From Aquitalea aquatica (GTDB lineage: Bacteria; Pseudomonadota; Gammaproteobacteria; Burkholderiales; Chromobacteriaceae), in contig NZ_JACERN010000042.1 of the NCBI RefSeq assembly GCF_013911085.1, forward strand, positions 124,001 through 188,000: a stretch of 64,000 bases of DNA, written 5' to 3'. The notes under the pieces were generated by a model that saw only the letters and a list, made by a program, of their open reading frames with translations, had not been told where the DNA came from and searched no databases. Of this stretch, positions 1-64,000 are shown in pieces. A program made the position numbers and the translations under genes. The number at the start of each line of letters is the position of its first letter. The first letter of the stretch is position 1.

Positions 1-806
1 TCCAGCACATGGCACTGACCGCTGCTGTCTTCCATGAAGTCGAAGGCCACTTGTCCGTTGAAGTGGGTGGCCTGGCCAAAGGCTTCGACAAAGGCGCGGA
101 TGGCTGGTGGATCGCTGGGTTCAAAGCAGATGCCCGAACCACCGCCCACCCGGTGGCGCGGATGGTAGCAGGCATGGGCAGTCAGGCGGCCGGCACTGAA
201 CAGGCTGTAGCTGCAATGTTCACGCCCGGCAATAAAGCGCTGCGCTACCCATGGCTGGGCCGGGGTGGGGTGCAGGCTGTCCAGTTGGCGTGCGCTCGGG
301 CAGATTCGCGTGTGTCTGGCAAAGCGTGAGTAGGCCGGTTTGAAAACCCATGGCAGCTGTTGCCCGGCTGTCGCGTGCTGGAGGATGAAGTCATCCAGCT
401 CGGCGCGGGATGACAGCAGGCTGGTTGGAGGGGCAGCTGCCGGCCAGCCTTGGGTCAGCCAGGCGAAGTGCGCCTTGTGATGCAGTCTGTGTAGCAGGGG
501 AAAATCGCTGACCAGCACCCGGCAGGACAATTGCCTGGCAATGTGCGACAGGTAAAACGCCTCCTCGCAGGTGGGCAGGATGAGGTCTATGCCCAGGCGC
601 TGGACGGCCTGCTCAAGCGCCCGGCCCCAGGCCTGGGGGGCGTGGCGCGCTTCTGGCAGGCGCAAAAAATGATCGACGGCTTTGCTGAAGCGGCTAAGCG
701 GCCAGGAGAGCGAATCGCCCACGCTGACTTCCCAGCCGGCAGCATGAAAGGCACGAGCCCATTCCAGGCAGGCTGGCGCGCGGGCGCCGGTAAGCAGGAC
801 ATGCAT
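1..806 (-). CDS. ATP-grasp domain ligase, 3' end beyond left edge (partial)
   Basis: I translated this frame by hand: it opens with ATG at 806 and stays open to base 1 (at least 268 codons), so the C-terminus is missing. The protein begins MHVLLTGARAPACLEWARAF, continues with LILPTCEEAFYL near residue 75, WVFKPAYSRF near 150 and GQVAFDFMED near the edge. This pattern fits ATP-grasp proteins of the carbamoyl-phosphate-synthase-like type: an N-terminal pre-ATP-grasp fold, then the lysine-bearing nucleotide-binding part. Such enzymes activate a carboxylate as acyl phosphate and join it to an amine or thiol. The gene is divergent from the ketosynthase operon and shares its 230-base intergenic region, so a joint role is plausible but inferred. 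Substrate unknown. Confidence 0.75.
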   Translation of the reverse strand, partial: MHVLLTGARAPACLEWARAFHAAGWEVSVGDSLSWPLSRFSKAVDHFLRLPEARHAPQAWGRALEQAVQRLGIDLILPTCEEAFYLSHIARQLSCRVLVSDFPLLHRLHHKAHFAWLTQGWPAAAPPTSLLSSRAELDDFILQHATAGQQLPWVFKPAYSRFARHTRICPSARQLDSLHPTPAQPWVAQRFIAGREHCSYSLFSAGRLTAHACYHPRHRVGGGSGICFEPSDPPAIRAFVEAFGQATHFNGQVAFDFMEDSSGQCHVL

Positions 807-928
807 GTAATGCTTTCAAAACAGGTTGAACACTGCGGGTGGTAACAATGGCTGGTCTGGCATATCCAGTATTACGGATAGGTGACATTACGCATTGCGT
901 TCATTATGCAACACTCATAAACTGCTCG

Positions 929-941
929 GTTTAAATTAAAC
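929..941. promoter_or_regulatory. 13-bp palindrome in divergent promoter region
   Basis: GTTTAA-A-TTAAAC is a perfect inverted repeat with a one-base centre. It lies in the AT-rich middle of the 807-1036 gap between the ATP-grasp gene and the ketosynthase operon. It could be an operator for divergent control. No regulator gene is adjacent, so the assignment is tentative. Confidence 0.35.
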
Positions 942-1022
942 GTAAATAGTGATTTCAGGGAAATTGATTTCCAGAGTGGCTGTTGTCGGCAATGCTGGCG
1001 GCACAGAGCGCAAGATGAAGTC

Positions 1023-1040
1023 ATGAACACACCAATATGA
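1023..1040 (+). CDS. Five-codon upstream mini-ORF (MNTPI), possible leader
   Basis: ATG at 1023 is followed by AAC ACA CCA ATA and a TGA at 1038-1040. That stop overlaps the ketosynthase ATG (1037) in the same ATGA manner seen between the genes of this operon. The bases just before 1037 (ACACCAAT) hold no Shine-Dalgarno sequence, so the ketosynthase may be translated by coupling to this mini-ORF. This is inference from sequence layout; the match may be chance. Confidence 0.3.
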   Translation: MNTPI

Positions 1041-2008
1041 AATTGATTGCCACCGGAAAGGCGCTGCCAGAACTGTCGGTCAGTGCTGCCGATCTTGATC
1101 TGCGTCTGGGCTGTCGCTCAGGTGATTGTTTGCGCAAAAGCGGGGTGCATACCCGCTATTTTGCTGGTGAGCAGGAGACACAGAGTGCACTGGCTGCGCG
1201 GGCTCTGCATGCGGCGCTGGGCAATGCCGGGCTGGGGGTGGGGGATATCGATCTGCTGATCGGTGCCTGTGGCATTCCCGAGCAGGCACTGCCGGGCACG
1301 GCCTGTTTCATCGCGCATGCTGCCGGCTTGCCAGCAGGGCTGGCCGTGTTTGATGTCAATGCCAGCTGCCTGAGTTTTCTGAGTGCCTTGCAGGTGGCCG
1401 ACAGCCTGCTACAAAGTGGTGCCTACCGTCGCATCGCTATTGTCGCTGCCGACCTCGCCTCGCGTGGGTTGGACTGGAGCAATCCCGAAGCCTCGCTGAT
1501 TTTCGGCGATGGTGCGGCCGCCGCCATTGTCGAGCGTGGCGAAGCGGGGCAGGGCTTGCGCGCTTTTCGGCTGGCCAACTATCCCGAAGGGCGACGTCAT
1601 TGCGAAATCCGCGCCGGCGGCACCCAGTGCAATCCGCGCCGTGGAGCGGTGGCCAGCGACTTTCTGTTCAATATGCAGGGCAAGGCCGTATTCAAGCTGG
1701 CCGCAGAGAAGATGCCAGCGTTTATCGACGGCCTGCTGGCGGCTACGCCGGGTGGTCTGGACAGCATAGACTGGGTGTTGCCGCATCAGGCCAGCCATCT
1801 GGCCATGCAGCATATGGCGAAAAAACTCGGTATTGGCCGCGAGCGGGTCATCGATATCTACGCCAGCCACGGTAATCAGGTGGCGGCATCCTTGCCCACC
1901 GTGCTGCACGAGGCAGTCAGCAGTGGCCGGGCGCAGCGTGGTCAACGTCTGCTGATGCTGGGGACAGCGGCCGGGCTGAGCCTGGGCGGGTTGGTATGGG
2001 ATTTATGA
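1037..2008 (+). CDS. Ketosynthase III (FabH/OleA-like)
   Basis: The 323-residue protein has the thiolase-fold ketosynthase III layout. The catalytic triad is readable as Cys111 (in FDVNASCLSF), His250 (LPHQASH) and Asn280 (ASHGNQVAAS), at nearly the same spacing as in E. coli FabH. Enzymes of this class condense an acyl thioester with malonyl-ACP (FabH) or join two acyl chains head to head (OleA). Being first of seven overlapping genes for lipid-type chemistry, it is more likely a pathway-specific ketosynthase than the housekeeping FabH, which normally sits with plsX and fabD. ATG 1037 is the first start in frame; it lacks a clear Shine-Dalgarno. Its TGA overlaps the next ATG. Confidence 0.88.
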   Translation: MKLIATGKALPELSVSAADLDLRLGCRSGDCLRKSGVHTRYFAGEQETQSALAARALHAALGNAGLGVGDIDLLIGACGIPEQALPGTACFIAHAAGLPAGLAVFDVNASCLSFLSALQVADSLLQSGAYRRIAIVAADLASRGLDWSNPEASLIFGDGAAAAIVERGEAGQGLRAFRLANYPEGRRHCEIRAGGTQCNPRRGAVASDFLFNMQGKAVFKLAAEKMPAFIDGLLAATPGGLDSIDWVLPHQASHLAMQHMAKKLGIGRERVIDIYASHGNQVAASLPTVLHEAVSSGRAQRGQRLLMLGTAAGLSLGGLVWDL

Positions 2009-3024
2009 AACAGGTGCTGGTGACCGGTGCTACCGGAGGGCTGGGGCGCAATGCCGTCGCCATGCTGTTGCAGCGTGGCTGCAGGGTACGCGCCACTGGC
2101 CGCAAGCTGGAAATTGGCCGGCAACTGGTGGCGCAGGGGGCCGAATTCCTGCAATTGGATCTGGCCAGCGCTACCCGTGCGGAAGTGGCCGCTCTGCTGC
2201 ATGGCATCGATACGGTATGGCACTGCGCCGCCTTGTCCGCCCCCTGGGGGGCGGAGGCCGATTTCATCGCCGCCAATGTGCTGGCGACCGAACGCCTGCT
2301 ACAGGCCGCTGGACAAGCCGGTGTCAGCCGCTTCGTACATATTTCCACGCCGGCACTGTATTTCGATTTTCAGCATCGCCACCAGATTCCGGAAAGCTAT
2401 CGGCCACGGCAGTATGTCAACGGCTATGCCCGCAGCAAGGCGCAGGCCGAGGACAGGGTGCAACAGGCGGTGGTCCGCTATCCGGCCATGCGCTGCATCA
2501 TCCTGCGGCCACGGGCCATTTTCGGCGAGTACGATCAGGTGCTGATACCGCGACTGGCGCGCTTGTTGCGCCGTCCGGGGGCGCGGCTGCCCTTGCCACG
2601 GGGCGGGGAAGTGTTGCTGGACCTCACCTATGTCGGCAATGTCACCCATGCCATGTGGCTGGCCAGTACCCGGCCAGAGCTACTGAGCGGCGAAGTGTTC
2701 AATATCACCAATCAGCAACCGGCGGTGCTCAAACAGGTGCTGCAACAGCTGTTTGTCGAGGAGCTGGGCTGGCCGATGCGCATTGTCAGCCCGCCTTATA
2801 CCGTGCTGCATTACGCCAGCCTGGCATTGCAGTGGCTGTCTCGGTTTAACGGGCGTGAACCGCTGCTGACGCCTTATAGTCTGGGGGCGGTGCATTTTGA
2901 CATGACGCTGGACAACCGCCGCGCCAGCGAACGGCTGGGTTATGTTCCGCCCTACAGCATGCAAGAGGGCATACAGCGTACTGCGGACTGGCTGAGGGAG
3001 CAGGCTGATGGCCATATTGCATGA
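2005..3024 (+). CDS. NAD(P)-dependent extended SDR (epimerase / 3-beta-HSD / OleD-like)
   Basis: With the start at ATG 2005, which overlaps the ketosynthase stop as ATGA, the protein has 339 residues and begins MKQVLVTGATGGLGRNAV. This is the TGxxGxxG Rossmann motif of extended SDRs. The active-site pair Tyr141/Lys145 is seen in YARSK, with the Ser/Thr of HISTPALYF at about 114-115. An ATG at 1996 in the same frame is the alternative start. The family includes OleD, which reduces the beta-keto product of OleA, and 3-beta-hydroxysteroid dehydrogenases. Reduction of the ketosynthase product is the natural reading here. It overlaps the next gene by 17 bases. Confidence 0.85.
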   Translation: MKQVLVTGATGGLGRNAVAMLLQRGCRVRATGRKLEIGRQLVAQGAEFLQLDLASATRAEVAALLHGIDTVWHCAALSAPWGAEADFIAANVLATERLLQAAGQAGVSRFVHISTPALYFDFQHRHQIPESYRPRQYVNGYARSKAQAEDRVQQAVVRYPAMRCIILRPRAIFGEYDQVLIPRLARLLRRPGARLPLPRGGEVLLDLTYVGNVTHAMWLASTRPELLSGEVFNITNQQPAVLKQVLQQLFVEELGWPMRIVSPPYTVLHYASLALQWLSRFNGREPLLTPYSLGAVHFDMTLDNRRASERLGYVPPYSMQEGIQRTADWLREQADGHIA

Positions 3025-3820
3025 GTTCAGCGTGGGTCATTGCACCCATCCGGCCTGCATGGCGCTCAAAGGCGCAGGGCTGGCCAGCCGCTGCTTTCCC
3101 TCGCGTGCTTATCTGATTGAAACCCGCGACCGCCTGCTGTTGTGGGATACCGGCTATGCCGAGCATTTCCATACCGCTACCCGCCAGGGTATCTATCGCT
3201 TGTATCCGCTGGTGACACCGGTGACCTTCAATGCGGCAGATGCCTTGTCCAGCCAGCTGCAGGCGCGCGGGGTGAACCAGCGCGACATCCATGCGCTGGT
3301 GTTGTCACACTTTCATGCCGACCATATCGCCGGCCTGCGCGACTTCCCCCAGGCCCAGCTATGGTGTTCGGCCGCAGGCTGGCAGGCTGTGCGCGGTTTG
3401 TCTGGTCTCGCCGCATTGCGGCAGGCTTTTCTTCCCGCCTTGCTGCCCGCTGATATCGATAGCCGGCTGCACTTTGTCGAAGCGCTGGAGCTGGTGGACC
3501 TGCCAGCGGAGCTGGCACCGTTCACCCTGGCCCGCGATCTTTCCGGCACTGGCGAAGTGCTAGTGGTGGACCTGCCTGGCCATGCGCCGGGGCATCTGGG
3601 GGCATTTGTCCGTACCGAGCAGGGCTGGACGCTGCTGGCGTCGGATGCCGCCTGGGCGCGCGAAGGGTTCCAGGATTTGCGTGGCCCCGCCGAACTGACT
3701 TTCCTGATCCAGCATCAGCGTGCGGCCTATTACCAGACGCTGGGCCGGCTGCATGCCTTGTACCGCAATGGCTTGCATGATATCCGCCTGACCCACCAAC
3801 AAGAGGATGGCCCGGCATGA
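3008..3820 (+). CDS. Metallo-beta-lactamase-fold hydrolase, AHL-lactonase-like
   Basis: The 270-residue protein carries HFHADH at 101-106, the zinc motif of the MBL fold. His196 (GHAPGH), Asp213 (LASDAAW) and a C-terminal His263 (LTHQQED) complete a set resembling the dinuclear site of AiiA/AttM N-acylhomoserine lactonases. These enzymes open lactone rings. No signal peptide is visible, so it is probably cytoplasmic. Within this operon it could hydrolyse a lactone or thioester intermediate. Quorum quenching is possible but less likely given the biosynthetic context. Start ATG 3008 lies inside the SDR gene, and the stop overlaps the next gene as ATGA. Confidence 0.85.
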   Translation: MAILHEFSVGHCTHPACMALKGAGLASRCFPSRAYLIETRDRLLLWDTGYAEHFHTATRQGIYRLYPLVTPVTFNAADALSSQLQARGVNQRDIHALVLSHFHADHIAGLRDFPQAQLWCSAAGWQAVRGLSGLAALRQAFLPALLPADIDSRLHFVEALELVDLPAELAPFTLARDLSGTGEVLVVDLPGHAPGHLGAFVRTEQGWTLLASDAAWAREGFQDLRGPAELTFLIQHQRAAYYQTLGRLHALYRNGLHDIRLTHQQEDGPA

Positions 3821-5106
3821 TGCGACTACTGCGAGTGCTGCAGGCCTACTGGCAGGCGCGGCGGCTGCAATTTCACGATCGGGCTGCGCTGGAGCGCTAT
3901 CAACAGCAACAGTTGGCGGTATTTCGCCGCCGCCTGCAACAGCGCAGCCCGTATTTTGCTGCGCTGGGAGACGTGCCGCTGGCGCAGTGGCCGCTGATGG
4001 ACAAGGCGCTGATGCTGCAGCATTTCGACAGCATGAACACTGCCGGACTGAGGCTGGAGCAGGTGATGCAGATCGCCCTGCATGCCGAGCACAGCCGGGA
4101 CTTTGCTCCCACCATCGGCCCCTATACCGTGGGGCTGTCCTCCGGCACCACCGCGCAGCGGGCAGCCTTTGTGGTGAGCCGGAGCGAGCAGGCGCAGTGG
4201 GCTGGCATCATGCTGGCGCGCGCCTTGCCGGATGGCCTGCTGGCGCGCGAACGCGTGGCACTGTTTCTGCGTGCCAACAGCAATCTTTACACCTCAGTGC
4301 GCAGTCGCTGGCTGACATTCCGCTATTTCGACCTGTTTCGTCCCTTTGCCGAACATCTGCCCTTGCTGGCCGACTACCAGCCCAGCATCTTGCTGGCACC
4401 GGCCCAGGTCTTGCGTGAACTGGCACTGGCGCAACTGCAAGGCCGCATCCGCTTGCAGCCCAAGCGGGTGTACTCCATTGCCGAGGTGCTGGAAGCACAG
4501 GACCGGCAACTGGTTGAACAGGCTTTTGGCACCGTGCATGAAATCTACCAGGCAACCGAGGGCTTTCTCGCCAGCACCTGTGCCGCCGGGGTGTTGCACC
4601 TGAACGAGGAGTATGTGCATGTCGAGCCGGAATGGCTGGACGATGCACACCGCCGCTTCGTGCCGGTGATTACCGACTTCAGCCGCTATACCCAGCCCAT
4701 CGTGCGCTACCGGCTGAACGACGTGCTGCTGGCGCGCGCCACGCCCTGCCCATGTGGCCGTGCCAGCATGGCACTGGACGGGGTGGAGGGGCGCTGTGAC
4801 GACATGCTGCTGCTGCCCGATCACCAAGGGCAGCCACAAACGGTATTTGCCGACCTGCTTGGCCGTGCGCTGGCCCAGGTCTTGCCATTTGATGCCGACT
4901 ACCGGCTGCGGCAAACCGGCCCCAGCCGGCTGACGCTGCATCTGGCACTGCCTGTCGGGCAGCAGGCGGCGGTGCAGGCACATCTGGAGCGCGTACTGCA
5001 GGGCGCTGGTGTGGATGTGGCGGCATTGCAGTGGCAACACGAGCAGACCTTGCCGCCGCTGGATACCAGCCGCAAGCGGCGACGCATCATCCGGGAGCTG
5101 GCATGA
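3817..5106 (+). CDS. F390-synthetase/PaaK-like adenylate-forming enzyme
   Basis: This 429-residue protein belongs to the phenylacetate-CoA-ligase/CapK/F390-synthetase side of the adenylating superfamily. Visible motifs are LSSGTT at 107-112 (phosphate loop), a YQATEGF segment near 246, VRYRLND with the ribose-binding Asp near 301, and PCPCGRAS just after it. Such enzymes adenylate a carboxylate or a related group. True F390 synthetase modifies coenzyme F420, but nothing here suggests F420 use, so acyl activation is preferred. In the olefin pathway the adenylating enzyme OleC follows the OleD reduction; this protein belongs to a different branch and could take an analogous step. It overlaps both neighbours by four bases. 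Confidence 0.8.
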   Translation: MMRLLRVLQAYWQARRLQFHDRAALERYQQQQLAVFRRRLQQRSPYFAALGDVPLAQWPLMDKALMLQHFDSMNTAGLRLEQVMQIALHAEHSRDFAPTIGPYTVGLSSGTTAQRAAFVVSRSEQAQWAGIMLARALPDGLLARERVALFLRANSNLYTSVRSRWLTFRYFDLFRPFAEHLPLLADYQPSILLAPAQVLRELALAQLQGRIRLQPKRVYSIAEVLEAQDRQLVEQAFGTVHEIYQATEGFLASTCAAGVLHLNEEYVHVEPEWLDDAHRRFVPVITDFSRYTQPIVRYRLNDVLLARATPCPCGRASMALDGVEGRCDDMLLLPDHQGQPQTVFADLLGRALAQVLPFDADYRLRQTGPSRLTLHLALPVGQQAAVQAHLERVLQGAGVDVAALQWQHEQTLPPLDTSRKRRRIIRELA

Positions 5107-5723
5107 ACAGACTGCTGAGCCAGTTGCCGCCCCGCCTGCGGCATTTGCTGCTGGGCTGGGGCTCGGTGGGCTGTGCCTATACCCTGGGCAGTCTGCGCAG
5201 CGGACCGGCCTGGGTGCTGCCGGAGCTGGCCAGTGACCGCTTGCTGGCTTTCGATCCTTCGGCCATCTGGCTGTATCTGTCGTTTTTCCTGTTGGTTCCT
5301 GCTGCCTTTTGGCTGACGCCGCCGCAGCGGCTGCGCTGGCTGCAACACGCCATGCAGCTGTCGGCATTGCTGGCTGGCCTGGTTTTCCTGTTGTGGCCCA
5401 CTACGCTGGTCTATCCGCCAGCTTTGTCAGCGCCATCGCATGGCGTGCTGCAGCTTTTGCTGCAGTTCGACACCCCGGGTAACTGTCTGCCGTCCTTGCA
5501 TGGCGCGCTGACCTGGCTGGCCTTGTCGGCGCTGTGGGATGGCCGGCGGCCCTGGCGCAATACGCTGCTATTGCTGTGGGCGCTGGCCATCATGCTGGCG
5601 GTGGTTCAGCTGCGTCGTCATCTGACACTCGATCTGGGGGCGGGCTTGTTGCTTGGCCTGTTTAGTGGCTGGCTGGCAGCCCGTCCTGTTCTGCATTCTT
5701 TTTTTCGGTATCGCTGCGCATGA
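5103..5723 (+). CDS. PAP2-superfamily membrane phosphatase
   Basis: Starting at ATG 5103, which overlaps the previous stop, the protein has 206 residues. An open frame reaches back to 5031, but that would need a long overlap. It is strongly hydrophobic with about five or six membrane segments. The PAP2 signature is seen as NCLPSLHGALT (PSxH motif, about residues 129-139) and RRHLTLDLGAG (RxxxxxxD-type third motif, about 174-184). The first K-x6-RP motif is not evident, as in inositol-phosphorylceramide-synthase-like PAP2 members. A lipid phosphate or phosphotransfer substrate in the inner membrane is likely. It is coupled to a membrane hydroxylase and a desaturase. Confidence 0.78.
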   Translation: MNRLLSQLPPRLRHLLLGWGSVGCAYTLGSLRSGPAWVLPELASDRLLAFDPSAIWLYLSFFLLVPAAFWLTPPQRLRWLQHAMQLSALLAGLVFLLWPTTLVYPPALSAPSHGVLQLLLQFDTPGNCLPSLHGALTWLALSALWDGRRPWRNTLLLLWALAIMLAVVQLRRHLTLDLGAGLLLGLFSGWLAARPVLHSFFRYRCA

Positions 5724-6814
5724 ATGTATTTGCCCTGACCTTCGCCCTGATGCTGGCCATCGTGCTGCTGGAGCTGCTGGCCTTGCGCCACTGGCGCAAG
5801 GAGGCCATTCCCTGGCATGAGATCGTGTTCAACCTGAATTCCGGCCATATCCTGATGTGGGCGCTGCGTGGCGTCGAGGTGGCGATGTTCGGCTGGCTGT
5901 TGACCCATGCCAACCTGCATCTGGTGGATCGCTTGCCGCTCTATGCCCAGTGGCTGGTGGCGATTGTCGGCTGGGACTTGAGCTTTTACTGCATGCACCG
6001 CGCCCACCACCGCTGGCCGCTGTTGTGGGCAGTTCATCGCGTGCATCACCAGGGTGAGCATTTCAGCCTGTCGCTGGGTATTCGCAATTCCTGGTATTCC
6101 TCGCTCACTTCGCTGTTGTTCGTGGCACCACTGGCGGTGCTGGGTTTGCCGCTGGAGCTGTTTGTCGCCGCCTCCTCGTTTCATTACGCGGTGCAGCTGT
6201 ATAACCATAATGCCTTTGTCGGCCGTTCCGGCTGGCTGGAGGGGCTGCTGGTAACGCCGGCTGCGCACCGGGTACATCACGCTACCCATCCGCTTTATCT
6301 CAACCGCAACTTTGGCGGCACTTTCCTGCTGTGGGACCGCTGTTTTGGCAGTTATCAGCCGCCGCGCGACGATGTGCCGCTGGTGTATGGTGTGCCGGGT
6401 AGTGCCGCGTCCTTCAACCCGCTGCTAGCCAGCAATCCCTGGCTGGCGGCCTGGTCCTGGCCTTGGAGTCGGGCCGGGAAAAGCGATGCCGGATGGCAGA
6501 TCAGTGGCAGTTATATTGCCTGCGGTGCCGTGCTGCTGTTTGGCTGGGTGATTTACTACGTACAGATGACTGGCAGTTTCACCCTCTGGCAGCAATGGAG
6601 CCTGTTTGGCGCACTACTGGCCGGTACGCTGGCTCTGGGTGCGATGTCGGACCGGCAGCGGCTTGGCTGGTGGGCCTGGCAACTGCTGGCGCTGGGCTTG
6701 CCCCTGGCTTGTGGCATGCTGCTGGGCCTGCGTGATACTGCAGCACTGGTCTTGTCTGCACTATTGCTATTGCATGGCGTGCTGGGCTGGCGTCGTGCGG
6801 AGGTAGTGGTATGA
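5720..6814 (+). CDS. Sterol desaturase / fatty acid hydroxylase family protein with C-terminal membrane extension
   Basis: The 364-residue protein has the di-iron histidine clusters of the fatty-acid-hydroxylase superfamily: MHRAHHRW and VHRVHHQGEH between about residues 92 and 115, and HRVHHATHP near 185. These enzymes use O2 to hydroxylate or desaturate acyl chains or lipid head groups in the membrane. After the catalytic core (about 1-240) the protein runs on with roughly four more hydrophobic segments (about 255-360), which the basic family does not need. The gene overlaps the PAP2 and desaturase genes by four bases each. Substrate is unknown; a long-chain lipid is inferred from context. 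Confidence 0.85.
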   Translation: MNVFALTFALMLAIVLLELLALRHWRKEAIPWHEIVFNLNSGHILMWALRGVEVAMFGWLLTHANLHLVDRLPLYAQWLVAIVGWDLSFYCMHRAHHRWPLLWAVHRVHHQGEHFSLSLGIRNSWYSSLTSLLFVAPLAVLGLPLELFVAASSFHYAVQLYNHNAFVGRSGWLEGLLVTPAAHRVHHATHPLYLNRNFGGTFLLWDRCFGSYQPPRDDVPLVYGVPGSAASFNPLLASNPWLAAWSWPWSRAGKSDAGWQISGSYIACGAVLLFGWVIYYVQMTGSFTLWQQWSLFGALLAGTLALGAMSDRQRLGWWAWQLLALGLPLACGMLLGLRDTAALVLSALLLLHGVLGWRRAEVVV

Positions 6815-7905
6815 GTCAGCTGCGTTTTCAGTCATCGCGGCAACTGGCCTTCCGCGTGGCACTGCAACAGGCGGCGCAGGATTATCTGGCCGAGCAGGGG
6901 TGTCACCGCTACGCCGGATTTGGCATGGCCGGCAAAGCAGCACTGCTGGGCGGCCTGAGCCTGTACTGTTATTGGCTGGCCGTGCATGCCACGCAGGGCT
7001 GGAGCTTTGCCGCAGCCTATATCGCTGCATTTGTGCTGGCCATGCTGCTGGCGATGAATACCCTGCATGATGCCGCACATGGTGCGGTGTTCCGTTCTGC
7101 CGTGCTGAACCGGCTGCTGGCACGGCTGACCAGCCTGCCGATGGGGGTGGATGCCGATATCTGGACGCGCCGTCATGTCCATCTGCACCATACCTATCCC
7201 AATGTCGAAGAATACGATCTGGATATCGAGCCCAATCCCTTCTTGCGGCAGACCCCATTCCAGGCCTGGGCCGCGCAGTATCGCTGGCAGCATCGCTACT
7301 GGCCGTTGATTGCTGCGTTGTCCCTGCCTTATCTGTGCTGGTATGGCGACTGGCTGGACTGGCTGGGCAAGAGCAAGCTGCGGCTGCGTGATGCGAGGCC
7401 TATCAATACGCCGTATTTTCTGGCCAGCAAGGCCGCCCATGTGCTGCTGGCGCTGTGGCTACCGCTGTGGCTACCGCTGTGGCTGCTGCAGGGTAGCGCC
7501 ATTGGCTGGGGCACGGTGCTGCTGTGCTATGTGGCCGGGCAGATGCTGGCTTCCTGTTTTCTGGTGGCCATGATTCTTGGCACGCACTGGGCTGATGTCG
7601 CCTTTTTCCAGCCGGATGCAACTGGCCGCTTGCCACACACTTGGCATGAGCACCAGTTTCTGACCTGTTGCGACTGGCTGCCGGCACCTGCTTTGCTTGG
7701 CGGCTTGCTCGGCGGCCTGCATCTGCACCTGACCCATCACCTGTTTCCGGCCTACAGTCATCGCCACTATCCGGCGCTGGCCCGCATCGTGCAGCAGCAG
7801 GCGGCGGCACATGGCCTGCCATATCGCTGCCTGAGCTATCCGCAACTTTGGCGGGCGCAACAGCGTTTCCTGCGTGCAATGGGGCTGCGGCCGGAGGCCT
7901 CATGA
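6811..7905 (+). CDS. Membrane fatty acid desaturase
   Basis: The 364-residue protein shows the three histidine boxes of acyl-lipid desaturases: HDAAHG near residue 86, HVHLHH near 121 and HLTHH near 306, with hydrophobic stretches between them. It uses O2 and two electrons from a ferredoxin or cytochrome b5-type donor to insert a double bond. No donor domain is fused and none is encoded nearby. A perfect 12-base direct repeat in the coding region gives the sequence WLPLWLPLW near residue 215. It is the last gene of the seven-gene run. A non-coding stretch follows and the next gene has its own ribosome-binding site. Confidence 0.88.
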   Translation: MSQLRFQSSRQLAFRVALQQAAQDYLAEQGCHRYAGFGMAGKAALLGGLSLYCYWLAVHATQGWSFAAAYIAAFVLAMLLAMNTLHDAAHGAVFRSAVLNRLLARLTSLPMGVDADIWTRRHVHLHHTYPNVEEYDLDIEPNPFLRQTPFQAWAAQYRWQHRYWPLIAALSLPYLCWYGDWLDWLGKSKLRLRDARPINTPYFLASKAAHVLLALWLPLWLPLWLLQGSAIGWGTVLLCYVAGQMLASCFLVAMILGTHWADVAFFQPDATGRLPHTWHEHQFLTCCDWLPAPALLGGLLGGLHLHLTHHLFPAYSHRHYPALARIVQQQAAAHGLPYRCLSYPQLWRAQQRFLRAMGLRPEAS

Positions 7906-8047
7906 GCATGCCGCGCTGCACTATGCCGCTTTGTGTGTGCAGATGTGTAGCAAGCTGGGGCGGGCAATAGTTCTTCACACTGTTTTACAAGCGGTTACCT
8001 GCCGTTGGTTAATCTGGACTGGTATCAACGCACTGGAGGTCCAGTCC

Positions 8048-8449
8048 ATGAAAACCCGAATCCTGATCCCCGCGCTGTTGGCGCTTTCCTTCACCGGCAT
8101 GGCTTATGCCGATGCTTCTGCCATCCTGGGTGGTGCGCTTGGTGGTGCGGTGGGTGCTGCCGTTGGCCAGTCCATCGGTGGCCGTAACGGTGCCATCATC
8201 GGTGGCGCAGTGGGTGGCAGCGTAGGCACTGCGCTGGCCTACCAGCGTGATGACTACCGCGCTTACCGCCCGGCACCGGCGCCGGTACCGGTTTACCAGC
8301 CGGTGGCTTATGTTGCCCCTGTGCGCTATGTCGAGCCGCCGCGTTATCCGCACTGGCATGAAGACCGACGTGAGCCATACCGCGATTGGCATGATCGCGG
8401 ATGGCATGGCCGTGGGTGGCGCGACGGTTATTATCGTTACGGCGATTGA
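8048..8449 (+). CDS. Secreted glycine-zipper protein
   Basis: The 133-residue protein starts at ATG 8048 behind a GGAGG at about 8035-8039. It has a signal peptide (MKTRILIPALLALSFTGMAYA) and then a glycine-zipper region with repeated GGAxGG and GxxxG units (residues about 28-65). The tail is rich in Pro, Tyr, Trp, His and Arg. Such proteins usually sit in the envelope, with the zipper inserting into or spanning a membrane. Function unknown. It is transcribed alone and ends at a strong terminator. Confidence 0.8.
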   Translation: MKTRILIPALLALSFTGMAYADASAILGGALGGAVGAAVGQSIGGRNGAIIGGAVGGSVGTALAYQRDDYRAYRPAPAPVPVYQPVAYVAPVRYVEPPRYPHWHEDRREPYRDWHDRGWHGRGWRDGYYRYGD

Positions 8450-8468
8450 GTGTCGCCACAGCAGACCG

Positions 8469-8498
8469 AGCCCTGAGCAATCAGGGCTTTTTCTTTTT
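8469..8498 (+). terminator. Rho-independent terminator
   Basis: AGCCCTGA (8469-8476), a GCAA loop and TCAGGGCT (8481-8488) form a perfect 8-bp stem followed by a T-rich run. It lies 19 bases after the glycine-zipper stop. Confidence 0.92.
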
Positions 8499-8672
8499 GC
8501 GCAGCGCATGCACATTTTTACTAGTGTTGATAAGCGGCACGGTCATCTGTTGTTTTCCAGGTGATGGCCTGGCCATGCACTGATCTCTGGTCAGTTGGCA
8601 GAGCCTGGCTCACACTCTCGCTCCGCTGGGTGATGGCTGTCGCTTACCGCTGTCTGGATGACGATAAAGTGG

Positions 8673-8716
8673 TTGCCTGTCGGGCTTGCTGTTCCTTATA
8701 ATTGATTAGCAATCAA
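8673..8716 (+). promoter_or_regulatory. Promoter with overlapping MarR-type operator
   Basis: TTGCCT (8673-8678) and TATAAT (8697-8702) are separated by 18 bases. TTGATT-AGC-AATCAA (8702-8716) is a perfect inverted repeat that begins in the -10 box and covers the expected transcription start. A repressor bound here would block initiation, so autorepression by the adjacent MarR protein is likely. It also means a start codon at 8702 is impossible. Confidence 0.7.
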
Positions 8717-8737
8717 ATCATTCACATGCGAAGCATT

Positions 8738-9223
8738 ATGAACAGTGTAGATTTACTACGGCTTGGCATCACCAGTGCCATCATGCACGCCGGGCGCAAA
8801 TGGCGGCATATTTCACAGGATGTGGTGTTTGGTCATGGCCTGACCGCGCCTTGTGCCACGGCGCTGATTTTCATCGGCCGCCTGGGCGAGGGCATCAACC
8901 AGATCGCGCTGGCCGAGGAAATCGGCATCGAAGGACCATCGCTGGTGCGGGTGATCGACCAGCTGGCTGCAGATGGCCTGGTACGGCGTGAGAAAGGCAA
9001 GGAAGACCGTCGCTCCAATACCTTGTGGTTCACCGAGTCGGGCAGGGCACTGACAGCCAGGATAGAGGCCGAGCTGGTGGCTTTGCGCACGCTGGTATTC
9101 AAGGATGTGACACCGGCTGATCTGGAAGCCACCTTGCGGGTGTTCGCGGCGGTGGAGTCCGCCTATCAGCGGCCGGGACTGGTGGCCGAACTGGCAGCCA
9201 TGGCTGGCCAGGCACGCACATGA
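8738..9223 (+). CDS. MarR-family transcriptional regulator
   Basis: The 161-residue protein has a winged-helix domain: helix-turn-helix around GINQIALAEEIGIEGPSLVR, then a wing with RREKGKEDRRSN. It resembles the SlyA/MarR type that senses phenolic compounds. ATG 8738 is chosen because the frame upstream runs into the promoter at 8702; ATG 8726 is an alternative, and GAAG at 8730-8733 is a weak ribosome-binding site. It is the first gene of a five-gene efflux operon, overlapping the pump gene as ATGA. It is the likely repressor acting at the palindrome at 8702-8716. Confidence 0.88.
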   Translation: MNSVDLLRLGITSAIMHAGRKWRHISQDVVFGHGLTAPCATALIFIGRLGEGINQIALAEEIGIEGPSLVRVIDQLAADGLVRREKGKEDRRSNTLWFTESGRALTARIEAELVALRTLVFKDVTPADLEATLRVFAAVESAYQRPGLVAELAAMAGQART

Positions 9224-11289
9224 CGCTGCCGGGCTGGCGTGACTGGCTGTTTTCGGCCAAGGCCTTTGCTGCAGCCATGCTGGCGCTGTACCTGGCCATG
9301 GCGCTGGAGCTGCCGCGGCCATATTGGGCCATGGCCACGGTGTATGTGGTATCGCATCCGCTGACCGGGGCCACCCGCTCCAAGGCGGTATACCGTATTG
9401 GCGGCACCTTGATCGGAGCATCGGCCGCCGTCATTCTCATGCCGCTGTTTGTCAATGCGCCCACCCTGCTAAGCCTAGTGGTGGCGCTGTGGACGGGCAC
9501 GCTGCTAAGCGTCTCGCTGCTGGATCGCACCCCGCGCAGCTATCTGTTCATGTTGTCGGCCTATACGCTACCGATGATTGCCTTGCCGGCGCTGAACAGT
9601 CCGGAAGGCATTTTCGATCTGGCACTGGCGCGCAGCGAGGAAATCCTGGTGGGCATCCTGTGCGCCAGCGTAGTGTCAGCGCTGGTGTGGCCGGGCAAGG
9701 TGGCGCCCATTTTCAGCGCGCGTATTGGCAGTTGGCTGGGTGATGCCCGCGACTGGGCTTGCGAGCTGCTGCAGCAGAGTGATGCCGCCAGCCAGCCCGC
9801 ACATGCCAGCCGCCACAAGCTGGCGGCGGATATCCTGGCGCTGGATCAGTTCATCTCTCACTTGTCTTACGACACCACCAGTTTTGCCATGGTGAAAAAC
9901 GCCCGCGAACTGCGCGGCCGCATGAGCATGCTGTTGCCGATTTTGTCGTCGCTGACCGAAACCAAGCAGGCATTGCTGCGCCAGCAAAACGGTGTGCCCA
10001 GCGGGCTGAGCGAGCTGATGCACGAGGTGGCACGCTGGATGGCCAGCCCTGATCTGGCCCATCTTCGTCGCGAAGCACCCTTGCTGCAACGGCGTCTGGC
10101 AACATTGAAACAGCAGATCGCCAGCGGCGACAGCTGGCAGGCACTGCTGATTGCCCACGGGCTGGCGCGTTTGCAATCGCTGATCAACCTGTGGCTGGAC
10201 TGCCGCTTATTGCAGCAACTGATCGCCGAAGAGCATCCTACTTTCCAGTGGAAAGCGGCTTATCGTCATTGGCCGGTGGGCGGCACGGCGCGCCATTACG
10301 ATTACGGCATGATGGCGTTTTCCTCGCTGCAGGCTTCTGCTGCCATATTCCTGGCATCCCAGTTGTGGATTCAGCTGGGCTGGACCGATGGTTCCGGTGC
10401 CGTGATCATGGTGGCCATTGCCTCCTGCTTCTTTGCCGCGCTGGACGAGCCCGCGCCGATGATGCGCACCTTCCTGATCTGGGCGCTGGTCAGCATCGTG
10501 CTGACTACCGTGCTCTTGTTCATGGTGATTCCCGCGGCCTATACCTTTGAAATGCTGGTGGCGATGCTGGCTGTCCCGTTCTTGCTGGTAGGGACGCTGT
10601 TTACCCGGCCGCAATTCACCATGATTGCCATGATGCTGACGGTGAATACCGCCACCTTTCTCAGCCTGCAAGGCGCTTACGATACTGACTTCACCGCCTT
10701 CTTCAATGGCAACGTGGCTACCGTGGTGGGCGTGTCGTTTGCGCTGCTGTTCAGTCTGCTGGTTCGTCCCTTTGGCATCGAGCTGGCCATCCGTCGGCTG
10801 CGTCGTGCCAGCTGGCATGACCTGGCCGAAACCTCGGCGGGCCGCCGCCTGGAGGATTATTCCCAGCTCACCGCACGTATGCTGGACCGGCTGGGCCTGC
10901 TGATTCCACGGCTGGCCGCCAGTGGCCACGACCAGTTGCCACAAGTATTCAATGAGTTGCGCGCCGGCTTCAGTGTGTTGCATCTGCAGCGGGATGAAAA
11001 TGCCCAGGCCGGCCCCGCCGGGGTGGCGGTGCAGCAGGTGCTGGACGAAGTCCAGCGGCATTACCGCCAGGCGCTGCAGCAGCGACAGCAGCCACAGGCC
11101 GATGTCCGCCTGTTACAGCGTATCGATGCCGCGCTTAATCAGCTGCTGGCAAGCGGCCGCCGTAGTGATCATCACCTGCTCACCGTGCTGAACGCCCTGG
11201 TTGAATTGCGCATTACCCTGTTTCCGGCTGCCGGCAACTATGCCATGGCAGCCAGCTCACCCTTGCCTGCAGGAGGCTCGACGCCGTGA
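9220..11289 (+). CDS. FUSC/AaeB-like aromatic acid efflux permease
   Basis: The 689-residue inner-membrane protein has the FUSC layout: an N-terminal block of about six membrane helices (residues about 10-160), a cytoplasmic domain, a second block of helices (about 365-510) and a C-terminal cytoplasmic domain. AaeB and related proteins export aromatic carboxylic acids or fusaric acid with a membrane-fusion partner. The downstream DUF1656, HlyD and outer-membrane genes form the matching tripartite system, and a MarR gene leads it, so export of a toxic aromatic compound is the likely role. Exact substrate unknown. The overlap downstream is GTGA. Confidence 0.88.
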   Translation: MTLPGWRDWLFSAKAFAAAMLALYLAMALELPRPYWAMATVYVVSHPLTGATRSKAVYRIGGTLIGASAAVILMPLFVNAPTLLSLVVALWTGTLLSVSLLDRTPRSYLFMLSAYTLPMIALPALNSPEGIFDLALARSEEILVGILCASVVSALVWPGKVAPIFSARIGSWLGDARDWACELLQQSDAASQPAHASRHKLAADILALDQFISHLSYDTTSFAMVKNARELRGRMSMLLPILSSLTETKQALLRQQNGVPSGLSELMHEVARWMASPDLAHLRREAPLLQRRLATLKQQIASGDSWQALLIAHGLARLQSLINLWLDCRLLQQLIAEEHPTFQWKAAYRHWPVGGTARHYDYGMMAFSSLQASAAIFLASQLWIQLGWTDGSGAVIMVAIASCFFAALDEPAPMMRTFLIWALVSIVLTTVLLFMVIPAAYTFEMLVAMLAVPFLLVGTLFTRPQFTMIAMMLTVNTATFLSLQGAYDTDFTAFFNGNVATVVGVSFALLFSLLVRPFGIELAIRRLRRASWHDLAETSAGRRLEDYSQLTARMLDRLGLLIPRLAASGHDQLPQVFNELRAGFSVLHLQRDENAQAGPAGVAVQQVLDEVQRHYRQALQQRQQPQADVRLLQRIDAALNQLLASGRRSDHHLLTVLNALVELRITLFPAAGNYAMAASSPLPAGGSTP

Positions 11290-11489
11290 TCGGTGAAATC
11301 GAAATCTACGGGGTGTATTTCCCCAGCCTGCTGATCCTGATGGTGCTGGCCTTTGGCGTTACCGCCGGCCTGCGCATTCTTTTGGGTCAGCTGGGCTTCT
11401 ACAAACTGGTATGGCACCGTTCTTTGATGAACTTTGCCTTGTATGTGATTGTGCTCGGCGGTTTCGTCGTGCTGACTCGCGGATGGTAA
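11286..11489 (+). CDS. DUF1656 small membrane protein (AaeX-like)
   Basis: This 67-residue protein starts with GTG at 11286, overlapping the permease stop. It has two hydrophobic segments (about residues 12-32 and 48-64) and begins MIGEIEIYGVYFP, typical of the DUF1656/AaeX family that accompanies FUSC permeases and HlyD proteins. Its function in the pump is not established. Its TAA stop overlaps the next ATG. Confidence 0.85.
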   Translation: MIGEIEIYGVYFPSLLILMVLAFGVTAGLRILLGQLGFYKLVWHRSLMNFALYVIVLGGFVVLTRGW

Positions 11490-12373
11490 TGATGAAAAAG
11501 CTGATAGGTAAAGCAGGGCCGGTGGTGCTGACCCTGATCGTGGTGGTGGCGGCCGTGCTGGTGGGGCGCTACCTGTGGGATTACTACACCAATGCGCCGT
11601 GGACGCGGGACGGCCATATCCGTGCCGACGTGGTGCAGATCGCCCCGGATGTGTCCGGGCTGATTACCGAGGTGAAAGTCACTGACAACCAGCTGGTGAA
11701 GCGCGGCCAGGTGTTGTTTGTCATCGACCGCGCCCGCTACGCACTGGCACTCAAGCAGGCCGAAGCCGCACTGGCACAGCAGAGCGCCGGGCTGCTGCAG
11801 GCAAAACGCGAGGCCGCGCGCAACCGTGGCCTGAGTGATCTGGTAGCCAGAGAAAACATCGAGCAGAGCGAAGCCCGTGTGCAACAGGATGAGGCCAGTG
11901 TCGCCGCCGCCGCAACTGCGGTGGAAGTGGCGCGGCTCAATTTGCAGCGCACGGTAGTGAGCAGCCCGGTGGATGGTTATCTCAACGACCGCACCCCACG
12001 GGTGGGCGATTATGTCAGTACCGGCAAGCCAGTGTTATCGATGGTGGACGCCCATTCCTTCCATGTGGATGGTTATTTCGAAGAAACCAAGATGAACCGG
12101 GTACAGGTCAATCAGCCGGTGGAGATCCAGATCATGGGCGAGACGCACAAGCTGCGCGGCCATGTGCAGAGCATTGCTGCCGGCATCGAAGATCGTGACC
12201 GCAGCAACGGCGCCACCTTGCTGCCCAATGTTAACCCTACCTTCAACTGGGTGCGGCTGGCCCAGCGCATTCCGGTGCGCATTACCCTGGATGAAGTCCC
12301 GGCCGACTTCCGCATGATCGCCGGGCGCACCGCCACCGTGGCCGTGGTGGCCGGCAAGGGAGGCCAGCAGTGA
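11489..12373 (+). CDS. HlyD-family periplasmic adaptor (AaeA-like)
   Basis: From ATG 11489, overlapping the DUF1656 stop, the protein has 294 residues; ATG 11483 and 11492 are alternatives. There is one N-terminal membrane anchor (about residues 8-28), then NAPWTRDGHIRADVV, the biotinyl-lipoyl-like half motif of membrane-fusion proteins, a coiled-coil hairpin (about 85-140) and a beta-barrel part. It links the FUSC permease to the outer-membrane protein encoded next. The gene overlaps its downstream neighbour as GTGA. Confidence 0.88.
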   Translation: MMKKLIGKAGPVVLTLIVVVAAVLVGRYLWDYYTNAPWTRDGHIRADVVQIAPDVSGLITEVKVTDNQLVKRGQVLFVIDRARYALALKQAEAALAQQSAGLLQAKREAARNRGLSDLVARENIEQSEARVQQDEASVAAAATAVEVARLNLQRTVVSSPVDGYLNDRTPRVGDYVSTGKPVLSMVDAHSFHVDGYFEETKMNRVQVNQPVEIQIMGETHKLRGHVQSIAAGIEDRDRSNGATLLPNVNPTFNWVRLAQRIPVRITLDEVPADFRMIAGRTATVAVVAGKGGQQ

Positions 12374-13812
12374 GCCGTCTTTATCCTGCCAGCCTGCTGC
12401 TGGTGCTGACTACGCTGGCTGGCTGCACCACCGTGGGCCCGGATTACCAGCTGCCGGCCAATTCCGCCATGCAACGTCAGGCAGCACAGGGCCGCTTTGC
12501 CAATGCCGATGGCCGGCTAAGCTCCAGCCAGCCAGTTGCCCCACGCTGGTGGCAGCTCTACCACGACCCGGTGCTGAACCAGCTGGTGGAGCAGGCGCAA
12601 CAGGCCAATACCGATTTGCGCGCTGCCACGGCCAATCTGCAAAAGGCCTTGGCGGTGGCGAGCGAAGTCAGTGCCGAGGCCGGCCCGCATGCAGCGCTGG
12701 CGGCGTCGGCCGAGCGGGCGCGCATCTCCGGCCAAAGCATGTTGCTGGACGTGCCGTTACCGGTGAGCAATCTGGGTGACGAGGGCATCCGTGTGGCTTA
12801 CCAGCTCGACTTGTTTGGCAAGCTCAGACGCGGCGACGAGGCTGCCGAAGCCAATAGTGAAGCCAGTGCCGCCGCCCGCGATCTGGCCCGCATCACCGTC
12901 ACCGCCGAAACCGTGCGCAGTTATCTGCAGATATGCTCGGCCAATCATGGCTATCAGGTATTGCAGCGGCAGTCTGCCTTGCAGCAGAAACAGCTGGAAC
13001 TGACGCGCCGCCTGGCCAGTGCCGGCCGGCTCACCGCCACCGATGTGCTGCGCGCCCAAGCCCAGGCCGACAGCGTAGCGGCCGGCCTGCCGGCCTATCA
13101 GGCCCAACGCGACGCTGCGCGTTACCGTCTGGCCATGCTGCTGGGGCAAACCCCGGCTGAAACCCTGCCACCTGCAGCACTGTCCTGCGCGCAGGAGCCA
13201 CAGCTGGCGCAAGCCATTCCGGTAGGTGATGGCCGGACCTTGCTGGCGCGGCGGCCGGATGTGAAGCAGGCCGAGCGCAAACTGGCGCAATCCAGCGCCA
13301 TGATAGGCGTGGCTACTGCCGAGCTGTATCCCAGCATTACTTTGGGGGCATCGGCTGGTTTTACCGGCTTACTCGAAGATGTTGGACAGCGTTCCACCCA
13401 GCGTTTCGGCTATGGTCCGCTGATCAGCTGGACCATTCCCGACAGCGGCGCACGCGCCAGGGTGACGGCTGCCAAGGCCGATAATGCGGCGGCACTGGCG
13501 CACTTCGATGGCGTGGTGCTCAATGCCCTGCGCGAGGTGGAAACCAGCCTCAGCCTGTATGGCAAGGATTTGCAGCGGCTGGCTTTGCTGCGCACGGCGC
13601 GTGACAGTGCCAGCCAGGCCGCCGCGCAGAATCGCCGGCTGTATCAGGCAGGGCGCTCTCCCTATTTGTCCAGCCTGGATGCCGATCGCACTCTGGTCAG
13701 TAACGAAATGGCCGTGGCCAGCGCGGAAAGCCAGCTGGCACAGGATCAGGTCAATCTGTTCCTGGCGCTGGGCGGCGGCTGGGAAGAGGGCAAGCCCCAG
13801 GCTGCTCACTAG
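12370..13812 (+). CDS. Outer-membrane efflux lipoprotein (NodT/OprM-like)
   Basis: The 480-residue protein starts with GTG 12370. It carries a lipobox (LTTLAGC) with Cys at about residue 19, followed by TTVGPDYQLP, the classic start of NodT-family channel proteins. Two OEP repeats follow, with coiled-coil helices and a second-half motif ELYPSITLGASAGF. It forms the outer-membrane tunnel of the MarR-controlled tripartite pump and is the last gene of that operon. Confidence 0.9.
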   Translation: MSRLYPASLLLVLTTLAGCTTVGPDYQLPANSAMQRQAAQGRFANADGRLSSSQPVAPRWWQLYHDPVLNQLVEQAQQANTDLRAATANLQKALAVASEVSAEAGPHAALAASAERARISGQSMLLDVPLPVSNLGDEGIRVAYQLDLFGKLRRGDEAAEANSEASAAARDLARITVTAETVRSYLQICSANHGYQVLQRQSALQQKQLELTRRLASAGRLTATDVLRAQAQADSVAAGLPAYQAQRDAARYRLAMLLGQTPAETLPPAALSCAQEPQLAQAIPVGDGRTLLARRPDVKQAERKLAQSSAMIGVATAELYPSITLGASAGFTGLLEDVGQRSTQRFGYGPLISWTIPDSGARARVTAAKADNAAALAHFDGVVLNALREVETSLSLYGKDLQRLALLRTARDSASQAAAQNRRLYQAGRSPYLSSLDADRTLVSNEMAVASAESQLAQDQVNLFLALGGGWEEGKPQAAH

Positions 13813-13821
13813 GCCACAAAG

Positions 13822-13874
13822 ACAAGCCCGGCTTGGAGACTGTTAATGCCGCAGGTCACCTTGACCGGGCTTGT
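13822..13874 (+). terminator. Long-loop hairpin, probable operon terminator
   Basis: ACAAGCCCGG (13822-13831) pairs with CCGGGCTTGT (13865-13874) to give a 10-bp stem with a 33-base loop, ten bases after the efflux operon. The T-run after it is short, so termination strength is uncertain. Confidence 0.5.
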
Positions 13875-14037
13875 TTGCGAGATTTTCGCTGGCAGCCCAG
13901 GCCACAGCTGCACACGGCCCAGACCTTGTGGATGCAAGATGCTGGCAATTAATGCCAGATGGGTGTGATTTCTGTTGTGCCGGCTTGGTCACGCGTATAG
14001 CATCTGCCATCGCCGTCTTTCGTCCGGAATCCCTGCC

Positions 14038-15216
14038 ATGTCCGCACCTGCCAGCGTTCCCGTGTTGTTGCCGGTTTTTCTGGTGACCGATATTTTGTGC
14101 GCCTGCATCCTGGTACAGCTACTGGCCCTGCGTAAGGCCGGGGTGGCGGGCACCCGCAGCTGGATCGCTGCCAACATCGCCATGGTGGCCTACCTGCCGG
14201 CACTGGGCCTGCGCACCGTGCTGCCACTGGTGTTCAGCGTGGTGCTCAGCAATGGCTTGGGCCTGCTTGCCGCCAGCCTGTTCTATATTGGTTGCGCCCG
14301 TTTCCTGGGTCGGCCCAGCTATGGCCGCTGCTGGCTGGCATTGATACTCTGCGCCCTTGGCGGCCTGCTGTGGTTCACCCTGGTGACGGATGTGATCCGG
14401 CTGCGCGTCATCATCGCCTCGGGCGGTATTGCCGTGGTGTTTGTTGCCACCGCTTATCTGCTGTGCCGTCACCGTCCGGCTGGTCATGGGGTAGCGGTGT
14501 ACTGGCTGGGGGCGTTTTGCAGCATGGCCACGGCCTTGCTGCATACTGCGCGCGCCATCTATTACGGTGCTGGTTTGGGCAATCTGTCCGACCTGTTTGC
14601 CAATACTCCGGCCAATGTGATCTCGATGAGTCTCACCGCCGCGCTGGTTCCCGGCCTGTCCATGCTGGCGGCAGCCATGGTGCAGCAACAGTTGCTGAGT
14701 GATGCCACCTGGCGTGCCGAGCGCGATGGCATGACCGGCACCCTAACCCGGCAAAGTTTCGAGTCGCGCATCGTGGCCGACCTGCAGCGGGCCACCATCA
14801 CCGGCGATGCCTTTTGTTTTGTGCTGGCGGATCTGGACTTCTTCAAGCGCATCAACGACAACCATGGCCACCAGACCGGTGATCGGGTGCTGGTGGCTTT
14901 TACCGAGCTGATTCGCCAGCATGTGCGTGCTGCGGACTATATCGGTCGCATGGGTGGCGAAGAGTTCGGCATTGCGCTACCGGCCACACCACCGGCCGAG
15001 GCCATGCGCGTGGCCGAGCGCCTGCGTCAGGCGGTGGCCGGACAGTGCATCGTTACCGATAGCGGCAGCCTGCGCTACAGCGTCAGCATGGGCCTGGCCA
15101 TGCATGCACAGCGCGAGACCTTTGCCGATTTATACCGCCATGCCGACCAGGCCCTGTATGCGGCCAAGCAGGCCGGGCGCGACCGGGTAGCGGTTTATGC
15201 TCAGGATGCCGCTTGA
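14038..15216 (+). CDS. Membrane diguanylate cyclase (GGDEF)
   Basis: The 392-residue protein starts at ATG 14038; the frame is open from 13975, but the hydrophobic N-terminus begins after 14038. Residues about 8-225 form six or seven membrane helices, a likely sensor region. A GGDEF domain follows, with DGMTGTLTRQSF at its start and the active-site motif GGEEF near residue 306. It should make c-di-GMP from two GTP. No RxxD inhibitory site is evident just upstream of GGEEF. The last 16 bases overlap the 3' end of bluB on the other strand. Confidence 0.88.
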   Translation: MSAPASVPVLLPVFLVTDILCACILVQLLALRKAGVAGTRSWIAANIAMVAYLPALGLRTVLPLVFSVVLSNGLGLLAASLFYIGCARFLGRPSYGRCWLALILCALGGLLWFTLVTDVIRLRVIIASGGIAVVFVATAYLLCRHRPAGHGVAVYWLGAFCSMATALLHTARAIYYGAGLGNLSDLFANTPANVISMSLTAALVPGLSMLAAAMVQQQLLSDATWRAERDGMTGTLTRQSFESRIVADLQRATITGDAFCFVLADLDFFKRINDNHGHQTGDRVLVAFTELIRQHVRAADYIGRMGGEEFGIALPATPPAEAMRVAERLRQAVAGQCIVTDSGSLRYSVSMGLAMHAQRETFADLYRHADQALYAAKQAGRDRVAVYAQDAA

Positions 15217-15863
15217 GCGGCACTGAGCGGACTCCAGCCGTTTTCAAACACCAGCTCAGCCAGGTTTTGTCGCTGCGCCCAGTTTTCCTGTTCCAGCATG
15301 GGCTTGTCGTAAAAAGCCTCGACATGGCCGATGCACAGGATGGCCACCGCCTTGGCCTCGGTCGGCAGGCCCAGCAGTGCGCCCAGCCGCTGCGGGTCGA
15401 ATAGCGATACCCAGCCCAGGCCAATGCCTTCGGCGCGGGCGGCCAGCCACATGTTCTGGATGGCGCAGGCAATCGAGCAGATATCCATTTCCGGCAGGGT
15501 GCGGCGGCCAAATACATGGCGTTCGCGCCCATCCATCAGTGCGGCTACCAGCACCTCGCCACAGTCGAGAATGCCCTCCACCTTCAGCTTCATGAACTCT
15601 TCTTCCCGCTGGCCCAGTGCCTTGGCGGTGGCTACCCTTTCCACTTCCACCTCGGCATGCAGTTGCTGGCGCAGGGCGGTGTCCGTAATGCGGATGAAGC
15701 GCCAGGGCTGCATGAAACCCACGCTGGGAGCCAGGTGTGCGGCCTGCAGCAGGCGTTGCAGCAGGGCCGGGTCCACCGGGTCCGGCTTGAAGTGGCGCAT
15801 GTCGCGCCGTTCGCGGATGGCGCGGTAGACGGCGTCGATGTCGGCTTGGGGATAGGCATTCAT
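15201..15863 (-). CDS. bluB: 5,6-dimethylbenzimidazole synthase BluB
   Basis: The 220-residue protein matches the BluB branch of the nitroreductase fold: RRDMRHFKPDPV near the N-terminus, APSVGFMQPWRFI (FMN contact) at about 46-58, and EGIGLGWVSLFDP near 155. BluB breaks reduced FMN with O2 to give DMB, the lower ligand of cobalamin. It is the last gene of a B12 group and overlaps cobB as ATGA. Because it needs O2, its presence implies DMB-cobalamin is made aerobically, although the corrin-ring enzymes here are of the anaerobic type. Confidence 0.93.
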   Translation of the reverse strand: MNAYPQADIDAVYRAIRERRDMRHFKPDPVDPALLQRLLQAAHLAPSVGFMQPWRFIRITDTALRQQLHAEVEVERVATAKALGQREEEFMKLKVEGILDCGEVLVAALMDGRERHVFGRRTLPEMDICSIACAIQNMWLAARAEGIGLGWVSLFDPQRLGALLGLPTEAKAVAILCIGHVEAFYDKPMLEQENWAQRQNLAELVFENGWSPLSAAQAAS

Positions 15864-17152
15864 GGCAGGAACAATCTGGTGCAGGCCGCAGGGTTGGACG
15901 GGAAGTAAAGATGCAGATAACTGGCCAGCAGGCTGCCGTGGCGGTATACCGCCTCGCCCGGCCCGCTACCGGTAGCGCGGCTGGCATGGGTGAGCGGGGT
16001 GATGGGCGTATCCAGGCTGGAATAGTGAAAAGTGTGGCCACGCAGCACTGCGCCATCCAGTTGCAGTTGTTGCAGACCCAGCGCGCTCAGGCGGCTATTC
16101 AGCCGGGCATGCCCGGGCAACAGGCCCAGCATCTGTCCGCTTTGACCCTGTTTGTCGGTCAGGCTGTCCAGCAAATACAGCATGCCGCCACATTCGGCAT
16201 GCAGCGGTTTGCCTGCTGCCACGTGAGCATGCAGGCTGGCGCGGCTGCTCTCTGCACCGGTCAGTGCGGCCAGATGCAGTTCCGGGTAACCACCGGGCAG
16301 CCAGACTGCATCGCAGTCCGGCAGGGCATCGTCGGCCAGTGGCGAGAAGTAATGCAGCTCGGCTCCCATTGCCTGTAGCGTCTGGATATTGGCCGGGTAG
16401 ATGAAGCTGAAGGCGGTATCGCGGGCGATGGCGATGCGCACGCCGTCCAGCAGCCGTGGCAGGCTGGGTGCCGTGGCAGGCTGGAAGGCCACTGCGGGTG
16501 GCAGATCGGCCAGACGGGTGGTGGCCAGCTGGGCGGCGGCGCGCTCCAGCCGTGCTTCCAGATCGTCCACTTCCTGCGCCTGAACCAGGCCCAGATGGCG
16601 CTCCGGCAGGCCCATGTCCTGCTGGCGCATCACCGCGCCCAGATAATTGAGGCTGGCGGGCAGGGCGGCGGTGAGCATTTCTGCATGACGGGCTGATGCC
16701 ACCTGATTGGCCAGCACACCATAAAACGGCAGGCCGGGGCGGAAGGTGGCCAGACCATGCGCCACCGCGGCAAAGGTTTGCGCCATGCCGGCCGCGTCGA
16801 TGATGGCGGCCACCGGCACGCCGAACAGCTGGGCCAGGTCGGCACTGCTGGGGGTGCCATCGAACAGGCCCATGCTGCCTTCGATCAGGATCAGGTCGGC
16901 CTCGGTGGCTGCGGCATACAGGCGCTGGCGGCAGTCGTCCTCGCCATTCATCCACAAATCCAGCGCATACACGGTGTGGCCGCTGGCCTGTTCCAGCACA
17001 TAGGGGTCGAGAAAATCCGGCCCGGTTTTGAATACGCGCACCTGTCGACCCTGCTGGCGGTGGTAGCGCGCCAGGCCTGCCGTCAGTGTCGTTTTGCCCT
17101 GATGCGAAGCCGGGGCGCTGATGAACAGCGCCGGGCAGTGGCGGATGGCCAT
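15860..17152 (-). CDS. cobB: Cobyrinic acid a,c-diamide synthase
   Basis: The 430-residue protein has an N-terminal P-loop/dethiobiotin-synthase-like domain (SAPASHQGKTTLTAGLARYH) and a C-terminal class-I glutamine amidotransferase domain with nucleophile Cys in HAECGGMLYL. The motif WLPGGYPELH lies between them. It amidates the a and c side chains of (cobalt) cobyrinic acid using glutamine and ATP. In gene names it is CobB (aerobic) or CbiA (anaerobic). It sits between cobO and bluB with a one-base gap and a four-base overlap. Confidence 0.93.
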   Translation of the reverse strand: MAIRHCPALFISAPASHQGKTTLTAGLARYHRQQGRQVRVFKTGPDFLDPYVLEQASGHTVYALDLWMNGEDDCRQRLYAAATEADLILIEGSMGLFDGTPSSADLAQLFGVPVAAIIDAAGMAQTFAAVAHGLATFRPGLPFYGVLANQVASARHAEMLTAALPASLNYLGAVMRQQDMGLPERHLGLVQAQEVDDLEARLERAAAQLATTRLADLPPAVAFQPATAPSLPRLLDGVRIAIARDTAFSFIYPANIQTLQAMGAELHYFSPLADDALPDCDAVWLPGGYPELHLAALTGAESSRASLHAHVAAGKPLHAECGGMLYLLDSLTDKQGQSGQMLGLLPGHARLNSRLSALGLQQLQLDGAVLRGHTFHYSSLDTPITPLTHASRATGSGPGEAVYRHGSLLASYLHLYFPSNPAACTRLFLP

Positions 17153-17153
17153 G

Positions 17154-17756
17154 TCAGAACTCCACGCCCTGTTGCGCCTTGATGCCCTGTTCGCGGAAGG
17201 GGTGCTTGACCAGTTTCATCTCGGTGACCAGATCGGCCGCATCAATCAGCGCCTGCGGCGCATGGCGGCCGGTAATCACCACATGCAGATTGGCCGGGCG
17301 AGCCGCCAGCGCCGCCAGTACCTCGTCCAGCGGCAGGTAGTCGTATTTCAGCACGATGTTCAGCTCGTCCAGGATCAGCATGTCGTAGTCGCCGCTGTTC
17401 AGCATTTCCAGTGCGGCCTCCCAGCCCTGGCGCGCGGTGGTGATGTCGGCCTCGCGGTTCTGGGTGTTCCAGGTATAGCCCTCGCCCATGGTGAGGAAAT
17501 GGCAGTTGTCGAAGCGGCTGAACAGATCGCGCTCGGCGGTGTGCAGCGCGCCCTTGATGAACTGCACCACACCCAGCTGCATGCCGTGGCCGATAATACG
17601 CAGGCCCATGCCGAAGGCGGCACTGCTCTTGCCCTTGCCGGTGCCAGTGTGGACGATGAGCAAGCCTTTTTCCTTGGTGGCGGCGGCTTTTTTCTTTTCA
17701 AAGCCGGCCTTGCGCTTTTCCACCATGCGCTGGTGGGCGGCGGCGTCGGTTTTCAT
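17154..17756 (-). CDS. cobO: Corrinoid adenosyltransferase (CobO/BtuR family)
   Basis: The 200-residue protein carries the P-loop VHTGTGKGKSSAAFG and the family segment LLILDELNIVLKYDYL. It transfers the adenosyl group of ATP to cob(I)yrinic acid a,c-diamide or other corrinoids. The N-terminal 25 residues are Lys-rich (KRKAGFEKKKAAATKEK), as usual in this family. It lies immediately before cobB in the transcript. Confidence 0.93.
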   Translation of the reverse strand: MKTDAAAHQRMVEKRKAGFEKKKAAATKEKGLLIVHTGTGKGKSSAAFGMGLRIIGHGMQLGVVQFIKGALHTAERDLFSRFDNCHFLTMGEGYTWNTQNREADITTARQGWEAALEMLNSGDYDMLILDELNIVLKYDYLPLDEVLAALAARPANLHVVITGRHAPQALIDAADLVTEMKLVKHPFREQGIKAQQGVEF

Positions 17757-17786
17757 GGTCTTGTCCTTGTCTGATCAGGCTGGCGC

Positions 17787-18887
17787 TTACTGCCAGTGGG
17801 TGCCGGTTAATGTCTTGAGCAGCTCCACAATGCGCGGTCGGCTGGGGTGGTAGCCGATGAACACCAACTGCGCCTGCCATGGCGTAGCGCTGTCCGGCTC
17901 CTGTTGCAGTTGCACGCGCTGGCGTACTGCTTGCAGCGTCAGCCGGCCCTCGCCATCGGCACTGGCTGCATGGCCCTTGATGCGCAGCAGCGCTTCTTCG
18001 CGGGCAATGGTCTCGATGGCACTCAGCAGCCGGGCCGGGTCTTGCACGTCCTTGCTGCGAATCAAAAACGACTGCCAGCCCGGGTCCTGCTCGTGAAAAT
18101 GCTTGTGCGTGGCCAGACCGTGGCTGTGGGCAGCCAGTCCGCCGTGGCTGTGACCGTCCAGCAGCGCCTGGTTGGCCAGCGGGCGCAGATTCAGTGGCAA
18201 GCTGGAGACCGGGCCGTAATGGCGGTGGCCGCTGCCGCTGACTTCGTGCAGATGCAGGCCCAGCGTCAGCCGGGTGTCCAGTTTTGCCTGATAGGCCAGC
18301 TCGATGAAGCGGATGGACGAGGCCAGCTGGCGCACTGTGCTTTCCGCTTGCAGCATGGCGTCGTCGTCAAGCTGGTCTATCTTGTTCAGCACCACGATGT
18401 CGGCGTTTTCCAGCTGCTGACGGAACAGGCTGGCCACCGCGTCGTCCTGCTGGCCGTGGCCGCTGTCAAAATCGCCCGCCAGCAGCAGCGGGGTGTCCAC
18501 TACCGCCAGCGTGGCATCCAGCACAAAGCGCTCGGCCAGCTCAGGGCCTTGCAGCTGCTCCATTACCGCGCTGGGCAGGGCCAGCCCGGAGGTTTCGATC
18601 AGCACATGGTCGATCTGCTGGCGGCGCTGCCACAAGGCCAGCATGGTGGGCAGGAAGTGTTCGTCGTCGTCGTAGGCCACCAGGCCATTGGCCAGATCGT
18701 GAATCTCCACCCCGGCCTTGTCGTCCGTGCGCAGGATGGTGCCGTCGATGGACACCTCACCAAACTCGTTGACCAGAATGGCCAGCCGCCGTTGTTTGCT
18801 GTCGCGGATCAGATTGGACAGCAGGGTGGTTTTGCCCGCGCCCAGAAAACCGGTGAGCACGGTGACCGGAATGCGCGGGCTGCTCAT
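17787..18887 (-). CDS. cobW: CobW-type metal-chaperone GTPase lacking the CxCC motif
   Basis: The 366-residue G3E GTPase has Walker A GFLGAGKTT at 13-21 and the ILVNEFGEV switch at about 38-45. Its C-terminal CobW domain ends near residue 360. A His-rich stretch (about 246-266, HSHGGLAAHSHG and more) could bind metal. CobW is thought to deliver Co(II) for corrin insertion. COG0523 members normally have NGCxCC after the switch; here residues 67-72 read NGLVAY, so the metal-binding cysteines are absent. The gene lies between cobJ-cobK (four-base overlap) and cobO, which supports the CobW identity despite this loss. Confidence 0.88.
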   Translation of the reverse strand: MSSPRIPVTVLTGFLGAGKTTLLSNLIRDSKQRRLAILVNEFGEVSIDGTILRTDDKAGVEIHDLANGLVAYDDDEHFLPTMLALWQRRQQIDHVLIETSGLALPSAVMEQLQGPELAERFVLDATLAVVDTPLLLAGDFDSGHGQQDDAVASLFRQQLENADIVVLNKIDQLDDDAMLQAESTVRQLASSIRFIELAYQAKLDTRLTLGLHLHEVSGSGHRHYGPVSSLPLNLRPLANQALLDGHSHGGLAAHSHGLATHKHFHEQDPGWQSFLIRSKDVQDPARLLSAIETIAREEALLRIKGHAASADGEGRLTLQAVRQRVQLQQEPDSATPWQAQLVFIGYHPSRPRIVELLKTLTGTHWQ

Positions 18888-20422
18888 GCCAGTTGCTCCA
18901 GTGCGGCCTGCAGGCTGGCAAAGTCGGCAAAGCTGGCCGGGTAGTCCAGCTGTGGACGGTCTACCACGATAAAGGGAATGCCCAGTGCAGCTGCCGCTGC
19001 CGCTTTTGCACCATAGCCACCGGCGTCACCCGACTGCTTGCTGATGACGCAGTTGATCTGCCAGTCGCGCCACAGGGTTTCATTGGCCGCCTGCGAGAAC
19101 GGGCCTTGCATGGCACATAAGCGGGAACGTGGAATGCCCAGGTCGATGGCGCGTTGCAGGTGTTGCGGGTCCGGTGCCAGTCGTACAAACCATTGCTTGT
19201 CGGCCGCACCCTCGGCCTGCACGAAGCTGGCCAGCTCCTTGCTGCCGGTGGCCAGGAAAATGCGCTGGCCGTGCTGCATCGCCAGCTTGGCTGCTGCGGC
19301 CATGCTGCTGCAGTGAATAGCCGGGTGCTGGTCGACAGCGCTGGGGCGCTCGTAGCGCAGATAGGGCAGGGCCAGCTCGCGTGCCAGCGCCATCAGCTGT
19401 TGCGACATTTCGGTGGCATAGGGGTGAGTGGCATCCACGATGCAGCGTGCCTGGCTTCGTTGCAGCAGCTCGCGGCGACGCTCCACACCCAGCCGCCCGC
19501 TGATGCTGGTGAGGCCGGGGCTGTCGGCGGCGACGATTTCGGCACCGTAGTCGCTGGCCGTGCTGACAATCACCGGCTTGCCGCCTGCCGCCAGCTGGCG
19601 CGCCAGCGCATTGCCGTCGCTGGTGCCAGCAAATACCCAGGCAGCGGTGCTGGGCAGGCTGTCGGCGGTAATGGTATCGGCGGTGTTCTGCCAGTTGAAG
19701 TAGCCGCGCGGGGTGAACATCCAGTTGCGCTTGCGGCGGGTGAAGCGGTTGCCGATCACCAGCGAGGTGAGCATGTTGAACTGGCGGGTGCGCAGCTCGG
19801 CCAGCGTGACGATTTCCACCGTCTGACCTTCGCGGTAGGCATTGTGCACGATGCCGCACAGGGTTTCCGGCCGCTTGTGTTCCAGCATGATGTCCAGAAT
19901 GCGGTACACGCCTTCCTGCCGCTGTTTGCTTTGCACGTTGTAAAACACCACGGCCAGATCCGCCTCTGCAATATGGCGGGCGCGGCTTTCAATCCACTCC
20001 CAGGGACACAGCAGGTCGGACAGGCTGAGGGTGGCAAAGTCGTGCGACAGCGGCGCGCCCAGCAGCGAGGCGCAGGCATTGGCCGAGGTGATGCCGGGGA
20101 TCAGCTGTACGTCGAAGGTGTCGTCTTCGCGCATGTCTTCGTAGGCCAGCGTGGCCATGGCGTAAATGCCGATGTCGCCGCTGGAAATCAGCGCCACCGT
20201 TTTGCCGGCGCGGGCTTCGGCCAGTGCCAGCTGGGCGCGGTCGCGTTCCTGGGTCAGCGGCAGGGTGCGGATATCCTTGCCGGCAATCCACGGCTGGATC
20301 CAGGTGAGGTAAAGGTCGTAGGCGACGATGACGTCGCTGGCGGCCAGCGCTTGTTCCACCATGGGCGGGATCAGTTCGCGGCTGCCGGGGCCGACGGAGA
20401 CAAGGTAGAGTTTGCCGGTCAT
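18884..20422 (-). CDS. cobJ-cobK: CobJ-CobK fusion: precorrin-3B C17-methyltransferase / precorrin-6A reductase
   Basis: Starting at ATG 20422 (an open frame reaches 20503 but has no family match), the protein has 512 residues. The N-terminal half (about 1-250) is a SAM-dependent tetrapyrrole methyltransferase of CobJ/CbiH type: LYLVSVGPGSRELI, then SSGDIGIYAMA and PGITSANACASLLGAPL. It contracts the corrin ring and methylates C17. The C-terminal half (about 260-512) is CobK/CbiJ: VFAGTSDGNALARQLA, ATHPYATEMSQQLMALA. It reduces precorrin-6A with NADPH. Two separate steps are joined in one chain. It is the first gene of the downstream B12 group, after a 649-base gap. Confidence 0.92.
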   Translation of the reverse strand: MTGKLYLVSVGPGSRELIPPMVEQALAASDVIVAYDLYLTWIQPWIAGKDIRTLPLTQERDRAQLALAEARAGKTVALISSGDIGIYAMATLAYEDMREDDTFDVQLIPGITSANACASLLGAPLSHDFATLSLSDLLCPWEWIESRARHIAEADLAVVFYNVQSKQRQEGVYRILDIMLEHKRPETLCGIVHNAYREGQTVEIVTLAELRTRQFNMLTSLVIGNRFTRRKRNWMFTPRGYFNWQNTADTITADSLPSTAAWVFAGTSDGNALARQLAAGGKPVIVSTASDYGAEIVAADSPGLTSISGRLGVERRRELLQRSQARCIVDATHPYATEMSQQLMALARELALPYLRYERPSAVDQHPAIHCSSMAAAAKLAMQHGQRIFLATGSKELASFVQAEGAADKQWFVRLAPDPQHLQRAIDLGIPRSRLCAMQGPFSQAANETLWRDWQINCVISKQSGDAGGYGAKAAAAAALGIPFIVVDRPQLDYPASFADFASLQAALEQLA

Positions 20423-20586
20423 TGTTTTGTGCTTTCTGCTGCGTGCAGGCGGGGCCTGCCAAAAGTTTGTCTGGGCAATGCGTGGTGCGCATTGCGGATG
20501 CAAAGCCTGTTTTTACTTGGTAATGGCAAGCCGATTTTCATCCAGCCCCACTACGTTTAACTTCGCGGGTCTCGCCCCGCCGTCGA

Positions 20587-20622
20587 GGTACTTTGCTTTT
20601 GCTTCGCCAAAAGAAAGTACCC
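20587..20622. repeat. Imperfect hairpin repeat of a widespread intergenic type
   Basis: GGTACTTTGCTTTTG and CAAAAGAAAGTACC form a long stem with one bulged base around a TTCGC loop. From memory, very similar GTACTTTCTTTTGGCGAAGC-like sequences are common between genes in many proteobacteria. It is therefore probably a dispersed palindromic repeat; this would need a genome search to confirm. Confidence 0.6.
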
Positions 20623-20980
20623 AAAGAAAAGGCGAGCCGCAGCGCGTCGAATTCCCGCCCCAGCTGCACCGCTCAGGGCGCGGCCGGAACTTGCGGCGCG
20701 CTAACGTCGCGCCGCTTCAGACAGCCGACCGCTTAAGACCCTGGGCGGCACGTCTGCGTCGGCTCTCGCTGACGGGGCTAGGGCTGCGTTGGAGTTGTTA
20801 TTTCAACTTGCCAACAGCTGCGATTACATAACTGCTTCTATGGCTGCTTTGGCGTTCTCGGAAAACCAAGCCTCTAGCAACATCATTTACCTTTCAAAAA
20901 TCATCCACCGCACCAACGCGCCCACTGGGCCCTGTCGGGCAGCCGCAGGCCATGCTTGTGGGGTGGCCTTGGAGGTGAAG

Positions 20981-21004
20981 GAGGGCTTGGCCAGGCAAGC
21001 CCTC
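20981..21004. terminator. Hairpin downstream of cbiG operon
   Basis: GAGGGCTTG (20981-20989) pairs perfectly with CAAGCCCTC (20996-21004) around GCCAGG. It lies 68 bases past the cbiG stop. There is a T-run only on the plus-strand side, so termination of the minus-strand operon is uncertain. Confidence 0.35.
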
Positions 21005-21071
21005 TTTCCCGTCCGCCGCGCGGAAGCGGCACTTAAATCATCATCCGCGTCAGCGGATACAAAGCATTCTT

Positions 21072-21830
21072 TCACTCCATTACAGCTAAAAAACCATCCT
21101 CCACCACCGCCACCGTCACCCCCTCACACGCCATCTTCGGCAGCAGCAGCCGCCCGCGCGGGCTGGCAATCAGCGCGCAGGGTTCGCATACCCCGTCCAC
21201 GCCCACATTCTGCTGTACCCAGGCGGAGGGCTGGTCGGTCCAGCCACGGGCGGCCACGTCGGCACGGGCAATCACCCGCAAGGGCAGGTCGTGGCGGGCG
21301 CAGAACTCCAGCAGGCCTGCTTCATCGGCCTTCAGGTCGATGGTGGCTACCTCGCGCACTTCGCTGAGGCTGCGTCCAGCCAGTGCCTGCAACACAGCCT
21401 GTTCGATGGCGTCGGCGCTTTTGCCACGGCGGCAGCCTATGCCCAGCGTCAGCGGCTTGAGTGCTTCGGTTGCCGTGGTGATGGCCGGAGTGGCAGCGGT
21501 GAGGCGGGCGACGTGGTAGGCCAGCGCATTGGCACCACCTTCGTGGCCGGACAGCAGCGGGATGGCAAAGCGCGCGGCTTCGTCCAGCACCACCACCGCC
21601 GGGTCGGTGAGTTTGCTTTGTGGCAGGCCATCCAGATAGCGCACGGCAATGCCGCTGGCCATCAGCAATACCCATTGGCGGTGCTGGTGGAAAACGGCGG
21701 CAAACTGCTGGCGTGCGTTGTCATCCGGCTGCTGCCAGGGTTGGTAGACGGTGGCGTCCAGCGCGGCGGCCAGTTGCCGCGCCAGCGGCAGGGCCGATTC
21801 GCGCACGGTCCAGATGGCGGTGTGGCTCAC
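21072..21830 (-). CDS. cbiG: Cobalt-precorrin-5A hydrolase CbiG
   Basis: The 252-residue protein has the CbiG core LSGHEGGANALAYHVA at about residue 93 and ASGIAVRYLDG at 58-68. The C-terminal CobE/CbiG-C part is seen as LGIGCRRGKSADAIEQAVLQAL. It opens the delta-lactone of cobalt-precorrin-5A and releases acetaldehyde, an anaerobic-route reaction. It is shorter than the roughly 350-residue Salmonella enzyme, as the middle linker is brief. Last gene of the riboswitch-led operon, overlapping cbiF as ATGA. Confidence 0.9.
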   Translation of the reverse strand: MSHTAIWTVRESALPLARQLAAALDATVYQPWQQPDDNARQQFAAVFHQHRQWVLLMASGIAVRYLDGLPQSKLTDPAVVVLDEAARFAIPLLSGHEGGANALAYHVARLTAATPAITTATEALKPLTLGIGCRRGKSADAIEQAVLQALAGRSLSEVREVATIDLKADEAGLLEFCARHDLPLRVIARADVAARGWTDQPSAWVQQNVGVDGVCEPCALIASPRGRLLLPKMACEGVTVAVVEDGFLAVME

Positions 21831-22666
21831 GAGGCTTCCTGCTCCGGGTCCTGCTCCGATTGTTCCGCCAGTTCCGGCTTGCGTTTGCTCGGGCGCGGGG
21901 TTTTGCGGTCGCTGCCATCACGGAAAATATGAGTGAAACCAGCCGCGTACAGGCTGGATTCCACCCCGCCTTCGCGCGACAGCGCCGCACCCACCAGCAA
22001 CAGGGTGGTGAGCAACCAGTCTTTCTGTTTCACCTCTTCCAGCAGCCTGCCCAGCGTGCTGCGGTGGATAGACTGGTCCGGCCAGCTGGCGCGGCGCACC
22101 AGTGCCACCGGGGTATCCGGCGGGTAGTGCAGCAGCAGGTCGGCCACGGTGTATTTCAGCCGTTGGCCGGACAGGAAGATGCACATGGTGGCCTGGTGTT
22201 CGGCAAAGCGGGCGATGGATTCCAGCTCCGGCACCGCGCTGGCACGGCCGGAGACGCGGGTGAGGATAATGGATTGCGAGATGGCCGGGCGGGTCAGCTC
22301 GCTGCCCAGTGCGGCTGCGGCAGCGGTGAAGGAGGACACGCCGGGGACGATTTCATATTCAATACCCAGTGCTTCCAGCCGGCGCATTTGTTCGGCAGTG
22401 GCGCCGTAGATGGCCGGGTCGCCGGAGTGCAGCCGCGCCACGTCGATATTGGCGGCCTGGGCGCGGCGGTAGCAGTCTTCCTGCTGGTCCAGCGACAGTT
22501 CGGCGGTGTCCAGAATCTCCGCCCCCGCGCTGCAATGTTGCAGCATGTCGGTGGGTACCAGCGAACCGGCGTACAGCACCATGCCGCAACTACCCAGCAG
22601 GCGCGCGCCGCGCAGGGTGATCAGGTCGGCGGCACCGGGGCCGGCACCAATGAAATAGACTTTCAT
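21827..22666 (-). CDS. cbiF: Precorrin-4 C11-methyltransferase (CobM/CbiF)
   Basis: The 279-residue protein starts MKVYFIGAGPGAADLITLRG, the GxGPGxxDLxTxR motif of tetrapyrrole methyltransferases. It continues with YAGSLV and RLHSGDPAIYGA, both typical of CobM/CbiF. It methylates C11 of (cobalt-)precorrin-4. Residues about 255-279 form a charged tail rich in Lys, Glu and Gln that is not part of the catalytic fold. It is coupled to cbiL and cbiG by ATGA overlaps. Confidence 0.93.
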   Translation of the reverse strand: MKVYFIGAGPGAADLITLRGARLLGSCGMVLYAGSLVPTDMLQHCSAGAEILDTAELSLDQQEDCYRRAQAANIDVARLHSGDPAIYGATAEQMRRLEALGIEYEIVPGVSSFTAAAAALGSELTRPAISQSIILTRVSGRASAVPELESIARFAEHQATMCIFLSGQRLKYTVADLLLHYPPDTPVALVRRASWPDQSIHRSTLGRLLEEVKQKDWLLTTLLLVGAALSREGGVESSLYAAGFTHIFRDGSDRKTPRPSKRKPELAEQSEQDPEQEAS

Positions 22667-23394
22667 GAATGACGTTTCTCTCTCGCCTGACGGCGGATCA
22701 GCATGGTGGCCAGATAACCGCTGGCCGAGGCGTCCAGCTGGCTGACATCCGGACAGAGGATTTCATCGGACAGGCCGATGCGGCGGGCGAAGGCGCAATA
22801 CTGGGCAATGCCCAGCCGCGCCAGCAGGGCCAGCACGTCCGGCAGACGCTGGCCGATTTTCATCAGCACCACGATGTCATGGCTGGCGATGTCCGCTTCC
22901 AGCGCGGCCATATCGTCCGGGCAGGGCAGAATCAGCATGCGTTCCTTGCCTTCACCCAGCGGCCAGGACAGCGCCGAGGCGGTGGCGGCAAAGCTGGTAA
23001 CACCGGGAAAAGTGGTGTGGGCCAGGCCGGGCAGGCGTTCGCGCAGCGCGGCCAGCAGATAGCCGTAGGTGGAGTAGGTCATGCTGTCGCCGATGGTGAG
23101 ATAGGCCACGTTATGGCCTTGCTCCAGCTCGGCAGCCACGCTGGCGGCCAGCGTGGCGTAGTGGTCGGCCAGCAGGCTGCGGTCCGGGTCCATGATGAAT
23201 TCCACGTCACGGAATTTGCTGGCGTCGACGGGCAGGCCGGCCAGACATTGCTGTGCCACCGATTGCTCGCTGCCGCGCGCGCGCGGCAGGTAGATGATGT
23301 CGGCCTGCTGCAATGCCTGCAGCGCAGCCACCGGTATCAGCCCGGCCTGGCCCGGGCCTACGCCCACGCCAATGAAATGTCCCAGTTCACTCAT
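22663..23394 (-). CDS. cbiL: Precorrin-2 C20-methyltransferase (CobI/CbiL)
   Basis: The 243-residue protein begins FIGVGVGPGQAGLIPVAAL, a tetrapyrrole-methylase nucleotide loop. It carries LPRARGSEQS and LTIGDSMTYSTYGYL, segments diagnostic for the C20 methyltransferase. It methylates C20 of precorrin-2 or cobalt-precorrin-2. It overlaps cbiD by eight bases and cbiF by four. Confidence 0.92.
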   Translation of the reverse strand: MSELGHFIGVGVGPGQAGLIPVAALQALQQADIIYLPRARGSEQSVAQQCLAGLPVDASKFRDVEFIMDPDRSLLADHYATLAASVAAELEQGHNVAYLTIGDSMTYSTYGYLLAALRERLPGLAHTTFPGVTSFAATASALSWPLGEGKERMLILPCPDDMAALEADIASHDIVVLMKIGQRLPDVLALLARLGIAQYCAFARRIGLSDEILCPDVSQLDASASGYLATMLIRRQAREKRHS

Positions 23395-24541
23395 GTGTGT
23401 CTCCGGCGGCTGCGCCCAGCGGCGTGCCGTCCATGCTGAACAGCCGCACTGCCACGCGGCGGGCGCTGGGCAGTCGGCTGTGCATGCGGGTGGATACCCG
23501 CTGTTCTATCTCCATCCAGAAGGCTTGCGCCTGCGGATGGCCTTGCAATATCTGCACGATGTTTTCCACCGTATTGGCCTGGCGGATGGCCTGTACCAGC
23601 TCCATGCTCAGGCCCAGTTCCTGCGCCAGTTGTGCCACATCGCCCATGGCCATGCCGCTTTTGCCTGAGTGGGTGTCCCATACTGTGGGGTCCAGCAGCT
23701 TGGCCAGCTTGCCGGGGTGGCCCAGCACCCACAGCGTGTCCAGCTCGCGGCCTTGTTCCTGCAGGATGGCCTCGGCCTGTTCCAGCGAGCTGCCGACAAA
23801 GTTGGCAATCTGCACCACCTGTTTTTTCGGCAGGCCCAGCACGTCGGCGGCATAGCCACGGCCTATCTTGCCGGGGGTGAAGGCGATGGCGGCAGGCAAA
23901 TCACCCAGCGCCACGCGGATATACACTTCGATGGAGGCCATCCACGCGGCCAGTGACATCGGCTCGACAATGCCACTGGTGCCGAGGATGGAAATGCCGC
24001 CGACGATGCCCAGCATCGGGTTGAAAGTGCGCTTGGCAATGCGCCCGCCCTCCACGCAGCCGATGGCCAGATCAAAACCGGGGTCGGCACGGCCAGCCAG
24101 CACCTCGGCCACCGCCCACTGCATCATCTGCCGTGGTACCGGGTTGATGGCCGGTTCGCCCGGTGGAATGCGCAGGCCGGGCAGGGTGACCGTGCCCACG
24201 CCTTCGGCAGCGATAAAGCGCAGCTGGCCGCTGCCATTGCGCCGTACCTGGGCAAAGATGGTGGCACCGTGGGTGTTGTCCGGGTCATCGCCACCGTCTT
24301 TCAGCACTTCGGCGCACGCAGTGTGTTCATCCAGCAGGTCCACCGCCTGGATGGGTACGCTGAGGTAGTAGTCCGGGTCGGGCAGGCTGATGTCCACTTC
24401 ACTGGCGCGCACCCCGTCCAGCAGGCAGGCCAGCGCGGCTTTTACTGCCGCCGTGGCACAGCTGCCGGTGGTGCGACCACGGCGCAGGCCGTTGGGGGCC
24501 GGCACCGTCAGGTCGTAGGGGACGCGCCGTTCGTGGCTCAT
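23387..24541 (-). CDS. cbiD: Cobalt-precorrin-5B C1-methyltransferase CbiD
   Basis: The 384-residue protein has the CbiD opening [19 protein letters not shown] and later [24 protein letters not shown]. CbiD methylates C1 in the anaerobic route, where CobF does so in the aerobic route; no CobF is present in the window. Length matches the family. It overlaps the cbiX-cbiC gene as ATGA. Confidence 0.95.
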
Positions 24542-26109
24542 GCCTCTGGCGCTGCCTGTTGCTGCTGGTAAACATGGCCGATGGCGTCAATCATCAGCGC
24601 ATTGACGATGGTGGCCGCCCACGGCGAGCCGCCACGGGTGCCGCTATTGGTGATGCGCGGCACTTGCAGCAGGCCGCGCAGTGCGTCCTTGCATTCGCGG
24701 GTGCCGACAAAGCCCACCGGCAGGCCCACTACCAGCTGCGGCCGCCAGCCGTGTTCGCGCACCAGCCGCACCAGTTCCATGATGGCGGTGGGCGCGTCGC
24801 CAATGGCGACGATTACGTCATTGCCAAACTTTTCCCAGGCGCGGCGGATGCCGGCAGCGGAGCGCGTGAGGCCGTGGGCCTCGGCCAGCAGATAGGTTTC
24901 CGGGTCGTGCACGCCGCACCAGGTTTCCACTTCCAGCTGTTGCAGCACCGCGCGCTTGAGGCCGGTTTCCACCATGGTGACATCGGTGACGATGCGGCGG
25001 CAGCGCAGCAGGGCGCGCATGCCGATGTCGGCCGCGCCGGGCGAGAAAACCAGCTCGTCCACGCTGCTGAAATCACCGGTGGTGTGTACCAGCCGGTGCA
25101 GCGCGGTGTGCTGTTCTGCCGGAAAGGCCGACCAGTCACGCCCCTCGCGGATGATGCACATGCTTTCCGCCTCGATGGGGTGCGGCACATAGGGCGGCCA
25201 GGCGGGTGTGGCGGCTGGGGTGTTGTCCTTGGCCAGCAGGCCGCGCACCTTGCCGTGATGGCCTTGTTGCGGCGTGCCCACTTGCTGCTCGAAACCGATG
25301 ATCTGCACCCGGTATTTGCACAGCGAGCAGTTCATGCTGGCGCGGCCTTCCACGCCTTCCTGCGCTCGCTCCAGAAACACCTCGGCCACATGCTCGTGCA
25401 CGCCCAGATACGGCGCGGCCAGTACTTCGATGTCCGGGCAGCGCGCGGCCAGATCGTCCACCGAGCCGTAAATGCGTTTGACCAGCACGCCATCGAACAG
25501 GAAGTAAGGCAGCACCACGATGCGCTCAAAGCCCAGCAGGCTGGCCGCTTTCAGGCCATCGGCCACCAGCGGGCGGGCGGTGCCGGAATAGCAGACAAAG
25601 GACGCGCCAAAGCCCATGCCTTCTTCCAGCATGCGGGTGAGTTTGGCGATTTCCGAGTTGGCGTCCGGGTCGGTAGTGCCACGGCCCACCACCACCAGAC
25701 AGCTGTCGCCACGCGCCACGGTGCGCGGCGAGCGGGCTTCGGCCTCGATGATGCGCAGGCGGCACAGCTCCAGCAGGCGCGGGTGCAAGTCCATCGCCGC
25801 GCCAAAGTGGAAGGCGGTGTCCGGGTGTTCCTGTTGCAGTGCCAGCAGTTCGCTGGGCATGTCGTTCTTGGCATGGGTGGCGGCCAGCAGCACGCCGGGA
25901 GTCATCACCACCGTGTTGGCACCATCGGCAATGGCCTGTGCCACTGCCTGATCGATGGTGGGCGTGGCGAACTCGAGAAAGCCGTGGTAGATGCGGCGCT
26001 GCGGTGCACGCTGGCGCATGATGTCCACCAGCGCCATGAATTCGGCGATGCCGGCGGGGTCGCGGCTGCCGTGGCCGGCCAGCACGATGCTGTAATCCTG
26101 CGTGCTCAT
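24538..26109 (-). CDS. cbiX-cbiC: CbiX-CbiC fusion: sirohydrochlorin cobaltochelatase / precorrin-8X methylmutase
   Basis: From ATG 26109 (the open frame to 26268 has no homology) the protein has 523 residues. The N-terminal half (about 1-290) is a long-form Cbi[12 protein letters not shown] with His13, THAKNDMP with a second His, and a second subdomain with [17 protein letters not shown] at 259-264 fits the MxCxxC motif reported for Fe-S-containing long CbiX. The C-terminal half (about 310-523) is CbiC/Cob[29 protein letters not shown] and [17 protein letters not shown]. It moves the C11 methyl group to C12. CbiX inserts cobalt early, in sirohydrochlorin. The gene overlaps cbiE and cbiD. Confidence 0.92.
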
Positions 26110-26828
26110 TGCGCCTGCTCCGGCGTGGGCAGATGGCTGGGCTCGATCTGGCTGGCCATCGGCGTTTTGGTGCGGATCAGCATGATGCTCATGTCCGAGC
26201 AGCGGTGTTCGGCGCACTCGGCCAGTGTGCCGTGCCATTCGGCCTCGCCACGGGTGAGGTTTTCCCACACTTCCACCTGCTGGTCGGCCGGAATGCCGTT
26301 TTCCAGCAGGTAGGTGGCGATATGCCAGGGCATGAAGGAGCGGGCTTCGTCCCAGGGACAGGGAATCACGATGGCATTGCGCTGGTCTTGCAGTACATGC
26401 ACCAGATGGCGCTTGAACGGGGTGAGGTCGCCACGGCGGTGGAAGGTGATGAAGGTGGTTTCGTCAAAACACACCTTGGCGCGCGAGGCCAATACCTGGG
26501 CCGAGGACAGGCCGGGCATGGTTTCCACCGGGTGGCCACAGGCGCGCTCCACCCGTTCCAGATACTGGAAGCCGCTGAAGTGAATGTCACCCATGAACAC
26601 CACCACACAGTTCTTGCCGGCGTGGTGCAGCTTGGCCACTTCGTCCAGCTGGGCCACCTGGTCGCGGTAGCCCATCTGGATGACTTGGGCGCTGTCCGGA
26701 ATCAGCGGGCGCACCACGTCGATGACGGCGTTGAAACCGGCCACCACGTCGGCGTTGGCAATGAGCTCGGCCGAGCGGCGTGGCAGGTAACCGATATCGC
26801 CGGGGCCTGCTCCGATGCAGATAATCAT
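26106..26828 (-). CDS. cbiE: Cobalt-precorrin-7 C5-methyltransferase CbiE
   Basis: The 240-residue protein begins [21 protein letters not shown], a tetrapyrrole-methylase motif, and has [16 protein letters not shown] and [15 protein letters not shown] as in CbiE, the N-terminal half of CobL. It methylates C5. The CbiT half, which methylates C15 and decarboxylates, is missing: the protein ends in a short polar tail. CbiT is not encoded elsewhere in the window. A 28-base gap separates it from chlID. Confidence 0.9.
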
Positions 26829-26856
26829 GTCTGTTCCTTTATGCAGCGCGACGGCA

Positions 26857-28799
26857 TCAGCCCAGTCGCGCCTGAATCGTGATGGTGAGTTGTTCGCTGG
26901 ACAGCTGCTCGCACGGCAGGTACTCCGCCCGCATGGCTTCGGCCAGTTGTCTGGCGCGGCCCAGCTTCACATAAGCTTGTTCGGTATCCAGCACCAGCGC
27001 CGGGATGGCGGCGTCGGCCAGCTCGCCCGCCAGTTGCAGGCTTTGCTGCCACGGGTCGGCATGGTCTTCGCCCAGTGCCACATTGGCACGGCCATCGCTC
27101 AGCAACACCAGTAGCGGTGACAGGCCCTGCGCACCCTGACGGCCCAGCGTGCTGGCTGCTAGTTGCAGCGCATGCGGCAGCGGGGTGCGGCCACCGGTGG
27201 GCAGGGCGTGCAGCGCCTGTTCGGCCTGTTCCACTTGGCGGGTGGGCGGCAGCACCAGCTCGGCCTGCCGGCCACGGAAGGCGATGACGGCAATCTGGTC
27301 GCGGCGCTGGTAGGCGTCTTGCAGCAGGCTGAGCACCGTGCCCTTTACCTGCTCCATGCGCTGCTGGGCGGCCATGGAACCGGAGGCGTCCACCACCAGC
27401 ACAATCAGGTTGCCCTGTTTTGCCGTACGCACCTTGTCGTGCAGGTCGGCGCGGGTGACAGCAAATTCCGCCGGATTGCGCTGGATGGCATGGCGCAGGG
27501 TGGCGTCCAGTGCCAGCGCCTGCGGCTGGGCGTTGGGCACGGCACGCACGCTGTGGCCGCGCCGTGCATTCAGCACCGTGCTGCGGCGGCCGCTGGCTTC
27601 GCTGTCGCTGCTGTGGCTGGCCAGGCGGATGGTGCCGATGTCCTGCGGCGCACGGGCGGCGAAAACTTGTTCGCCGCCATTGTCCGGCTGGGCTGGCTCG
27701 TCCTTGCTGTCTTCTGTGGGTTTGTCTTGCCGATCGCCTGCTTGCTGGTCATCGCTGGCAGGACTGTCGGCAGGGCTGGCGGGCGGCGGCGGATTTTGTG
27801 CTTGCTGCGTCAGCTCGTCCAGCTTGTCCTGATCCAGCCCGCTTTGCTCGAAGGGCTTGCGGCGGCGGCGGTGCGGTAGCACCAGCATGGCGGCGGTGCG
27901 GATGTCTTCGGCACTGACCTGTGCCCGGCCATCCAGCGCGGCCAGTGCCCGTGCCGCCTTGTGCAGCACGATGTCGGCGCGCAGGCTGGCCACTTCAAAC
28001 TCGCAGCACAGCTGGCTGATGAAGTCGAACAGATGATCGCTTACCGTGACGCTGGCCAGCATGGCCTGGGCCTGACGAATCTGCTCCTGCAGCGCGCTGC
28101 CCTCGGCCTGCCAGCGGGCGGCAAAAGCCAGCGGGTCGGCTTCGAAAGCCAGGCGGCGACGTACCACCTCGCTGCGGATGGCGGCATCGCGCGGGGCAGC
28201 GACGTCCACCATCAGGCCAAAGCGGTCCAGCAGTTGCGGGCGCAGCTCGCCTTCTTCCTGGTTCATGGTGCCCAGCAAGGTGATGCGTGCCGGGTGGCTG
28301 ATGGACAGGCCTTCCCGCTGCACGGTGTTGACGCCCATGGCGGCCACATCCAGCAGCACATCCACCAGATGGTCGGCCAGCAGGTTTACTTCGTCGATGT
28401 ACAGCAGGCCACGGTGGGCATTGGCCAGCAGGCCGGGCTTGAAGGCTTGTCTGGCCTGCTTGAGCGCCTGTTCAAAGTCCAGGCTGCCCAGCACGCGGTC
28501 TTCGCTGGCTCCCAGCGGCAGGTTGACGAAGGGCACGGCGGCATCTTCCGCCACCGCGTGTTCGCCCTGACAGCAGCTGCATTCGGGCAAGGGGGAGGCC
28601 GGGTCGCAGTTGAAGGCACAGCCTGGCACGCGGCGGATGGGCGGCAAAATGGCCGCCAGCCCGCGTGCGGCCGTGCTCTTGGCACTGCCCTTGTCACCAC
28701 GGATCAGCACGCCGCCTATGCTCGGGTCCACCGCGCACAGCAGCAGCGCCTGCTTCAGTTGTTCCTGACCGACGATGGCGGCAAACGGATAAATCTGTT

Positions 28800-28803
<4 letters not shown>
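26857..28803 (-). CDS. ChlI-ChlD type chelatase subunit (AAA+ plus VWA)
   Basis: The 648-residue protein joins an AAA+ ATPase (Walker [10 protein letters not shown] at 36-44, Walker [11 protein letters not shown] near 128) to a VWA domain with the MIDAS motif DASGSM near 474. Between them (about 330-400) lies a Pro/Asp/Glu/Gln-rich linker. A Cys-rich insert after Walker A (residues about 61-80, CAFNC then CSCC) may bind a metal or cluster. This BchI/BchD-like fusion takes the role of CobS and CobT and powers cobalt insertion by CobN, whose gene it overlaps as ATGA. Confidence 0.9.
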
Positions 28804-32956
<4,153 letters not shown>

Positions 32957-32960
<4 letters not shown>

Positions 32961-33286
32961 GTGCTGCTTTCACTGCAAACATCGCCCGCGCCCAGGCGGT
33001 GGAAAATCAGCGGCTCCACCGGCACATCGCCCTGCAGATGCTCGCTGACAATGCGTTGCACCGCGCTGGCATCTACCTTGCGATACCACACGCCTTCCGG
33101 GTAAACCACCATGATGGGGCCTTCCTTGCACACGGCGAAGCAATGACTGCGGGTACGTTTGACTTTGAGGCCGGCGCAGGCGTCGATGGCCTGGCCCAGC
33201 TGTTTGAACATGGCCTCGGCCTGCTGGCCGTTTTCGGTGCAGCGCGGACCGGTGCACATCAGCACATGGCGATAGTGCTGTCTCAT
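32957..33286 (-). CDS. Thioredoxin-like [2Fe-2S] ferredoxin, B12-locus type
   Basis: From ATG 33286 (ATG 33295 is the alternative) the protein has 109 residues. CTGPRC (Cys11, Cys16) and CFAVC (Cys49, Cys53) match the cysteine pairs of thioredoxin-like (2Fe-2S) ferredoxins often found with cobN or cobW. The tail VYPEGVWYRKVDASAVQRIV is also typical. It may supply electrons for cobalt reduction or for a B12 enzyme; this is inferred from context. It is the first gene after the cobalamin riboswitch, with about 170 bases between. Confidence 0.85.
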
Positions 33287-33459
33287 CGGCGGCATTCCGG
33301 CAGGGAAGGGTGGCGTGCCGGTAACGGCTGGCTGGATGAATTCATGGCGGCCCTCAGCTAACGATAGGTCGCCGCAGGCGAGGGCACGGCGCGCCGGCGA
33401 TGGGCGGCACGGTGCATTCCCCCGGTACACCCCGCCCGGATTCAGCCTGCGTCGACACG

Positions 33460-33620
33460 GATGACGGCCGGTCTCCTGGCTCGCGCTTCTTTACCCGGCA
33501 TCGCCTTCCCGGTTGGCCCCGGTGGCATCGTGATGCGGACTCGTCGCTTACAGTTGCGGGGGCAGCTGCGGTGTCTCACCGCATTCCCGTTTCACCCCTG
33601 GCGGGGCACCGTCATTGAAG
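33460..33620 (-). ncRNA. Cobalamin (B12) riboswitch
   Basis: Read on the minus strand, the region contains the B12 box AGCCAGGAGACCGGCC (complement of 33466-33481). Upstream of it are the conserved parts GGTGCCCCGCCAGG, GGGAATGCGGTGAGA and CCCCCGCAACTGTAAGCG in the right order. It lies between its promoter and the ferredoxin-cobN operon. Binding of adenosylcobalamin should shut off expression of the downstream B12 genes. Confidence 0.95.
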
Positions 33621-33625
33621 CGCGC

Positions 33626-33654
33626 ATGATACGTGACAACGGGGTAAATGGGAA
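33626..33654 (-). promoter_or_regulatory. Probable promoter of the riboswitch-led operon
   Basis: On the minus strand TTCCCA (complement of 33649-33654) and TATCAT (complement of 33626-33631) are separated by 17 bases. The predicted start, near 33619, coincides with the 5' end of the riboswitch fold. Confidence 0.6.
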
Positions 33655-33670
33655 TTCTGCCGTCTGATTT

Positions 33671-34657
33671 TCAAGGCTTTTCCCATTGCGCCAGTGCAGT
33701 TTCCAGCCGCTGCCAGCCGGCTTCGTCCGGTGGCAAGCCCAGGCGCAGGCTGGGGCCGTCAGCAAACTGGCGCACCAGGATGCCGCGCCGCGCCAGCAAA
33801 TCGAACAAGGTCGGGCAATGCGCCCCGTGCAGCCACTGAAACAGCAGGCTGCCACCGGTCGGGTGCAGGCCGTGGCGGGATAGCAGCTGTTGCAGGCGCT
33901 GGCTGTCGGCGGCCAGTTGCCCGCGCATTGCCTGTTGCCAGGCATGGTCTTGCAAGGCCAGTTTCACCACTTCACGCGCCGGGCCGTTGATGCTCCACGG
34001 GCCGATGGCCTCGGCCAGTTGTTGCAGCAGGGACGGCCAGGCAAAGACAAAGCCCACCCGCGCCCCGGCCAGGCCAAAGAACTTACCGATGGAGCGCAGC
34101 ACGATCAGCCCCGGCAGGCCCACCTCATCCAGCAGGCTATGCTGGGGAGTGGCATCCATGAAGGCTTCGTCGATGATCAGCCAGCCGCCGCGGCTGGCCA
34201 GCCGGGCGCGCCAGTCCTGTAGCTGTTCGCGGGTAAAGGTGGTGCCGGTGGGGTTGTTGGGGTGGCACAGCAGCAGTACGTCCAGCTGCTCGATGGCGGC
34301 ATCGATATCTTCCGGCGCATGGCGGCTCAGCCTGTGGCCATGTTGCTCCCAGTGCCAGGGGTGTTCGGCATAGCACAGTGGCAGCATGCCCACCCGGCAT
34401 GCTGGGCGCAGGCTGGGCAATAGCTGGATGGCCGGCTGCGAGCCGGCTACCGGCAGCAGCAGCAGGCTGCCGTAGTAATCTGCGGCGGCTTGTTCCAGCC
34501 CGTCATTATCTTCCGGCAGGCGCTGCCAGCTGCGCGGGCTGATGGCCGGCACCGGCCAGCCCTGCGGGTTCAGGCCGGTGGACAGGTCCAGCCAGTCTGG
34601 TACGGCAATGCCGTATTGCGCTGCGGCACGCAGGATGCCGCCACCGTGTTCAAGCAT
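33671..34657 (-). CDS. cobD: Threonine-phosphate decarboxylase CobD
   Basis: The 328-residue PLP enzyme has the aminotransferase-I fold: LDLSTGLNPQGWP near the start, LCHPNNPTGTTF near 130, WLIIDEAFMD near 160, and the PLP lysine in LRSIGKFFGLAGAR near 193. This is the CobD (CobC in Pseudomonas naming) pattern. It decarboxylates L-threonine phosphate to (R)-1-aminopropan-2-ol phosphate, the linker of the nucleotide loop. It overlaps cbiB by eight bases and ends just before the riboswitch promoter. Confidence 0.92.
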   Translation of the reverse strand: MLEHGGGILRAAAQYGIAVPDWLDLSTGLNPQGWPVPAISPRSWQRLPEDNDGLEQAAADYYGSLLLLPVAGSQPAIQLLPSLRPACRVGMLPLCYAEHPWHWEQHGHRLSRHAPEDIDAAIEQLDVLLLCHPNNPTGTTFTREQLQDWRARLASRGGWLIIDEAFMDATPQHSLLDEVGLPGLIVLRSIGKFFGLAGARVGFVFAWPSLLQQLAEAIGPWSINGPAREVVKLALQDHAWQQAMRGQLAADSQRLQQLLSRHGLHPTGGSLLFQWLHGAHCPTLFDLLARRGILVRQFADGPSLRLGLPPDEAGWQRLETALAQWEKP

Positions 34658-35591
34658 GCGTAAAACTCCAGTTCAGCAAGCCAGCCAGCAAGGCCAGCAC
34701 CACCCATAGCCACAGGCTGCGCTCTACCAGCGCGATGGCGCGGGCGATGTCCTCGGCCACTGGCGGGCGTTGCAGGCCCAGGGTGGGGCGTTGTTTCAAT
34801 TTGCCGTGATAGCTGGCGGCACCGCCCAGCAGCACGCCCAGCGCCCCGGCACCGGCGGCCATTACCGGGCCTGCATTGGGGCTGTACCAGGTGGGTGCCT
34901 GGGCGCGCCAGCATTGCCAGCCCTGACGGGTATGGCCCAGCAGAATGTAAGTGAGCGCGGTGAGGCGGGCTGGGATCAGGTTCAGCACATCGTCAAAGCG
35001 CGCGGCAGCCCAGCCGAAATGCAAAAAGCGTTCGTTGCGGTAGCCCCACATGGCGTCCAGGGTATTGGCGGCGCGGTACAGCACCACGCCCGGTGCGCCC
35101 AGCAGCAAAAACCAGAACACGGCGGCAAAAATGGCATCGCTGCCGTTTTCCAGCACCGATTCGATGGTGGCGCGCGCCACGGCAGTTTCGTCCAGTTCGC
35201 TGGTGTTGCGGCTGACGATCATCGACACCTTGTAACGGGCCAGCGGCAAGTCACCGGCGCGCAGCGCATCCAGCACCGCCTGGGCATGTTCGCGCAGGCT
35301 TTGTGCGCCAATGGCCAGATACAGCAACAAGACCGAGGCCAGCTGGCCCAGCCACGGCAGCCGCGCCAGTACGCAGGCGAGGCCGGTCAGCGGCAGCAGC
35401 AACAGGCTGATGCCCAGCACGCCGCGCAGGCGCAGGCGCCACACCGGTTCGGCCTGGGGTGTGGCCGGGTAAAGTGCATGCTCCACCTTGCGTACCAGAT
35501 AGCCATAGCCCACCAGCGGATGCCAGCGCCGTGGCTCGCCCAGCAGGCGGTCCAGCACGACGGCCAATAACAGAAAAACAGCTGAAATCAC
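34650..35591 (-). CDS. cbiB: Adenosylcobinamide-phosphate synthase CbiB
   Basis: The 313-residue membrane protein begins with a GTG start (35591) as MISAVFLLLAVVLDRLLGEPRRWHPLVGYG. The DRLLGEP and HP motifs are diagnostic for CbiB. Several hydrophobic segments follow, with SRNTSELDETAVARATIESVLENGSD split across the conserved core. It joins aminopropanol phosphate to adenosylcobyric acid. It is divergent from cobQ, with 113 bases between the starts. Confidence 0.94.
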   Translation of the reverse strand: MISAVFLLLAVVLDRLLGEPRRWHPLVGYGYLVRKVEHALYPATPQAEPVWRLRLRGVLGISLLLLPLTGLACVLARLPWLGQLASVLLLYLAIGAQSLREHAQAVLDALRAGDLPLARYKVSMIVSRNTSELDETAVARATIESVLENGSDAIFAAVFWFLLLGAPGVVLYRAANTLDAMWGYRNERFLHFGWAAARFDDVLNLIPARLTALTYILLGHTRQGWQCWRAQAPTWYSPNAGPVMAAGAGALGVLLGGAASYHGKLKQRPTLGLQRPPVAEDIARAIALVERSLWLWVVLALLAGLLNWSFTHA

Positions 35592-35603
35592 GTCACGCGC
35601 CTA

Positions 35604-35609
35604 TATAAT
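35604..35609 (+). promoter_or_regulatory. Candidate -10 box for cobQ
   Basis: TATAAT at 35604-35609 in the cbiB-cobQ divergent gap. No good -35 box is seen 16-18 bases upstream, so this is weak evidence. No riboswitch box was seen in this gap. Confidence 0.35.
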
Positions 35610-35704
35610 CGCCGGCTTCGGGGCAGCCGCTTGCCGCGCCGCCCTACCGTTGAAAAAGCGACATTCTAGGGGTCTTCCCGAAAAATTGCGCGCCGGAGAA
35701 TTGC

Positions 35705-37168
35705 ATGTCTGCCAAAACCATCATGATTCAGGGCACCACTTCGGATGCCGGCAAGAGCACCTTTGCCACCGGCTTTTGCCGTCTGCTGGCACGGCGCGGG
35801 CTGCGCGTGGCCCCGTTCAAGCCGCAGAACATGGCGCTGAACAGTGCGGTGACGGTGGACGGCGGCGAGATCGGCCGCTCGCAAGCGGTGCAGGCGCTGG
35901 CCTGCGGCGTTGAGCCGCACACCGACATGAACCCGGTGCTGCTCAAACCCAATAGCAACACCGGCTCCCAGCTGATCATCCAGGGCCATGCCGTGGGCAA
36001 TATGGACGCGGTGTCCTATCACGCCTACAAGCCGGTGGCGATGCAGGCCGTGCTGCAGTCGCATGCCCGTCTCGCCAGCCAATACCAGTGCATCGTGGTG
36101 GAGGGGGCGGGCAGCCCGGCGGAAATCAATCTGCGCGAGGGGGACATCGCCAATATGGGCTTTGCCGAGGCGGTGGACTGCCCGGTGGTGCTGGTGGCGG
36201 ATATCGAGCGTGGCGGGGTGTTTGCCCATCTGGTGGGTACGCTGGAATTGCTGTCCGACAGCGAACGCGCACGGGTGGTGGGGCTGGTGATCAACCGCTT
36301 CCGTGGCGATCCGGCCTTGCTGCAATCTGGCGTGGAGTGGGTGGAGCAGCGCACCGGCAAACCGGTACTGGGCGTGCTGCCTTATCTTAATGGCCTGCAT
36401 ATCGAGGCGGAAGACAGCCTGGCGCTGAACCGACCGCAGGGCGCAGCTGCAGCGCAACAGACGCTGCGGGTGGTGGTGCCGGTGCTGCCGCGCATCAGTA
36501 ATCACACCGATTTCGACCCGCTGCGCCTGCATCCGCAAGTGGAGCTGTTGCTGGTCAAGCCCGGCCAGCCGCTGCCGCCGGCCGACCTGATCATCCTGCC
36601 TGGCAGTAAAAGCGTGCGGGCCGATCTGGCCAGCTTGCGCGCCGCCGGCTGGGAGGCCGCCATTGCCCGTCACCTGCGCTATGGCGGCAAGCTGATTGGC
36701 ATCTGTGGCGGCCTGCAAATGCTGGGCCAGCAGCTGCACGACCCGTTGGGGCTGGAAGGCGAGGCGGGCAGCAGTGCGGGCCTGGGCTGGCTGGAAATGG
36801 AAACCACGTTGGCTGCGCACAAGCAACTGACCCGGGTGAACGGCCAGCTGACGCTGGATGGTGCTGCGGTGAGCGGCTACGAAATCCACATGGGGGTGAG
36901 CACGGGCGCGGCGCTGGCACAGCCTGCGGTACGTCTGGAAGATGGCCGCTGCGACGGCGCCATCAGTGCCGATGGCCAGATTCTGGCCACCTATCTGCAC
37001 GGGGTGTTCGATCAACCGGCCAGCCTGGCCGCCCTGCTTGCATGGGCCGGGCTGGCCGCGCCAGAGCCGCTGGACTACCCGGCCATCCGCGAAACGCATA
37101 TCGAACGGCTGGCCGACATGCTGGAACAGCATCTGGACCTGACGCCGCTGGCTGGCTGGCTGCCCTGA
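35705..37168 (+). CDS. cobQ: Cobyric acid synthase CobQ (CbiP)
   Basis: The 487-residue protein starts at ATG 35705, behind GGAG at about 35694-35697. It has the P-loop [19 protein letters not shown] at 9-27, then [13 protein letters not shown]. The C-terminal glutamine amidotransferase domain has its nucleophile Cys in [13 protein letters not shown] near 335 and the His in YLHGVFD near 436. It amidates side chains b, d, e and g of adenosylcobyrinic acid a,c-diamide. It is the only B12 gene on the plus strand here and stands alone. Confidence 0.95.
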
Positions 37169-37185
37169 GCGCGGGGCCTGATCTA

Positions 37186-37261
37186 GAGCCGCTAACAACA
37201 ACCCTGCTGCTGCGTTGCGCCTCCTTGCCCCAGGGACGCTACGCTATTTTGTTAGCCGCTC
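37186..37261. repeat. Inverted repeat between convergent genes
   Basis: GAGCCGCTAACAA (37186-37198) and TTGTTAGCCGCTC (37249-37261) are inverted copies differing at one position. The 50 bases between are GC-rich and include a second small fold around CCCCAGGGACG. It fills the gap between the cobQ and lipoprotein 3' ends. It may act as a bidirectional terminator or be a dispersed repeat. Confidence 0.6.
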
Positions 37262-38002
37262 TTACTGGTTTATTTCAATATCCAGTAGGTGCATGGCTTG
37301 GCTGAAGCCCAGCACATGCTGTGCCGGCAACTCCACGCTGGCACCCTTGTACTGTGTCACCACCGACGCCGACGGCTTGTTGTTGTAGCTGCGCATGCCA
37401 TACACGGTGTTGCTGTGTGTGCTGCCAACGAATAGCCGCAGCGGAGCATGCAGCCGTATTGCCTCTTCCACGGCGGCCGCTGGCAGCTCGACATACTGCT
37501 TCCAGCTGCAGTAGCCGTCACCCGGCGTGACCCGGCACTGGAAATCCTGTAGCGGCAGGCTGCGCGAGTAGGCGCTCAGCAGCAGCATGCGCCGCCTTCC
37601 GGCAGCATCCTGCCACCATACATGCAGTTGTTCGGCATCCTGCTGCTGCACCTGGGCCAGCGGCTGATTGCGTGCCACCAGCGGTGTGACTGCCAGGTAG
37701 TTGCCGCTGGCGTTGATATCCAATACCAAACGGTAGGCATAGTCCCCGCTGGCAGTGTGATTACTGGCCAGCAAGCTGGTCCTGGCGCTGAGCGTGCCCT
37801 TGAAGCGGGCATCGCCGGCGTGCTGTTCTGCGCCAAAGCTGCGTTCGGCGCGGTATGTCACGATTTTGCTGCAATCCGGACAATCCGCTTGCCCGGTCTC
37901 CCTGCGGATAGGCCCGGCCGGGCCGTCCGGCAAAGCGGGAGGATGACTGGCGCAGGCGCTGAGCAGCGTGCCCAGCAGGAGTGAAATGACAGTCTTGTTC
38001 AT
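37262..38002 (-). CDS. Putative lipoprotein of unknown function
   Basis: Taking ATG 38002 as the start gives 246 residues with a lipoprotein signal (MNKTVISLLLGTLLSACAS, lipobox LSAC, Cys at 17). The open frame further upstream has no signal and is disregarded. The mature part has CPDC near 40 and two more cysteines near 160 and 168, possible disulfides, and is otherwise beta-rich. I do not recognise a family. It is convergent with cobQ and lies downstream of the kinase gene with 247 bases between. Confidence 0.7.
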   Translation of the reverse strand: MNKTVISLLLGTLLSACASHPPALPDGPAGPIRRETGQADCPDCSKIVTYRAERSFGAEQHAGDARFKGTLSARTSLLASNHTASGDYAYRLVLDINASGNYLAVTPLVARNQPLAQVQQQDAEQLHVWWQDAAGRRRMLLLSAYSRSLPLQDFQCRVTPGDGYCSWKQYVELPAAAVEEAIRLHAPLRLFVGSTHSNTVYGMRSYNNKPSASVVTQYKGASVELPAQHVLGFSQAMHLLDIEINQ

Positions 38003-38249
38003 GGCTTGTCTTGGGTAGGGCCTGTAAACGCTATTTATTCCACGGCGGCGGATGTTGAGTGGATGCAATGCGCGGAAAACGGCGCGCAGCAGGGCATTGC
38101 CTGTCAGCAAGGTTTGACAAGGCAGCGCGACTTTACCGCGCCTGACCGGCAATGCCAGCGGTTTTCACGGCATCTTACGAAAATTTACCCGCCGGTCGCT
38201 GCGCATGCCGTGGCTGGCGCTACTGCCAGGCACACGGCGGAGTGCGCCA

Positions 38250-40895
38250 TTAGCGGTCGGTGGTGTCGGGAGTGCCCAGATGAGGCTGGATTTCCGCCAG
38301 CAAGGCCTGGCGGCCTGTATCCAGCTCTTGCAGCAGGCTGGCCAGCGCAGCGCCCTGCTGTTGCCGCGCCGCAGCTTCAAACTGCTGGCACTGCATGGCG
38401 AAGGGTTTGGCACCAATGGACAAGGCGGCCCCTTTCAGCGCGTGTGCCAGCCTGGCGGCCTCATCCAGCTGTGACTGAGCGACGACCTGCTGCAGGGTGG
38501 CCATGCGCGTGGCGGAATCGGTGACAAAGCTGCGCAGCAGGGTTTGCAGAAAGGCGATATCGCCATCGCAGTTGTCCAGGGTGGCTGGGTAATTCATCAA
38601 GGGGATGTTGCCAGCGTCGACTTCTGCCGCCAGCGCCGGGGGCGGTGCTGGCGCCATGTCCTGTTCGCCGGCCAGTACCCGTTCTATTTCCTCGAATACG
38701 CGCTGGGCATCAATGGGTTTGCTGACATAGCCGTCCATGCCGGCCTCCAGGCAGCGCTCCCGATCGCCCTTCATGGCATTGGCGGTCATGGCGATGATGG
38801 GCAGGCGTGACTGCTGCGTCAGGGCTTCACCACGGCGGATGTGGTGGCAAGCTTCCAGGCCGTCCATCACCGGCATCTGCATGTCCATCAACACCAGGTC
38901 GAATGCTTGCTGCGCCAGCATGTCCAGGGCTTCCTGACCATGGTTGGCGATACTGACCTTGCAGCCGCGCCGGGAGAGGATGGCCAATGCCAGCTTCTGG
39001 TTCACTTCGTTGTCTTCCACCAGCAGGATATTCAGCTGCTGATGCTGTTCTCTTACCGTGTGGCGGGTGACCAGGCCGCTTGTGCCATGTCCGGCGGAGA
39101 TGCCCAGCCGCTGGCGGATGACCGCAAGCAGTTCTTCCTGCAACACCGGCTTGGTCAGGTAGCCGCCGATGTTCAGGTCTTGGCAGAGGCGGCCATCACC
39201 GCGTTCGCCAGAGGAGGTAAGCATGATGATGTCGGCCTGGCAACCTTGTTGCTGCAACTGCCCGGCGACCTCAAAGCCGGACATGCCCGGCATGTGGCCA
39301 TCCAGCAGAATCAGGTCGAAAGATTGCTGTTGCAGCAGGTCCAGCGCCGCGAAACCATCGGCAGCCAGCGTGGCCTGCATGCCCCAATTGGCCAGCAGGG
39401 TAGCCAGCCAGCTGCGGTTGGTGGGGTTGTCGTCGCAGACCAGGACTTGCAGCCCGTTCAGTTCGGCCGGCAGGTTGGCGGTGGAGGCCTGTTCGGAACT
39501 GAGCTTGAGCGGAATGCTGAACACAAACTCCGAGCCTTGGTCGGGCACGCTGCTGACTAGGATGTCGCCCCCCAGTAATGTCACCAGCTTCTGGGTGATG
39601 GACAGGCCAAGACCGGTGCCACCATAGCGCCGGGTGGTGCTGTTGTCGGCCTGGGCAAAGGCATCGAAAATGATTTTCTGCTTGGCTGGCGCAATGCCGA
39701 TGCCAGTGTCGCGCACGGAAAAAGTCAGCAGATAGCTGTCAGCCGACTGGCGCTTGCCGCTGACGCTGAGGACAATTTCACCCTGTTTGGTGAATTTAAC
39801 GGCATTGCCCAGCAGGTTGTTCAGCACCTGGCGCAGGCGCGAAGGGTCGCTGATGAGGCGGTCGGGCAGGGCAGTGTCGATCTGGCAGACGACTTCCAGC
39901 CCGCGTTCTTCGGCCTTGAGGGTGAAGGGGTAGATGGTCTGGCTGATCAGGCTGCGCAGCGAGAAGGGCAGTGCTTCCAGCACCAGCTTGCCGGCGTCTA
40001 TCTTGGAGAAGTCCAGAATGTCGTTAATGATGGTGAGCAGCGCATCGGCCGATGATTTGACGATTTCCAGGTATTCACGCTGGCTGGGTGCCAGCTCGGT
40101 GTCCAGCGTCAGTTCGGTCATGCCGATGATGCCGTTCATCGGCGTGCGTATTTCATGGCTCATATTGGCCAGAAATGCCCCCTTGGCCACATTGGCCGCT
40201 TCGGCCTGCTCCAGCGCCCGGTCCAGCTTGCGGCTGAGTGCTTCGGCCTCTTCACGCCGTCTTTCGCTATGGGACAGGTTGCGGTAGGCCAGTGCGGCAA
40301 TCAGCGCTGCCAGCAGCATCAGCAAGGCGGCGGTGATGGCTACCGTGGTATTGATGTTTTGCAGGCTCTTGTTGCTGGTATTGGCGGCGTCGGTCAGCCG
40401 GCTGTTGGCACCCACCGTCAGCTCACGTACGTTCTCGACCACGCTATCCAGCTCGCCGATGAGGGCGGCGGCTTGCGCCCGGTCGAAATAGCCGTCATTG
40501 GCCGCCAGCTTGCGGTCGGTTTGCAGTACTACATTGTTCAGCGCACTGATTTGCTGCTGATACCACTGATCGTTGGCAAACAGCGCCGCATAGCGGTATT
40601 CCTTCAGCAGATTGATACGCGATACCAGGATGTTGTAGCGCAGTTGCAGCTCGTCCAGATCAGTGGTCTGGCCGGTAGCCTGAGCTACCTTGGCCGCACC
40701 CACGGTGCGGAAATAATCTATTCCCAACTGGGAGTACACCCACACCACATTGTCCTGGCCTTGCTCGGCAAAGCGCTTCATTTCGGCTTGCTGGCGCTGA
40801 TAGAGCATGCCGACCACCAGGAGTGCCGCCAGCATCAGGATGCCCAGCAGCCACACCTGGTTGTTGATGCGGTATTGACGAGAGAACAGTGACAC
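38250..40895 (-). CDS. BarA-like hybrid sensor histidine kinase
   Basis: The 881-residue protein starts with GTG 40895 behind AGGA. It has a membrane helix (about 13-32), a periplasmic sensor region, a second helix (187-206) and a coiled coil. Then come HisKA with His247 in [11 protein letters not shown], a HATPase ([25 protein letters not shown]), a receiver with Asp532, a second receiver with Asp671 and a C-terminal Hpt with His818 ([10 protein letters not shown]). All phosphorelay residues are present. No cognate regulator is adjacent. It lies 19 bases after a periplasmic protein gene, which may be its sensing partner. Confidence 0.92.
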
Positions 40896-40914
40896 TGGCT
40901 ATCCTGGTAGTGAT

Positions 40915-41418
40915 TTATTCAACGCGGATGCGGTTGACCTGCCATACGCAGCGCGAATAGGTTTCCTTGTTGCGCAGCTCCGGCTTCTTGTCAAACGGGT
41001 ACATGATGAACAATGGCCCCTTGTCGCGTACCGTCAGCGTTTTGCCATTGATCTTGCGGGCCAGGATTACATCGTATTTTTCCAGGTCGGCCAGCGGTAT
41101 TTCCGCAGCATAGTCGTTCAGGGCAACGACATACAGTTTGCTGCCCTTGCTGCCAGTGGCTTTCAGCACATCGCGAAACAGCGGTCCCTCAAAGGTTTGT
41201 GCTTCCTTGTACCACGGCGTCGCTACGGTCATTTTTACTTGCGGCAGCTTGTCCAGCATGGCGCTATCAAAAGCGGCATTGGCGCCGCTGTTCTTTTCGC
41301 TAATGAGTCCGGAAATAGTCACGATAGGGTGGCCGGCAGGTTTTTCCAGTGCCAGTGCCGTGGCCGACTGCAGGGCCAGCCAGCAAGAAAACAGAAAAAT
41401 GTGACCGGTTTTTGCCAT
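40915..41418 (-). CDS. Periplasmic molybdopterin-oxidoreductase-fold protein
   Basis: The 167-residue protein has a signal peptide (MAKTGHIFLFSCWLALQSATALA). The mature part, with FRDVLKATGSKGSKLYVVALNDYAAEIPLADLEKYDVILA and later GPLFIMYPFD, resembles the small sulfite-oxidase-like (oxidoreductase molybdopterin-binding) fold. At this size, and with no conserved cofactor Cys visible, it is probably a binding protein and not an enzyme. It is co-transcribed with the hybrid kinase and could sense a ligand for it. Confidence 0.75.
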   Translation of the reverse strand: MAKTGHIFLFSCWLALQSATALALEKPAGHPIVTISGLISEKNSGANAAFDSAMLDKLPQVKMTVATPWYKEAQTFEGPLFRDVLKATGSKGSKLYVVALNDYAAEIPLADLEKYDVILARKINGKTLTVRDKGPLFIMYPFDKKPELRNKETYSRCVWQVNRIRVE

Positions 41419-41865
41419 GGTGATTTCCTTGATGTGTAAACGGCATTCGGTAAAAAAGCCTGCGGTACTTGGCTTGGCCGTGCTGCATTCTACAAACGGA
41501 TAACAAAAAATCCATCTTTGATGATTTCGTCATGCCTGACGGCTCTTGCTGACCAGTAGCTGTTTGGACCAGTAGCTGTTTGCATGACGCTTCCATTTTT
41601 ATCCGCCACTTTCTGCGTTTTGTCTTGCGGTTTCTGCCTGGACGTACTGGGGAGGGTGGTCGGCCAGCCCTCCTGGCTGTTTCTGGGTCGGTCAAAGTTG
41701 CATAAAAATTAATGATTCAATAAAGAAGATATATATATTTTCCGTATTCAAGACCCTTCCCTAGACTGCAGTGGTCAGGCCGGCATGCCAACCGTGCAGC
41801 CCGGCCACCACCCGCGCCAGCCTTGTCGTGCCGGCGGGTGGGCATACACAGGGGAGGAGACGACG
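41419..41865. other. 447-base intergenic region between divergent genes
   Basis: The region separates the kinase-partner gene (minus) from the monooxygenase gene (plus). It contains the tandem duplication at 41551-41582, a GGAGGG/CCCTCC stem at 41651-41673 and an AT-rich tract near 41710-41745 (TATATATATTTT) that could hold promoter elements. No convincing gene is present. Confidence 0.6.
41551..41582. repeat. Perfect 16-bp tandem duplication inside an inverted repeat
   Basis: GACCAGTAGCTGTTTG occurs twice back to back (41551-41566 and 41567-41582). The pair is flanked by CGTCATGC (41528-41535) and GCATGACG (41582-41589), an 8-bp inverted repeat. It could be a paired regulator site or a replication-slippage product. 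Confidence 0.75.
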
Positions 41866-43155
41866 ATGGTGATGGAAAAGACAGACACACTGGTCATCGG
41901 TGCTGGCCAGGCCGGTATCGCCCTGAGCGAACATCTGAGCCAGCTGGACGTGCCGCATCTGGTGCTGGAGCGCCAGCGCATTGCCGAGCGCTGGCGCTCC
42001 GAGCGCTGGGACTCGCTGGTGTGTAATGGCCCGGCCTGGCATGACCGCTTTCCCGGACTGGCCATTGCCGATGTGGCAGCGGATGCCTTTGCGGCAAAAG
42101 AGCAGGTGGCTGATTACCTGGAAGCCTATGCCCGTCATTTCAAGGCACCCATCCGTACCGGGGTGGAAGTAACGCGGGTAACGCGCAATAGCGGCCGTCC
42201 CGGCTTTACCGTTGAAACCAGCGCCGGCCTGATCGAAGCGCAACGCGTGGTCGCGGCTACCGGCCCTTTCCAGCGGCCGCTGATTCCGGCCATTCTGCCC
42301 GAGCAGCCTGGCATTACCCAGCTGCATTCCGCGGCCTATCGCAATCCGCAGCAGCTGCCGGCAGGTGCGGTGCTGGTGGTGGGGGCGGGTTCCTCCGGGG
42401 TGCAGATCGCTGATGAGCTGCACCGTGCCTGCAAGAAAGTCTACCTGTCGGTCGGCCCGCATGATCGCCCGCCACGCAGCTATCGCCAGCGCGACTTTTG
42501 CTGGTGGCTGGGGGTGCTGGGCCAATGGGATGCGCAGAAAGTCCAGCCGGGTCGCGAGCATGTCACCATTGCCGTGAGCGGTGCGCGCGGTGGCCATACT
42601 GTGGATTTCCGCCGGCTGGCCGAGCAGGGCGTTACCCTGTTGGGGATGACCCGAGACTACGCGCAGGGCGTGATGCGCTTCCAGCCGGATCTGGCTGCCA
42701 ATATCGCAGCCGGCGATGCCAATTACCTGGCGCTGCTGGATGCTGCCGATGCCTATATCGAGCGCAACGGGCTGGACCTGCCACCCGAGCCGCAAGCACG
42801 TCTGATCGGGCCGGATCCGGCCTGTGTCAGTCATCCGGTGCTCGAGCTTGATCTGGCCGCTGCTGGCATCACCACCGTTATCTGGGCTACTGGTTTTGCC
42901 GTCGATTACAGCTGGCTGCAGGTCGATACCTTCGATGACAAGGGCAAGCCGGTGCATCAGCGCGGTATTTCCGCCGAGCCTGGCGTGTACTTTCTTGGCC
43001 TGCCCTGGTTGTCACGTCGGGGGTCCAGCTTTATCTGGGGTGTCTGGCACGATGCCAAATTCATTGCCGACCATATCTCCACCCAGCGCAAATATCAGGC
43101 TTATCACGCGCCGGAGCCGGTGGCGCCGGCCAGCACCGTCACTGCACCGGCCTGA
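41866..43155 (+). CDS. Flavin-dependent monooxygenase (FAD/NADPH, CzcO/YUCCA-like)
   Basis: From ATG 41866, behind GGGGAGGAG at about 41851-41859, the protein has 429 residues. The FAD-binding motif VIGAGQAGIALSEHL is at about 10-24, and a second dinucleotide motif VVGAGSSGVQIADEL for NADPH near 172. ATGFAVDYSWL near 350 matches the conserved ATG of flavin monooxygenases. These enzymes hydroxylate N, S or C atoms or act as Baeyer-Villiger catalysts. A Rid protein and a DUF1028 protein follow, which suggests catabolism of a nitrogen compound. Substrate unknown. Confidence 0.85.
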   Translation: MVMEKTDTLVIGAGQAGIALSEHLSQLDVPHLVLERQRIAERWRSERWDSLVCNGPAWHDRFPGLAIADVAADAFAAKEQVADYLEAYARHFKAPIRTGVEVTRVTRNSGRPGFTVETSAGLIEAQRVVAATGPFQRPLIPAILPEQPGITQLHSAAYRNPQQLPAGAVLVVGAGSSGVQIADELHRACKKVYLSVGPHDRPPRSYRQRDFCWWLGVLGQWDAQKVQPGREHVTIAVSGARGGHTVDFRRLAEQGVTLLGMTRDYAQGVMRFQPDLAANIAAGDANYLALLDAADAYIERNGLDLPPEPQARLIGPDPACVSHPVLELDLAAAGITTVIWATGFAVDYSWLQVDTFDDKGKPVHQRGISAEPGVYFLGLPWLSRRGSSFIWGVWHDAKFIADHISTQRKYQAYHAPEPVAPASTVTAPA

Positions 43156-43227
43156 AACAACAGCCCCGCCAATCAGACACATCCGGGCTGTTCGCTCAGC
43201 CCGCCATCCACTGCCATGAGGTGAAAT

Positions 43228-43650
43228 ATGGTTCACAAGCGCATTCGTCCCTTCAATACCAAAGAAACCTATCCGGAACAAAAGCTCGACAATGATCTGT
43301 GTCAGGCGGTGGTGGCCGGCAATATCGTCTTCCTGCGCGGGCAGATCGGTCAGGATCTGGACACCCGCGAATCGGTGGGCATCGGCGATGTTGCAGTACA
43401 AACCGAAAAAGCCATGGCCAATGTGAAAATGCTGCTGGAGGAGTCGGGCAGCTGCCTGGATCACGTGTGCAAGATCGTCATCTATCTGGTGGACACCCGC
43501 TATCGCGAGACGGTGTACCAGGTCGTGGGCAAGTGGCTGAAAGGGGTGTATCCGGTGTCTACCGGGCTGGTGATTTCGGCGCTGGCGCGGCCGGAATGGC
43601 TGGTGGAAATCGACATCACCGCCGTTATTCCCGAGGGCTATCAGCCATGA
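43228..43650 (+). CDS. RidA/YjgF-family protein without the catalytic Arg
   Basis: The 140-residue protein has the YjgF/RidA fold: VFLRGQIGQDLDTRESVGIGD, then VKMLLEESGSCLDHVCKIVIYLVD. Where RidA enzymes have the imine-binding Arg (PARxxV), this protein reads PVSTGLVISALARP, so it is a different Rid subgroup and may not be a 2-aminoacrylate deaminase. It starts at ATG 43228 behind GAGG and overlaps the DUF1028 gene as ATGA. Confidence 0.85.
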   Translation: MVHKRIRPFNTKETYPEQKLDNDLCQAVVAGNIVFLRGQIGQDLDTRESVGIGDVAVQTEKAMANVKMLLEESGSCLDHVCKIVIYLVDTRYRETVYQVVGKWLKGVYPVSTGLVISALARPEWLVEIDITAVIPEGYQP

Positions 43651-44324
43651 CCTTCTCCATCGCGGCACGCTGCCCGGAAACCGGCATGCTGGGGGTGGCG
43701 GTGGCCTCGTCCAGTATTGCCGTCGCCAGCCGCTGCTGCCACCTGCAGGCCGGAGTGGGGGCGGTGATGAGTCAGAATGTGACCAATCCGCTGCTGGGGC
43801 CGCTGGCGCTGCAAGCCATGGCCAGCGGAGTGCGCGGCGCTGCCTTGCTGCAGCAGTTGGCACAGGCCGATCCTCACCTGCAATGGCGACAGCTGTTGGC
43901 ATTGCCAGCCAGTGGCGAGGCGCTCACCTTTAGCGGCGAGCATGCGCTGGGTATCCACGCTACTGCCAGCGGCGCAGATTGCCTTGCCGGTGGCAACATC
44001 CTGCACAGTGCCTCCGTGCCGCAGCAGATGGTGGCCGCTTTTGCCGCCAGCTGCGGTCATCTGGCCGATCGCCTGCTGGCCGCCATGCAGGCCGCCGTGG
44101 CGGCGGGTGGGGAAGCCGGCCCCATCCATGCTGCCGGCCTCAAGCTGGTGGCAAGCCAGGCATGGCCGGTGATCGACCTGCGCATTGACTGGAGCGATGG
44201 TGAACCCATTACCGAATTGACCCAGTTATGGCAGCGCTATCGTCCGCAAATGCAGGACTACATCACCCGGGCTGAACACCCGCAGCAGGCGCCTGGCTTT
44301 GCCGTGCCCGGCGTGGTGGCGTAG
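43647..44324 (+). CDS. DUF1028 family protein
   Basis: The 225-residue protein opens with TFSIAARCPETGMLGVAVASSSIAVASRC and later has GNILHSASVPQQMVAAF, the hallmarks of DUF1028, a family with an Ntn-hydrolase-like fold often found beside Rid proteins and amino-compound genes. A peptidase or amidase role is possible but unproven. It is the last gene in the monooxygenase operon. Confidence 0.85.
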   Translation: MTFSIAARCPETGMLGVAVASSSIAVASRCCHLQAGVGAVMSQNVTNPLLGPLALQAMASGVRGAALLQQLAQADPHLQWRQLLALPASGEALTFSGEHALGIHATASGADCLAGGNILHSASVPQQMVAAFAASCGHLADRLLAAMQAAVAAGGEAGPIHAAGLKLVASQAWPVIDLRIDWSDGEPITELTQLWQRYRPQMQDYITRAEHPQQAPGFAVPGVVA

Positions 44325-44802
44325 CACAGCGCCGTGGCGTCGCGCAGGTGTGCGGGTCTGGGCTGGGCAGCCCGGGCCTGCCGCCGCTGGCGCATCTTGT
44401 TGAGTGCATTCCTTCAGCGGTGTTCGTAGCGGTTTCTGCTTATGCAACACAACTTAAATGTAAGTCTGCGGCATCCTCAGCACAGTTGCAGTGGCTGATG
44501 CCGCTGCAATGACCATGCAGATTGGCTCAAGCTGACTATTTAATCAGTAAATAAACAGATTTGAGCGACTTCTCCAATTTGGCAGCATGGGCGTATCAGT
44601 TCGATAAATTGTTTCTGGCAGATTAATCTTCTGGTTTGGCCTGTTCTATCAGGAAAATTCCGCATTCAGGCTTGTTTGATCAGCCCTGTCACCGTGGCAG
44701 TAAAAAAGCCACATCGTCGAAAATATAGTGAAGTCATATCTTGTACACAGAGCATTCGGGCCATTTGTTGCCAGAGTGGTGTACAGGGGAATGGTCGTTT
44801 TG

Positions 44803-44816
44803 TTGATCTGGATCAA
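44803..44816 (+). promoter_or_regulatory. Perfect FNR/Anr box
   Basis: TTGAT-CTGG-ATCAA matches the FNR/Anr consensus TTGATnnnnATCAA at every fixed base. It lies about 25 bases upstream of the -10 and -35 elements of the triple-RidA gene, centred near -53. Oxygen-linked control is suggested. Confidence 0.75.
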
Positions 44817-44827
44817 GCTCGACCGTG

Positions 44828-44856
44828 TTGACTTAAAATTAGCAGTTCATTATATT
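44828..44856 (+). promoter_or_regulatory. Sigma-70 promoter of the triple-RidA gene
   Basis: TTGACT (44828-44833) and TATATT (44851-44856) are separated by exactly 17 bases. The predicted start is near 44863. TAAAAT at 44834-44839 offers an alternative -10 placed closer to the FNR box. Confidence 0.65.
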
Positions 44857-45012
44857 ACCGTTTCATTATCTATATAAGTTTTTCCTTTCGGATACTGTTA
44901 CTACTCCTGGCTTAAGCAAATGGCCGGTATCTGGAAAGAAGCCGTAGCAATGGCAGATGAGAAATCGGCAAATGTTCGCTACGGAATACCCTAAATCAAG
45001 TAAAAGGTGAGC

Positions 45013-46290
45013 ATGATCATGAGTGGATATAACGCAGTTCTGGCAAGAAATACGACAAATGCTCCTGAGAATATGGGTCCCTATTCGCAGACAGCCGCTT
45101 TCTCTCATTACAATAATCTGTCGGCGCAATTGCCGATTGATCCGGTATCCGGCCAATTGGTGGCTGGCGGCGTAAAAGAGCAGGCCGAGCAATCCTTTAA
45201 AAACATCAAGGCCATTGTCGAAAGCATCGACCATGTTATGGATGATGTGGTCAGAATCACCATCTTCCTCAAGAATATTGCCGATCTTGACGCGGTAACT
45301 CAGGTCTATGCCAGCTTCTTCCCGGCTTATCGTCCGGCACTGACCACGGTAGCGGTAGCCGCATTGCCGCTGGGTGCGCTGGTGCAAGTGGAAGCGCTTG
45401 TTTCCAATGGCGAAGGTACCATCCCGAATGCACCGCAAGCCGGTGATCTGGTGAAAATCGCCAAAAATATCGAAAAGGCACCGATTAGCCCCTTGTCGAC
45501 CCAGACCGTGGCTTTTTCTCACTACAACAATATTTCGGCGCAATTGCCGATTGATCCGCTATCCGGTCAATTGGTAGCGGGTGGGGTGAAAGAACAAACC
45601 GCGCAATGCCTGAAAAACGTCAAGGCAATTCTGGAAGGGATTGATGTGCCTTTTGACGATATCGTCAAGGTTAATGTCTTCCTGAAAAACTTCGCGGATA
45701 TCGATGCCGTCAATGAAGTTTATACGACCTTCTTCCCGGATTCGGCCATTGCCCGCGCTGTAGCTTATTTCCCGGCCCGTACGGTTATTGCTGCTGCAGC
45801 ATTGCCGATGAATGCGCTGGTGCAAATCGAAGTGGTGGTATCGCATGGCGATGGCACGCCTCCGCAAGCCGTTGAAGATCGCCACGGTATTGTCATCAAG
45901 GCAAATAACACCCCGGCAGCTCCGCAAGACCGTCTGTCCACCCAGACCGTGGCCTTCTCGCATTACAACCATCTGTCCGCCCAGCTGCCGCTGGATGCTG
46001 CCAGTGGTGCGCTGGTGGCCGGTGGCGTCAAGGAACAGGCTGCGCAGTGCCTGAAGAATATCAAGGCGATTGTCGAAAGCATCAACCACCAGCTGGCTGA
46101 CGTGGTCAAAGTGAATATCTTCCTCAAGAATATCGAAGATATCGCGGCCATCGACGAGGTTTACGCCACCTTCTTCCCGACTGGCACGCCGGCTCGCCGC
46201 ATTGTTGCTGTAGCAGCATTGCCGGGCAATGCGCTGCTGCAAATCGATGCAGTGGTATCGCACGCGGAAGGTACTGCTCCGCAAGCCTAG
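45013..46290 (+). CDS. Protein of three tandem RidA/YjgF domains
   Basis: From ATG 45013, behind AAAAGGTGA, the protein has 425 residues built from three similar RidA-like units (about 1-137, 150-282 and 295-425). Each contains SHYNxxSAQLPxD, VAGGVKEQ and a FLKNxxDIDAVxxVY-like stretch. RidA enzymes need an Arg in PARxxV to hydrolyse 2-imino acids. Units 2 and 3 have it (Arg256 and Arg395); unit 1 reads PAL with Leu110. RidA normally works as a trimer of 130-residue chains, so this may be a one-chain trimer. Base composition looks lower in GC than the neighbours. It is transcribed alone, with a strong terminator. GTG 45007 and ATG 45019 are alternative starts. Confidence 0.9.
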   Translation: MIMSGYNAVLARNTTNAPENMGPYSQTAAFSHYNNLSAQLPIDPVSGQLVAGGVKEQAEQSFKNIKAIVESIDHVMDDVVRITIFLKNIADLDAVTQVYASFFPAYRPALTTVAVAALPLGALVQVEALVSNGEGTIPNAPQAGDLVKIAKNIEKAPISPLSTQTVAFSHYNNISAQLPIDPLSGQLVAGGVKEQTAQCLKNVKAILEGIDVPFDDIVKVNVFLKNFADIDAVNEVYTTFFPDSAIARAVAYFPARTVIAAAALPMNALVQIEVVVSHGDGTPPQAVEDRHGIVIKANNTPAAPQDRLSTQTVAFSHYNHLSAQLPLDAASGALVAGGVKEQAAQCLKNIKAIVESINHQLADVVKVNIFLKNIEDIAAIDEVYATFFPTGTPARRIVAVAALPGNALLQIDAVVSHAEGTAPQA

Positions 46291-46333
46291 GCCCTACTTG
46301 CCGGAACAGGCGAAAACGCTTTGTTCCAGTCAA

Positions 46334-46368
46334 AAAGAAAGCCGGGTATTTACCCGGCTTTCTTTTTT
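46334..46368. terminator. Strong bidirectional terminator
   Basis: A perfect 15-bp stem AAAGAAAGCCGGGTA / TACCCGGCTTTCTTT around a TT loop has A-runs and T-runs on both sides. It serves the triple-RidA gene and probably the convergent efflux operon. Confidence 0.93.
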
Positions 46369-46443
46369 GTGTGCAGATAAGCTGTGCCCTATGGCGTGGC
46401 GGCCAGAACGCTGGGGCCATGGCTGCCACGCAGGATGATGGTG

Positions 46444-47982
46444 TCAGTGCGCCTGGCTGGTATCGGCCACTCGTGTCGGGCGTGGGGCCAGCCAGATGGC
46501 GCAGGCGGCCACGACAAAGGACAGACCGGTCAGCCAGAAGATCTGGTTGGTAGCCAGCATGATGCTTTGCGATTGCAGCATCTGGCCTAGCTGGGCGGTG
46601 GCGGCATCGATGCTCAAGCCGCTGTCACGCAGCGTGCGCAAGGTGCTGCCGGTGCTGTCCAGGTTGCCGACCAGGTCAGCATGGTTATAGCTGGCCTTGT
46701 CATCCCAGGCGGTGGTCACCAGCGAGGTGGCAAAGGCGCCGGACAAGGTGCGCATAAAGCTCATCAGCCCGGCGGCGGCAGCCATTTCCTGTGGCTCGAC
46801 GCTGGCCATGGCCAGGCCGGTCAGCGGCACGAAGAAGAAGGGCATGCCCACACCCTGGAATAGCAGCGGCAACGCCACTTGCCAGAAACCCATGTCGGTG
46901 GTGGAGAAGCTGCGGTACAGCGTGACGCCGCCCAGCCACATCACCCCCATGAACACCAGCGGACGCGGATCGACCCGGGTGGACAGCTGCGCCACCAGCG
47001 GTGCCACCAGCACGGCCAGGATGCCGCTCATGGCCGTGGCGTGGCCGGCTTCGGTGGCGGTGTAGCCCATATAGCTTTGCAGCCATTGCGGGGTCAGTAC
47101 CGTGGCGCCGAAGAAGGAACCGAAAGCCAGTGAGATGGTAAGTACGCTGGCCCAGTAGCCACGGTGGCGGAATACCCGCAGGTTTACCACCGGGTTTCGT
47201 TCGGTCATCTCCCAGATCAGGAAGGCGGCAAAGCCGACCGCTGCCGTTACCGCCAGCGCGATGATCTCGACCGAGTTGAACCAGTCCAGGTTCTTGCCTT
47301 CGTCCAGCATGATTTGCAAGGCGGCCACCCACACCACCAGCAGGCCCAGCCCGACGGCATCGACGCGGATTTTCTCGCGCAGGCTTTCCTGGCTTTTCAG
47401 CAACTGCCAGCCGGCATAGCCGCACAGCATGGTGATGGGGACGTTGATCCAGAAGATCCACGGCCAGCTTACCTGGTCGCACAGCACCCCACCCAGGATC
47501 GGCCCCATGATGGGCGCAATCAGCGTGGTCATGCTCCACAAACCAATGGCTGCGCCGGTTTTTTCCTTGGGGAAAATCCGCAGTAGCAGGGTTTGCGACA
47601 TCGGCATCAGCGGGCCGCCGGCCAGGCCTTGCAGCACGCGGAACAGCACCAGCGTTTCCAGCGAGCCAGCCATGCCGCACAGCAGGGAAAACAGGCCAAA
47701 CAACACCATGGAACCGATAAACAGCCGGACCGTCCCCAGCCGCGCGGCCAGCCAGCCGGTCAGCGGCACGGTGATGGCTTCGGCCACGGCATAAGACGTA
47801 ATGACATAAGTACCCTGGCTGGAAGAAATCGCCAGGCCGCCGGCAATATTGGGCACCGATACGTTGGCAATGGTGGTGTCCAGCACGGCGACGAAGTTGG
47901 CGGCGGCCAGTACCAGGGCGGCCAGCCACAGCGTATTGCCCTGCAGCGGCTGCGGGGCGGTGGAGGATGGGCTGCTGGACAT
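46444..47982 (-). CDS. emrB: EmrB/QacA-type MFS drug efflux permease (DHA2)
   Basis: The 512-residue protein has about 14 membrane segments. Its opening, FVAVLDTTIANVSVPNIAGGL, is the DHA2 motif D1, and RLFIGSMVLFGLFSLLCGMA and the antiporter motif GPLMPMSQTLLLRIFPKEKTGAA follow. It exports hydrophobic compounds in exchange for protons, together with the EmrA adaptor and outer-membrane channel encoded just upstream. Its gene follows emrA by three bases. Confidence 0.92.
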   Translation of the reverse strand: MSSSPSSTAPQPLQGNTLWLAALVLAAANFVAVLDTTIANVSVPNIAGGLAISSSQGTYVITSYAVAEAITVPLTGWLAARLGTVRLFIGSMVLFGLFSLLCGMAGSLETLVLFRVLQGLAGGPLMPMSQTLLLRIFPKEKTGAAIGLWSMTTLIAPIMGPILGGVLCDQVSWPWIFWINVPITMLCGYAGWQLLKSQESLREKIRVDAVGLGLLVVWVAALQIMLDEGKNLDWFNSVEIIALAVTAAVGFAAFLIWEMTERNPVVNLRVFRHRGYWASVLTISLAFGSFFGATVLTPQWLQSYMGYTATEAGHATAMSGILAVLVAPLVAQLSTRVDPRPLVFMGVMWLGGVTLYRSFSTTDMGFWQVALPLLFQGVGMPFFFVPLTGLAMASVEPQEMAAAAGLMSFMRTLSGAFATSLVTTAWDDKASYNHADLVGNLDSTGSTLRTLRDSGLSIDAATAQLGQMLQSQSIMLATNQIFWLTGLSFVVAACAIWLAPRPTRVADTSQAH

Positions 47983-47985
47983 GAC

Positions 47986-49149
47986 TTACTCGCTATGGCC
48001 GGTGCTGGCGGTGTCGATGGTGACTTCCATGGACAGGCCCACTTGCAGTGGATGGGCGCGCAGTTCGGCCGGGTCCAGTGCCACCCGTACCGGCAGACGT
48101 TGTACCACCTTGATCCAGTTGCCGGTGGCGTTTTGCGCCGGGATGGTGGCAAATGCGGCACCCGAGCCGCCGGACAGGCCGGCCACCTTGCCGTGGTAAG
48201 TGATGCGGCTGCCGTAGAGGTCGGCAGTCAGGGTGGCCGGCTGGCCGATGCGTACCTTATCCAGCTGTACTTCCTTGAAGTTGGCGTCCACATGCACCTG
48301 CTGCAGCGGCACCACCGACATCAGCTGGGTGCCGGACTGCACGCGCTGGCCGGTTTGCACCTGGCGCTTGGCCACCACGCCATCCACCGGGGCTCGGATC
48401 ACGGTACGCGCCAGGTCGAGGCGGGCCTGGTCACGCTTGGCGCGGGCCAGTGCCACTTCGGGGTTGTTGTCCACCGTGGTATTGACGGTGAGCGTCTGGT
48501 TGGCCTTGAGCGAACCCTGTGCGGCACGGGCGTTGGCTTCGGCCTGTTTGGCGGCGGCTTCGGCGGCGGCCAGGCTGGCGCTGGCGGTGCTGAACACGTT
48601 TTGCGCATTGCTCAGTTCCTCGCCGGATACTGAGCCGCTCTTGGCCAGTGCCTGGCGGCGCTTCAGATCCAGCTCGGCGCGTTGCAGGTCGGCGCGGGCG
48701 GAGGCTAGTTGTGCATTGCTGCGGGCCTGGTCGGCAATGCGCGCCTGGATCTGCGCCTGCAGGCCTTCATCGCTGGCCAGATAGCCTTGTACGCGGCGTT
48801 CGGCACGGGCCAGCTCGGCCTCGGCCTGGGCCAGGTTCAGCTTGGCATCGCTGTCGTCCAGACGGGCCAGCATGTCGCCACGCTTGACGGCCTGGGTGTC
48901 CACCGCCAGTACTTCGCGCACGGTACCGCTGACTTCCGGGGTGACCTGGGCAATCTCGGCTGCAACATAGGCATTGTCGGTGCTGACATGGTGCGAGGCC
49001 ACCAGTACCCAGTAGCTGCCGGCTGCCAGTGCGCCAAGGGCGACGGCGCTGCCGAGCAGGATAAATAGTTTCTTGCGTTTGGCCAGGCGCAGCTGGTCGC
49101 TGGCTTGCGGGGCTGCACTGGCGGGAAGGGTTTGGCTGATTTCACTCAT
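47986..49149 (-). CDS. emrA: EmrA-type HlyD-family adaptor
   Basis: The 387-residue protein has one N-terminal membrane anchor (about residues 28-50) and the half-motif VSTDNAYVAAEIAQVTPEVSG typical of EmrA. A long coiled-coil hairpin (about 100-215) and AKRQVQTGQRVQSGTQLMSVVPL follow. It links EmrB to the outer-membrane protein. Order on the transcript is outer-membrane protein, emrA, emrB. Confidence 0.92.
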   Translation of the reverse strand: MSEISQTLPASAAPQASDQLRLAKRKKLFILLGSAVALGALAAGSYWVLVASHHVSTDNAYVAAEIAQVTPEVSGTVREVLAVDTQAVKRGDMLARLDDSDAKLNLAQAEAELARAERRVQGYLASDEGLQAQIQARIADQARSNAQLASARADLQRAELDLKRRQALAKSGSVSGEELSNAQNVFSTASASLAAAEAAAKQAEANARAAQGSLKANQTLTVNTTVDNNPEVALARAKRDQARLDLARTVIRAPVDGVVAKRQVQTGQRVQSGTQLMSVVPLQQVHVDANFKEVQLDKVRIGQPATLTADLYGSRITYHGKVAGLSGGSGAAFATIPAQNATGNWIKVVQRLPVRVALDPAELRAHPLQVGLSMEVTIDTASTGHSE

Positions 49150-49197
49150 GATGGTTCTCTAGTATGCGGTTTGTCTGTGTGTGCCGGGTGGGTGGGG

Positions 49198-50637
49198 TCA
49201 GGCTTGCTGATAGCCGCCGCCCAGTGCCTTGATCAGGCTGACGTCAAGCAATAGCTGGCGGGTTTCCAGGCTGGCCGCACTGCGGCGGCAGCTGATGACG
49301 CTATCTTCGGCATTCAGCACGTCCAGATAGCTGGCCAGGCCGCCCTGGTAGCGGTTCTGCATGACCTGGTAGGACTGCTCGGCGGTTTTCAGTGCCAGGC
49401 GGCGTTGCTCCAGTTGCGGAGCCAGTTCCTTTTCTTGCGCCATTACGTCGGCGACATCGTGCAGGGCCTGGGTCAGGGTCTGGTTGTAGCTGGCGACGGC
49501 GGCATCGTATTCGGCACGTGCCACGCGGTAATTACCCTGTAGCGCACCGCCACGGAAGATGGGCAATGAAATGGCCGGGCCGATGCCGCCGACATCCGAG
49601 CCGCTCTTGCCCAGCAGGCTCAGGCCCAGCGACTGCACGCCCAGATAGGCCGACAGATTGACATTGGGGTAGAACGCCGCGTGCGCCACATCGATGCGGC
49701 GGGCTGCGGCTTCGGCGCGCAGGCGGGCGGCTGCCAGGTCGGGCCGGCGGCCCAGCAAGTCGGCCTGCAAGGTGGCGGGCAAGCCCTGAGCGTGCAGCAG
49801 GCTGGCTTGTGGTCGTGCAATCGCCAGTCCGCGATCCGGGCCGGCGCCCATCAGGGCGGCGATGCTGAAGCGTTGCTGGGCAATGGCCTGACGCGCAGCG
49901 CTGAGGTCGGCACTGGCACCAGCGGCGCGTGATTCGGCCTGGCGCAGGCTGCCCAGGGTTTCCAGGCCATTGTCGTAGCGCTGCTGCAGCAGTTCGACGC
50001 TGTGGCGGCGTACGGCCAGAGCTTGCTCGGCGGCATCCTGTTCGGCAAACAGGCGGGCCAGTTCGGCATAGCCGGCGGCAATCGAGCTGGTCAGGGTCAG
50101 CCGGCTTTGTGCGGCTTCAGCCTCGGCTGCGGCCAGATCCGAGCTGGCGGCGGCCACGGCAGCGCGGTTCTTGCCCCAGAAATCGAACTCGTAGCTGAAG
50201 TTCAACTCTACGCTGGCGGAGTTGTTGTAGCCGTGCGGTACATAGGCAGCCGGCATGCCGTTGTTATAGCTTTGTTTGAGCTTGGTGACCGAGCTGTCCA
50301 GGCTGGCGCTGGGTAGCCGGCTGGCACCGGCCTGTTCGGCCTGACCTGCTGCTTTGGCCAGGCGGGCCTGGGCGGCGGCGAGGTCGGGTGCATTACGCAG
50401 TGCTTCCTGCATGATGGCATTGAGCTGACTGTCGTTATAATCCTGCCACCAGTTGCTGCTGGCCCATTGGGCTGTGCTGGCGGGCAGGCTTTGCTGACTG
50501 GCCAGTTCAGCGGTGGTTTTGCTACGGGCGGCCGGGCCCAGTTCTGGTACGCTGGCGCAGCCGGTCAGCAACAGGCTGCCCAGCAGCGAAAGTTGCAGCA
50601 ATGAGTGCCGGCGGCGCATGCTTGATGTGGTGTCCAT
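49198..50637 (-). CDS. Outer-membrane efflux lipoprotein (NodT family)
   Basis: With the start at ATG 50637 the protein has 479 residues; ATG 50619 is the alternative, and the frame further upstream runs into the promoter. The lipobox is LLTGC, followed by ASVPELGPAARSK. Two OEP repeats follow, with ARLAKAAGQAEQAGASRLPS and later FYPNVNLSAYLGVQSLG. It completes the EmrAB tripartite pump. It is divergent from the tetR gene, with both promoters and two operators in the short gap. Confidence 0.9.
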   Translation of the reverse strand: MDTTSSMRRRHSLLQLSLLGSLLLTGCASVPELGPAARSKTTAELASQQSLPASTAQWASSNWWQDYNDSQLNAIMQEALRNAPDLAAAQARLAKAAGQAEQAGASRLPSASLDSSVTKLKQSYNNGMPAAYVPHGYNNSASVELNFSYEFDFWGKNRAAVAAASSDLAAAEAEAAQSRLTLTSSIAAGYAELARLFAEQDAAEQALAVRRHSVELLQQRYDNGLETLGSLRQAESRAAGASADLSAARQAIAQQRFSIAALMGAGPDRGLAIARPQASLLHAQGLPATLQADLLGRRPDLAAARLRAEAAARRIDVAHAAFYPNVNLSAYLGVQSLGLSLLGKSGSDVGGIGPAISLPIFRGGALQGNYRVARAEYDAAVASYNQTLTQALHDVADVMAQEKELAPQLEQRRLALKTAEQSYQVMQNRYQGGLASYLDVLNAEDSVISCRRSAASLETRQLLLDVSLIKALGGGYQQA

Positions 50638-50653
50638 AATATTGCCAAGGTCT

Positions 50654-50703
50654 TTAACTGTACGGTACGGTACGGTTATAATGCAGCCAAATATTGTCGT
50701 CAA
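50654..50703. promoter_or_regulatory. Overlapping divergent promoters of tetR and the efflux operon
   Basis: Plus strand: TTAACT (50654-50659), 17 bases, TATAAT (50677-50682), serving tetR. Minus strand: TTGACG (complement of 50698-50703), 17 bases, TATAAC (complement of 50675-50680), serving the outer-membrane/emrA/emrB genes. The two -10 boxes overlap, so both can be silenced together. Confidence 0.7.
50656..50677. promoter_or_regulatory. TetR operator site 1
   Basis: This 22-bp site follows the pattern AAC-n-GTAC-n-GT | AC-n-GTAC-n-GTT, an imperfect dyad. It matches the second site at 50708-50729 at 18 of 22 positions. It overlaps the tetR -35 box and ends on the efflux operon -10. Confidence 0.75.
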
Positions 50704-50707
50704 GAAA

Positions 50708-50729
50708 AACTGTACAGTTTGGTACTGTT
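50708..50729. promoter_or_regulatory. TetR operator site 2
   Basis: The second 22-bp copy, containing the perfect 12-bp palindrome AACTGTACAGTT, ends 11 bases before the tetR start codon. A repressor here would block tetR transcript elongation and sit next to the -35 box of the efflux operon. Confidence 0.75.
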
Positions 50730-50740
50730 TCGGAGTGTGA

Positions 50741-51340
50741 ATGCGTACAAAAAGCGAAGAACGCCGTCAGCACATGGTGGCAACGGCGGCAGAGGTGTTT
50801 TTGCAGCGTGGCTACGAAGCTACGTCGATGGCGGAAATCTGCAGCCGGGTAGGTGGCTCCAAGGCCACGCTGTATGGTTATTTCAAGTCAAAAGAAGAAC
50901 TGTTTTTAAGTGTGATGAAGATGCTGGCCGAAGAGCGCATGTCGCAGGCTTATGCCCGACTGGTGCCAGGTGGGGATATTGCCACTGCTTTGCGTGCCTT
51001 TGCGGAAAACTACTTGCAGGTCATCCTGGGGCCGGATTTGATGGCCATGCGCGGCATCATCGTTGGCGAGTTGGTCCGTGCCGGCGCGGCGCAGCAGTTT
51101 TATGATGCCGGCCCGCGTCAGGGGTGGAACAAGGTGGCGGCCTATCTGGAGGCGGAAATGGCGGCCGGGCGACTGCGTCAGGCGGATGGCTGGGTGGCTG
51201 CCATGCATTTGCTGTCGCTGGTTCAGGCGGAGTACCAGGAGACCTTCATGATTGGCGTAGTCCGTGAGCAAGACCTGAGCATGTTGCAAGAGCGGGTGGA
51301 CAGAGGGGTGGAGGTATTCATGGCCTGGTATGGGGTGTAG
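50741..51340 (+). CDS. TetR-family repressor of the EmrAB pump
   Basis: The 199-residue protein has a TetR DNA-binding domain at residues about 10-56: AAEVFLQRGYEATSMAEICS, then GGSKATLYGYFKSKEELFL. Its C-terminal ligand domain resembles AcrR-type regulators (MAMRGIIVGELVRAG). It is divergent from the efflux operon and has two matching operators in front of it, so it very probably represses both itself and the pump. The inducer is unknown. Confidence 0.92.
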   Translation: MRTKSEERRQHMVATAAEVFLQRGYEATSMAEICSRVGGSKATLYGYFKSKEELFLSVMKMLAEERMSQAYARLVPGGDIATALRAFAENYLQVILGPDLMAMRGIIVGELVRAGAAQQFYDAGPRQGWNKVAAYLEAEMAAGRLRQADGWVAAMHLLSLVQAEYQETFMIGVVREQDLSMLQERVDRGVEVFMAWYGV

Positions 51341-51439
51341 TGCTTTTCCTGCCATCACCATGCAAACAATCGCGCCAGGGTCCTGCTGCCGCGCACTTGT
51401 TGCTGCCAATATCTCAAGCACTGCAAGCAAGGAATGATG

Positions 51440-51994
51440 ATGAAGACTGTTGGCTTGTTGATGGTATTGTTTTCAGGTGCGGTGCTGGCCAAGCCCATTT
51501 TTGAAACCTACACGGAAGAGCAAACCACCGGCTGGTCGGCTGTGTCTCAGACCGTGGCCAGCTTAATCGTCCGTTCCGATGCGGATTTGAAAGCACAGGC
51601 CGACGAGGAGATGGCAGAAAAAAACGTCAGGGCTGGCGACTATCGGCAGTTCTTTGCCAGTCGCAAGCTTCCTTTGTCCGCTGATCGCAAGACCTTTCTT
51701 TTTGTTCGGCCCAAGTCTTCGCCATACTTCCAGACTTTCTATGGTGCCCATATCTTCTGCCACTGGATTGTGGATGACCGGAACAGCATGCTCTACGCCG
51801 GCAGCTCGGATGCATTCCAGGTGCTGGGCAGCAGTCGCAATGGCATGAAAGATATCCAGGAGGCGCAATGCCATGGTGGGAAATGCTACTTGGTAAAGCT
51901 TTCTTTCAAGGCTGGAAAATACCAAGAGACCTCATGCGCCACGCAAGACATCGATAGTGGCAAAGTCAGCCAAGGTTGTGAGCCTGATAAGTAG
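51440..51994 (+). CDS. Small secreted protein of unknown function
   Basis: ATG 51440 is favoured among three consecutive ATG codons (51434, 51437, 51440) because AAGGA at 51429-51433 is then six bases away. The 184-residue protein has a signal peptide (MKTVGLLMVLFSGAVLA) and four cysteines late in the chain (near 109, 141, 146 and 170), possibly two disulfides. I do not recognise a family. GC content looks lower than in the neighbours. It is transcribed alone and ends at a terminator. Confidence 0.65.
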   Translation: MKTVGLLMVLFSGAVLAKPIFETYTEEQTTGWSAVSQTVASLIVRSDADLKAQADEEMAEKNVRAGDYRQFFASRKLPLSADRKTFLFVRPKSSPYFQTFYGAHIFCHWIVDDRNSMLYAGSSDAFQVLGSSRNGMKDIQEAQCHGGKCYLVKLSFKAGKYQETSCATQDIDSGKVSQGCEPDK

Positions 51995-52083
51995 TGTGAT
52001 GTGCCCGGATTGTTGAGCGCAGCGGCAGTGAGTTTGTACGTGGTCGGGTCAGTGCACTTGTGCTGGCGTTGTTGCTGAAAGCA

Positions 52084-52123
52084 AAAAAAGCACCGTTTCC
52101 CATGTGTGGGGCGGTGCTTTTTT
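52084..52123. terminator. Bidirectional terminator
   Basis: AAAAAAGCACCG and CGGTGCTTTTTT form a stem with a loop that has a further CCC/GGG pairing. A-run and T-run flank it. It lies between the secreted-protein gene and the convergent gntR gene. Confidence 0.9.
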
Positions 52124-52178
52124 ATTAAGTGCGCAGCATAAGGCCGGTGCGCGGTTTTTCATGCTGCTAGCATGATGT

Positions 52179-52826
52179 TCAGTTGCACAGTGTTTTCAGG
52201 TACTGGCCAGCGTTGAAGAGGTCGCGCTCGATGGCGCGGCGCACGGCGGATGGGTCCTGGCGTTGCAGGGCGCGCATCATGTCTTCATGACAGTCGTTCA
52301 TGATGCTCCATACATGCGGGTCCTGGTGCAGCTGGTTGGAGATGGGGCCGACGTGCAGCCATACGCTTTCGATCAGGGCCAGTAGCATGGCGGAGCCGGA
52401 GGCGCGGTACAGGGTGATGTGGAACTCTTCATTGGCCGTCAGGTAGCCCTTGACGTCGTGCTCCTTGATCGCCTGCTCCATGGTGACGGTCAGTTGTTGC
52501 AGCAGCTTGAAATCGGCACCGCTCAGATTGCGTGCGCCTTTTTCGGCTGCTTCACCTTCCAGCAACATGCGGGTTTGCAGGATGTCATCAAACTGGGTGC
52601 GGGTCAGTTGCGGCACGGTCACGCCACAGTTGGGAATATTGGCCAGAGCCTTTTCCGCTACCAGTCGCTGCAAGGCAGTACGAACCGGCATTTCACCGAC
52701 CTGCATGTCTTGTGCCAGCTGTTTGATCTTGAGTCGTTCGCCGGGCAGCCAGCGGCCGAGTGATAGCCATTGGCGCAGCGTGGTGTAGGTTTCGTCCTGC
52801 AGAGTGGAGGAGGCTGAAGTCTTCAT
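52179..52826 (-). CDS. GntR-family (FCD) transcriptional regulator
   Basis: From ATG 52826 the protein has 215 residues; the open frame to 52871 adds nothing recognisable. It has a winged helix-turn-helix (LKIKQLAQDMQVGEMPVRTALQRL split across residues about 33-56) and an FCD ligand domain with three His/Asp-type metal or effector residues (LTANEEFHITLYRASG, SIMNDCHEDMMRAL). It is divergent from the glutamine-synthetase-like gene and is its likely local regulator. A perfect palindrome lies between them. Confidence 0.88.
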   Translation of the reverse strand: MKTSASSTLQDETYTTLRQWLSLGRWLPGERLKIKQLAQDMQVGEMPVRTALQRLVAEKALANIPNCGVTVPQLTRTQFDDILQTRMLLEGEAAEKGARNLSGADFKLLQQLTVTMEQAIKEHDVKGYLTANEEFHITLYRASGSAMLLALIESVWLHVGPISNQLHQDPHVWSIMNDCHEDMMRALQRQDPSAVRRAIERDLFNAGQYLKTLCN

Positions 52827-52909
52827 CGTTGGCGGGTCGGTGAGTATTGGAGTTTGCCACAAGGATACCATAGCAGCAGTAGTGCTGTGATGCTTAGCTT
52901 TCTTTCATT

Positions 52910-52923
52910 TATTTGATCAAATA
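52910..52923. promoter_or_regulatory. 14-bp palindrome, candidate GntR operator
   Basis: TATTTGATCAAATA is a perfect palindrome directly before the -35 box at 52924. It lies between the divergent gntR and glutamine-synthetase-like genes. Confidence 0.65.
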
Positions 52924-52952
52924 TTGACATTGAAATTTTATCTTACTATGAT
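52924..52952 (+). promoter_or_regulatory. Sigma-70 promoter of the glutamine-synthetase-like operon
   Basis: TTGACA (52924-52929) and TATGAT (52947-52952) are separated by 17 bases, close to consensus. The start is expected near 52959, giving a leader of about 95 bases. Confidence 0.85.
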
Positions 52953-53053
52953 TTGTTTCAGCTTTAATTCCGGTATTTACATTTAATTTCACTCGGGTTG
53001 GTGCGGTATTGGAATGCAAGCTATTTTGCACTTATGATCATAAAGGAGAAATC

Positions 53054-54391
53054 ATGCATGAACATTTGCACAGCTTCATTCGTGAACACAATATCCACGA
53101 GGTGGAATGCGTCATTCCCGACATGACTGGCGTGGCACGCGGCAAGATCGTGCCGCGCGATCTGTTTCTGGCGGAAGCCAGCATGAAGATGTCGCGAGCA
53201 GTGCTGACCATTACCGTCAATGGTGAATTTGCCGAATTCGAACGCTTTGTCGGGGCCAATGATCCGGACATGGTGTGCGTGCCGGACCCGTCATCCATCC
53301 GCCTGGTACCGTGGGCCATCGAGCCGGTAGCGGTGGTGATCCACGACTGTGAGGATTTTGATGGTCAGCCGATTGGCATTTCACCGCGCGCGGTATTGCG
53401 GCGTGTGCTCAAGCTGTATGCCGAGCGCGGCTGGCGACCAGTGGTGGCTCCGGAAATGGAGTTCTACCTGATCCGCCAGAACAGCAATCCGCACGAACCC
53501 CTGCGCCCGCCCACCGGCCGTGCCGGGCGCTCGGAAGTGGGGCGGCAGTCCTTCTCCATTGATGCCGTCAACGATTTCGATCCCTTCTTTCAGGAACTGT
53601 CCACGTTCTGCCAGCAAGCCAAGCTCAATGTCGAAACGCTGATTCACGAGGTGGGTGCCTGCCAGATGGAGATCAACTTTGCCCATGGTGATGCCATGGC
53701 GCTGGCCGATCAGGTGTTTCTGTTCAAGCGTGCCGTACGCGAAACCGCCTACCGTCACAATATCTTCGCCACCTTCATGGCCAAGCCGATGGAGGGCGAG
53801 CCGGGCAGTGCCATGCATATCCACCAGAGCATCGTTGACAGCACTAGCGGCGAGAACATCTTTTCGGCAGCCGATGGCACGGCTACGCCACAATTTTTCC
53901 AGCATATTGCCGGCATGCAGAAATACCTGCCGCTGGTGATGCCCATGCTGGCACCGTATGTGAATTCCTATCGACGCCTCAGCCGCCACGCGGCTGCTCC
54001 CATCAATGTGCGCTGGGGCTATGACAACCGCACCTGCGGCATCCGCATTCCACCATCCGGCCCGGCGGCGCGACGGCTGGAAAACCGCGTACCGGGGGTG
54101 GATGTGAACCCCTATCTGGCGATGGCGGCGACCCTGGCTTGCGGTTATCTGGGCATGGTGCAGCAACTGCAAGCTAGCGAGCCGATGAGCGACAGTGCCT
54201 ATGATCTGGATTTCGAGCTGCCGCGCAGCCTGGAAGATGCCGTGGCGCTGATGCAGGACTGCCCCGAGCTGTCGGAAATTCTGGGCGAACAGTTTGTACA
54301 GGCCTTCTGCGCGGTGAAGGAGAAGGAATTCGAAACCTTCAATCGCGGCATCACCGCCTGGGAACGCGAACACCTGCAACTGCACGTATGA
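53054..54391 (+). CDS. Glutamine-synthetase-family ligase (gamma-glutamyl-amine synthetase-like)
   Basis: ATG 53054 is preceded by AAAGGAGAAATC, an ideal ribosome-binding site, so the open frame upstream to 53009 is disregarded. The 445-residue protein has the GS fold: VECVIPDMTGVARGK near the start, APEMEFYLI near 135 (metal ligands), GACQMEINFAHGDA near 205, GSAMHIHQS near 255 and NVRWGYDNRTCGIRIP near 325. Proteins of this length with DMTGVARGK resemble PuuA-type enzymes that join glutamate to an amine, more than the nitrogen-assimilating GlnA. An aminotransferase gene follows, which fits amine breakdown. Confidence 0.88.
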   Translation: MHEHLHSFIREHNIHEVECVIPDMTGVARGKIVPRDLFLAEASMKMSRAVLTITVNGEFAEFERFVGANDPDMVCVPDPSSIRLVPWAIEPVAVVIHDCEDFDGQPIGISPRAVLRRVLKLYAERGWRPVVAPEMEFYLIRQNSNPHEPLRPPTGRAGRSEVGRQSFSIDAVNDFDPFFQELSTFCQQAKLNVETLIHEVGACQMEINFAHGDAMALADQVFLFKRAVRETAYRHNIFATFMAKPMEGEPGSAMHIHQSIVDSTSGENIFSAADGTATPQFFQHIAGMQKYLPLVMPMLAPYVNSYRRLSRHAAAPINVRWGYDNRTCGIRIPPSGPAARRLENRVPGVDVNPYLAMAATLACGYLGMVQQLQASEPMSDSAYDLDFELPRSLEDAVALMQDCPELSEILGEQFVQAFCAVKEKEFETFNRGITAWEREHLQLHV

Positions 54392-54439
54392 CATGATGGC
54401 GGGCTGCTGCCCGCACAGAACAAGATCTGGGAGAGATGG

Positions 54440-55798
54440 ATGACTACACGACACGGCATCAACTGGGACAAGGCCCTGCAACTGCACGCCCAGGAGCGTG
54501 AACGTTTCATCGCGGCCCGTCCGCAATCGCAGCAACTGTCGGCCCGTGCCGACCAGCATCTGTTGTTCGGCGTACCGCTGCACTGGATGGACGACTGGTC
54601 CACCCCCTTCACCCTGTATGTGAAACAGGCACAAGGTGCCAGTTTTGAGGATGTGGACGGCAATCGCTATGTCGATTTTTGCCTGGGCGATACCGGTGCC
54701 ATGTTCGGCCATGGCCCGGTGCCGGTGGCAAAGGCCGTAGCCGAGCAGGCCGCGCGCGGCATCACCACCATGCTGCCGTCGGAAGATGCGGTATGGGTGG
54801 CCAGCGAGCTGGCCCGCCGTTTTGGCCTGCCGTACTGGCAGTTCGCCATGACCGCCACCGATGCCAACCGTTTCGCCCTGCGCTGGGCGCGTGCCGCCAC
54901 TGGCCGCCAGCAGTTGCTGGTATTCAACGGCTGCTACCACGGCACCATTGATGATGTGTTTGTCGATCTGGTGGATGGGCAGCCGCTGCAGCGCGCCAGC
55001 TTGCTAGGCCAGGTGTACGACCTGACGCAATACACCCGCGTAGTGGAGTTCAATGATCTGGCCGCGCTGGAAGCAGCGCTACAGGACGGGCAGGTAGCCT
55101 GCCTGCTGGCCGAGCCGGCCATGACCAATATCGGCATGGTGCTGCCGGAACCGGGTTTCTGGGAAGCGGCGCAGGCGCTGTGTCGCCGCTACGGCACGCT
55201 GTTGATCATGGACGAGACTCACACCATCAGCACCGGCATGGGTGGCTATAGCCGCGCCCATGGACTGGAGCCGGACATGATGGTGCTGGGCAAGCCGATG
55301 GGTGGCGGCGTGCCGTGCGCGGTATATGGTTTTTCGGCGGAAATGGCCGAGCGGGCGCAGCAGGCCAAGCGCGAAGCCGTGCCGGGCCATAGCGGCATCG
55401 GCACCACGCTGACCGCCAATATGCTGGCGATGGCCGCGATGCGCGCCAATCTGGCCGAGGTGATGACCGAACAGGCGTATGCCCACATGTTTGCCCTGGC
55501 CGGCCAGCTGGCCGAGGGGCTGCGTGCCGTCATCGCCCGCCATCAACTGCCGTGGTGTGTTACCCAGGTGGGGGCGCGTACCGAGTTCCAGTTCACCGCC
55601 ACCCCGCCGCGCAATGGCAGCGAGGCGGATGCCATTCTGGACAGCGATATGGAGCACATCATTCATCTCTATCTGCTCAATCGCGGTCTGCTGATCACAC
55701 CTTTCCACAATATGTTGCTGGTGTGCCCACGGACCACGACGGCGGATGTCGAGCGTTTGGTGGAAGCTTTCGACAGCTTCGTGCAGCAGGTGCTGTAA
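54440..55798 (+). CDS. Class-III PLP aminotransferase
   Basis: The 452-residue protein has the class-III pattern: FEDVDGNRYVDFCLGDTGAMFGH, FNGCYHGTIDDV near 160, the PLP-binding Asp in LLIMDETHT near 258, and the PLP Lys in MMVLGKPMGGGVPCAVYG near 286. It resembles glutamate-1-semialdehyde aminomutase-like and omega-amine transaminases. It follows the glutamine-synthetase-like gene by 48 bases with GGGAGA before ATG 54440. Together they suggest use of an amine or amino acid as nitrogen source; the exact substrate is not visible. Confidence 0.88.
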   Translation: MTTRHGINWDKALQLHAQERERFIAARPQSQQLSARADQHLLFGVPLHWMDDWSTPFTLYVKQAQGASFEDVDGNRYVDFCLGDTGAMFGHGPVPVAKAVAEQAARGITTMLPSEDAVWVASELARRFGLPYWQFAMTATDANRFALRWARAATGRQQLLVFNGCYHGTIDDVFVDLVDGQPLQRASLLGQVYDLTQYTRVVEFNDLAALEAALQDGQVACLLAEPAMTNIGMVLPEPGFWEAAQALCRRYGTLLIMDETHTISTGMGGYSRAHGLEPDMMVLGKPMGGGVPCAVYGFSAEMAERAQQAKREAVPGHSGIGTTLTANMLAMAAMRANLAEVMTEQAYAHMFALAGQLAEGLRAVIARHQLPWCVTQVGARTEFQFTATPPRNGSEADAILDSDMEHIIHLYLLNRGLLITPFHNMLLVCPRTTTADVERLVEAFDSFVQQVL

Positions 55799-55811
55799 TC
55801 CATCATCAAGG

Positions 55812-55836
55812 GGCCGCCGTACTGGCGGCCTGCTTT
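55812..55836. terminator. Hairpin between convergent genes
   Basis: GGCCGCC (55812-55818) and GGCGGCC (55824-55830) with a GTACT loop, followed by TGCTTT, lie 13 bases after the aminotransferase stop and before the flavin-reductase stop. Confidence 0.6.
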
Positions 55837-56416
55837 AATCTACCGTCTGGTCGGCGGTGACACTGAACTGCTCGCCAATGCTGAAGAAGTTGCCGCCGGC
55901 AATATAGTGCAGGCTGCGCTTGTCATCATGGCCGTCAAACTGCCAATGGCCATCGTGCCATACCGCCGGGTCGGCCCTGGCGAATACAACTTCGCCGATG
56001 AACAGATCATATTGCTGCTGATTGTGCGGCTCGCTGATGATGCGGCATTCCAGATAGGCAATGCAGCCCGCCACATGCGGCGCGGCTACCTTGTCGCCCG
56101 CCACGGCCTCCAGGCCGCAGGTCGCAAACTTGTCCACTTCCTTGCCGCTGACGCTGCCCGCCTTGAGTACCTGCTCCGCCTGTGCCCGGCACGGGACATT
56201 CAGCACGAATTCGCCTGAGGCTTCCATCAGTTCGCGGGTGTGGGTGGCTTTGTCCACCACCACCAGCACCTTGGGCGGGGAAAAATCCAGCGGCATGGCC
56301 CAGGCGGCAGCCATGACATTGCGCTGATTGCCATGCGCGCTGGAGACCAGCACGGTGGGGCCGTGATTCAGCAGGCGATAGCTTTTGGCCAGATCGACAT
56401 CAACGAGAGTGCTCAT
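55835..56416 (-). CDS. Flavin reductase domain protein (FMN split barrel)
   Basis: From ATG 56416 the protein has 193 residues. It shows the flavin-reductase-like pattern: YRLLNHGPTVLVSSAHGNQRN, VMAAAWAMPLDFSPPKVLVVVD and ELMEASGEFVLNVP. Such proteins reduce FMN/FAD with NAD(P)H, often for a partner monooxygenase, or bind FMN for other redox work. It is convergent with the aminotransferase. The monooxygenase at 41866 carries its own NADPH site and does not need it. Confidence 0.85.
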   Translation of the reverse strand: MSTLVDVDLAKSYRLLNHGPTVLVSSAHGNQRNVMAAAWAMPLDFSPPKVLVVVDKATHTRELMEASGEFVLNVPCRAQAEQVLKAGSVSGKEVDKFATCGLEAVAGDKVAAPHVAGCIAYLECRIISEPHNQQQYDLFIGEVVFARADPAVWHDGHWQFDGHDDKRSLHYIAGGNFFSIGEQFSVTADQTVD

Positions 56417-56537
56417 GAGGATTTTCCGCAAGGTGAAGATGGCGGATTCTAGCAATATCCATCTGTTGCCAGCCAGAACCTTGCCGATGGCGTGTACAAT
56501 GCCGCCTCAGTTTTTACTTTTCATTGAAAGATCAACC

Positions 56538-56741
56538 ATGTCCAAACGCAAAGACGACGAGCTGGATCCGGAAACCGAAGCCCTGCTGCAATGGTGCGCC
56601 GAAGTGGAGGCCCTGTTCGTGGCTGCCGGTGCCAAGCCGGATGAAGCGCAACAGCAGATCGAAGAAAATGCCGAGTGGTTTACCGACATGTTCTTTGATG
56701 GCCTGAGCCCGGAAGAGGCCGCCAAGGCCGCATTGAACTAA
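56538..56741 (+). CDS. Small acidic protein, unknown
   Basis: The 67-residue protein starts MSKRKDDELDPETEALLQWC at ATG 56538, with GAAAG 8 bases upstream. It is acidic and helical, has one Cys at 20 and ends LSPEEAAKAALN. No family recognised. Codon use is like that of the neighbours, and the next gene starts only five bases after its stop, so it is probably real and co-transcribed with the exonuclease. Confidence 0.7.
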   Translation: MSKRKDDELDPETEALLQWCAEVEALFVAAGAKPDEAQQQIEENAEWFTDMFFDGLSPEEAAKAALN

Positions 56742-56746
56742 GCCCC

Positions 56747-57352
56747 ATGTCTGCCTGTTTTGCCGTAATCGACTTTGAAACCAGCGGGCTGTCACCCGCC
56801 GTAGGCAGCCGCGCCACCGAAGTGGCCGTGGTGTTGTGGCAGGACGGCCGCGAGCTGGACAGTTACCAGAGCCTGATGAATGCCGGGGTGCGGGTGCCCG
56901 CCGATATCGAGCGCCTGACCGGCATCAGCAATGCCATGCTGCGCACGGCACCGCCGGCGGCACGGGTGATGGCCGAGGTGGCCGACTTTGTTGGTGACAT
57001 CCCGCTGGTGGCGCATAACGCCGCCTTCGACCGCAAATTCTGGGATCACGAGCTGGCTTTGCTGGGCCGGCAGCGGCGGCAGGATTTTGCCTGCACCCTG
57101 CTATTGGCGCGCCGGCTGCTGCCGCAGGCCCCGGACCACAAGCTGGGTACGCTCACCCGCTGGGCTGGTTTGCCTGCCGCTGGCCGCGCCCACCGCGCCC
57201 TGGCAGATGCCCGCATGGCGGCGCATCTGCTGCAATACCTGCTGGATACCGCTGCACGCCAGCATCATCGCCCAGGCCTGGCGCATGCCGAGTTGTGTCA
57301 GCTGCAAAAAGTGGCTGCTGCCAAGGTGGGAGAGTTTCTGCGCCCGCGTTGA
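56747..57352 (+). CDS. DnaQ-like 3'-5' exonuclease (DEDDh)
   Basis: The 201-residue protein has Exo I FAVIDFETSGLSP (Asp9, Glu11), Exo II VAHNAAFDRKFWDHE near 88-102 and Exo III HRALADARMAAHLL (His and Asp near 147-152). This is the DEDDh set of the polymerase III epsilon-like exonucleases. It degrades DNA or RNA from the 3' end using two metal ions. It is too short to be fused to other domains. Its stop is 13 bases from that of the convergent HD-GYP gene. Confidence 0.9.
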   Translation: MSACFAVIDFETSGLSPAVGSRATEVAVVLWQDGRELDSYQSLMNAGVRVPADIERLTGISNAMLRTAPPAARVMAEVADFVGDIPLVAHNAAFDRKFWDHELALLGRQRRQDFACTLLLARRLLPQAPDHKLGTLTRWAGLPAAGRAHRALADARMAAHLLQYLLDTAARQHHRPGLAHAELCQLQKVAAAKVGEFLRPR

Positions 57353-57365
57353 AGCGGCTGCCGCC

Positions 57366-58934
57366 TCAGCGCTGGTACTCCAGCGACAGCAAGTGCGGGG
57401 TGAAGGCTCCTTGCTCCAATACCCGGATGCAGGCATCGACTGCTTCCGGGTCCAGTTGCACCCCGCGCATCAGCCGGATCTGGGCGATGGCTTGCTCAAT
57501 GCCCAGGGCTGCACGGTAGGGACGGTCAGACGACATGGATTCGACGATGTCGGCAACGGTGAGGATGCGCGCTTCCAGCAAAATGGCGTCACCGCTCAAG
57601 CCCAGCGGATAGCCCGAGCCATCCATGAATTCGTGATGCTGGCGGATGATGTCAGCGATGGGCCAGGGAAAGTCGATGTTTTTCAGGATGTTGTAAGCGA
57701 CGTCCGGGTGGCGCTTGACCAGAGCAAACTCCACCGGGTGCAGCCGGCTGGGCTTGCTGAGGATTTCTGCTGGCACTTCGATCTTGCCCAGATCATGCAC
57801 TACACCGCTTAGATACAGCCCGCGCAGCCGCTCGGCTGACAAACCCATTTCCCGTCCTATCAGCACGGCCAGTTCGGCGACATGCTTCTGATGGCCGGCG
57901 GTATAGGGATCGCGCTGTTCCAGCACCGAGGCAATGGCCGCCAGTGCATTTTCCAGGGCCTTTTCCAGTACCTGGGCCTGGCTGGCCTGCTCCTGCAATG
58001 ACTGCTGGTAGGCTACCTGGGTGCGGCGTGACTGGATGCCAAACTGCACATTGCGCGTCAGCTCTTCAAATACCTGTACTTCTACCGGGCCGAAGGACTG
58101 CGCTTCGCCGGCATACACCGCCAGTGCACCGATCAAATCCGGCCCTGCCACCAGCGGGATGGCGACGATAGCTTCCAGGCCGAACTGGCGCACGGCCTCT
58201 TGCCAGGGCTGGAATTGCGGGTGTTGTTGCAGCTCGCCCAGGCTGATCGTGCCACCCTGGCGGATGCAGTGGCCGATAGGCCCTTGCCCGATAGGCTCGG
58301 ATTCATCCCAGCTGACTTGCAGCTGTTCGGCATAGCGTCGGGCGCTGCCGGCACAGGCCAGTACTTGCAACTGCTTTTGCTGCACATCGCTGATGCCACA
58401 GATCAGCGCCAGCTGATAGCGTTGGTCCGCCACAATGGCCTCGCACACTGCCTGTAATAGCTCGCCTTCATCCCGTGCCTGTACCAGCGCCTGATTAGTG
58501 CGGCTATTGGCCTGCACCGCCCAGGACTGGCGGCGCATTTCGTCGATATCGCGCAGCCGCTGGCTGATGTCGCGGATGATGACTGTTAGCCCGATGCAGT
58601 GACCGTTGGCATCGAAAATCGGTGATTTGCTGGTTTCCAGCCAGCCGGGGTTGCCGGCAAAGGCACCGGGCTCCTGTACGGTAATGCTCTCGCCGTTGCG
58701 GATGATGCGCTGGTCGTCGGCCTGATAACGGGCAGCCAGCTGCGGTGGGAAAAAGTCGAAGTCGGTTTTGCCGGTGACGGCATCGACCGCCAGGCCCAGA
58801 TCATCGGCAAAGCGCTGATTGCAGGCGATGAAGGTCGAGTTGCTGTCCTTGATGACGACGCGATCCGGCAATTGGCGGATCAGCGCCTGTAAGCCACAGG
58901 CGGTCAGCGGCGAGGGGTCGAAGGGGATGGACAT
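57366..58934 (-). CDS. PAS-GAF-HD-GYP c-di-GMP phosphodiesterase
   Basis: The 522-residue protein has an N-terminal PAS domain (about 15-130, RVVIKDSNSTFIACNQRFAD), a GAF domain (about 150-305) and a C-terminal HD-GYP domain. HD is seen as VVHDLGKIEVPAEIL near 377 and the GYP part as HHEFMDGSGYPLG near 433. It should hydrolyse c-di-GMP under sensory control. Its gene follows the second HD-GYP gene by two bases and is last in the FIST operon. Confidence 0.92.
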   Translation of the reverse strand: MSIPFDPSPLTACGLQALIRQLPDRVVIKDSNSTFIACNQRFADDLGLAVDAVTGKTDFDFFPPQLAARYQADDQRIIRNGESITVQEPGAFAGNPGWLETSKSPIFDANGHCIGLTVIIRDISQRLRDIDEMRRQSWAVQANSRTNQALVQARDEGELLQAVCEAIVADQRYQLALICGISDVQQKQLQVLACAGSARRYAEQLQVSWDESEPIGQGPIGHCIRQGGTISLGELQQHPQFQPWQEAVRQFGLEAIVAIPLVAGPDLIGALAVYAGEAQSFGPVEVQVFEELTRNVQFGIQSRRTQVAYQQSLQEQASQAQVLEKALENALAAIASVLEQRDPYTAGHQKHVAELAVLIGREMGLSAERLRGLYLSGVVHDLGKIEVPAEILSKPSRLHPVEFALVKRHPDVAYNILKNIDFPWPIADIIRQHHEFMDGSGYPLGLSGDAILLEARILTVADIVESMSSDRPYRAALGIEQAIAQIRLMRGVQLDPEAVDACIRVLEQGAFTPHLLSLEYQR

Positions 58935-58936
58935 GG

Positions 58937-60424
58937 TTAGTTTTTTCTTTTGCTGTCCGGCAGCTGGTAGCCCTGCTCGAGAAACAGGCTGAGGCAGGCA
59001 TCGACCACGGCCGGGTCGTAAATGCTGCCACGGTGTTGTTGCAGTTGCGCTATCGCCTGCTCCAGGCCCAGCTGGCGGCGGAAGGGGCGATGCGACAGCA
59101 TGGCTTCCATGCTGTCGGCCACGTGAATGATGCGCGCCTCCAGCAGGATATCGCTGCCGGCGAGGCCGCGCGGATAGCCGCTGCCATCCATGTTTTCATG
59201 ATGCTGCCAGGCGATGTCGGCGATAGGCCAGGGGAAATGGATGTCCTTGAGGATTTCATGGCCGGCCTCGGCATGCATTTTTACCAGTTCGAATTCTTCA
59301 TGGTTGAGTCGGCGCGGCCGGGTGAGAATTTCCGAGGGGATCTGGATCTGGCCGATATCGTGCACCATGGCGGCTAGTCCCAACCCTTCCAGCTGCTCGG
59401 CGTCCAATTGCAGCTGGCGACCGATGGAGACGGCCAGGTCGCTGACCCGTACTTCGTGGCCGGCCGTGCTCAGGTCGCGATGCACCATGGCTGAAGACAG
59501 AGCGCTGATGGCCTGGATCAGCGACTGGCGCAGAGATTCTTCCGCCTTCTTGCGGGCACTGATGTCGATGAAGGCCCCGATGATGCCGCCAATCTGGTTG
59601 TCATCGTCGTAGAACAGATCTTTGGCGTAGACCACATCCATCAGCTTGCCTTGCTGGCTGCGGATCACGTATTCGAACAATTGCGGCTGGCGGGTGGCGA
59701 TCAGCTCGCTGTCTTTCTGGGCGAACATGGCGGCAAGTTCAGCCGGCCACACTTCTGCCGGCAGTTTGCCGATGATGTCCTTGGCCTGCATGCCCACGGT
59801 GCGGCTGAAGGCCGGATTGCAGCCCAGGTAGCGCCCCTGGGCATCCTTGTAGAACACGGCAATGGGAATGGCGTTGAGCAGGGCCTGGTTGAAGCGCAGT
59901 GCGCGATTGAGTGCGGCCTTGGCCTGATTGCGTTCGCGCTGCATGGTTTCGGCCAGTTGTTCACTGTCCTGGCACAGCTTGATGGCGCGTGACAGATTGG
60001 CCAGCACCGGCGGAAACACATGCTCCAGCGGCAGTTGCTGCAGCAAAGGGACTGGCGCCAGCAGCAGAATGGTGTGGTACTGGTCCAGCGGCAGGCGTAA
60101 GCCACAGTGGTAGCGCGGCTGGCCGGTGAAGCCTTGCAGCAGTGCCTGGGCTAAGTCGGAGCGGATGGTGCGGCCCAGCAGGCCGGGTGGCAGGGCAATG
60201 TCCTCACCCAGTTGCTGTTGTAACAGATGATCGCCTATCACTTTGAGCAAGCGCCCGTGGCTGGCATCCAGTCCCTGTGGGTGGCTAAGCACCAGCCCGG
60301 TGGGGCAGCCGGTGTGGTAGAGCAGGCGTTGCACCACCTTGGTGAGCAGGGCATCGACCGTTACTTCGCGCCCGATGGTGAGCGACAGGTCGTACAGCAC
60401 GGCCAGTAATTGGTCCTTGTTCAT
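58937..60424 (-). CDS. GAF-like/PAS/HD-GYP c-di-GMP phosphodiesterase
   Basis: From ATG 60424, overlapping the FIST stop as ATGA, the protein has 495 residues. The N-terminal 150 residues look GAF-like (TIGREVTVDALLTKVVQRLL), followed by PAS (about 180-300, IPIAVFYKDAQGRYLGCNPA). The HD-GYP part has MVHDIGQIQIPSEIL near 354 and HHENMDGSGYPRG near 410. The Lys after HDxG is Gln here. The metal-binding His and Asp residues are kept, so activity is still expected. Confidence 0.9.
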   Translation of the reverse strand: MNKDQLLAVLYDLSLTIGREVTVDALLTKVVQRLLYHTGCPTGLVLSHPQGLDASHGRLLKVIGDHLLQQQLGEDIALPPGLLGRTIRSDLAQALLQGFTGQPRYHCGLRLPLDQYHTILLLAPVPLLQQLPLEHVFPPVLANLSRAIKLCQDSEQLAETMQRERNQAKAALNRALRFNQALLNAIPIAVFYKDAQGRYLGCNPAFSRTVGMQAKDIIGKLPAEVWPAELAAMFAQKDSELIATRQPQLFEYVIRSQQGKLMDVVYAKDLFYDDDNQIGGIIGAFIDISARKKAEESLRQSLIQAISALSSAMVHRDLSTAGHEVRVSDLAVSIGRQLQLDAEQLEGLGLAAMVHDIGQIQIPSEILTRPRRLNHEEFELVKMHAEAGHEILKDIHFPWPIADIAWQHHENMDGSGYPRGLAGSDILLEARIIHVADSMEAMLSHRPFRRQLGLEQAIAQLQQHRGSIYDPAVVDACLSLFLEQGYQLPDSKRKN

Positions 60425-61575
60425 GCCGACCGCCACAGGCTGCACAGGATGCTGGCATTATGAAACAAGGGATAGCCCCATTCCTGCAGGCTGGCGATTT
60501 CACCCAGCGTCAGCGCACCCACCAAGGGGGCTGCTGCGCTGCTGGCTTGTAAATGACTGATCTCCTGCAAGGCGGCTTGGCCGAAGTGCATGCTGCGACC
60601 GGCGCAGTAAAAGCTCACGAGCGCTTGCTGGCTGATATCACCATGGCGCTGGCGCAAGTCGGCCACAATGCTGTCCACGCACTCAGTCCCTGGTTCTGAC
60701 GGGGCCTGCAGCATGATCAGCAAGGCATTTTCCGGTACTTCACCCACGCAGAACACCGAGCCGTCGTCCTCCAGTGCCACCGGCACGCGGATCAGCACCT
60801 GCTGGTTGGCCAGTACTACGCCCAGCGGAAAATGCACGCCAAAGGAGTAGAAATTTTCCCGGGTCAGTGCGGCACCATACTGTTCTTGCACCATTTGCCG
60901 GTAACTGTCGAAAGCGGGCCGCCAGTCGATCTGAAAGATGCGGTTGCCGGCAGTGGCGGTGGCGCAGGTGGTTTTTTGTGGTGCGGAATAGCCGTGGGCA
61001 ATCACCGGGTTGGCGGAGGAGGGCAGCAGCAGGCACAGCACACCGTGGCCAATAGTGCGGTGCTGGTCGAACAGGCAGGGCATGGGCTGGAAGCTCTCAC
61101 TGCCGGCGTTCACGCCGCCGTAGTACACCTGATCGGCCAGCAGCAGGTAGAGCTCATCCAGAATGGAGGCAATGTCCGGCAGCATGGCATCGAACAGCAT
61201 GAACAGTGTGGGCTTGCCCTGCGCCGCCGGCCACTGCTGCAGCATGTGCTGCACCTGGTCGGCCATCTGCTGGGCTGCAATGCCTGCACCACGGTCAGGG
61301 TGGATGCCGAGCAGGGCCGCATTGGCCGATGAGGCATAGGGTAGCAGCCAGGCACCGCCAGGCAAAAAGCCCTGGCCGTCCAGCAGGCGCGGAAAAATGC
61401 CGCCGGCCAGCGCAATGCCCAGATGCAGGCAACAGGTTTGCAGCAGGGGCAGCTGCTGTTGATCGGATTCGGCCACCAGCGCCAGCAATTGCTGGCCGGG
61501 GTGGCTGGATTGCCATTGGCGTAATTGCACTTCCAGCTGTCCGCTATCCAGCGGGCTGTGCCAGGGGGCGTTCAT
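60421..61575 (-). CDS. FIST-domain sensor protein
   Basis: The 384-residue protein has FIST_N features (LALVAESDQQQLPLLQTCC, then LFMLFDAMLPDIASILDEL and YYGGVNAGSESF) and a FIST_C half (PVIAHGYSAPQKTT, FPLGVVLANQQVLIRVPV, and LVGALTLGEIASLQEWGYPLFHN split near the end). FIST is an intracellular small-ligand sensory domain, often for amino-acid-like compounds. With no output domain of its own, it probably acts on the two HD-GYP enzymes encoded next. Confidence 0.88.
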   Translation of the reverse strand: MNAPWHSPLDSGQLEVQLRQWQSSHPGQQLLALVAESDQQQLPLLQTCCLHLGIALAGGIFPRLLDGQGFLPGGAWLLPYASSANAALLGIHPDRGAGIAAQQMADQVQHMLQQWPAAQGKPTLFMLFDAMLPDIASILDELYLLLADQVYYGGVNAGSESFQPMPCLFDQHRTIGHGVLCLLLPSSANPVIAHGYSAPQKTTCATATAGNRIFQIDWRPAFDSYRQMVQEQYGAALTRENFYSFGVHFPLGVVLANQQVLIRVPVALEDDGSVFCVGEVPENALLIMLQAPSEPGTECVDSIVADLRQRHGDISQQALVSFYCAGRSMHFGQAALQEISHLQASSAAAPLVGALTLGEIASLQEWGYPLFHNASILCSLWRSA

Positions 61576-61709
61576 CGGCGGGGCTTTCGATCAGTAAGCT
61601 ACTCTTGCTAGCGATAGCCTTATCATAAACGAGGTCATCGCTGATTCCGACCGTTTTACACAATAAATCATGACAAAAACTGGCCAGCGCAATCCTATGC
61701 CACTGTCGT

Positions 61710-62267
61710 TCAGTGCTCCCCGGCGAGTGAAGGGTCGTGCTGGCGCTTGCCTTGCAGCCAGTTGCGCAGCAGCCGGCTGCACAAGGGGATAAAGCAAAAC
61801 ACCATGGCTGGTGTCAGCAGCAGCGTGCTGCACAGCACGCGCAGTACCAATGGCAGCGCGGCCAGTTGATCCCCCAGCAAGAGATTGAAACTGAGTGAAA
61901 CCGGGAAGAAAGCCAGCCAGATCATCACTGCCTGCTTCCAGCGCGGTGGCGCTTGCAGGCCGAACCAGCTATCCAGTCCGCTGGCGCAATGCACCTGGCT
62001 GTGCTGGATCAGTCCGGCACCTTCTTGCAGCCATTGCTGGCGGGCGGGGCTGGCGGCCCAGGCGTCCAGGCTGGACTGGCTGGCGAAGCGGAACAGAATC
62101 TGCCAGCTGTCGTCGCCGGGCGGTGGCGACAGCAGCCCCGAGCCGAGATAGCCAGCAGCCTGGCTGGCAAGGGCTTCGCCGTGGCGGAGCCATTGGTGGA
62201 ATTCGGTATGGCGCGCCGGATCGATGCGGCGGGTGATCAGCAAGGTAAGCGGGGTGTCGGATGTCAT
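61710..62267 (-). CDS. ABM-domain protein with two C-terminal membrane helices
   Basis: From ATG 62267, behind AGGAG, the protein has 185 residues. Residues about 5-100 resemble the antibiotic-biosynthesis-monooxygenase (dimeric alpha-beta barrel) domain: LLITRRIDPARHTEFHQWL and SWQILFRFASQSSLDAW. Two hydrophobic helices follow (about 115-135 and 145-165). This soluble-plus-membrane layout is common in uncharacterised proteins of this family. No reaction can be assigned. Confidence 0.75.
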   Translation of the reverse strand: MTSDTPLTLLITRRIDPARHTEFHQWLRHGEALASQAAGYLGSGLLSPPPGDDSWQILFRFASQSSLDAWAASPARQQWLQEGAGLIQHSQVHCASGLDSWFGLQAPPRWKQAVMIWLAFFPVSLSFNLLLGDQLAALPLVLRVLCSTLLLTPAMVFCFIPLCSRLLRNWLQGKRQHDPSLAGEH

Positions 62268-62401
62268 GTCGGGCTCCTGCAGGCAAGCCGTACCGCATCG
62301 GGGTGGGAGTGGACGGCACGCTTCCGGGGTGGTGGAAGCGTTTCTGTCACAGTTAAAGCAAGCAATATGCCTGCTGTGACACAGCCGCCCGTCGTACAGC
62401 C

Positions 62402-64000
62402 TTATTTGCGCAGCAAACGCAGGCCGTTGCCCACTACCAGCAGGCTGGCGCCCACATCGGCGAACACCGCCATCCACATGCTGCCCATGCCCAGCAGGGT
62501 CAGCAGCAGGAAAACCGCCTTGATGCCCAGTGCCAGGGCGATGTTTTGCACCAGAATGGCGTGGGTGGTGCGTGACAGGCGCACAAAAGCCGGGATCTTG
62601 GCCAGATCGTCATCCATCAGGGCCACGTCGGCGGTTTCGATGGCCGTATCCGAGCCCATGGCACCCATGGCAAAGCCGATATCGGCACGGGCCAGAGCCG
62701 GGGCATCGTTGATGCCATCGCCCACCATGCCGATCAGGCCCTGGCCAGCAAGGGCGGCTATCGCATCGGCCTTGTCCTGTGGCAGCTGATTGCCTCGCGC
62801 CTCGTCGATGCCGGCCTGGCTGGCGATGGCAGTGGCGGTGGCCTGATTGTCGCCACTGAGCATGAGGGTTTTCACCCCCAGCTGGTGCAGTTCGGCAATG
62901 GCCGCCGAGCTGCCGGGTTTGATGGTGTCCGCCACCGCGAACAGGGCCAGCGCGCCGCTGTCATCCAGCAAGGTCACCACGCTTTTGCCCTGCGCCTCCA
63001 GTGCTGCCAGTTGTGCGGCCAGCTGTGGTGGGCAGTGACCGCGCTCCTGTAGCAGCCGCTGATTGCCCAGCAGGTAGTCACGACCGGCGATATTGCCCTG
63101 GATGCCACGACCGGGCAGGGCGATAAATTGGTTCACCGGCAATAGCGCCAGCGCCTGCTGCGCGGCGGCCCGGCTCAGTGCTTGCGAGACCGGGTGGTCG
63201 GAACGGCCGGCCAGGCTGGCAGCCAGCTGCTGGTAATCGCTAGGCTTGGCTTCGCCCAGTGCAACAAAGTCGGTCTGTTCCGGTTTGCCGTGGGTGATGG
63301 TGCCGGTCTTGTCCAGCGCCAGCCAGCGCAAATGCCGGCCCTGTTCCAGCCAGACGCCACCCTTGATCAGGATGCCGCGCCGTGCGGCGGCAGCCAGGCC
63401 GCTGACGATGGTGACCGGCGTGGAAATGACCAGGGCGCAGGGGCAGGCGATGACCAGCAGCACCAGCGCCTTGTACAGCCAGTCATGCCAGCTGCCGCCA
63501 GCCAGCAACGGAGGCAGCAGCGCAACAGCCAGCGCCAGCAGGAAGACTGCCGGGGTGTAGTAGCGGGCGAAGTTGTCGACAAAGCGCTGGGTGGGGGCGC
63601 GTGCGCCCTGCGCCTGTTCTACGGCATGGATGATGCGCGCCAGCATGGTGTCGTTGGCGGCGGCAGTGACCCGGTATTCAAACGAGCCGCTGGCATTCAG
63701 CGTGCCGGCGTATACGCTGTCGCCCACGTTTTTTTCCACCGGCAGGCTTTCGCCGGTCATGGCCGACTGATTGACGCTGGAGCTGCCGGCAAGCAGTACG
63801 CCATCCAGTGCGATGCGTTCGCCCGGGGCCACCCGCACGGTACTGCCGATGGCGATGTTTGCCACAGCCATGTTCTGCCAGCTGCCGTCCGTCTGCTGCA
63901 CCATGGCCTGCGGCGGGGTCAGTTGCAGCAGGCTGCCAATGGCATTGCGGGCGCGCTCCAGCGAGCGGGCCTCGATGCGCTCGGCCAGGGTAAACAGCAC
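62402..64000 (-). CDS. Zn/Cd/Pb-type P1B ATPase, 5' end beyond right edge (partial)
   Basis: The visible 532 residues are the C-terminal two thirds of a heavy-metal P-type ATPase. Motifs in order: SAMTGESLPVEK (actuator), VIACPCALVIS (metal-binding CPC in a membrane helix), LALDKTGTITHGK (phosphorylated Asp), GRSDHPVSQAL (HP motif), GDGINDAPALARADIGFAMG and the last helix FADVGASLLVVGNGLRLLRK. The Asp in FADVGAS and the LRLLR end match ZntA, which exports Zn, Cd and Pb. The N-terminal metal-binding domain and first helices lie outside the window. The in-frame GTG at the very edge is not a real start. Confidence 0.93.
   Translation of the reverse strand: MLFTLAERIEARSLERARNAIGSLLQLTPPQAMVQQTDGSWQNMAVANIAIGSTVRVAPGERIALDGVLLAGSSSVNQSAMTGESLPVEKNVGDSVYAGTLNASGSFEYRVTAAANDTMLARIIHAVEQAQGARAPTQRFVDNFARYYTPAVFLLALAVALLPPLLAGGSWHDWLYKALVLLVIACPCALVISTPVTIVSGLAAAARRGILIKGGVWLEQGRHLRWLALDKTGTITHGKPEQTDFVALGEAKPSDYQQLAASLAGRSDHPVSQALSRAAAQQALALLPVNQFIALPGRGIQGNIAGRDYLLGNQRLLQERGHCPPQLAAQLAALEAQGKSVVTLLDDSGALALFAVADTIKPGSSAAIAELHQLGVKTLMLSGDNQATATAIASQAGIDEARGNQLPQDKADAIAALAGQGLIGMVGDGINDAPALARADIGFAMGAMGSDTAIETADVALMDDDLAKIPAFVRLSRTTHAILVQNIALALGIKAVFLLLTLLGMGSMWMAVFADVGASLLVVGNGLRLLRK

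Follow-up and report, generated by a model that had tools for sequence, protein, structure and literature searches.

The window, a 64,000-nucleotide stretch of Aquitalea aquatica DNA, opens with seven plus-strand genes (1037-7905) and an ATP-grasp gene that diverges from them. ORF analysis shows adjacent genes of the seven overlapping by 4-17 bases, with junctions of 13, 17, 4, 4, 4 and 4 bases from the KASIII-type ketosynthase to the desaturase. The preliminary description had placed these overlaps at 4-20 bases; the overlap itself holds while the range narrows. All eight ORFs listed there are present and profile searches assign them to the families claimed. The features of the locus are as follows.

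3..806, minus strand: ATP-grasp ligase, N-terminal 268 of 382 residues, running past the window edge; NF005315 kin, below cut-off
807..1036, no strand: divergent intergenic region
1037..2008, plus strand: KASIII-type ketosynthase, NF005541/PRK07204 kin, with a Cys111-His250-Asn280 triad
1996..3024, plus strand: extended SDR, 3-beta-HSD-like reductase (Tyr144-Lys148), OleD-like below cut-off
3008..3820, plus strand: metallo-beta-lactamase-fold (MBL) hydrolase with all seven metal positions, putative thioesterase or lactonase
3817..5106, plus strand: F390 synthetase-related adenylate-forming enzyme (TIGR02304; Lys420)
5103..5723, plus strand: PAP2-family membrane phosphatase, marginal Pfam match
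5720..6814, plus strand: membrane di-iron hydroxylase of the FA_hydroxylase (sterol desaturase) family, OlsE-like, below cut-off
6811..7905, plus strand: membrane fatty-acid desaturase (FA_desaturase)
C23:122516-123679, outside the window, after ATP-grasp: GNAT-type gene
C23:121524-122519, outside the window, after GNAT: Rieske gene

The ATP-grasp gene ends at C23:123658 of the host genome, outside the window, and the GNAT and Rieske genes that follow it bring the locus to ten genes. The PAP2 ORF has a possible upstream start at 5031, and the ATG at 5103 yields the 4-base junction. A promoter scan found no sigma-70-type consensus in the intergenic region.

Distribution of the core and its exchangeable modules

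The search of other genomes for the same gene order, proposed in the preliminary description, showed that 76 of the 80 loci fetched have the KASIII, SDR, MBL and F390-type genes in this order, so that relatives carry an ordered core and not only scattered single genes. No core gap exceeds 50 bases in 75 of the 76 ordered loci, and 57 of the 76 also encode the PAP2 protein, hydroxylase and desaturase; counted over all 80 loci, these three membrane lipid enzymes occur together in 60. For the seven proteins, pairwise distance matrices correlate with one another at 0.69-0.95 against a permutation maximum of 0.20, shared host descent contributing to these values, and catalytic residues are retained in all or nearly all of the 67 to 90 rows per family. 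Because the same core recurs across phyla, the gene set is more than a chance arrangement and near certainly represents a conserved genetic unit. The proposal of a single pathway is likewise strengthened by gene order, co-divergence and overlapping junctions that hold across phyla.

The gene cluster is not rare. Of 5426 complete E. coli genomes, 672 (about one in eight) have the seven-gene set, and the names of two among the 30 E. coli matches listed contain O25:H4 or ST131. Its distribution is patchy, at 7 of 398 genomes of a phylum sample. Exceptions to the arrangement include one Pseudomonas plasmid with the F390 gene alone (L006), another in which other genes interrupt the core, which extends over about 10 kb (L007), and Fusobacterium, where KASIII comes last. 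Among the 80 loci, some lack single genes of the set. A KASIII ORF was not found in three loci that are not on short contigs (L037, L042, L061), where the enzyme may consequently be dispensable, broken or supplied elsewhere.

A single chromosomal site is found in three states within the genus. It is empty in seven relatives, as judged by flank distance; one congeneric relative (G001) carries the seven genes without the ATP-grasp block; and the genome of the window carries the seven genes together with a 3.3-kb ATP-grasp/GNAT/Rieske block. The ATP-grasp gene occurs in only one of the 80 genome loci. It was therefore rejected as a fixed operon member and heads an add-on block instead: the preliminary description was right that the gene is present and divergent, but the conserved operon does not include it, since a close relative lacks it at the corresponding site. 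The same core is accompanied by ATP-grasp and GNAT genes, in part with Rieske, in Paenibacillus, Paraburkholderia, Shinella, Rhizobium and others, covering Bacillota and Alpha- and other Betaproteobacteria. ATP-grasp genes also occur without the core in two Deinococcus loci (L152, L154) and in G017 and G026, which together with the F390 genes standing apart in the two Pseudomonas plasmids indicates that these links are frequent and not obligate. The full-length ATP-grasp protein scores 384.4 bits against NF005315 (PRK06849; cut-off 406) and its Paenibacillus kin 364.1 bits, and none of 61 family genomes exceeds the cut-off. The GNAT assignment derives from RefSeq names and from weak Pfam matches (Acetyltransf_6) in two relatives only, with no Pfam match to the copy in the window's genome; a sequence search of solved structures with a GNAT relative returned a single match at E 0.89.

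All 16 GNAT loci contain exactly one of ATP-grasp or DUF3419, never both, with DUF3419 replacing ATP-grasp in four. DUF3419 (PF11899), which we take to be the BtaA family, scores 145.8 bits (L153) and 360.5 bits (L164) in relatives, above the Pfam gathering score of 28.2, and has no match in the genome of the window. An NRPS module accompanies the core in 3 of the 80 loci and GT21 glycosyltransferases, a family that holds ceramide glucosyltransferases, in 7; GT21 also stands with the core in Fusobacterium. Some tails contain a macrolide-type glycosyltransferase. The E. coli-type seven-gene form lacks an obvious head-group enzyme and its product is thus the least clear.

Enzyme families and active sites

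The KASIII protein scores 336 bits against NF005541/PRK07204 (cut-off 402) and 205.6 bits against the FabH model TIGR00747 (cut-off 292.1); the host genome has a separate FabH-like gene at 34% identity. The Cys-His-Asn triad (C111, H250, N280) is present in 84 of 84 rows. Among the best 50 structural matches listed for a structure model, the closest are MxnB, CorB and FabH. By sequence, MxnB scores 185 bits, against 67-70 bits for 3fk5 and 3row. The latter two chains, presumably OleA, are absent among the best 50 structural matches listed. OleA and PpyS share a catalytic Glu that, in OleA, reaches into the pocket of the partner, and MxnB and CorB have Val94 at this position, according to a passage of PMC4578411. 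Mapped through MxnB/CorB sequence alignments, the position corresponds to column 85 (Leu85 in the window), where 81 of 84 rows have Leu and the other 3 Ile, so that a hydrophobic residue occupies it as in MxnB and CorB. Kinship to MxnB and CorB would also fit a secreted pyrone-like compound.

The preliminary description had likened the first genes to OleA-OleD logic. Its OleA part does not survive the Leu/Ile substitution in all 84 rows and the structural ranking; OleD (NF042422) is the best NCBIfam model for the SDR, yet the score of 134.2 bits lies far below the cut-off of 580. The reported lack of OleB was borne out: neither an OleB alpha/beta hydrolase nor an OleC AMP-binding enzyme is found among the ten genes, which also show no PKS and no carrier protein. 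The adenylating enzyme is a clear member of TIGR02304 (494 bits over residues 5-427, cut-off 251.9), which agrees with its earlier placement in the F390/PaaK branch and not with OleC. Its adenylation motifs (SSGT, YQxTEG and the C-terminal Lys) are intact, with S108, G110, E248 and K420 in 90 of 90 rows and T111 in 89 of 90.

In the MBL enzyme the metal ligands HxHxDH, His, Asp and His occupy seven positions in 87 of 87 rows. It is closest to AHL and pyridoxolactone lactonases, scores 57.9 bits against the AiiA-type AHL lactonase model NF045699 (cut-off 375), and has no PqsE among its 14 solved relatives. The MBL family includes lactonases too. The last three genes belong to membrane lipid enzyme families (Pfam), which supports the lipid-type product suggested earlier. 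The PAP2 match is marginal (27.1 against 27 bits), with the E. coli homologue named PAP2 in RefSeq, and the hydroxylase scores 65.2 bits against OlsE (NF052566; cut-off 475). Neither hydroxylase nor desaturase matched a solved structure at E up to 1 in sequence searches.

Targeted full-text searches of open-licence papers listed none that describes the cluster in its title or opening lines of abstract, a description elsewhere being possible, and searches on the cluster or its marker enzyme found no named pathway with this gene set, in line with the preliminary description. Among ten papers that contain the name 'F390 synthetase', it stands in a gene table (PMC5467263), in transcript and protein lists (PMC5501837), as a row of a Pseudomonas syringae pv. 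actinidiae transposon-mutant table with family membership undecided (PMC9823363), and as a tentative label for a ligase of a ladderane-type cluster (PMC2649909).

Proposed function and alternatives

The most likely role of the cassette is assembly of an unusual fatty molecule, by a four-enzyme core that stays constant and add-on enzymes that can be exchanged. The individual reactions, their sequence and the end product are inferred here. Primary metabolism would supply a malonyl or 3-ketoacyl thioester, which KASIII would condense with an acyl starter; the SDR would reduce the 3-keto group, and thioester hydrolysis by the MBL enzyme would release a 3-hydroxy acid. This acid would then be adenylated by the F390-type enzyme, which would form an ester or amide by acyl transfer to an acceptor, and the PAP2 phosphatase, di-iron hydroxylase and di-iron desaturase would modify the membrane-bound product. 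The ATP-grasp/GNAT/Rieske module may add an amino-acid-type head group, N-acylate it and oxidize the product, its place being taken in other bacteria by a BtaA-like, NRPS or GT21 module. A modular lipid (amphiphile) biosynthesis cassette with exchangeable head-group and tailoring modules, yielding a membrane lipid or an amphiphile, is a plausible reading that we favor tentatively.

A secreted small molecule (a signal or antibiotic such as a pyrone, beta-lactone or acylated amino acid), with the MBL protein as lactonase or editing enzyme, would agree with a KASIII nearest the pyrone-forming MxnB and CorB, with the lactonase neighbors of the MBL enzyme, with the macrolide-type glycosyltransferase of some tails and with the patchy occurrence in the phylum sample. 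What makes it doubtful is that 60 of 80 loci encode the three membrane lipid enzymes, 57 of these together with the complete core, and that the ten genes, unlike mxn and cor, include no PKS. A strictly ceramide- or ornithine-lipid-like pathway, yielding an N-acylated aminolipid that is hydroxylated, desaturated and sometimes glycosylated, appears improbable: the OlsE-like hydroxylase (65 bits), the ATP-grasp or DUF3419 partner that GNAT has in all 16 of its loci and the GT21 of some tails speak for it, but the ten genes include no serine palmitoyltransferase-type gene and GNAT lies in the fetched stretch of none of the 60 loci with three tail genes, the window's genome being the exception.

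Ole-type head-to-head condensation draws on the OleD-like SDR (134 bits) and the order ketosynthase, reductase, adenylating enzyme. Membership of that pathway was rejected on the missing catalytic Glu and the closer kinship to MxnB than OleA, and as a general reading it is very unlikely given Leu or Ile in place of the Glu in 84 of 84 rows (the residue discussed in the passage of PMC4578411), the weak 3fk5 and 3row matches, which do not appear in the 50 structural matches listed, and ten genes in which OleB and OleC homologues were not found. That unrelated genes merely share a transcript is barely conceivable: single genes are missing from some loci and the core is interrupted in one Pseudomonas plasmid, but conserved order, co-divergence and overlapping junctions across phyla contradict it, as does the finding that at one site the genes are present or missing as a single block.

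Building on the modular cassette, we put forward with still greater reserve an undescribed bacterial lipid class that moves between species as a cassette. Here the four-enzyme core could supply an activated 3-hydroxy acyl anchor, swappable ATP-grasp/GNAT/Rieske, BtaA-like/GNAT, NRPS or GT21 modules could supply amino-acid or sugar heads, and the PAP2 protein, hydroxylase and desaturase could tailor the chains. If true, many Beta- and Gammaproteobacteria, including the E. coli carriers counted above, some of them disease-associated, make an unnamed lipid or lipid-derived metabolite. Few species have had their membrane lipids studied as well as E. coli. Where a BtaA-like enzyme replaces ATP-grasp beside the same GNAT, head-group chemistry can be predicted directly and the prediction put to the test, and the empty, seven-gene and ten-gene states of one site offer natural strain pairs for mass spectrometry.

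Comparison with known systems

FabH resembles the KASIII in fold, triad and a similar score, but the KASIII falls under the fabH cut-off and the host has its separate FabH-like gene. OleABCD, the olefin and beta-lactone pathway, shares the succession of ketosynthase, OleD-like SDR and adenylating enzyme; the present locus departs from it in the missing catalytic Glu, the OleD score, the other adenylating branch and the lack of OleB in the ten genes. The adenylating enzyme clearly belongs with the 'F390 synthetase-related protein' model TIGR02304, yet that name carries no function and the kin BagE/FevW and PaaK are distant. The pqsABCDE operon of the Pseudomonas quinolone signal likewise brings together KASIII enzymes, a thioesterase of the MBL fold and a ligase that adenylates acyl groups; here, no anthranilate chemistry genes were seen among the genes of the locus and an SDR and membrane enzymes are added. 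MxnB and CorB of myxopyronin and corallopyronin biosynthesis are, in both sequence and fold, the solved structures nearest to the KASIII and share its Cys-His-Asn triad without an OleA-type Glu; by contrast, no PKS stands among the ten genes and an OleD-like SDR, MBL and F390-type enzyme come next. The BtaA betaine-lipid and OlsB/OlsE ornithine-lipid pathways are resembled by the DUF3419 (BtaA-like) enzymes and GNAT that accompany the core in relatives and by the OlsE-like hydroxylase, but the OlsE cut-off is missed and the enzymes are here attached to a KASIII/F390 core.

Gene content and conservation of the unit

The locus was described preliminarily as seven overlapping plus-strand genes suggestive of one pathway, with an ATP-grasp gene on the opposite strand. 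The window corresponds to G000:C23:124001-188000. Both the run (window 1037-7905; junction overlaps of 13, 17, 4, 4, 4 and 4 bases) and the minus-strand ATP-grasp gene, which is cut by the window edge, were confirmed. In the host genome (G000) the full ATP-grasp protein has 382 aa and its gene is followed by genes for a 387-aa GNAT homologue, 44% identical to the GNAT of a Paenibacillus cluster, and a Rieske oxygenase-type protein. The two successive junctions overlap by 22 and 4 bases, and the locus thus comprises ten genes.

Features of the locus
Run gene 1, plus strand: KASIII, by family assignment
Run gene 2, plus strand: extended SDR, by family assignment
Run gene 3, plus strand: metallo-beta-lactamase fold (MBL), by family assignment
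Run gene 4, plus strand: TIGR02304, "F390 synthetase-related" adenylate-forming enzyme (F390), 494 bits against a cut-off of 251.9
Run gene 5, plus strand: PAP2, marginal at 27.1 against 27 bits
Run gene 6, plus strand: FA_hydroxylase, by family assignment
Run gene 7, plus strand: FA_desaturase, by family assignment
G000:C23:121524-124806: ATP-grasp/GNAT/Rieske block, outside the window except for its end (window 1-806)

A separate FabH-like KASIII (34% identity) is found elsewhere in the host genome, and a search of this genome returned no DUF3419 gene.

The same gene order was sought in other genomes. A scan with one genome per species yielded at least 577 relatives of the F390-type enzyme; the 80 best-scoring were used and hence represent the closer ones. 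Among these best 80 of at least 577, the core KASIII-SDR-MBL-F390 is present in order in 76 loci; in 75 of these no gap exceeds 50 bases. Of the remaining four, L056 is a contig of 5.8 kb, and the other three (L037, L042 and L061) yielded no KASIII ORF. In L037 and L042 (Burkholderia-group genomes, ca. 7000-8200) a desaturase occupies the KASIII position and is followed by SDR, MBL, F390, PAP2 and hydroxylase. PAP2, hydroxylase and desaturase lie on the same strand in 60 of the 80 loci, 57 with the full core; in some loci the desaturase is located upstream of KASIII or doubled. Hosts include Chromobacterium, Janthinobacterium, Burkholderia, Ralstonia, Pseudomonas, Serratia, Pectobacterium, Xenorhabdus, Providencia and Escherichia. 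Beyond this set, the core is present in Ketogulonicigenium, Paenibacillus and Pontibacillus, and with a different gene order in Fusobacterium. Counter-examples are two Pseudomonas plasmids, one with an F390 gene and no core nearby and another with core genes scattered across about 10 kb. Two plasmid records, L003 (E. coli, 386 kb, with narGHJI and hns) and L117 (Fusobacterium vincentii, 2.1 Mb), are chromosomal in appearance.

The seven-gene set is found in 672 of 5426 complete E. coli genomes (671 cover at least 80% of the query) at 45-54% identity to the window proteins. In one E. coli chromosome examined, the operon lies between narI and the rtT/tRNA-Tyr genes; in other Escherichia, Citrobacter and Leclercia loci the preceding genes, judged by eye, are narHJI-like in length.

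Catalytic residues are conserved in all or nearly all rows: the KASIII Cys, His and Asn in 84/84 rows, the seven MBL metal positions in 87/87, the F390-type adenylation Lys in 90/90, and the His motifs of the desaturase in 85/85 and of the hydroxylase in 66/67 or 67/67, counts that exclude rows below a minimum length or score, as well as seven loci whose fetched stretch is short, and that include a few near-copies. For the seven proteins, pairwise distance matrices show correlations of 0.69-0.95 (60-86 loci; L002 omitted because of fused ORF calls), compared with a maximum of 0.20 under permutation (200 per pair); shared host descent contributes to these correlations.

Exchangeable modules attached to the core

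In Paenibacillus, Paraburkholderia and Uliginosibacterium the core is combined with ATP-grasp and GNAT. Shinella, two Rhizobium, a record labelled Roseateles (unverified) and two more genomes carry it together with GNAT, Rieske and an ATP-grasp gene in convergent orientation. DUF3419 replaces ATP-grasp in three Rhizobiaceae. An NRPS-type protein with adenylation and carrier domains, and an apparent N-terminal condensation domain read from a motif, accompanies the core in two Betaproteobacteria and one uncultured proteobacterium. Seven Enterobacterales loci add an SDR and a GT21 glycosyltransferase, most of them also a further glycosyltransferase and an uncharacterised protein of 194 aa, and three of the seven carry PAP2-hydroxylase-desaturase alongside; GT21 and the 194-aa protein also accompany the core in Fusobacterium.

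Each of the 16 GNAT loci fetched contains either ATP-grasp (12) or DUF3419 (4), never both, and 13, counting the window locus with its core inside the window, contain the core. The three without it are two Deinococcus loci and one from genome G638. The Deinococcus plasmids (L152 6793-9041, L154 6772-9029) carry ATP-grasp and GNAT without a KASIII/F390 core in the fetched stretch, which indicates that the two genes form a separate module. In the G638 locus (L164 6658-9948), a full-length DUF3419 gene (360 bits) lies next to the GNAT and a phosphoesterase-like gene (by eye); the product is possibly an N-acylated homoserine-type lipid. GNAT relatives occur in 12 plasmid records, with the core in nine of the 11 examined; in the twelfth the coordinates place an F390 gene about 1.1 kb from the GNAT relative. 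ATP-grasp without GNAT is found in L005, L006, L007, L115, L116 and L158. On a quick F390 tree of 71 rows, for which 28 of the 80 loci were dropped as near-duplicate or short and L002, L006, L010, L103-L106 and L161-L163 were not entered, the modules require 1 (NRPS), 1 (DUF3419), 6 (ATP-grasp), 3 (GT21) and 11 (hydroxylase-desaturase) changes; deep placements are unsure because eight rows are long branches.

One chromosomal site in three states

Counting the window's genome, TIGR02304 scores above cut-off in 2/10 genus, 6/61 family and 7/398 evenly sampled phylum genomes; no match was found in the genus genomes G002-G009. In the genus, the site has a potassium-channel-like gene (assigned by eye) on its left and MarR on its right; the two are spaced 0.7-0.8 kb apart in the seven genomes G002-G008 (G008 61% complete), 8.0 kb in the closest relative, G001, and 11.2 kb in G000; no clear copy of the left flank gene was found in G009. 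The flank distances suggest that the site is empty in G002-G008. G001 and G000 share the seven-gene stretch at 89% DNA identity, and the ATP-grasp/GNAT/Rieske block (ca. 3.3 kb) is missing in G001, where its flanks nearly abut. Gain or loss of the operon is thus all-or-none, with the ATP-grasp block forming a second, distinct unit. The right flank, the MarR-FUSC part, matches in 10/10 genus genomes.

In the window, MarR and a FUSC-family efflux protein (Pfam) are followed by membrane-fusion and outer-membrane factors (by eye; 8702-13812). Four minus-strand ORFs at 41761-46284, in or near a low-GC stretch (44001-46000, 0.527), lack Pfam matches at E 1e-4 and may not be genes. In G017, a relative without a TIGR02304 match, ATP-grasp lies beside a Rieske-like gene (L116, ca. 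6095-8140).

Proposed pathway and comparison with known ketosynthases

The existence of the unit, its conservation and modularity, and its presence or absence as a whole block are nearly certain; a lipid-like product is likely. In the proposed scheme, KASIII would condense, SDR reduce, MBL hydrolyse and F390 adenylate. The MBL protein has all metal ligands yet scores far under every listed lactonase cut-off, and may act as a thioesterase. The F390-type enzyme shows weak kinship to BagE/FevW, which we take to make esters directly, and thus may pass its adenylate straight to an acceptor. ATP-grasp and DUF3419, as their exchange beside the same GNAT suggests, would each provide an amino-acid-type group for acylation by GNAT. 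DUF3419 is presumably the BtaA family; BtaA transfers the 3-amino-3-carboxypropyl group of S-adenosylmethionine to lipid. PAP2, hydroxylase and desaturase would act last, in the membrane. The weakest point is the E. coli-type seven-gene form, which has no evident head-group enzyme, and that the full scheme is right in its main lines is possible and slightly doubtful. A targeted search of the open-access literature found no description of the cluster; one may exist elsewhere.

The best solved relatives of KASIII are MxnB (185 bits), CorB (169) and FabH (168), with 3fk5 and 3row, which we take to be OleA chains, at 67-70 bits. The predicted KASIII model (mean pLDDT 88.4) likewise matches MxnB best, then CorB and FabH, and neither 3fk5 nor 3row is among the 50 structural matches listed. 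In OleA and PpyS the partner subunit contributes a Glu, and MxnB/CorB, in the FabH clade, have Val94 at that position (PMC4578411). A decarboxylative or 3-ketoacyl condensation appears more likely for KASIII. Mapped via alignments to solved relatives, the position of the OleA/PpyS Glu is residue 85 in this protein, which is Leu in 81/84 and Ile in 3/84 sequences.
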